Origin: Gracilariopsis chorda
Lineage: Eukaryota > Rhodophyta > Florideophyceae > Gracilariales > Gracilariaceae
Length of the DNA: 32,123 nucleotides
Reading direction: 5' to 3'
Assembly: GCA_003194525.1 (NCBI GenBank)
Contig: NBIV01000597.1
Span: 1-32,123 of the forward strand
A model generated the notes under the pieces. The model ran no database searches. It was not told the origin of the DNA and saw nothing but the letters and a program-made list of their open reading frames with translations. Below, in pieces: positions 1 to 32,123 of this stretch (position 1 is its first letter; the number at the start of each line of letters is the position of its first letter). A program made the position numbers and the translations under genes.

Positions 1-204
1 CACTCGTGTGTCGCTGCATTTTCCGCTTTCCCACTCCGTGGTCTGTCTTTGTCTCTACACCTGTACGCCAGTCGTGACGGTGAGTCCCGGTCTTACACCC
101 GGCTCCGTGTACTCACCACAGGTGGTTCTGTCGCTGCGCTACCCTGCTGAGGAGGACGTCGAACACCCTCGTGTGTCTGTCCCATCTTGGGGTATTGCAC
201 CACA
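1..204 (+). repeat. 5' LTR of E1, 3' part only
   Basis: The segment is identical to 10711-10914 by direct reading. It ends in GCACCACA, followed by the spacer AAC and then the primer-binding site. The upstream part of this LTR lies outside the window. Confidence 0.93.
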
Positions 205-207
205 AAC

Positions 208-220
208 TGGTCTCCCGACC
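208..220 (+). other. Primer-binding site of E1
   Basis: TGGTCTCCCGACC begins three bases after the LTR end and starts with TGG, the complement of a tRNA CCA tail. E2 has TGGTGTCCCGACC at the matching place, with one difference. I could not assign the primer tRNA. The 205-489 leader between LTR and gag holds no other feature I can support. Confidence 0.75.
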
Positions 221-489
221 TAGAAGACCAGCGAAGTGTGTTCTGTGATCTCGGTTTAACCGGATTAGCTACCTGGTTTCCGAATTATTCGTTGAAGTTG
301 AATTTGTGTTGTGACCAACCGTGTTGTTGAGGATCGCCGATTGCTCGGGTGTGTCTCCCACAAGTGGTTGCGTGGTACCTCTTTAGGAGTGGATGTTCGC
401 TCATTGGAGGTTTGCTTCTTTTTGTTGCTTGTTTTGTGTGTGTTGTTTGGATTGTTTCCTGTTTTGTTTCAGTTTCAGTGTCTGCCACA

Positions 490-2586
490 ATGGGTTCTGG
501 AAATGGATCCCGTGGTTCGGGCCAGCCCAAGTCGCGACAAGTCGGTGCTGACTTGCCCCGCGCTCGCGGTCGGTCCCAGAACGTTCGGATGTTGATAACC
601 GGAAATCCGGAAGCAGGAAGCTATCGACCAAGTCGTCGCAACCGCCAGTTGCTGGTTCATCGGATTGCCCCGCTTAGGAGATTCGTACCCGCCGCTGCAG
701 AGAAGGACGCACTCTTTGTCGAGTTGGAGGCTCAGGTGCAGAACCTTCAAGCCCAGCCTCGGTGCTTGAAAGCTCTCACGCCGCCCTCGTCAATGAGGTT
801 GATGCACTCCGTATGAGGATTGATGCCGATCTCGTCGGAGGTGTATCTGAAGATCTACGTACTTTACGGACTGATGTTAATTCCCTTTTGGAGGTTTTGA
901 GGGGTTACCCAGATATGGTGAAGGATGTTGACTCGAAGTTTCATCGGGTTCTGTCCCGTCTTGAGACGTTGGAAAATACCATCAGAGGTGATGACAATGT
1001 CGCAGACACACCAGCGGTGGTTTCTCATCGATATGGTGACCGTGCTCGCACGAAGAACCGCCCCCGAAAACGGAATGACAACGACTATGACTCGGATTCG
1101 TCCCGGTCATCGGTGAATTCCAACCGCTCTGCGGAATCCGCTTCGTCAGACTCGTCTGCTGACGGTGATCGTCGCGCTCGTTCATCGCACTTCGCGTCGT
1201 TCAGCAGCCACCCATGGTGAGATTCGAGCCCGACAGAAGGGAAGAAAGCACTCGGTTTGAAGGAACTGAAGCCTACTAACCCTTTGTACAGGAAGCTTTT
1301 ATCATATCGGTATTACCGTTTGGAAGATTCCTCTCTTTGGATCGTACACCCCGTGGAACTGGGAAGGTAAAAGACGGCATCAAGAGGATGGCTTTGTCGT
1401 TTCGTAACCAGAATTTCACTGGAGAGGATCCGATTCTCGTTCTGGATTTTCTTTCACGCTTTGTAGCGGAGGCAGATATCCTCGGAATGAGTGAAGGACA
1501 GGCTTACGTCGCCTTACCGTATTTCCTACGTGGAATCGCTGAAGATCAATTCAACTCTGTAAGAGGTTCGTCTCGCGCCTCTGAAGGAGGGGTCACCTGT
1601 TGGCCCGAAAGCCATTCAGTATTTACTCCGCTCGTACGCGACAGGAACCGCAATACAGGAAGCTATCCTGGCCCTACGCGATACTAAGCAACGCCCAAAG
1701 GAAACGGAGACCGAATACTCAGTCAGACTGAACAAGGCCTTCCACCGATGTGGCAATGTTTATTCCGCTAGCGAGCGTTGTTACAATGTTTATCGACGGA
1801 TTGGATCCGGCTATTCGCACCCTTGTTGCCCAACGTCGGGAAGACAGGAGGAAAGTTACCTACTTAGAATTGGTACAGTACGCGAAGGCGGAAGGAGATG
1901 CCCTACGTGCCCGCTCCGGAAGCCGAGTCAGATCTCAGGCCCTACACATGGAGGCCGCCCCGTCATCAGTTTCACTGTTGCCCCAGGAATACTCTCGACG
2001 TGAGGTTGAGAATGTTTACTTTACTCAGCATGATCTGGTTTCCATACCCACAACGGAGCTCCCGTCCACAACGGAACCTTCGGTGGAACTGGATAGTCAA
2101 GTGCTGTATGCAGATCGCCAACGCTTTCGCAGCCCACAAGTTCCGTATGCTAACGGTAATCGTTACCAGAGACCTGGTTGGGTGGATACGCGCGCGTCAG
2201 CGGTGAAGTTTCAGGACAACCGAAATATCGGGAGACATCAGACGTTGATCTGCTACCTTTGTTACGACCATGGACACACGGCCCCACAGTGTATCATGAC
2301 TCTGAGGGACATGCCCAAAGTGGTTGTTAACTTTGAAGCCCTGACCCCCGAAGAACAGGCATCAGTGCCTGTCACCGCATACTTGCGTGCGAAGACCGAG
2401 TTTCCTCGTAAGTTTACACCAGTTCAATCTGAAGCGGTACCCAGCACTGGTTCTTCCTTGGCCACCGCTTCTGCGAATCAAGCCGCTTCGGCGGATGTTT
2501 CTGTTTCTCGGCAACCGGCTCCGCAAACCGCTTCATTGCCGCGGAATACTGTTCCCGTGAAAAAGGATGCCGCTCAGGAAAACTGA
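490..2586 (+). pseudogene. gag: gag of E1 (nucleocapsid-like, frameshifted)
   Basis: Gag polyprotein, the structural protein that packages element RNA. I place the start at 490 (MGSGNGS), because homology to E2 begins soon after it. The reading runs through pieces 490-816, 762-1220, 1337-1687 and 1750-2586, which need at least four frame changes (near 760, 1230-1340, 1610 and 1780). Conserved blocks shared with E2 include GLKELKPTN, YRKLLSYRYYRLEDS, GEDPIL, ALPYFL, CWPE and LNKAFHRCGNV. A serine/aspartate-rich segment lies near 1090-1180. A CCHC knuckle (C-x2-C-x4-H-x4-C, LICYLCYDHGH) sits at 2250-2292 and would bind nucleic acid. The frame ends at TGA 2584-2586, directly after GGAAAAC, a candidate -1 slip site. 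The scattered indels mean this copy cannot make full-length Gag unless the indels are sequencing errors. Confidence 0.85.
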
Positions 2587-2718
2587 GTGGGGGAGTCTCT
2601 TTTAGAGAGGCGCCTGAGTCGAGGTCATCGGCGCCAGAGGCGTCAAAGCCTCGCTCCCCGGTCAAGATCCTTTCAAGGCAGTTGTTGACCACCACAGACG
2701 TGGACTCGGCCCACCTCG

Positions 2719-3546
2719 GTGAGTTATGTCGCCCGTGGATACGGTGTAAGAATCATCGGTCACCGGATAGAGTCATGGTTTATGGCCAAGCGAAACTACA
2801 AAGTTTTCGCTGACTTTGGCCTTTCCGCCCAGTATATGGTGCGTCATCTGTCTATTCTGGATACAGGTGCCGGCCCCAATTTCATTGTCGAATCTGTCTT
2901 ACCGCCTGAAGTGCGTTCTCGTGTTAGACAAGGACCCGTCATGGACGTTGCTGATGCCAATAACAACCCGTTGAAGACGGCTGGTACGGTTTCTCTGATG
3001 ATCAGGATTGGTAACTGTTCGATGCAGCTCGAATTCATCGTCTGTAAGACGCTAGCGGCCCCCGTTATCTTGGGATGTGACTTCTGCGATCGTTTCGTAG
3101 AGTCAATTCGTCCGCGTGCGCGAGAAGTTGAACTAGAAGATGGTTCCGACATTCCGATAGTTCGTCGTTCATTACGGCGTGCCTCATCCAAGTTGGTTCC
3201 TCTTCCGGCCCCCTTGCAGGATTCGTCACCTCCAAAGGAGTCGCCCAAGCTACGTGTCGCACGGCCAAACTCCATACCGCCCGAATCACAGGCGTGGGTA
3301 TCGGTTACTGCCGCTCCAAGAGGATTGCGTGTTGTTCAACCGCTCACCTCGCTGTACGAGAAGTATCAATTGGCCCTGGCTAACGGTGTCGTTCAGGTTT
3401 CAAATGAACACCCCTTTCAGGTCTTGATAGCCAACTTTGGCAAGAAGCCGCAGTATCTGGCGAAGAACCAAGTAGTTGGTACTGTACTTCCGCATCCAAC
3501 GGCTTTAATCCCTACAAGGTGTGCGCAGCCGATGTACTCGGATTAG
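2719..3546 (+). CDS. pro: Aspartic protease region of E1 pol
   Basis: Retropepsin-type aspartic protease that would process Gag-Pol. The active-site triad LDTGA is at residues 47-51 of this frame and the ILGCD motif at 117-121. About 150 further residues follow with no domain I recognise, although E2 has a recognisable counterpart (GTVL and QPMYSD-like ends). The ATG at 2719 is only the first Met of an open stretch. The natural product would be part of Gag-Pro-Pol, so the start is arbitrary. The frame overlaps the RT frame by at least 28 nt and ends at TAG 3544-3546. RT is in the -1 frame relative to it. Confidence 0.85.
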   Translation: MSYVARGYGVRIIGHRIESWFMAKRNYKVFADFGLSAQYMVRHLSILDTGAGPNFIVESVLPPEVRSRVRQGPVMDVADANNNPLKTAGTVSLMIRIGNCSMQLEFIVCKTLAAPVILGCDFCDRFVESIRPRAREVELEDGSDIPIVRRSLRRASSKLVPLPAPLQDSSPPKESPKLRVARPNSIPPESQAWVSVTAAPRGLRVVQPLTSLYEKYQLALANGVVQVSNEHPFQVLIANFGKKPQYLAKNQVVGTVLPHPTALIPTRCAQPMYSD

Positions 3547-4751
3547 TTCAAGAACCAGATGATACGCCTCATGCTAAGGAGGGGGAGGGTTCCCACTCTT
3601 CTGTGGAGTCGCTCAGCACGAAAGATTCGGAAAAGAAGGCCGTTCCTACGAGTTACGATAAGTTGGACCCTGTGAAGGAGTTAGAAGATCTGGATCTCGG
3701 ACATGTACCGGATTCACACCGCGAGAAGTTGCGAAAAATGTTGCGAGAGTTCACCTCAATGTGGGATGGATCCCTCGGGGAGGTGTCGGCCACGGAACAC
3801 CGGATTGACTTGTTACCGGACACCAGGCCGATTGCTCAACACCCCTATAGGGCAGGCCCCAAAGCAAGGGAGGAAGAACAGTTCCACGTGGATAAAATGC
3901 TCCGCGAAGGCGTGATAGAACCGGCTCAATCACCGTGGGCATCCCCAGTGGTACTGGCTCCGAAACCCGATGGGACTTGGCGTTTTTGCATCGACTACCG
4001 TCGCCTTAATGCCGCCACTGTGAAAGACGTGTACCCTATACCGCGAATGGACGAGTATATTGACTCTCTCGGTGAGGCGACTGTCTTCTCCACATTGGAT
4101 GCAAACTGGGGATACTGGCAAGTACCAGTAAGACCGGAAGACCGTGATAAGACCGCTTTCGTCTGTCATTCAGGTTTGTACCGCTTTAAGCGTATGCCAT
4201 TTGGGTTAACAAACGCTCCCGCTACTTTCCAGCGTGCGTTAGATATCCTCTTGGCCCGCTTCAAATGGCGATCGTGCCTCGTCTACCTTGACGATATCAT
4301 AGTCTTCTCCAACAACTTGGATGATCATTTAGAACACGTTCGTGAAATCATGACCACGTTACGTGATGCTGGAGTAACCCTCAAGCTGAGGAAGTGCGAA
4401 TTCTTTACCGAATCGGTTAAGTACCTGGGCCACGTTATTCGCCCTGGGCGCTTGCTGATACAGGAAGCTCGGGTCAAATCTCTCAAAGAGGCCAAGCACC
4501 CGAGAACTCAAACATAACTCCGCTCCTTTCTAGGGTTATGTAACGTGTATAGACGGTTCATCCCAAGCTTCGCAAAGATTGCGGGACCCCTTAATGATCT
4601 TCTCCGAAAAGGACAACCGCCAAAACTGGGCCCCCTTAACCCTGCACAGGTGGAAGCTTTCAACTCTCTGAAGGAGGCTGTCACCTCTGCACCGATATTA
4701 TCGTTGCCTAAGGACGGGTTTACCTTATACCGTGGATACAGATGCGAGTGA
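3519..4751 (+). pseudogene. RT: Reverse transcriptase of E1, one in-frame stop
   Basis: RNA-dependent DNA polymerase that copies element RNA to cDNA. In the 3519-4517 frame the fingers and palm are clear: WASPVVLAPKPDG (140-152), FCIDYRRLN (156-164), STLDANWGYWQ (191-201, first catalytic Asp), MPFGLTNAPATFQ (226-238) and YLDD (256-259, the two catalytic Asp). The frame stops at TAA 4515-4517, where E2 has a Glu codon in the TQTELRPFLG block. It continues in the same frame through 4751 (YRRFIPSFAKIAGPLNDLL, connection to RNase H). A short deletion near 4725 then moves into the frame of the 4732-7908 ORF. Polymerase residues are intact, so the lesions are the stop and the frameshift. Confidence 0.92.
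3574..3589 (+). promoter_or_regulatory. Internal polypurine tract 1 of E1
   Basis: CTAAGGAGGGGGAGGG, an all-purine run after CT, shares TAAGGAGGGGGAG with the tract at the 3' LTR (10121-10134) and with 6689-6706. Here it is read as Ala-Lys-Glu-Gly-Glu at the start of the RT frame. E2 has the same tract at the same gene position. By analogy with central polypurine tracts it could prime plus-strand DNA synthesis. Confidence 0.65.
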
Positions 4752-7700
4752 TTACCAAATTGGTTGTGCGTTATTCCAAACGACTCCCGATGGGGAACGG
4801 AAACCAATCGGTTTTTGGTCCAGAACACTCAACGTCCACGAACGGAACTACTCAGTCCCTGAAAAGGAATGCCTCGCCATGGTATGGGCTCTGCAAACAC
4901 TCAGACCATATCTGATGGGCACACGCTTCACCGTTAATACGGACCACTCCGCTTTGCGTTGGTTAATGTCCGTCACGGAACCATCGGGCCGCTTGATGCG
5001 TTGGAGACTGCGCCTCATTGAGTTCGATTATGAAGTCGCCTATAAAAAGGGTTCCCTTAATACACAGGCTGATGCTTTGTCTCGTTTGGGAACGGAAGCG
5101 GAAACCCTTTCCGTCGATGACGATGATATCCCTTGTTTCCTTCTTGAAGAGAAGTTACGTTATGATCTGGTTTCAGATGATATTGCTGATGATCTGCTCG
5201 TCGCTGACGGTGACGAACCGGATACCGGATCCTTCGCACCGATCACTCCCGAAGAGATGATCCGCGAACAGTATGGAGACCCGTTTTGTACGAAGATACG
5301 CGCCCAACTCAATGGAGGTGCTAACATTCCTTTCGGAGTCGACTCACAAGGTTACTTGGTAAGGACTGTGTGTTCTTCGTCACAAATAGTGGTTCCCCAT
5401 TCCCCCCAGTCGAGAGTATTACATCTCTCGCACTTTTCGAAGTTAGCTGCACACCATGGTGGAAGGAGGCTATACACGACGTTACGTCGGCATTTCTACT
5501 GGCCCGCACTTGCGTTGGATTGCTACGCGATTGTTCGGTCTTGTACCCATTGTGCTCGTGAGCAAGTCAAGCTACGCCGCTATGCGAAGAAATTGACCCT
5601 GTTCCCGGCACGGGCTCCGCTAGAATTTGTCGCCATCGATATACTCGGTGAGTTCCTTCACACTGCACGTGGTAACAAGTTTCTACTCGTAATAACGGAC
5701 AGGTTCTCGAAGCTCGTCCGGACTGTACCGTTGAAGAAGATTACCGCACGATCCGTGGCAGAAGCATTTGTCCGTCACTGGGTTCTCGTCTACGGTCCAC
5801 CGGTTAATCTCTTATCCGATAACGGACCGCAGTTCGCCGCGCGTTTCTTCCAAGATGTTTGTAGAATACTTGACATCAGAAATCTGTTTACAACGACATA
5901 CCATCCCCAAGCAAATGGGCAGGTGGAACGGTTTAACCGAACGTTGTTGTCCGCTTTACGTGCGTATCCAGTTGAGCACCCCCGTACATGGGATTTGTAC
6001 ACAGACACCGTGACGTACGCGTACAATACGCAGGTACACAGAGTAACTGGCTTATCACCCTTCGAGCTGGTGCTCTCACGTCCCCCACCGCCTGTGGCGA
6101 TTGAGTCGCAGCCAACGCAGGACAAGTACCCGTCAACGGTTGATCATTACATTCGATGGAAGAGTTGGCTCACACGGATGGTCCCGGTCGCGAAATCGTC
6201 AATGACGCGAGCGCAACGAGCGTATCAACGAAATTTCGATGCCCGAGTCCGTCGGCCCCTTCCCTCACTGGAAGCAGGACAGTTCGTCTTCGTCAGGAAG
6301 GAATACTACAACCCTGAGAAGGAGAAACGCCACAAAATCTCGCCCATTGCGGATGGCCCCTACAAGGTCATTTCAGTGAGCCGAGACACAGTTGTACTGG
6401 AAGTTGGCGATTCTCATGAACGTTTCAGCCGCGATCGCGTCGTACAAGCCCCTAACCCGCATTCGGAAGTTGTACTGGCTCCCGGAATCCTGGACGCTCG
6501 ACTGATGCCCACTGCAGAAGCACGTTCCTCGCACCGCGCAATTAGCGTTGCGCGCCCATCGAGAGGTCTCTCGGACATACCGATTCTGTCGCAGCAATGT
6601 TCGGAATCTCCGGTACACGTTCGCTCGCGCTTTACGCCGCGTGTCGAACCACCGTCAGACGTTGTTTCAGCCCCCGTCGCCGCCCCGGCTAAGGAGGGGG
6701 AGGAGGCCAGTCAATCCCGCTTTTCAGCGAAGTCTACACCGCCGTTGCGAGCTCCTGTAAACTCTCGTGAGGCACGGCAACCTGAAGTAGGGACACCGCA
6801 CGCTACCGCCGCACGCGTGGAACTACCTCAGCAGACTGGAAGGACCGGCCCCGCCGATGGAAAGCCTCGTGAGCACGCTACGCAGTCACCCCCGTTAAGG
6901 GAGCACACTGCCAACCGCACTCGCGAGACGCTGCAAAGAAAACCGGACACAGACACTGTGCTGTCATCTCCCGTAGGAGGAATGAACACAGGAAGCCTGG
7001 CTCGGAACCCGGACGCTCCGTTGGCCCCCTACTCACCGGCTCCCGTCGAGAAAGTTGTAAGGACCCCCGCCGCTGCAGCGCAGACTAAGCAAGTCACGGC
7101 AGATCCCGGTGTATGGAACCCTGATGTACAGGACGCTTCGACACCCTCGCAAGTTGATGCGCAAGGTCCCACAAATGGGTTATCTGAAATTGAATCGTCT
7201 CTCATTAGAGGAAGTCTCTCTGGTACTGTACCAAGCAGCTCAGATCATCTGAATTCAGCTCACAGTATTGAAAGACTGGTTGCGTCAACCCCAGCAGGGA
7301 TGGCCCACACCGCATATGCAGGAGAGCTTGATCGCCACGTGTTGCGAGATGTGCACCACACACCCATTCACGGTGACACAGCTCTGCAGTACAGGACGAC
7401 GACAGCCAACCATTTGGATACGCCTCGCCAACCGGCACCCGCCGTGGCACATGAACCGCCTCCCCGTCACCAACCGTTAGAAATGGGACGAGGAAGCCTT
7501 CGCAGACTAGCGGTACGATCTCCCGAATCCGATGGGGTAGCGTCAACCTCAACGAGGAATTCAGTCGACCCTCATCAGGAAATCACATGGTCAACGCCGC
7601 AAGCGAACGCCACGAACCGTTGGACGGACTCATCACCGGCTTTGCCGTCGGAAACAGCCGTTGTACGGACTGCAACCGGAACCGCGAAGCGTGACGTTTA

Positions 7701-7908
7701 CTCGAAGGAGTTCATTATCGACCGTATCCTCGGGCACAGTTACAACCCAGAGGGATATATTCAGTACCAGGTGCGCTGGTATGGGTACCCGCCGTCCCAT
7801 AACACGGACGAACCGGTAGAGAACTTGCCCCGATCGAAAATCGTGCAGTATCACCACCGTACCAGAACGGGAATACCAGGCACGATTGACCGAGCGCTCG
7901 TTGGATAA
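4732..7908 (+). CDS. IN: RNase H - integrase - linker - chromodomain of E1 pol
   Basis: An uninterrupted 1058-codon frame, the downstream half of pol. RNase H spans residues 1-120 (TDAS with D4, E46 in KECLA, D71 in TDH). The integrase zinc domain is at about 231-274 (H234, H242, C271-x2-C274). The catalytic core has D303 (AIDILG), D363 (LLSDNG) and E399 (QVERFN), with 35 residues between the last two. GPY is at 542-544. About 400 residues of Pro/Ser/Thr/Arg-rich, apparently disordered sequence (about 590-985) follow. The chromodomain (about 992-1045, EFIIDRILGHS...VRWYGYPP) ends the protein and would direct integration to modified histones. The usual Trp of the TWEP stretch is absent (NTDEP). 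The ATG is fortuitous, since translation should come from upstream pol. Confidence 0.95.
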   Translation: MDTDASDYQIGCALFQTTPDGERKPIGFWSRTLNVHERNYSVPEKECLAMVWALQTLRPYLMGTRFTVNTDHSALRWLMSVTEPSGRLMRWRLRLIEFDYEVAYKKGSLNTQADALSRLGTEAETLSVDDDDIPCFLLEEKLRYDLVSDDIADDLLVADGDEPDTGSFAPITPEEMIREQYGDPFCTKIRAQLNGGANIPFGVDSQGYLVRTVCSSSQIVVPHSPQSRVLHLSHFSKLAAHHGGRRLYTTLRRHFYWPALALDCYAIVRSCTHCAREQVKLRRYAKKLTLFPARAPLEFVAIDILGEFLHTARGNKFLLVITDRFSKLVRTVPLKKITARSVAEAFVRHWVLVYGPPVNLLSDNGPQFAARFFQDVCRILDIRNLFTTTYHPQANGQVERFNRTLLSALRAYPVEHPRTWDLYTDTVTYAYNTQVHRVTGLSPFELVLSRPPPPVAIESQPTQDKYPSTVDHYIRWKSWLTRMVPVAKSSMTRAQRAYQRNFDARVRRPLPSLEAGQFVFVRKEYYNPEKEKRHKISPIADGPYKVISVSRDTVVLEVGDSHERFSRDRVVQAPNPHSEVVLAPGILDARLMPTAEARSSHRAISVARPSRGLSDIPILSQQCSESPVHVRSRFTPRVEPPSDVVSAPVAAPAKEGEEASQSRFSAKSTPPLRAPVNSREARQPEVGTPHATAARVELPQQTGRTGPADGKPREHATQSPPLREHTANRTRETLQRKPDTDTVLSSPVGGMNTGSLARNPDAPLAPYSPAPVEKVVRTPAAAAQTKQVTADPGVWNPDVQDASTPSQVDAQGPTNGLSEIESSLIRGSLSGTVPSSSDHLNSAHSIERLVASTPAGMAHTAYAGELDRHVLRDVHHTPIHGDTALQYRTTTANHLDTPRQPAPAVAHEPPPRHQPLEMGRGSLRRLAVRSPESDGVASTSTRNSVDPHQEITWSTPQANATNRWTDSSPALPSETAVVRTATGTAKRDVYSKEFIIDRILGHSYNPEGYIQYQVRWYGYPPSHNTDEPVENLPRSKIVQYHHRTRTGIPGTIDRALVG
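6689..6706 (+). promoter_or_regulatory. Internal polypurine tract 2 of E1
   Basis: CTAAGGAGGGGGAGGAGG lies in the region encoding the linker between integrase and chromodomain, read as Ala-Lys-Glu-Gly-Glu-Glu. It shares the 13-base core TAAGGAGGGGGAG with 3574-3589 and with the 3' tract. E2 has the same tract at 23811-23829 (minus strand). The role as a plus-strand primer is inferred. Confidence 0.65.
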
Positions 7909-8201
7909 TCCACTGACTTGGTCAGGTGAGCCGTGAGCCCGGTTTTCCGGTGTGAAGATGGATGCCTTGAGAATGCGAGAAGATGGAAACCTCATGGAAG
8001 AGAAGATGAAGCTGGCTCATGAAGAGAAGAAGAAGACCCTGGATAGGAAGAAGCAAGGAAGAAAAAGAAGAAAAAGACACAAGCCCCACGAGGGAAGTTA
8101 AGCGTTTATTCGTTAACACGTAATTGCCCTCGCCTACCACTACCACGACCCCAACTATCAGGGATGGTGGACGCCAACCGTGGGAACATCACTTCGCTCC
8201 C
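7909..8201. other. Spacer between convergent pol and aORF in E1, purine-rich
   Basis: The 293 bp separate the pol stop from the aORF stop on the other strand. From about 7966 to 8095 the plus strand is almost all A and G, with many GAAGAA repeats. On the aORF strand this is a long pyrimidine tract containing CTATCCAG, which looks like a 3' splice acceptor. E2 has an analogous pyrimidine tract after its aORF, at about 22676-22711. Confidence 0.6.
8105..8110 (-). promoter_or_regulatory. Candidate poly(A) signal for aORF1
   Basis: AATAAA on the minus strand lies about 92 bases downstream of the aORF stop and before the pol stop is reached on the other strand. That position suits 3' end formation of an antisense transcript. 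A single hexamer is weak evidence. Confidence 0.4.
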
Positions 8202-10178
8202 TCAAGAGGATGGACCACCACTCTGATGAGGATGGCCTGGCTGCGCCTGCAGCGCTAGCATGGCCGCCCGCATTTGCGCGATGTCACCGGAAGCTCCCGA
8301 GGTATCCATTCCTAGTTCGCCAAGGAATTGGGCAATGATGGCCGCACGGTCCTGACCGGTCACACTCTCCGATGGCGTGCCACTTCCAACCGGAGCGGTA
8401 TGGAAGGGACCACCACCGACGTGAGGAATGTTCCAAGACGGAACCTGACTCGGCCCAGCCGGAAGAGCCACGGATGGACCCGGAGTAGAGTACGCCGGCA
8501 CCCTGAAGCCCTCAGCTGAGGGAAGGCCACCGCCACCGTTTGCGTCCACCCCAGTCGCGGGAGGATCATTGTCCATCATTGGATCGGCCTCCTCATAGGG
8601 TTGGAAGTATCCGTCAGTGACGATGTAGCCCGTCGGATGACCCGGTGGAACAACTCGCTCGCGATCGCGGAGTGCCAATGCCTCCGGCTCGGAGATGAAG
8701 CGACGCTCTACGGGATCGTAGTAGACGTAATCACCCGCCAACGGAGTTCGGCGCCCCGGAGACCGGTCGGCTGGATTGGTACCTTGATGACAGCGACTCC
8801 ATTGGATGGGCACACTGTTCCAGTCAACCTGGTCCATCGCGTCCAACAGGGAGATAGCCTCATTATAGTTGCCGGCACCGCCGAGGACGAGGGAGAGATC
8901 CAATGAACGGATGCCACTACGCACTCGCGGAGGGAGATACCACAGTCTGAACTGGTCGTAAACCTCGAAGACGAGATACGCCGCTGCGCGGGCCACCCAC
9001 TCAGTGAGGACAACGGACCACCACCCGGAGAACGGATTGCTGCATAGTCGGCTACCGATGTAGGTGATGCATGGCGGAAGCTCGATGTAGCAACCCCTGC
9101 AAGCCTCGTGGGCAGCCCACATCCTCGGTAGGGGAACGTAACGGCCTCGCATGTACTGCGGTCGGATGCGCTCAGCTTCAACGTTCTGATACGGTATCAT
9201 GTACCCGAAACGGGATCGGGAACGACGTTCAAAACGGATCATCTGGAGGAAGTTAGACCGCGGATTATGGCGAAGATAACGGAACTCAGCACGAAGTATC
9301 GGCCTTTCCCAACACAGGTAGTTCTGGTGAACAGATGCCGCTGGACCCCGCTCTGGGATGGACGGAGCCAACGCTGCTAAGCAGTCCCCATACCCCATTT
9401 CACCCTGGGTGCGGTAGAAGGCAATATCAAACTGATATTCTTCTGGGACCGGGAATTCCGATGGAGTCCGATACAACCGCTGATACGCGAGCTGAATCAT
9501 CGCGATACGCGCTTGCGCCCCACTCTCACCACGACGGTGGACCAAGACGTGCGTCGGCACGGCGACCCGGTTACGCCAGTCGAAGCTGAGAGTCATCCAT
9601 ACGTGGAGATCGCCCGGAAGGAGTCCGCTACCATCAGCATACTGCTCGATGAGATCTTCATTTTGCACCAACGTTGGGTGGAACCAAGGCGCACCGCTGT
9701 AGCGAGAAGGCTGCTCGGCCGGATCAACGGATACCAGCTCGTCGTACGACGGTAGTGCGCTCGCCGCAGGCGACGGAACCGACATACTCGGAGTGGCAGG
9801 TGTACCGCCCGAGGCGTTGCTTGGATGACCCGCAGAGGACAGAAGCGGTGCAGTCGGAAAACCGGAAAAGAAACCCGATGGCGGAAGATTGTTCCCGCCA
9901 TGCGGATCGTTGTTGCTGGGATTCATCGCTGAAGGCGCGGAAGGTAAAGCAGATCGTCGCGGGATAGGCGGAGAGTTGCTGACGTCGAGTTGTTCTCGGT
10001 GGATATCCACTTGAGTGAAGACAAAACCCGAGCCGGATACGGTACCATCACTTGACGCAGACATACTTACGCACAACGCGCTGTCGCGGCGAACGCTCAC
10101 CGAATGTGGTTCTTGCTCCTTAAGGAGGGGGAGATGAAGGGCAACGCTCCTAGCGGTATCAGCACGTCGTGCGCTCAT
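8202..10178 (-). CDS. Antisense ORF (aORF1) of retrotransposon E1, unknown function
   Basis: 658 intact codons on the strand opposite gag-pol. I do not recognise the family. Residues 1-150 are Pro/Ser/Gly-rich. About 155-515 looks folded and rich in aromatics (SFDWRNRVAVPTH, FDIAFYRTQGEMGYGD, RPILRAEFRYL, YLVFEVYDQFRLW, DQVDWNSVP, YVYYDP). The tail is Gly/Pro-rich and ends with a helix-like stretch (IIAQFLGELGMD). There is no signal peptide and no convincing membrane span, so it is not an obvious envelope protein. The ATG lies about 44 bp inside the 3' LTR, so the ORF crosses the LTR edge and polypurine tract. E2 carries a collinear homologue with nearly the same length and start offset, which supports this start and shows the ORF is a lineage feature. 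It may be driven by antisense promoter activity of the LTR. Confidence 0.85.
   Translation of the reverse strand: MSARRADTARSVALHLPLLKEQEPHSVSVRRDSALCVSMSASSDGTVSGSGFVFTQVDIHREQLDVSNSPPIPRRSALPSAPSAMNPSNNDPHGGNNLPPSGFFSGFPTAPLLSSAGHPSNASGGTPATPSMSVPSPAASALPSYDELVSVDPAEQPSRYSGAPWFHPTLVQNEDLIEQYADGSGLLPGDLHVWMTLSFDWRNRVAVPTHVLVHRRGESGAQARIAMIQLAYQRLYRTPSEFPVPEEYQFDIAFYRTQGEMGYGDCLAALAPSIPERGPAASVHQNYLCWERPILRAEFRYLRHNPRSNFLQMIRFERRSRSRFGYMIPYQNVEAERIRPQYMRGRYVPLPRMWAAHEACRGCYIELPPCITYIGSRLCSNPFSGWWSVVLTEWVARAAAYLVFEVYDQFRLWYLPPRVRSGIRSLDLSLVLGGAGNYNEAISLLDAMDQVDWNSVPIQWSRCHQGTNPADRSPGRRTPLAGDYVYYDPVERRFISEPEALALRDRERVVPPGHPTGYIVTDGYFQPYEEADPMMDNDPPATGVDANGGGGLPSAEGFRVPAYSTPGPSVALPAGPSQVPSWNIPHVGGGPFHTAPVGSGTPSESVTGQDRAAIIAQFLGELGMDTSGASGDIAQMRAAMLALQAQPGHPHQSGGPSS
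10121..10134 (+). promoter_or_regulatory. 3' polypurine tract of E1
   Basis: TAAGGAGGGGGAGA sits immediately before TGAAGGGC, the proposed LTR start. In E2 a similar tract abuts an LTR edge that is fixed by LTR comparison. It would prime plus-strand DNA. On the other strand it encodes the Leu-Pro-Leu-Leu part of aORF1. Confidence 0.7.
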
Positions 10179-10914
10179 ATCCCGCTCTGGCGATGCTCAC
10201 CACTTTGCCGTGAAGTATGAGTGTTACACCGGTAATCTGTTTCCGTTGGAAGGGCCCCAATTTGGTTGACAAGTGTAGTGCACAGCATTGCTGGCTTGTG
10301 CCACACGTGTGTAGTGTTTTGCACCCCCGTAGGGACATTATTAGTTATTATTAGTTAATTACTACTGTACTGTCAGGGCGCGGACCACCACTACTTATGT
10401 GTGTGAGCTCCGGCTGCCCGGGTCAAAGTAAACGCAACAAGCGAGTGTCTGGCTCTAACTCAGGTTCCCTGGTGAGTTTCCACCTCCGTCTGGAGAGACG
10501 CCATCCTGTGAAGGCCTAGTTACCCACCTCGTGGAGCTCAGCACATTCTTACCACCATTGTGTTTGTTTTTGTGCACGCTTTTACAGCGATTGTTATTCT
10601 TTGCCCCGTATACAGGTGTTGCCTCACTAGCAACTACCGGTGATTACCGTTGCTGTTTTCGCCACCGCCCCACTCGTGTGGACACCGTGCCGCTCTTGCG
10701 CGTCGCCCACCACTCGTGTGTCGCTGCATTTTCCGCTTTCCCACTCCGTGGTCTGTCTTTGTCTCTACACCTGTACGCCAGTCGTGACGGTGAGTCCCGG
10801 TCTTACACCCGGCTCCGTGTACTCACCACAGGTGGTTCTGTCGCTGCGCTACCCTGCTGAGGAGGACGTCGAACACCCTCGTGTGTCTGTCCCATCTTGG
10901 GGTATTGCACCACA
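10135..10914 (+). repeat. 3' LTR of E1
   Basis: The right edge is fixed by identity of 10711-10914 with 1-204, ending CACCACA. The left edge is inferred: TG directly follows the polypurine tract, giving about 780 bp, close to the 841 bp of the E2 LTR. An alternative start at 10274 (TGTAGTGC, nearly complementary to the GCACCACA end) would leave no purine tract next to it. The decamer CACTCGTGTG occurs twice, at about 10671 and 10711. The 5' codons of aORF1 lie in this LTR on the minus strand. Confidence 0.8.
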
Positions 10915-10949
10915 AAAAATGCACCTGTCCAATCAACTTTGATTTATGT

Positions 10950-12469
10950 CTGTGTGTGGGAAAGCTGTACGAGGTTGAGTCCTCTGAATGGTTGTATGCA
11001 AATGCATCAGTGGAAAGTGGTTGGCCCAGTTGGATATTTTATCTCACCGCGTCACGTTCTCCCAAACATGAGTGCATTAGATTTCTTCCTTTGGATGTTT
11101 CCTTTGCAGCATTTGCAGTTCATTGTGAACAGAACAAATGTTTGGTTAGAAAACAAAGACGTTCGGAGAACTTCAGGGAGGTAATTGCTCAAATTCTTTG
11201 GAATTCTTATACTCATGACTCGCATTGAGTTCGCTAGTAGACGGGATCTTTGGAGCCTAGAGCCTTTTTCTAAGTTTATTCCTGAGCCAAATATTGGTCT
11301 TGCGATGTCACGGAACAGATTCGAAATGCTTAGAAGTTGAATATGCTTCATCTGAAATGGTGTGACTGAAGAGCAGGGAATCGCGCGTTGGTGTTTCGTA
11401 GAAGATTTTGTGAAGGCAATCAATGACCATCGTCGGCCTTTTTCACGCCATCACATGCCTTATGTGTTGACGAAGGAATGTCACGATGGTACGGATTAGG
11501 CGGTAATTGTATTGATGTCGGGCTTCCACACTATACGGCATTAGATAGAAAGCCGGAAAATGGTCTTGAAATGAAGGCCGTATGTTGTGCACGAAGTGGC
11601 ATAATGCTGAACATTGAGCTCAGTATGGGTGCACATACTCCGGAACAAGTTTTTGATTCTGATAGCGCCCATGAAATGGCAGTCCTACGTCGCTTATTGC
11701 AACCATGGTTTGAATCAGAAAGGTTGATATGTGCGGATTCCATTTTTTTGCGTCTGTCAGTACCGCAAAAGCATTACTGGAGAAAGGTTTAAGGTTTACT
11801 GGAGTGGTCAAAAGTGCTACTCGTGAGTATCCTATGACACATCTCTCCGAAACTACTCTATCGGACAGGGGAGATTTTGTATCTATGCTATCGAAAGGAA
11901 GCATTATCAATAATCATATAATGGCTGTAATGTAGATGGATAGAGAAAAAAGGTATTTGGTATCAACCTCTGGCACGGTTAATCCTTGCTCTCCAATTAT
12001 TCGAGAAAGGTGGAGACGGGAGGGAAATATTTCTTAGAGAGTGGAATTGGAGGTCGCAATTCCCGAAGTGTGTGAAGAGTATTACAAAAACTGTTCAATT
12101 GTTGATCGCCATAACAGATGCAGACATAATGATCTGAATCTGGAGAAGAACATTGAAGTGAAAGAGTGGTCATTTCGAGTAAACTGCTCTCTTTTATCGA
12201 TTTGTATTGTGGACGCGTGGAAGTTGTACAAAGCGGCAAATGGAACCAGAAACTTGAAAAGTCTGCACCACTCTCATTGCCAATTGGCTGATGAACTAAT
12301 TGAGAATACATGGGATACCACAGTTCTAATGAGTAGAGATGAGCAAGAATGTGAAAATGTTCATGAGAAGCCAATGTTTGCAGGCATTGTCTTGCATTTA
12401 GTGCAGACGAATAGAAGGACAAAAAACAATGATGGCAAGATTACAAAAGCTTTATATCAAGGACGATGA
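10950..12469 (+). pseudogene. piggyBac-type (DDE_Tnp_1_7) transposase relic
   Basis: The region matches the piggyBac transposase family in pieces spread over three frames. N-terminal blocks are LDFFLWMFPLQHLQFIV and ASRRDLWSLEPFSKF. The catalytic core has D1 in CVDEG (11469-11471) followed by MSRWYGLGG and DRKPENG, D2 in ICADS (11736-11738) and D3 in IVDRHNR (12104-12106). FFASVSTAKALL and GLRFTGVVKSATREYPM follow D2. So all three catalytic Asp survive. Breaks include a frameshift before CVDEG, one in the T-run at about 11741-11748 and stops near 11338 and 11932. It starts only about 40 bp after the E1 3' LTR, so E1 may have inserted into it. I found no terminal repeats or TTAA ends. It encodes no working product. 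Confidence 0.85.
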
Positions 12470-14069
12470 AATTTCTGCAATTGTAATACAAAGCCAAATT
12501 TTTATGTTCTGGGTGCTATATCAGAAAGGAAAAAGAAGTGTTTTTATGTCACACTGGTACTAATATAGATTGTTATATGAAACAAATTGAAGAGTGTCGC
12601 GGTATAATGAAGTTCAAAAGCTGACAAAGATATCCACAACCTTGTCAACATTCGTTTTCTATAGTAAAAATGTATGTTGGAATGTAAAAGTTTACAATAA
12701 GTTCATTTTACTTTTAGCCACCTACTAATTCAATCCGCTTTATTTACAATTGCTAGATTATTTAAATTCTATCACGAAACTGCCCCTTGAACAGATCTCA
12801 CCGTACTCTTTTTCCTGTTCAAGTGGGGGTTATAAACGTTCTGAGAGTCTAAAGATATTTAGAATAATTCGAGCTCCCGAAGGAGTTTTGGAGTTTTATA
12901 AAACCCAGTGAGGTTCGAACTCATGTGTTGTTGCTCGCATGTGACCTGACGGACACTGAGCTGCTGTTATGGCTCAGTGGTCGTCTTCTACAAGTACTTA
13001 GAGTTGAAAGACCACCCGGTTGGCCATGTTTCAAGTTCAAATTTTGAAATGTGGGGCCATGCGGATCAGGTTTCAATTTATTTTATAATTTTGTGTGCCG
13101 TTGCACTGACCCCATAAGAGGTCAGCGCACCGGTCCGATAGACACTATACTTGCTCTCTTACGTGCACCTCTGGCGACGGGAGCTACGTGTCGAAAATAA
13201 TAAACTGTCTACCTACCAAGGAGCCCAGCCGGGCGTGCACCCCTTCTGCGCACAACCGTACACGTGACTAACTTGGGAGCGCTTACTACACTACTACTAA
13301 CTCTTCTATGCATACCCAACAAGGGCGCTCTCCATTGCACTACAGGGATACTCAGTTCTAAAAGCCCATTTGGCTGACCACAAGAGTCTCAATGATATAG
13401 TTATGTGCAAAGCCAGATAGCCAAAACTCTGAACACAAGAGAGCCCGTGAAGCGATCTAACGAATAACAGTTTTGATCAAATTGCTCAATCCTACGCAGC
13501 TGTGAAAAATGCACGAAAACGACAAGTTCTTCTAACAGCCCTTTTGTGTGAAAGAAGTTTGCGGTTGGGTTATTACTGCATTGACGGATCACGCTCGAAC
13601 CGCCAAGGCGCCCAGAAGAACATGCCTTCCGTCAGCCGCAGTCTGCCGTCCTTCTGTCAAGGGAAGGTGACACAGATCAACCCCTGAGACTGCTTCCTGG
13701 AGCTCACATTTCGAATCAGAGGTTTGCTTTGGAGACCAACACAGCCCTGTTAATCACGCCCCTACCGCACACAATACACATCAAGAGCATCATACAAAAC
13801 TTTTGCTATGGGCTATTCTGTGTCAAACACAATATGAACTATCCCGTGTCCCTTGAAAGTGAAAGCCAGCAGAGCGCTCGCCTCCTTGATGCGTGCAGGT
13901 CCCTCCCAAGTCATACAATCTTAATCATAAGGACATTGGCATAGATCAGGGCTAAAACAGTTACTTGAACTGCAAAAATAAGGATGTGCACATCTCTATA
14001 CTCGCTGCTTACTGTCATTGCTCTGTGCACTTGAAGAGCGAAGGCGGGCATGTCTTTGAAATTTTTCCG
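12470..14069. other. Unassigned stretch with a tRNA-like patch
   Basis: 1.6 kb with no coding region I can support. Short open frames here lack homology that I recognise. It holds a stem with 9-bp arms CTTGAACAG/CTGTTCAAG (12786-12794 and 12815-12823), the tRNA-like patch listed separately at 12900-13055, and a segment at about 13094-13344 with LTR-like ends that I do not trust. Confidence 0.5.
12900..13055. repeat. Possible tRNA-derived (SINE-like) relic
   Basis: The minus strand has an A-box-like AGCTCAGTGTCC and, 43 bases after its start, a B-box-like GAGTTCGAACC (about 12911-12921). The plus strand has TGGCTCAGTGGTC at about 12970 and AAGTTCAAATT at about 13032. The two A-box halves form an inverted repeat (CACTGAGC 12954-12961, GCTCAGTG 12972-12979). 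No acceptor stem closes, so these are not functional tRNA genes. Confidence 0.3.
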
Positions 14070-15330
14070 CTATACTTCTGCAAATCCCGAAAGCACGTTA
14101 TCCTGTGCTGTACCTAAGACCTCTCGAAAATTATTGCTGAACTCGTCGACGGCATACAGCACCCATTTCAATACTTTTCTGATGATCACGGACCAATTCC
14201 AACACAGCGCGTCCAAATTCCTCTACGGAGCCCTTGCACAACAATCCAGACTACAGATAATCCACCGTCTCCAGCCGACTTCCAGAGTGCGCTGCGATAA
14301 TTGGAACTCCAGCTTCCATAGCATCCAAGGGCACAATTCCAAAATGTTCATTGGCAGGTTTGTAAAGAACAACAAGAGCTTCGCCAAGCGAGGAACGCCA
14401 ATGCTCATCTGAGATGTTCTTTAGCATTGTCACGCGGTATTGCAGTTTGTGAAGATTGACAAAATCTCTAATCTCTTCAAATTAGTTGACAGTTTTGGCA
14501 AGCCTGGTGTCATGCCCGCCAGCTATGATGAGTCTAACGTCAGCATCATGTTGTGCTCGTAGGTACGCCAATGTTTCAACTGCAAGTAGTACATTCTTCT
14601 TTCTTTCATACCAATTAAAAGAAAACAGGAGATTGGAGGGATTGCGGCCTGTTACGGCGTTCGGCAAAGATACGCATAGATAGATGAGACGGGGCTCCCT
14701 TAAGTTTGGGAATGTGCTTGAAAAGGCGTTAGAAGTGAAACGTGAATTTCATGCCACACGATCGAAGTGAGAAGCCCTCTACGGCATCAACGACAGTTGG
14801 GTATATCCGCTGTTTCAGGACTGTTTTGAATGTGGAGAGAGGCTTCGTGGCAGCAGCATATCTGGATAGTGGCAATAAAACAATGATCTGGATCGAAAAA
14901 AGGCAAGAAAAAGAATTGGGAAGGATAGGATATCTACCACGGCAACATCAAAGCGGCTGAACAGGCATGCGTATTAAGCAAGAATAGTGCATCGAAGCCG
15001 AGCCAGAGCGGCCTATGCACGAACAACAAAGTGTTTGGGAAAACAGTGGTTACCGAGCCGGCGAAGAGACGGGGATATGCGGCTCCAGGTTTGAAGAGGC
15101 GTACCTAGAAGCGTCCGAGCAGTGAGTGCGGTTGCGGGTGGAGAGATGCATTCTAATTGGACTCGCGGCGAAGGATGGGCGACATCAGCGAAACAGCGAG
15201 AGGGGTCGACATATTGGGTGAGAATGGTTGTCTGATGGTCCTTGTCTTGGAGAGAAGTAGCAACATCGATGATGAAGCGCTCCGCACCTCCAATGCCGAG
15301 ATCAGAGAGGATGAAGATGATGACTTGCAT
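14070..15330 (-). pseudogene. ALG2: ALG2-like alpha-mannosyltransferase, broken copy
   Basis: ALG2 adds two mannoses from GDP-mannose to the dolichol-linked oligosaccharide on the cytosolic ER face (GT4 family). The N-terminus SDLGIGGAERFIIDVA is 9 residues after the ATG at 15328-15330. FYCHYPDMLL, FSFNWYERKKN, LIIAGGHD, the donor-binding ANEHFGIVPLDAMEAGVP and the C-terminal helix ending at TAG 14070-14072 follow in the right order. The span fits a complete intronless gene of about 400 codons. It is broken by several frameshifts (near 15060, 14870, 14290 and 14140) and stops (for example after LAKTVN and VDYL). Because ALG2 is normally essential, an intact copy should exist elsewhere. Confidence 0.88.
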
Positions 15331-16601
15331 GGCGGAGAGGCCTGCTGCAGAAACATGCAAAGCGGTGCGTGAGAGGACGTGGCTAGTTGGGTGATCAGAA
15401 GTGGATTGAAAATTTGCTGTACGAAAATTGATTGTTGTACCCTGGACGCCCCCCGTATGGTATCTAACTTGAGGGTATACTCCAAATGGTGAGACAAATT
15501 CACATGGTGCGCCAAGAAGTTGGGCCAGTGCTCGATGTGCAAGAGAAAGCGAGCTACTTTATAAGCGGTGTACAATCATTTACGAGAATGTGGCTATCCT
15601 AAAGGTTAGGTTATTTCTCCACATGCTGTTTAATCGATTAGTGAGAGGTCCTTGGTAGTCTCACCGCCATAAAAAGACTACCGCCTGGGATTCGTAGCAA
15701 TCCGAAAAGCACTTCATGACCAAAATCACGTGCAGAATCGGCTCACTGGATTCTCATAAATCATACAAACGGTACTTCCAAAACAAGTTAACTTACACAA
15801 AGAACAACAAGCGACTCAACGGTATGCATGGTCCACCCCAACATAGATCTTCCTGGGTTCATGTCTCTGTATGACGGGGATGCGAAGCGCAAGCACGTCG
15901 TCTTGATACTCGCTGACAGCTATGTTGGGAATACCAGCATCATGTCCCACCCTGAGCTTCAGGTCGTAGTTGACCATTTCGCGTCTCTCTTCCCCCGTTC
16001 TGACGAAAGACTTTTCAAAGCGCTTGGCAATTCTACCACACTTTCTGTCATCAGAAACTGGAATGCCTGTGTCTCGACTACTGAAACTGGGAGACCAAGA
16101 CAATGAAATTTTTCTTCATGTTCGCTGGAAGAACTCGGAAAAGGAGAAGACAGTTTTGAACCTCTCGCGAAAAGCGACGACGATGTTGCCACCATGGTCC
16201 AGAAGCTACTACGCCGCAAAAGCACTCCTCTCGATGTCGCAGGAAAGGGTCGACCTGAATTAGGTTTTTGAAGGAGGTTGGTGTAGCAGATTCATCACAA
16301 TTGGCTATTCTCGAATAGCGCAACTCACCGCTTTAGAAGGAAAATCATTTCAGCTTAGGCCATTCAACAGAAGCTCATGGCCACGCAATTGACCTCGCTG
16401 AACACGTAACGAGATGATGATTTTGTTTTAGTTCGCAGAGAGGGTTTGTTTGCACTTTGGGAAACATCACGGTGGTAGAAAGCCCGCTCATGCATTTACC
16501 ATCAGTGAAATTTGAAGTCATCAAACTCCTCAGCTTTCTACCATCCTTGCGTTCACACAACCAACCTGCGCAAATCCAGGAAAGAACCCTGCAAAGTCTT
16601 G
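15331..16601. other. Unassigned stretch upstream of ALG2 relic
   Basis: I see no supported gene here. Open frames of 80-140 codons occur on both strands (for example 15816-16103 minus and 15970-16263 plus), but they overlap each other and show no motif I recognise. Decayed coding sequence cannot be excluded. Confidence 0.4.
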
Positions 16602-17234
16602 TTAACCGCTTTTGCTGAGTTCAGATGCTGCGGCTGCACTGGTTAGCGGGGGGGCCTGGGACGAAGTGGTAACGGCTGTGGCCCGGCGAGCGGTGTTCAA
16701 CGCGTCTAAAAACGTGGTGGTTTGGACGTTCCGGGATTCCCAGGGTTGATCTGAAGTCCTTGAAAAAGCTTGTTCCGCTTGGTGGAACCATAACAGGACA
16801 GATATGCGAGAGTCAAACCAAACATTGAATATATCCTTCACCGTGAGACCGGCTGCGCGTAACCGCAGGCTCCGTATCAGAGAATTTTCTTGCATTGGCA
16901 ATAAACCAATATGACGGAAAACTAACGGACGTTCCTTGAAAAAAAGGAAAAGGAAACCAATCCTCCAAGGAATGAAACCGAAAAGTACGGGTTCTAGATC
17001 AGGAGACAATTTCATAGTGCAATGTGCAAGAACGGGGAAACCCAAGAAGACCTTCGGGATCTTCCTCCATTTACGCACCTCAGCATAAGAGCCCTTCCAG
17101 AGATGGCACGGCAGAGTAGGGTGTAAGTCTGAGGTCATCGTTTTGCTTTCTCTGGGCGAAGTTGGGTTTAAGAAAGCATTACTTGCGGGGGCTGTATGTA
17201 ACTCTCTCTCAAAGGTATAGATTTTACAAGGCAA
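16602..17234 (-). CDS. Hypothetical 210-codon ORF
   Basis: I do not recognise it. It is the longest open frame in the unassigned stretch. It has a charged N-terminal half, one hydrophobic segment at about residues 82-99 (VLFGFIPWRIGFLFLFF) that could span a membrane, basic residues after it and an Ala/Ser/Thr-rich tail. No neighbouring gene supports it, and no start signal distinguishes the first ATG. It could be a fragment of a larger decayed gene or a chance frame. Confidence 0.25.
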   Translation of the reverse strand: MPCKIYTFERELHTAPASNAFLNPTSPRESKTMTSDLHPTLPCHLWKGSYAEVRKWRKIPKVFLGFPVLAHCTMKLSPDLEPVLFGFIPWRIGFLFLFFKERPLVFRHIGLLPMQENSLIRSLRLRAAGLTVKDIFNVWFDSRISVLLWFHQAEQAFSRTSDQPWESRNVQTTTFLDALNTARRATAVTTSSQAPPLTSAAAASELSKSG

Positions 17235-18257
17235 GGCACATGCGAGCGGAGACGATCAAGATCCATGAGTAGCAGAAAGACACGCTAGTACGAAGATTGG
17301 ACGAGTTTTAAAGGTGGAAGAGTCACAAAAAGTAACGGGGAAAAACGGTGATGCTGGACGCAACCCTTATGCAAGGGCACCAATACAATGCTTGGGGGAA
17401 AACCATCTGTTACAAACAGAGGTGCAATTGTTGAAAATGTTTGGAAGTCGATGGTGATGATCCGACTTGACGTTTGGAGCAGCCATCGGTGTTTATATAG
17501 ACGGTTTAGCCTAGTTCTATCATTGTCATTATTGAATGAGAAATCGTCCGGGTGTAACGGAATTATGCGTGGTATTCTCGTTGGCTTCCATGTGTGGGTG
17601 TTTTACCGAGTTCAATGCCAGATTTAGCCGCTCGATGACTTGGCGAATTCCCCAGCTGATGACTTATTCTATGAATTGCTAAGGATCAGTAACAGACAGG
17701 GTCGTTGATGATCCGGCATGACCCCGAGGTGCTCATGATTAACTCGCACGAATCTCTGGGGAACCTTCTATGACCGTGTGATCATTGCTGTACCGTGTGA
17801 GGTGTTTTTCAACGTTGTAAGTAGTAGGTGACGTGTATTTCGGAGCCAACTTTCGTTATGTGGTCGGGCAGGGACTTTCTGACATAAGCATGTTGTCGTG
17901 TCATATTGACAGTATGTCACAAAAGATTTCAACTCGGCTTTGAGGCCAGGTAGACATGTCAAATAGGTAACCGCTCTCTTTAAGAAATAGAGTAAGATAC
18001 AAGTAGGAGAAAAGACACTTTAAAACTCATGTTGGAGCCAATTACATTCAAAAACGGTAAAATAGTAACTAAATCTAGCACCATCTCAATGATTGGTCTT
18101 ATTAGTTATCCGAGGGCGTTACATAATTTTGTGCAACAAAGTGTTTTCCTTGGGACGTGAACAACTCGAAAAGGCTAAAATTGGAGATATCTAAAAACAC
18201 GAACGCATAGCATGTGCATCTACATATCGCCCATAGATCAATCAAAATAGGGCTTTT
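17235..18257. other. Unassigned stretch
   Basis: About 1 kb with only short open frames and no recognisable motif. If the downstream SANT-like gene and the Harbinger transposase belong to one transposon, its left end may lie near here, but I did not find a terminal inverted repeat. Confidence 0.4.
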
Positions 18258-19630
18258 GTGTATACAAGAATCACCGTGTTGTACCATCCGTCAGCACGGA
18301 CGAGGCTGTTTGTGCAGAGGGCACATGTATCATTTCCCAACCGCCGCTGTCATTGCACCACCTTAACGTTCTCTCTTCCCATTCTGTCTATCTTTCCACT
18401 ATTTCTTTACCAGTGGCAAACTCTCACCATTATTATGCATTCTCTTCCCCTTTCTGTACTGGATCATATTCTAGACTCTTCACATGGCCTCCAATGGCAG
18501 CCGCTACATTCTGACACCCAACAACCCTCCCCTTCAATGACGAAGCCAAACATAACTGCCGCAGGCTCCCCCGTCTTCCAGCTAAGACATACCACGATGG
18601 AGGCCTCCCAAAGCCTTTGCCGCTTATCCCCTGGACCTGGAACAGCTCCACGTGCAGCAGTTTATCCATGGTCCTCGGCATCTGGGCGAAGTCCACCCCG
18701 ATCGTCTCAAGCTGTTCCGAGAAAAAAAATGGAAGCTTATGATACAGGAGTTCAGGGCTATGGAGCACGGAAGGCAGGGGGAGGGCGTGGGTTGTCTTTC
18801 ACTGAGCTCGAACTGGAAAGCTTTCTTGACTTACTAGCAGAACAATCGCCTATTCGTAACGACGAATGGGAGGCTTTGAAAAGAACAAATCAGTCGCGCT
18901 GGCCGAACGCAAATAGGTAAATGGATTCCCCTCGCCGCAAATGTGCTGCGCTTTACCGTAAATCAGTTTCAAATGGAGATACGAGAATCACACTATCAGT
19001 GTTGAGAGCAAAAGACTTACGTGCGGAAAGGACTGCAAGGGTAGATATGGGTGAAGGAAAGGAGGCAGAGGCGGATATGTTTTTCTTGGAGGACGATGGG
19101 GAGAGAGGAACAGAGGTTATTGAAAATTACAATGAAGAAACCACGAGTTGTGAGGAAATACAAGCACTACACGAATATCCCAGATCAACAACGCCGTCTA
19201 CTTCCAGACCTGCTTTTCCAATCATCCATAAGAGACGCAAAAGAGGAAGTTTAGATGATAATGCTGGCGTGACAGAGCTTATCAAGGCAAAAATCTTGCA
19301 AGAACAGGCGTTTTGGGCAACTGTTAGAGAGCGCGCTTTGAACAGGAGAAAGAGAAAAACCGACAAAGACAGTTAAGGGAGGATCGGATTCAGGCCAAAA
19401 ATCGGGAGGAGGAGGATAAACGCGGACAGAACCAGGAGAAGCAGGCAGATTTTCTACGAGAGGAAGATAGGAGAACACGGTAGAGCTACATGAAAATGTC
19501 GCTCGCGGTTCTAGCAAGAAGAAGCAATCATCATAACATTCCATCCCAGCCATTACGCTCTGCATTTTCTCAAGAACGTAATCGCGCAGACTCTAAGCCT
19601 GCTGACAGTCAACAGACAAAACGATCTTGA
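18258..19630 (+). pseudogene. SANT/Myb-like (DUF6818-like) protein, broken
   Basis: The conserved block GLSFTELELESFLDLLAEQSPIRNDEWEALKR, then SRWPNANR, then (after an in-frame TAA at 18918-18920) MDSPRRKCAALYRKSVSNGD, reads as the trihelix SANT/Myb-like domain of the DUF6818 type, a DNA-binding fold. The N-terminal 150 codons are low-complexity. The true start may be a later ATG such as 18435. A second frame (18921-19376) carries acidic and Lys/Arg-rich sequence. After a frameshift near 19365 a Glu/Arg/Gln-rich probable coiled coil continues (REEEDKRGQNQEKQ), stops once near 19494 and ends about 19630. It converges on a Harbinger transposase fragment. PIF/Harbinger elements usually encode a SANT/Myb-like partner with the transposase, so this is likely that partner. 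Confidence 0.65.
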
Positions 19631-19707
19631 ATTACCAAGGGAGACCATATCGAGCGTAGGGCTACGTATTTTATCATGGATAAAGTTAAGAGATTTCACA
19701 CATTTCT

Positions 19708-19822
19708 TCAACTTAAAAACATGTTAGCTTCCCGACTTAGATTGGGCATGTAAAAGTTTAGGATCTGGTTAAGACCAAGGAGACAGGTGGTTATATTTAA
19801 CAGTCTTACACCTATATGTAGA
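19708..19822 (-). pseudogene. PIF/Harbinger transposase, C-terminal fragment
   Basis: The minus strand reads LLNITTCLLGLNQILNFYMPNL then a stop at 19708-19710, which fits the C-terminus of DDE_Tnp_4 transposases. The frame continues directly from the fragment at 30896-32123 once E2 and one GTAGA copy are discounted. E2 therefore interrupted this gene. Confidence 0.72.
19818..19822. repeat. Target-site duplication of E2, left copy
   Basis: GTAGA occurs immediately before TGTGGTGC at the E2 edge and again at 30896-30900 immediately after the other LTR. Five bases is the usual Ty3/gypsy duplication length. Confidence 0.85.
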
Positions 19823-20663
19823 TGTGGTGCCAAACCGTGAGCTAACGGAAGAAACCCACTACCGCGGACGGGACACCTCAAGGTGTTCAGCCTTGCTCCC
19901 CTGTATGGGGTAACTCAGCCGTAGAGCCCTCCGAGTAGTGGGCGCGTGCCGGGCGTAACTCTGGGCGACTACGTCCTGCCTTACAGACGGAGGTGTGTAG
20001 GATGGCTTAGAACCGGGGATCTGGATGCACCCGGCCATGGCTATCTTCGGGGACCAGAATGGGCGTACAACGACGAGCCGCACTGCGGAGCACTGTCTTG
20101 TGACAACGATAAATGATCCCGAGACTTCAGGGCAAACCTGGATACAGGGCGGAGTAAAATGAGCCGTAACACGGGTAAGTAGACCAAATAAAGAAACAAG
20201 TAAAGAAACAATTACCATTACTAACGGGTGGTCACTCCTCGGTGAGACGAGGGGGATAACTACACTGGAAGCCTTGAAGGGACCCTCCAAGAGTGGAGTT
20301 GTACCCGTAAATCGACGGTGAAGTTAGAGCCAAGTCGTCGTTGGAGTTTTACTTTTGGGCAGGAGCGGCGGCCGCCGCTCCCTTAAATACCATAGCTGAA
20401 AACATTCAGTAAAATACACTAAGTATTCCGGCACAGCCGGGCAGCACACCCACGTGTGCTACTTGGCCCGTGGACACGGAGCACACCACTAGTCGGGCGC
20501 ATCACGTCCCACGTATACTATTATTACCTTCTATACAGAGGTACCCCCTAATGGGGCCGTCAGGTGACGCATACTCATATACACCCTATCCATCCGGGGA
20601 TACCGGCATCCCGTTATGAGAAACGGTTTGATCTCTTCGTTCCTGAGGGCACATCGCACCACA
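19823..20663 (-). repeat. 3' LTR of E2
   Basis: 841 bp matching 30087-30895. The ends TGTGGTGC and GCACCACA are perfect 8-bp inverted repeats. On the element strand a TATA-like TATTTAAG (complement of about 20382-20389) is followed at once by a 20-bp GC palindrome (20362-20381). Compared with the other LTR it has about 27 extra bases near 20392-20420. The start codon of aORF2 (20616) lies inside it. Confidence 0.92.
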
Positions 20664-22593
20664 CCTCCCCTCCTTGGGCTTGAACATCTCACCGCACCGC
20701 GGGCGATTCCATCAACGATGGGCGTACGTAGTCGAGACAACTCGAGCGAGATGACCAAAATATCGAAAGGGCAACGCGAACTCGCGCTTGTGCCCTACGA
20801 ACCTTCTGCAAGGCATCCAGTCCCCTTCGCAATGAGGAACTACAACCATCCTCCGACCAACCCTTCCGCGGTGCCTTCGTATCTGCGCATTCCGCAATAT
20901 CTGTGGCGTACTCTGGCTGCTCGGCTTTTTGTGACCGCGCAACCACGGTTTAGCTCGGTGCCGTTGCCCCCTTCACTGTCGACTCTTCCACCGTCGTAGG
21001 CTCTTGTTGAGAACGTTCCCGCAGCTGCGAGTCAACCGGAGCAACCGCATTTCCGGGATTGGAGCGAGGCAGCTGGCGCTGCGCGGTGGCACCTAGCAGA
21101 CAGTGGCCATCGTACGGGTCTCTCCGAATTCGGACTCCTTCCATCCACTCTGAGTGGTTTGCCATGGCTCATGGTTCGTCCCTGGTGCTCTTCGGGCACT
21201 CCGCTGATCGACTCGTGCGCAGTCGATGGCATCCTTCCCGGCGGGTTGCCGGTATCCTTTGTCCGGTCATGGGACTGGCGCGCACACATTGCGCTTCCCA
21301 CATCGCTGTTGTGGTGGGCTCCGCATGAGTCGGAGTGACGCGCTCGTGACGATATGGCCCGACTTGGGTATCGCCGATTTCATCTGTTAGCCAACGAGAT
21401 GCCAGTTCCCCCGCATTACGTGTTTGATGTTGCGTATTACCGAACATACGGAGAAGTGTCCTATGGTGACCGTTTGTACGGGTCTTGCCTGAGCTGGACC
21501 AATACGCTGAGAGCGTGCAGCCGTACCAGGACCTGATCCTGTGGACCCGTCCGATTCTTCGGGCAGAAATTCGGTATCTCTGGAAAAGCTGGTGCTGTGA
21601 GTTGTTCGAATGGATCCGCTTCGTGCGGAAGCAACGTTCCCGACGGGGTCTCCCGGTTCCATACCAGCACATTGAGATCGAACGCCTCAATTGGAGGGCT
21701 TGGGGATCGCTATGTTCCACTGCCAGTGTTCTGGCCGGCAGTAGAGTTCCCACGAGGGTTGTAACGTGGAGTTACCTCCGTTTTCTCACCTATGTGTACT
21801 CACGGTTCCTGAATAACCCACCTCGGGGTCTTTGAATTCTTCTTGCCACTGAGTAAACGGTCTGGATTGCCGCTTTTCTCCTGTGGGAGATGTACGACAA
21901 GTACTGACTTTGATTCTTGGCGGAGCTGCTCGTCAGTCTATTCACTTCGTCGATCTCTCCGAGGTACTCGTTTCCGAGTGTAACGCGCATGGAGCGACCG
22001 GTTTGGTGGACATCATTGACCAAGTCGATTGGGGTCACGTTCCAGCCACGCAAGCGTCAGATGGAATTCGCCGCCGTTGGGACAAGTCTCCCGAGCGGAA
22101 TGTCGCAGCTGGCAACTTCGTGTTCTTCGACCCATGGAATGGGAGTTCATCACCGCCACAGAACCGGGTCAACGCCGCCAAGCCAAGCGGATAATTCGGA
22201 CGGGAATCCATCGGGCTTCGTCTTCGTCAAAGAAGACAACGCCGAGGGAGCCACGAAGCGGATGAGCCCATGGTGGATGGGAACGAGGATGTCTCGGAGA
22301 TCGATTTACTGACGGCGTCGGGGCATCTGGTGGAGCGGGTGGTTTACCAGTGAGAGGACTCATAACTCCGGTGGCTTCGCCTCGGTAGAGCTTCGTGCAG
22401 CAGTGCCGACCTGCAAGTCGCGGTAGTACGCCAGTTCCTTGCTGGGCTTGGAGTGCCCGTCCTTCCGACGGTGACTTCCCTCTCACAGTTGCAGGCCCTG
22501 GCCTCCGAGTACCTGCGGGGAGGTGGTGGTGGAAGTAGCCACGGCGGTTACTCCTCTGGCATGGGAGGCTCGTCCCTCATATGGGGTAAGTAA
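20616..22593 (+). pseudogene. Antisense ORF (aORF2) of E2, decayed homologue of aORF1
   Basis: It is collinear with aORF1 but split over frames. The ATG lies 47 bp inside the LTR, and the sequence then crosses the polypurine tract. Later blocks matching aORF1 are DGILPG and SWDWRAHIALPTS, YVFDVAYYRTYGEVSYGD (about 21420), RPILRAEIRYLW, VPYQHIEIE, FLLWEMYDKY, DQVDWGHVP, NFVFFDP and finally VVRQFLAGLG before TAA 22591-22593. The span of 1978 bp almost equals the 1977 bp of aORF1. Breaks include the stop at 20997-20999, several frame changes between 21000 and 21500, and TGA and TAA near 21834-21857 at places where aORF1 has Trp. The function is unknown, but homology over the whole length shows this antisense gene predates the split of the two elements. 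Confidence 0.8.
20664..20677 (-). promoter_or_regulatory. 3' polypurine tract of E2
   Basis: On the minus strand CCCAAGGAGGGGAGG runs straight into TGTGGTGC, the LTR start. It differs slightly from the TAAGGAGGGGGAG core seen elsewhere. Its complement encodes Pro-Pro-Leu-Leu of aORF2. Confidence 0.8.
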
Positions 22594-22711
22594 GTAGCGG
22601 GGGTCCATTGATAGTGTGGGAACCACCTAGTAGTAGGCTGCAAAAGAATTCTCCGGCGAAGCCGGTGGGACTAAGTCTCTTCCTTTTCCTTTCCTCTTCT
22701 CTTCTTCTTAG
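22586..22711 (+). other. Candidate intron at the end of aORF2
   Basis: GGTAAGTAAGTAG at 22585-22597 is a near-ideal 5' splice site overlapping the aORF2 stop. A dense pyrimidine run ending CTTCTTCTTAG at 22711 is a near-ideal 3' site, and CTAAG at about 22671 could serve as branch point. Removal of 126 bases would skip the TAA and add about 12 codons. The E1 counterpart has the pyrimidine tract and an AG but no clear donor. Confidence 0.35.
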
Positions 22712-25523
22712 GCTTCTTTTCCACAATGAAGCCGTGGTTTTCGCCATAGGGCGGTGGTTTTTCTGCAGTTAGCGGTCGTAACACACGAGTTGTGGGTGGT
22801 CAGCGCACCTGGCATGATGCAGTGTAGCTGGGATTGACGTCCATGTCCTTCGGTGGTACTGTAGTACCTTCGAACGAGGGAGATGCTTCGATGGGCTCGA
22901 GAGTGTCCCTTTTCAGGGGGGTACTTGTACAAATGGACTCGGTATAGTAGCTCCCCGTCGGGGTTGAACTCGTGATTCGCGATAGTGTCGATGACAAATT
23001 CCTTGTCGTAGAATTCCCACAACTTCTGTGGCTCGGCTCTTCCCTTGGCCATGAAGTCCTGTCCACTAGGGATGTGGTTCCCGACGATTTCGGAGTTCCG
23101 TGTCGACGGTAACGCGTCTTGGATGCCAGTTTTTTCCCCTTTCTTATGCCAGGGGAAACCTGGGAGGTTGACGATCCGTTGCTTGGGTGGCTCTACGACT
23201 CTTTTCGTGTTCTGCACGCAAGCGTGAGTCACTTCCAGATGCAAGTCATCCCGGGTAACCAATTTCTTTGGTCTAGGTGTGAGGTCCCGTTTTGACGCTG
23301 TAGCTCCCGCTTCGCGCTCGCTCAGCGTGCAGAGTGCGGTGACGTGCCGTGGCGGCGTTTTGCCATCAGGTGCGTGGGTGCCGGTGCCAACCGTCGTGTT
23401 GTGCGCGGGTGCGCCATTAATTTCAAAATTTTCGAATTTTGGCTCTGACCCATGCACTACAGGACAACGCTCAACGCGTGTGGTACGGTGCCGCGGTGGC
23501 AGTTCTGCCTCTACGGCGTGTGGTGTTCCCCCCTTATGGGGCTTTTCCTTCAAGTCAGGTGAGCTCCCTTCTGGGCTCAAGGTCCATGCGCTCTCCGTTA
23601 TTACGGCACTCGTCCCGTCGGCTGCGCGGTGTCTTGGTTGCCTTACCCGGTCTGCAGTCACCAAGGGGTCTCGGGTTTTCCGCGTATTGGCCTTAGGAGC
23701 CCGCCGCGGTGCTTCTCCCACATCCTTGGGCAGCGCGCTGCCATCGGTGGGAGCTTCCACTCGCATCTTGTGCTCTGGCGGTGGTGGGAGGGACTGCGAG
23801 CGAGCAGGATCCCCCTCCCCCTCCTTAGGCGGAGAGGTGGGACTCGAAACGAGGATCGCTGTATCCGGGGCGATGCGCATATGCACTTGGGTGGTAGCCG
23901 ACGAGGTTGGGTGGTTCTTCAATTCCGTGGGCAGGTCGGCGAGGCCCCGTTACGGGTGGGGCAGAAATGGGAGACGGGTTATCTCCCTTCGACCGAGGCT
24001 GACGAGTCCGATGGGTGCTCTTCCATGGCTTTGGGTGATTCTCTTGCCATCGGAGACGGTTGGGGAGCGCGAACAACGCGATCACGCGGGATGCACTCGT
24101 GTCGCCCTTTTATATCAAGGACAACCGTGTCAGCGGTGGTAGAGACAATCCTGTAGCGTCCCTCCGCGATCGGAGACAGTTTATGTCGCCGTTCTTTTTC
24201 AGGGTTGTAATACTCCTTACGGAGGAACACGAACTCGTGAGCACCGATGTTCAGGACACGATCTACCTTTGCGTCGAAGTTCCGCTTGTAAGCGGCTTGC
24301 GCCTTGGACATGGCTTTCCGTACGACTGGTAGTATGTTGGTTAACCAAGCTTTCCAGGTGTCCCTGTGCTGCCGGTGTGACGGGGGCTTATCCAACGTGG
24401 GTTTGGGCTCGATAGCCACTGGCGGTGGAACTCTACAGAGTACCAACTCGAATGGATAGATTCCAGTGACCATGTGGACCTGCATATTGCAGGCGTAGGT
24501 GACTGCGTCGGTGTGCAGGTCCCATTCAGTGAGGTTATCCGCAACAAACGTCCGTAGGGCGTTCAACATGGTGCGGTTGAATCTCTCCACCTGCCCGTTT
24601 GCCTGCGGTTGATAGGTGGAGGTAAACCAGTTCTTGATGTCAAGAATAAGACACAGGTCGTGGAAGAATTTTGCTGCCAATTGCGAGCCATTATCCGATA
24701 ACAGGTCAATCGGCGGACCGTATGTGAACACCCAGTGGGCAACGAAAGCCTTCGCGACGGAGATAGCTGAATTCTTTGAAAGGGGAACAGTCCGCACAAG
24801 CTTCAAGAACCTGTCAGTGACTACCAGCAAGTAGTGGTTACCCCGAGGTGTTCGGAAAATTCCCCGAGAATGTCGATAGCGACAAGCTCCAGGGGGGCCC
24901 GTGCCGGGAAAAGGACCAATTTCTTGTCATATTTCCGCAGCTTCACGCGGTTCCTTGCGCAGTCTGAACATCCACGTACGGTGGCATAGGCGTCCACCGC
25001 CCATGGCAGGCCAGTAAAAGTCCTTTCCCAAGGTGTAGTACTGCTTCCTCCTGCCTGGATGGGCGGATAACTTCGCATGATGGGATAGATTCAAAACTCG
25101 GGACTGTAGGGAGTGTGGGACCACTATCTGTGGGCGCTCCTGAACAGTACGGATGAGATATCTCTGATCGTTTGTCGTGAAGGGAAGCTGAGCTCCCCGT
25201 TTAGACGGGTACGTAGCCCCGTGCAGCAGATCGGAGTACTGCTCCCGGATGACCTCTTCCGGTGTGCTCGGTACGAAGGTACTGGTTGTAGCCTCTGCGT
25301 TCGACGCGGCAAGGATTGCATCAATGATATCATCTTCTGAGTTCAAATCGATGTCATCCTCCTGGTATTCTAACAGGAAACAAGGTATGTCCAGGTCGTC
25401 CACCGGTTCAGCTTCTCCGCTGGTGGGGAGGCGGGAGAGAGCGTCAGCCTGGTTGTTCAGTAGCCTCTTCTTGTACTGTACCTCGAAGTCAAATTCCGAC
25501 AATTGGAGCCTCCACCGCATCAA
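22708..25523 (-). pseudogene. IN: RNase H end - integrase - linker - chromodomain of E2 pol, broken
   Basis: Four open pieces (24927-25523, 24821-25078, 23979-24830 and 22708-23922) in three frames align with the E1 1058-codon product. The zinc domain (LSHHAKLSAH and CSDCA) is split by a frameshift near 25030. The catalytic core is retained: Asp in LVAIDILG, Asp in LLSDNG and Glu in QVERFN. The GPY motif reads EGRYRI. A frameshift near 23950 leads into the Pro/Arg/Thr-rich linker, which contains KEGEGD encoded by the purine tract. The chromodomain begins KEFVIDTIANHEFNPDGE and is broken by a frameshift after YKYPP, with DTLEPIE in another frame. The coding end is therefore nearer 22830 than 22708. 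Confidence 0.85.
23811..23829 (-). promoter_or_regulatory. Internal polypurine tract 2 of E2
   Basis: On the minus strand CCTAAGGAGGGGGAGGGGG lies in the linker coding region, the same place as 6689-6706 in E1, and contains the TAAGGAGGGGGAG core exactly. Confidence 0.62.
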
Positions 25524-26942
25524 GCGGCCAGACGGCTCGGCAATGGAGAGAAACCATCGTAACGCCTAATGCTCGGTGTGTACCGTGAAGCAGGTTCCCA
25601 TTAAATATGGGTGGAGGGTCTGCAGAGCCCAGACAACAGCCAGGCACTCCTTCTGGGACACCTAGTAGTTCCTCTCATGTACATTAAGGCTTCGTGACCA
25701 ATATCCAATTTGGTATCGCTCTGCACTCTCTGTGGTTTGGAACAGGGCGCATCCGATCTGGACGTTGCTCGCATCCGTTTCAACGGTGTATGGTAGCCCG
25801 AGTTTCGGTAGTGACAGAACCGGGGATGGAACCGGGGATGATGTCACTGCATCCACAAGGGATGAGAAGGCCTCTTCCTCAAGGTCATCTAATGGTTCCA
25901 GATTGACTGGTTGTCCCTTGCAGAGGAGATTGTTGAGGGGTGCGGCAATATCCGCGAAGCACGGGATGAAGCGATGGTACACGTTGCACAAGCCGAGAAA
26001 AGGTCGGAGCTCCGTTTGGGTCGACCGGAGCTTTGCCTCCTTGAGGGACTTAACCCGCACCCCGTCAATTGACAACCGTCCTGGACGGATTAGGTGACCG
26101 AGGTATTTCACTGTGTCGGTGAAGAACCCAAATTTCTTGAGCTTAAGTGTGATACCTGCATCTCGTAGGACCCGCATGATATCCCTGACGTGGTTCAGGT
26201 GTTCATCCAGGTTACTGTAAAAAGACAATGATATCTCCCAGGTAAACCAGGCAGGTGTTCCACTTAAAGCGGGCTAACAAAATGTCCACAGCTCGCTGGA
26301 AGGTGGGGGGCGCATTTGTAAGTCCAAACGGCATCCGTTTGAAACGGTTCAGGCCTTGGTGACAGACAAACGCCGTCTTATCATGGTCCTTCCCTAACTG
26401 GAACTTGCCAGTATCCCCAATTCGTGTCAAGGGTAGTGAACACCTTCGCACTTCCAAGCGAGTCAATACATTCATCCATCCTGGGGATGGGACATACGTC
26501 TTTGACGGTAATGGCATTAAGTTTGCGGTAGTCGATAAAAAAGGGCCATGACCCATCAGCATTGGGAGCTAGCACTACCGGCGAGGCCCAAGGGACTAAG
26601 CCAGGTCGGTGACGCCTGCGCGTAACATCTTCTCAACCTGAGATTTCTCCTCCCTCCGAGCTGTCGGTCCAGCCCCGTAAGGGTGTTGCGAGATTGGCCG
26701 TAAATTCGGGAGTAAGTCAATCCGGTGTTCGATGATCCCGATTTTGCCAAGAGAATCATCCCACATAGTGGTGAATTCGTGTAACATATCCCGTAGTTGT
26801 TCACGGTGAGACTCTGCCATGGCTGAGATCCAAAGATTCGAGCCCCTGGATTGGGTTTCTTTCTTTCACTTCCCGGTGATCTGGGTCTCAAGTTGGAAAC
26901 GAATGGGGTGCCTGCCTTCGTGAGAGCGGTGAGAGTCTCCAA
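25524..26942 (-). pseudogene. RT: Reverse transcriptase - RNase H of E2, inactivated
   Basis: The pieces 26596-26820, 26381-26575, 26212-26562 and 25662-26228 align with E1 RT (HRIDLLPNLRPISQHPYGAGP, FIDYRKLN, PIPRMDE, TLDTNWGYWQVP, MPFGLTNAPPTFQ, KYLGHLIRPGR, FLGLCNVYHRFIP). The active-site YLDD reads YLGD, with GGA at 26236-26238, so the first of the paired catalytic Asp is lost. A 12-bp tandem duplication (about 25817-25840) inserts extra SPVP residues. RNase H carries TAG stops at 25662-25664 and near 25568, and TDH reads TEH. It is inactive by several independent lesions. Confidence 0.9.
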
Positions 26943-26990
26943 TTTCTCGGCTCTTGCGATTGGGAACCAGATTGGGAACTAGATCCCGGG

Positions 26991-27006
26991 CCTCCCCCTC
27001 CTTAGG
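26991..27006 (-). promoter_or_regulatory. Internal polypurine tract 1 of E2
   Basis: On the minus strand CCTAAGGAGGGGGAGG is located between protease and RT coding sequence, as at 3574-3589 in E1. In one frame it again encodes Lys-Glu-Gly-Glu. Confidence 0.62.
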
Positions 27007-27823
27007 TTCCAAAATCCGAGAACATCGGCTGCAGAGACCTTGTTAGGTACTATTGCCGCAGGATGCGGAGGACGGTGCCTATGAAATGGTTTTTAACCAA
27101 CCACTGTTGGGTAGTACCAACGTTTGCCAAGAGCACCTGAAGCGTTGTTCGGGCTCGACAAGCACAACTCCGTTTGCTACGGCGAGGCTGCGGTTCTCTT
27201 ATAACAAGGGGAATGGGGTGGATTGTCTGTAGGCCACGTGCGCGGAAAAGCTTGAAGCGGCGGGATAGAGACCGATAGAGAAACTAGGAGTTTCATTGAC
27301 GGGCGATTCGTTTCTAGCGATTGTTGGGCTGCTGGCAGCGGAACCTGTTTCTTGACTGCCTGCCGCACGGGTTTCCGAACAATCGGTATTGTCGTTCCGT
27401 CCGTCAGCTCAACGGTGTTATCGCGGGGTCTGATTGATTCCACGAAGCGATCGCAGAAGTCGCAGCCAAGAATAGTCGGGGCTGCTAACGCCTTGTAAAC
27501 AAGGAACTGAAGCCGCGCAACGCAGCGTCCTAGCTTCACAACGAGGTCGATCGAGCCGATCGTAGAAAGTGGCTTGTTCTTCGCGTCTGCGAGGTCAACC
27601 GGTGGTGGTGGGCGAACCCGAGCACGCAGATTCGGGGGTATCAGAGGCAGAACCAAGAAATTGGGCCAGGCACCCGTATCGAGTACGGATAATTGGCGAA
27701 CCATATACTGACTGGAAACCCCCAGTTCGGCGTAAACTTTTTAATTTCGTTTCGCCATGACCAGGACTCTATCCGAAATACGGATATTTTCGACCGTACC
27801 CACGGGCAACGAAGAACACCCAA
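27007..27823 (-). pseudogene. pro: Aspartic protease region of E2 pol, broken
   Basis: The open piece 27177-27704 contains VLDTGAW (active site) and TILGCDF, and aligns with E1 over DRFVESIRPR. Upstream, MAKRN is followed by a TAA where E1 has Tyr. Downstream, after frameshifts, FQVLLANVG...GTVL and QPMFSDFGT match the end of the E1 protease frame. The catalytic Asp is kept but the frame is not continuous. Confidence 0.82.
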
Positions 27824-27872
27824 GTGTTCCGAGTCGAGTTCACGTCTGTGGTGGCCACTTCCTTTGTGAGGA

Positions 27873-29668
27873 TTATGACCGAGGAGCGAGACTTTTCGAC
27901 CTCTGGTGCCTCTGACTTCGACGCCGAGGGCTTTTCTCCTTGATAGAAGGCTCCCGTGCCCAGTTTTTCTGAGCTACCTCGCGCTCTTTCTGCTGGTCTT
28001 CGGGGACCGCAGGGACTGCGGCATTGCCACTCGGTGGTGGTACTGGTGCCGTGCGTTGAGTTGGGAAAGCTGCGAGAGAGCGTGGAAAATCCGACTTTGC
28101 CCTCAAGTAAGAGGTCGCAGGAACCCTCTCCCTTTCCGCAGGGTTTAACGCCTCGTAGTGTGCGATTGCCTTTGCCATCTACTTAAGAGTAAGGAATCAA
28201 TTGGTCGAAACATGTCCTGGGCGATGACACAAGTGACAGATAATCGAGCGGAGCTGCTCCGCCGTGTGCGGCCTCCTGTCTTGCCGTTGCGGGTACGGGT
28301 CTCGACAGCCTGGACGTTGGTGGGTTTTCGCGCCGGAGTATGGAACCCGCAATGCCGGGATATGGTTTCCGGCGTACAAGGCGGGGTCTGTCTCCTCCGT
28401 AGGAGCCTCCGTCATCGATGGTAGATCCCGGTCGGGAGGGACTGGAAATCCTTCTGGACGAGGTGTAGGTTGTCTTAGTCATCACGATGGTTAAACCGCG
28501 TTAATGAGAGCGACGGGAAGAATCCCTCCAAATGGAGGACTTTCCAGGAACGTGGTTTGAAGCCCTGACGCGCACGCAGCGCGTCACCCTTCGCCTGGGC
28601 GAATTGTACGAGCTCCAGGTACGTGACCTTCCGTCTGTCCTCCCGATGACAGGCAACCAGAGTCCTACTAGTAGGGTCGAGGCCATCGACGAGCACAGTA
28701 CACCGCTCTTGTGCGGGCTAAACATTACCACATCTGTGGAAGGCTTTGTTCAGCCGCGTGGAGTAGACTGTCTCCGATTCATCCGGCTTTTGCTTGGTGT
28801 CCCTCAACGTGAAAATTGTAGATTGTATTGCATTCCTTGTGGCATGGGAGCGCAGCAAATATTGCACCGCCTCTGGCCAACAGGAGACACCTCCTTCGAA
28901 GGCCGTCGATGAGCCACGTACCAAGTTGAACTGGCCCTCGGCCATTCCCTTGAGGAAATAGGGCAACGCAACGTAAACCTGGGCCTCACTCATTCCGATT
29001 ATATCGGCTTGCGCTACAAAGTGGGCTAGTAAGTCCAGGATAAGAATTGGATCCTCCCCAGAGAATTCCTTTTGGTGCTTTTTTAACTGCAAATGACGAA
29101 TGCAGTCCTTCACACGACTAGTCCCCCTCGGGGTGCAATCCATGTTGGAGTCCTCCAGCCGATAGTATCGGTACGAGAGTAGCTTCCGATATAGTAGGTT
29201 TGTCGGCTTCAGTTCCTTGAGACCAAGGTGCTTCCTGCCTTTTTCCCGGCCACGGACGGCTCCTTGAGTTGCTTCCGTCACCTTTGAACGCGTAGCGCGG
29301 GAGCTGTGGTATTCTCGCTCGCTTTCCGAGGACTCGGAAGACGATGGAGAACCCAGATCCATCTCGACTGCCTTCTTCTGCTCATTGCGGGCTTTGGCAA
29401 GGTGCGACTTCCGGGATCCTTCCTCGGGTTCTAGGATAGCGGCGGGAGCTGCGGCGTCCATAACAATGATCTGATCCACCGTCTCGAGACGGGCTATCAG
29501 ACGAGTAATCTGTTCAGCCGCCTCCTTGTGGAGGGTTTCCGGAACCTTCCGGGTCTCCAACAGTTTGTTGACGTCAGACCTCAAGGCACGAACGTCTTTG
29601 GTTACGTCCCGCACGTCCGAGGTACCAAACCGGACAGGCAGGGCGGTTAAATCCTGGAGTAGAGCCAC
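27873..29668 (-). pseudogene. gag: gag of E2, broken
   Basis: The longest piece, 28718-29668 (316 codons), covers the coiled-coil-like N-terminal region (DVRALRSDVNKLLE, ITRLIARLETVDQ), an acidic Ser-rich part and the conserved GLKELKPTN to LNKAFHRCGNV blocks. It stops at TAG 28718-28720 in frame with LVDGLDPTSRTLVA. The nucleocapsid knuckle reads LICHLCHRPGHVSTN followed by TGA at 28197-28199, exactly where the last Cys should be. The last piece (27873-28178) matches the E1 region after the knuckle (ATSYLRAKSDFPR). The 29669-30072 leader holds DEYSLRKLEAQV in another frame, so coding began further upstream. Confidence 0.85.
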
Positions 29669-30072
29669 CTGAGAGGATTGTAAAAATCCTCACCTGTGCC
29701 TCCAACTTCCGGAGGCTGTACTCATCGGACTTCAACGACGGGCTGCTGCCGCGTTGGGCGCGGGATCAGCCAGTCCTCGAGCAGGGGGGCACCGTTATCA
29801 TAACGGGCTCCCCGGGAAGCTGGGCCTTGTTAATCACCTCCCGGCACTCCCAGAACGTCCTGCGGAAGCGGAGGAAGAGTCTGGGTAGACCAGAGGAAAC
29901 GGGCACCGATGCAGCTCTGGACCGAGCTTTCGGTGGACGAGATATCTCCTGCCGATACAGATCGAATCAAGGCAGACCACAACACAACTTCCGATCATTC
30001 GGACAAGATTAAAGATAACCGTAAGCACGGGGTAGAATTTCAATTCCGGAATCCGGGAACAATCCGATTTTA

Positions 30073-30085
30073 GGTCGGGACACCA
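30073..30085 (-). other. Primer-binding site of E2
   Basis: On the minus strand TGGTGTCCCGACC lies one base after the LTR. It differs at one position from the E1 site. The adjoining LTR end reads GGCA instead of the GGCACCACA seen in the other LTR, so a few terminal bases have been lost here. Confidence 0.72.
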
Positions 30086-30086
30086 G

Positions 30087-30895
30087 TGCCAAAACCGTGA
30101 GTTAACGGAGGAAACCCACTACTGCGGACGGGACACCTCAAGGTGTTCAGCCTTGCTCCCCTGTATGGGGTAATTCAGCCGTAGAGCCCTCCGAGTAGTC
30201 GGCGCGTGCCGGGCGTAACTCCGGGCGACTACGTCCTGCCTTACAGACGGGGGTGTGTAGGATGGCTTAGAACTGGGGATCTGGATGCGCCGGGCCACGG
30301 CTATCTCCAGGGACCAGAATGGGCGTACAACGACGAGATGCACTGCGGAGCACTGTCTTGTGACAACGATAAATGATCCCGAGACTTCTGCGCAAACCTG
30401 GATACAGGGCGGAGTAGAATGAACCGTAACACGGGTAAGGACCAAATAAAGAAACAAATAAAGAAACAAGAACAAGTACCGTTACTAACGGGTGGTCACT
30501 CCTCGGTGAGACAAGGGGGATCACTAGACCGGAGGCGGTGAGGGGACCCTCCAAGAGTGGAGTTGTACCCGTACACCGACGGTGAAGTTAGAGCCAAGTC
30601 CCTCGTTGGAGTTTTACTTTTGGGGAGGAGTGGCAGCGGCCGCTCCCTTAAATACCATATTCCGGCACAGTCTGGCAGCACACCCACGTGTGCTACTGGC
30701 CGTGGGCACGGAGCACCCCGCTAGTTGGGCGCATGACGTCCCACATGTACTATTATTACCCTCTATACAGAGGTACCCCCTAATGGGGCAATCAGGTGAC
30801 GGATACTCATATACACCCTATCCACCCCGGGGATACCGCCATCCCGTTATGAATAACGGTTTGATCCCCTCGTCTTGAGAGCACATTGCACCACA
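30087..30895 (-). repeat. 5' LTR of E2
   Basis: Pairs with 19823-20663. The outer end is GCACCACA next to GTAGA. The inner end is short by about five bases. The GC palindrome beside the TATA-like box is degraded here (about 30632-30652). The first aORF codons are present but reach a stop after about nine codons, reading toward flanking DNA. Confidence 0.92.
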
Positions 30896-30900
30896 GTAGA
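30896..30900. repeat. Target-site duplication of E2, right copy
   Basis: GTAGA matches 19818-19822 exactly and directly follows the LTR end. Confidence 0.85.
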
Positions 30901-32123
30901 ATGGCTCCCCGTTCTTCACCCTCCTCGTACGGCCGCAGATAATGGAATCGAGGAAATGAGCACTGCAAAACACGCATTTCCCACGCAGAGCTTTGTCTGG
31001 CACATATTGCTTGTCTTGCGTGCTAGAAGGCACAAATATCGGAGAAATCTGGTACATATTGGGAAGATTCCAATAGAAAAGGATAGTTGTCTACACTGAG
31101 AGCAGAGTCCACTACACAAGTTCCTCCGGTAGGCACATAAATCTGTTCCAGCTTTCTATATATCGACCTCCATTCTGCGATGGTAGAATCTTGCATACAA
31201 CCTGAATCGTTTATCAAACACGCTATAATATCCCATCAGAAAATACAAACACATTGAAAACAAAATGATTGTGCTGCCACCCATTGTAAAACCTGTTCTG
31301 AATGATACCATGGTGCTTTGTTGCAGATAAAGTGTGAAACCATGAGCAACAGCGTAGACATCCCCAAAAAATAATACTTTTATCGGTACCACGTCACGAG
31401 CAACGAAAGATCTTTATTGTCGGGGTAGAGGCTATAGACGTAGCACCACTTCGTCTTCGGCAAACTGCACTTGCAGTTTGCGGTCATCACGCCATACCAA
31501 GGCGGAGCTGTCTCCTAAAGGTGGGGGGAGTGGGAATAAAGCGATTGTACGAGATTCCTGGAGTGCGGAGCGCGTCTGATGGCAGCTTATTCGAGCCCAA
31601 TGCGAGCACGATGGCCTGCCAAGCAGGATATACCGTGCTCCCAATGGCTCCGAACAAATTTTGAGATCTACTCTGACCCGCTCCGCCGATAAACCTTCTT
31701 CCATGGAAATAACATGACTTAAATGCTGCTTTGAACTGTTCTACTTCATACTTGTTAGGCATTGCAATTCCTGCAGCATGATCTTTTGGTGATGCTTAAA
31801 TATAAACGCCTTCCGAAACGAAGAAAACAGATGTAAAAGTGCCTTTTATCCCAAAAAGCATACAAAATGCAGCGCATGAGCCTCTGTAGCGGTATAAAGA
31901 GAGCATGAGTACCTAAAAACTTGATGCGGTTAGTTTACGTGGTCTACAGTGACAAATAAGACGTGTTGGGCGTCCTTGAATGGACCCATCAGAGCTATAA
32001 GGAGAGTGAGATTTGTAACAGGTTGTGAATGGCTTAAGAAGGTGAGGAAAAGCTGCATGATCAAACCCACAAAGCTTGATGAATGATTGATCACACCCAG
32101 AGACCAAAATAATTTCAAACACC
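30896..32123 (-). pseudogene. PIF/Harbinger (DDE_Tnp_4) transposase, N-terminal and central part
   Basis: Reading down the minus strand: IKLCGFDHAAFPHLLKPF and SHSPYSSDGSI (N-terminal helices), MPNKYEVEQFKAAF, DVYAVAHGFTLYLQQS, GCMQDSTIAEWRSIYRKLEQIYV, CVVDSALSVDNYPFLLESSQYV, then after a frameshift ARQSSAWEMRVLQCSFPR and a PYEEGEERGAIL-like end at the E2 junction. This is the order of the Harbinger nuclease core. The first catalytic Asp (expected VADG) is His, the second (MQDST) is kept and the Glu of the SEWGMR-type motif is Ala. Several frame changes, and about 300 bp of unrelated sequence (about 31400-31700), break it further. The N-terminus runs off the window. It continues at 19708-19822 beyond E2. 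Confidence 0.78.

Follow-up and report, generated by a model that had tools for sequence, protein, structure and literature searches.

The window analysed here is the whole of contig NBIV01000597.1 (C592) of the red alga Gracilariopsis chorda, 32,123 bp in length, and belongs to the 91.3 Mb assembly of 1081 contigs that was searched. The window contains two Ty3/gypsy elements, E1 and E2, and the question raised by this locus is whether a long open frame located between pol and the 3′ LTR of E1, on the strand opposite gag-pol, is a gene of the element and what role its product would have.

Organization of E1 and its antisense frame

Element E1 carries LTRs, a gag region and a pol region in which reverse transcriptase is followed by RNase H and integrase, as in Ty3/gypsy elements, and the chromodomain at the C-terminus of pol is the hallmark of chromoviruses. 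The following features were identified in E1:

1–204 (+), terminal part of the 5′ LTR, truncated where the contig begins
about 208, presumed primer-binding site, following the end of the 5′ LTR
349–7908 (+), broken gag-pol ORFs
1750–2586 (+), part of gag, in which a CCHC zinc knuckle was recognized by eye; no Pfam match
3519–4517 (+), reverse transcriptase piece
4732–7908 (+), RNase H, integrase and chromodomain (Pfam PF17917, PF17921, PF00665, PF00385)
8202–10178 (−), antisense ORF of 658 codons ending in TGA, with its listed start ATG at 10176–10178 within the 3′ LTR
10122–10133 (+), polypurine tract AAGGAGGGGGAG, before the 3′ LTR and within the antisense frame
10135–10914 (+), 3′ LTR, TG...CA, 780 bp, the presumed site of the antisense promoter

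The intact 658-codon frame opposite gag-pol that the original prediction described was borne out at these coordinates. Pol and the antisense gene converge, their stop codons being 293 bp apart, and the antisense gene has the placement of an aORF-3R, between pol and the 3′ LTR and with its coding strand opposite that of gag-pol. The bounds of the LTR are marked by LTR-only genome matches, most of which begin at query base 435–436 of window 9700–11100; since the 3′ LTR spans 10135–10914, the listed antisense ORF begins 44 bp inside the LTR and runs on through the polypurine tract. Tracts resembling this polypurine tract are also present in families G2, E3, G4 and G5, described below. The gag-pol region of E1 is broken into six listed ORFs of at least 150 aa, and the sibling copies C83 and C339 contain 1824-codon frames. 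The chromodomain match (PF00385, E-value 4.9e-9) covers residues 994–1042 of the 1058 residues encoded by the E1 pol ORF. A long linker separates this domain from the integrase domain, and the tail of the protein diverges much faster than its RNase H-integrase portion. The region between E1 and E2 (11000–19800) has a lower GC content (38–50%) and three listed ORFs of 151–220 aa, none of which gave a Pfam match above the cut-off.

Homologues in E2 and across the genome

The decayed, collinear homologue that had been proposed for E2 was recovered, with three blocks of the E1 protein matched in order, in three frames and with in-frame stops. The features of E2 that bear on it are as follows:

20702–22556 (+), decayed antisense homologue in E2, the pol of which is on the minus strand; bounds from a DNA alignment with E3
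about 19827–20663 (−), 3′ LTR of E2
about 30086–30895 (−), 5′ LTR of E2

Residues 163–273 of the E1 protein match window 21141–21476 (+) with 43% identity, residues 276–421 match 21482–21919 (+) with 31% identity and residues 426–495 match 21931–22134 (+) with 39% identity. The E2 stretch exhibits 71% DNA identity with family E3 over the whole of 20702–22556. The span first assigned to this homologue, 20616–22593, was right as to its presence and wrong as to its start, because position 20616 is inside the E2 LTR; E2 was entered in the merged locus list as 20663–22593. Self-comparison of the window gave no match between the LTRs of E1 and E2, in agreement with their description as apparently unrelated, and both LTRs begin with TG after a similar purine tract.

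The antisense gene is found at no fewer than 169 distinct loci in the G. chorda genome, fragments included. This count merges the matches to four queries, namely E1 (at least 67), the E2 stretch (at least 40, LTR-only rows included), G4 (at least 71) and P0123 (at least 71), the last being a distant relative from outside the genome, with duplicate rows and the LTR-only rows of the E2 query left out. At least six chromodomain Ty3/gypsy families carry the gene: E1 (with subfamilies E1-A and E1-B), G2, E2, E3, G4 and G5. Identity over the protein core is 92% between E1-A and E1-B, and E1, G2, E3, G4 and G5 are 40–62% identical to one another. Matches that agree with P0123 better than E1 does suggest that further families are present in the genome. 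Many copies are open: among the matches listed, 39 of the 44 rows assigned to G5 are free of stops (the assignment was made by judgement and three of the sequences were retrieved), and a single open frame of at least 600 aa is present at 13 of the 23 distinct places examined for G2.

The place and orientation of the antisense gene next to pol recur across families. When an antisense row within 3 kb downstream of a chromodomain row was taken as its partner, at least 78 of the 150 chromodomain rows were paired, at distances of 108–1286 bp (197–411 bp in 69 of the 78), and the antisense gene was on the opposite strand in all 78 pairs. The remaining 72 of the 150 rows are without an antisense row among the matches listed, and some chromodomain families may lack the gene. 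The absence of the frame from other family members, an outcome that was to count against it, may apply to some of these unpaired rows among the matches listed; on the other side stand the at least 169 loci, many of them open, at which the gene occurs. At the fetched loci with a pol match the antisense gene is opposite pol in 43 of 44, L030 and L033 being one place. The sole exception is L069, a decayed locus in which the antisense gene and a pol-like stretch share the same orientation.

Outside the genome, a search of 5.8 billion proteins with the E1 protein alone returned no relative, and a profile built from seven cores returned six (P0121–P0126), of which P0126 is from Agarophyton chilense. 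This relative, together with seven matches to the phycobilisome linker family above its cut-off, on seven contigs of the assembly, points to a red-algal host, probably of the Gracilariaceae; an oomycete host was considered and rejected, and a search for elicitins, in which the controls gave no match either, returned none. P0125 is 63% identical to E1-A, P0121 is 56% identical to G5 and P0126 is 48% identical to G2. The closest reverse transcriptase to that of E1 is P0001, with 83% identity, and P0121 and P0001 are both on contigs of 21,947 bp. If these represent one contig, the linkage of the antisense gene to pol would hold in another data set as well. The distribution bears on the proposal that a host gene was recently captured by one element, in whose favour it can be said that transduction is discussed for other additional ORFs in the accessible part of PMC11963269. 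However, the families that carry the gene number at least six, with core identities of 40–62% among five of them, and the outside relatives adjoin particular families (P0125 with E1-A, P0121 with G5 and P0126 with G2); recent capture is thus quite improbable, and any capture must have been old.

Constraint on the antisense frame

All samples used to estimate dN/dS consisted of open copies only, with 21 sequences in the first run and, in later runs, 7 family representatives, 7 E1-A copies and 12 G2 copies, the thirteenth open one, L051, being excluded. Rather than the value near 1 that would have spoken against a gene, omega was 0.19 between families (7 representatives of five families, 522 codons), with a log-likelihood of −10035.7, as against −10346.2 when omega was set to 1 and kappa to 2. 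Between E1-A and E1-B, omega over the whole frame was 0.21 (95% interval 0.15–0.28), and constraint was strongest in one segment:

8559–9758 (−), conserved core, residues 141–540, omega 0.08 (0.05–0.12), with 18/9/85 differences at first, second and third codon positions

At the two ends of the protein, omega between these subfamilies was 1.00 (0.36–3.58) for residues 1–38, which include the LTR-encoded part and exhibit no detectable constraint, and 0.80 (0.39–1.76) for residues 541–658, which are not clearly constrained. Within the latter, residues 601–658 (8205–8378, −) differ by 13 nonsynonymous changes and 1 synonymous change, against the trend of the core.

Among young E1-A copies (n = 7) omega was 1.18, which is indistinguishable from 1 (log-likelihoods −3377.2 and −3378.3), and among G2 copies (n = 12) it was 0.67 (−4392.5 and −4411.6). 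The antisense frame is a real protein-coding gene with its core under purifying selection, and the pattern is one of selection in active lineages and neutrality after a copy lands. The original prediction also pointed out that the E1 antisense gene stayed open while gag and reverse transcriptase broke. This is true of the E1 copy, but it is not evidence of selection, since omega is near 1 among the young E1-A copies.

That the openness of the frame is a shadow of a sense gene or of base composition is refuted as a full explanation and retains next to no probability. The GC content over E1 is 50–59%, which reduces the number of stops, and stop-to-stop sense frames of 100–199 aa overlap the antisense gene in 12 of the 12 loci examined, both as this explanation would have it. 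However, the third codon positions of the antisense frame take most of the changes in the core and omega between families is low, as given above, and the longest open frame in 7909–10914 is 664 codons, compared to a maximum of 302 and a mean of 170 in 500 dinucleotide shuffles. The other five frames over the E1 antisense gene contain 11–30 stops each. Similarity that only mirrors a coding frame on the sense strand was looked for and not found, as sense frames match between families in short stretches only (37–107 aa at 31–42% identity, and one stretch of 31 residues at 71–77%); they look like shadows. A conserved sense ORF over the 3′ end of the antisense gene was considered and rejected, as it recurs within families and not in its entirety from one family to another.

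Predicted expression, product and comparison with known systems

Several features near the two ends of the antisense gene are candidates for the signals of its expression:

10062–10064 (−), Met39, possible start codon
9924–9926 (−), Met85
8105–8110 (−), AATAAA, downstream of the antisense stop and before the pyrimidine tract
8055–8077 (−), pyrimidine tract on the antisense strand, a purine tract on the plus strand, starting 125 nt past the antisense stop

Translation is tentatively placed at Met39, which follows the unconstrained residues 1–38 and aligns, to within a few columns, with the first Met in E3 and G4; the first Met of G2 is further upstream, and the codon is ATA in L006, L007 and L017. 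An aligned Met is present at the position of Met85 in E1, G2 and G4 and absent in E3. An IPR-like motif just before Met85 is common to E1, G2 and the A. chilense protein, and the translation start is therefore probably upstream of Met85. A programmed frameshift near residue 105 was considered for L013 and L017 and rejected, because a base is lost in one and gained in the other within the same T run, pointing to decay or sequencing error. The E1 LTR, read on its antisense strand, contains none of the motifs TATAAA, TATATA, TATTTA and TATAA, and TAATTA once.

Past the antisense stop, a pyrimidine run of 18–33 nt is present in all six representatives (E1-A, E1-B, G2, E3, G4 and G5), and these runs were matched by 0 to 6 of 2000 shuffles that preserve base content only. 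An AATAAA follows the stop in E1 and G2 and is absent from E3 and G4; G5 is readable for 135–157 nt only. From its sequence and position, the pyrimidine tract would suit either a poly(A) element of the antisense transcript or a second, central polypurine tract of the sense strand. On the sense strand, a second purine-rich tract extends over 8021–8077, between pol and the antisense gene, and has counterparts in all six representatives.

No family had been recognized for the antisense protein from its sequence, and this still holds, as searches of Pfam, NCBIfam, PHROG and the PDB gave no relative. A Pfam-A scan of 12 family members at E ≤ 5 returned only four other families (best E-value 0.052), with no match to Transposase_28 (PF04195, accession as given in the accessible part of PMC11963269) and no bZIP match in the antisense protein or the family members scanned. 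Predicted structural models were weak, with a mean pLDDT of 44.5 for the 658 residues (7 rows) and 59.7 for the 401-residue core (10 rows). Neither model gave a significant match to solved structures, and the first gave none to viral structures. At most, the models point to a core of mixed alpha/beta structure flanked by disordered tails; the core is rich in aromatic and arginine residues and the tails are of low complexity.

The location between pol and the 3′ LTR is where an envelope-like gene would be expected, and the antisense gene might be one in inverted orientation. This is disfavoured and very improbable, as the gene is on the strand opposite pol in 78 of 78 paired rows, no membrane-spanning stretch was found in five representatives (best 19-residue hydropathy 1.2–1.6) and no signal-peptide-like start was seen by eye; the sense orientation and membrane-spanning segment of an Env-like gene are thus both lacking.

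The best explanation, to which a probability of about 0.6 is assigned as a whole, is that E1 and E2 are members of a large, old chromodomain Ty3/gypsy lineage of red algae, probably of the Gracilariaceae, and that the antisense gene encodes an accessory protein that is expressed from the side of the 3′ LTR and regulates the element in trans. The convergent gene, which these elements carry in addition to gag-pol, fills the space between pol and the 3′ LTR; in the proposed mechanism, its transcript would start on the 3′ LTR side, be translated from about Met39 and end past the stop near the pyrimidine tract, where AATAAA may be used in E1 and G2. The product would be soluble and about 620 residues long, with tails of low complexity around a core of about 400 residues that is strongly conserved, and would serve the cycle of its own element in trans as an accessory factor. 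Its likeliest role is regulatory, as a putative nuclear regulator of sense expression or silencing of the kind proposed for plant antisense ORFs; as there is no homologue of known function and no fold match, this role is drawn from analogy with the plant ORFs.

Two other roles for the accessory protein are conceivable, each of them unlikely. It could be a structural or particle component, such as a second capsid or nucleocapsid-like factor supplied in trans, and its large size, low-complexity tails, aromatic- and arginine-rich conserved core and lack of a recognized DNA-binding domain would fit such a component. A part of gag with a zinc knuckle (by eye) is, however, already present on the E1 sense strand, and fold searches of the PDB and of viral structures, made with poor models, gave no capsid-like match. 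It could instead be an anti-silencing factor that counters host silencing, which would explain survival despite an antisense transcript. Complementarity between the gene and the sense RNA means that double-stranded RNA would be expected if both RNAs were made, and families with many similar copies keep it open; the want of any Pfam match in the protein weighs against this doubtful alternative.

The resemblance drawn in the original prediction to the antisense genes of plant Tat-type elements and deltaretroviruses is a fair one, and the kind of gene is therefore already known. Antisense additional ORFs between pol and the 3′ LTR are described in the accessible part of PMC7264820 for flowering plants and for Boty of Botrytis cinerea, a non-plant element. 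The plant examples include gene23 of maize Grande, rice RIRE2, Silene Retand and the TRP28 ORFs, whereas the host here is a red alga. Grande gene23 is reported as nuclear, with transcription driven by an upstream promoter of its own (PMC7264820, accessible part). The TRP28 ORFs are reported in 97% of Retand clusters, and Retand is placed in a non-chromovirus lineage (PMC11963269, accessible part), while the red-algal elements carry a chromodomain. Moreover, the Retand/TRP28 ORFs encode Transposase_28 and the red-algal protein has no Pfam match, and, unlike the plant ORFs, the open frame of E1 runs through the polypurine tract. E1 resembles chromoviruses in its RNase H, integrase and C-terminal chromodomain, but the latter (residues 994–1042 of 1058) is far behind the integrase core.

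HBZ of HTLV is a small protein with a bZIP domain. It too is encoded antisense in a retroelement, starting on the side of the 3′ LTR, whereas the red-algal gene has about 600 codons in one open frame, is without a Pfam match and hence without a bZIP, and is spread over several element families. The HTLV antisense promoter is reported to be inside the 3′ LTR (PMC7264820, accessible part). Among the open-access papers listed, no antisense gene appeared for red algae or for chromodomain elements, chromoviruses included. The differences from the known cases are in the host group, in the element type and in the protein itself, which adds a family for which none of the databases searched gave a match with known function; the kind of antisense ORF is itself known.

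The role of the antisense genes of LTR retrotransposons is treated as an open question in the accessible parts of PMC7264820 and PMC11963269. The red-algal lineage is a strong test system for it, with dozens of open copies, at least six families, a core omega of 0.08 between subfamilies and relatives outside the genome, and it allows one to ask which part of the element cycle needs an antisense protein. At even odds, this chromodomain lineage is ambisense, with an antisense gene unrelated to those of plants that was already a regular part of its elements before the gracilariacean genera diverged and has stayed so. If so, antisense accessory genes would have had separate origins in plants, deltaretroviruses and red algae, and would represent a recurrent solution among LTR elements.
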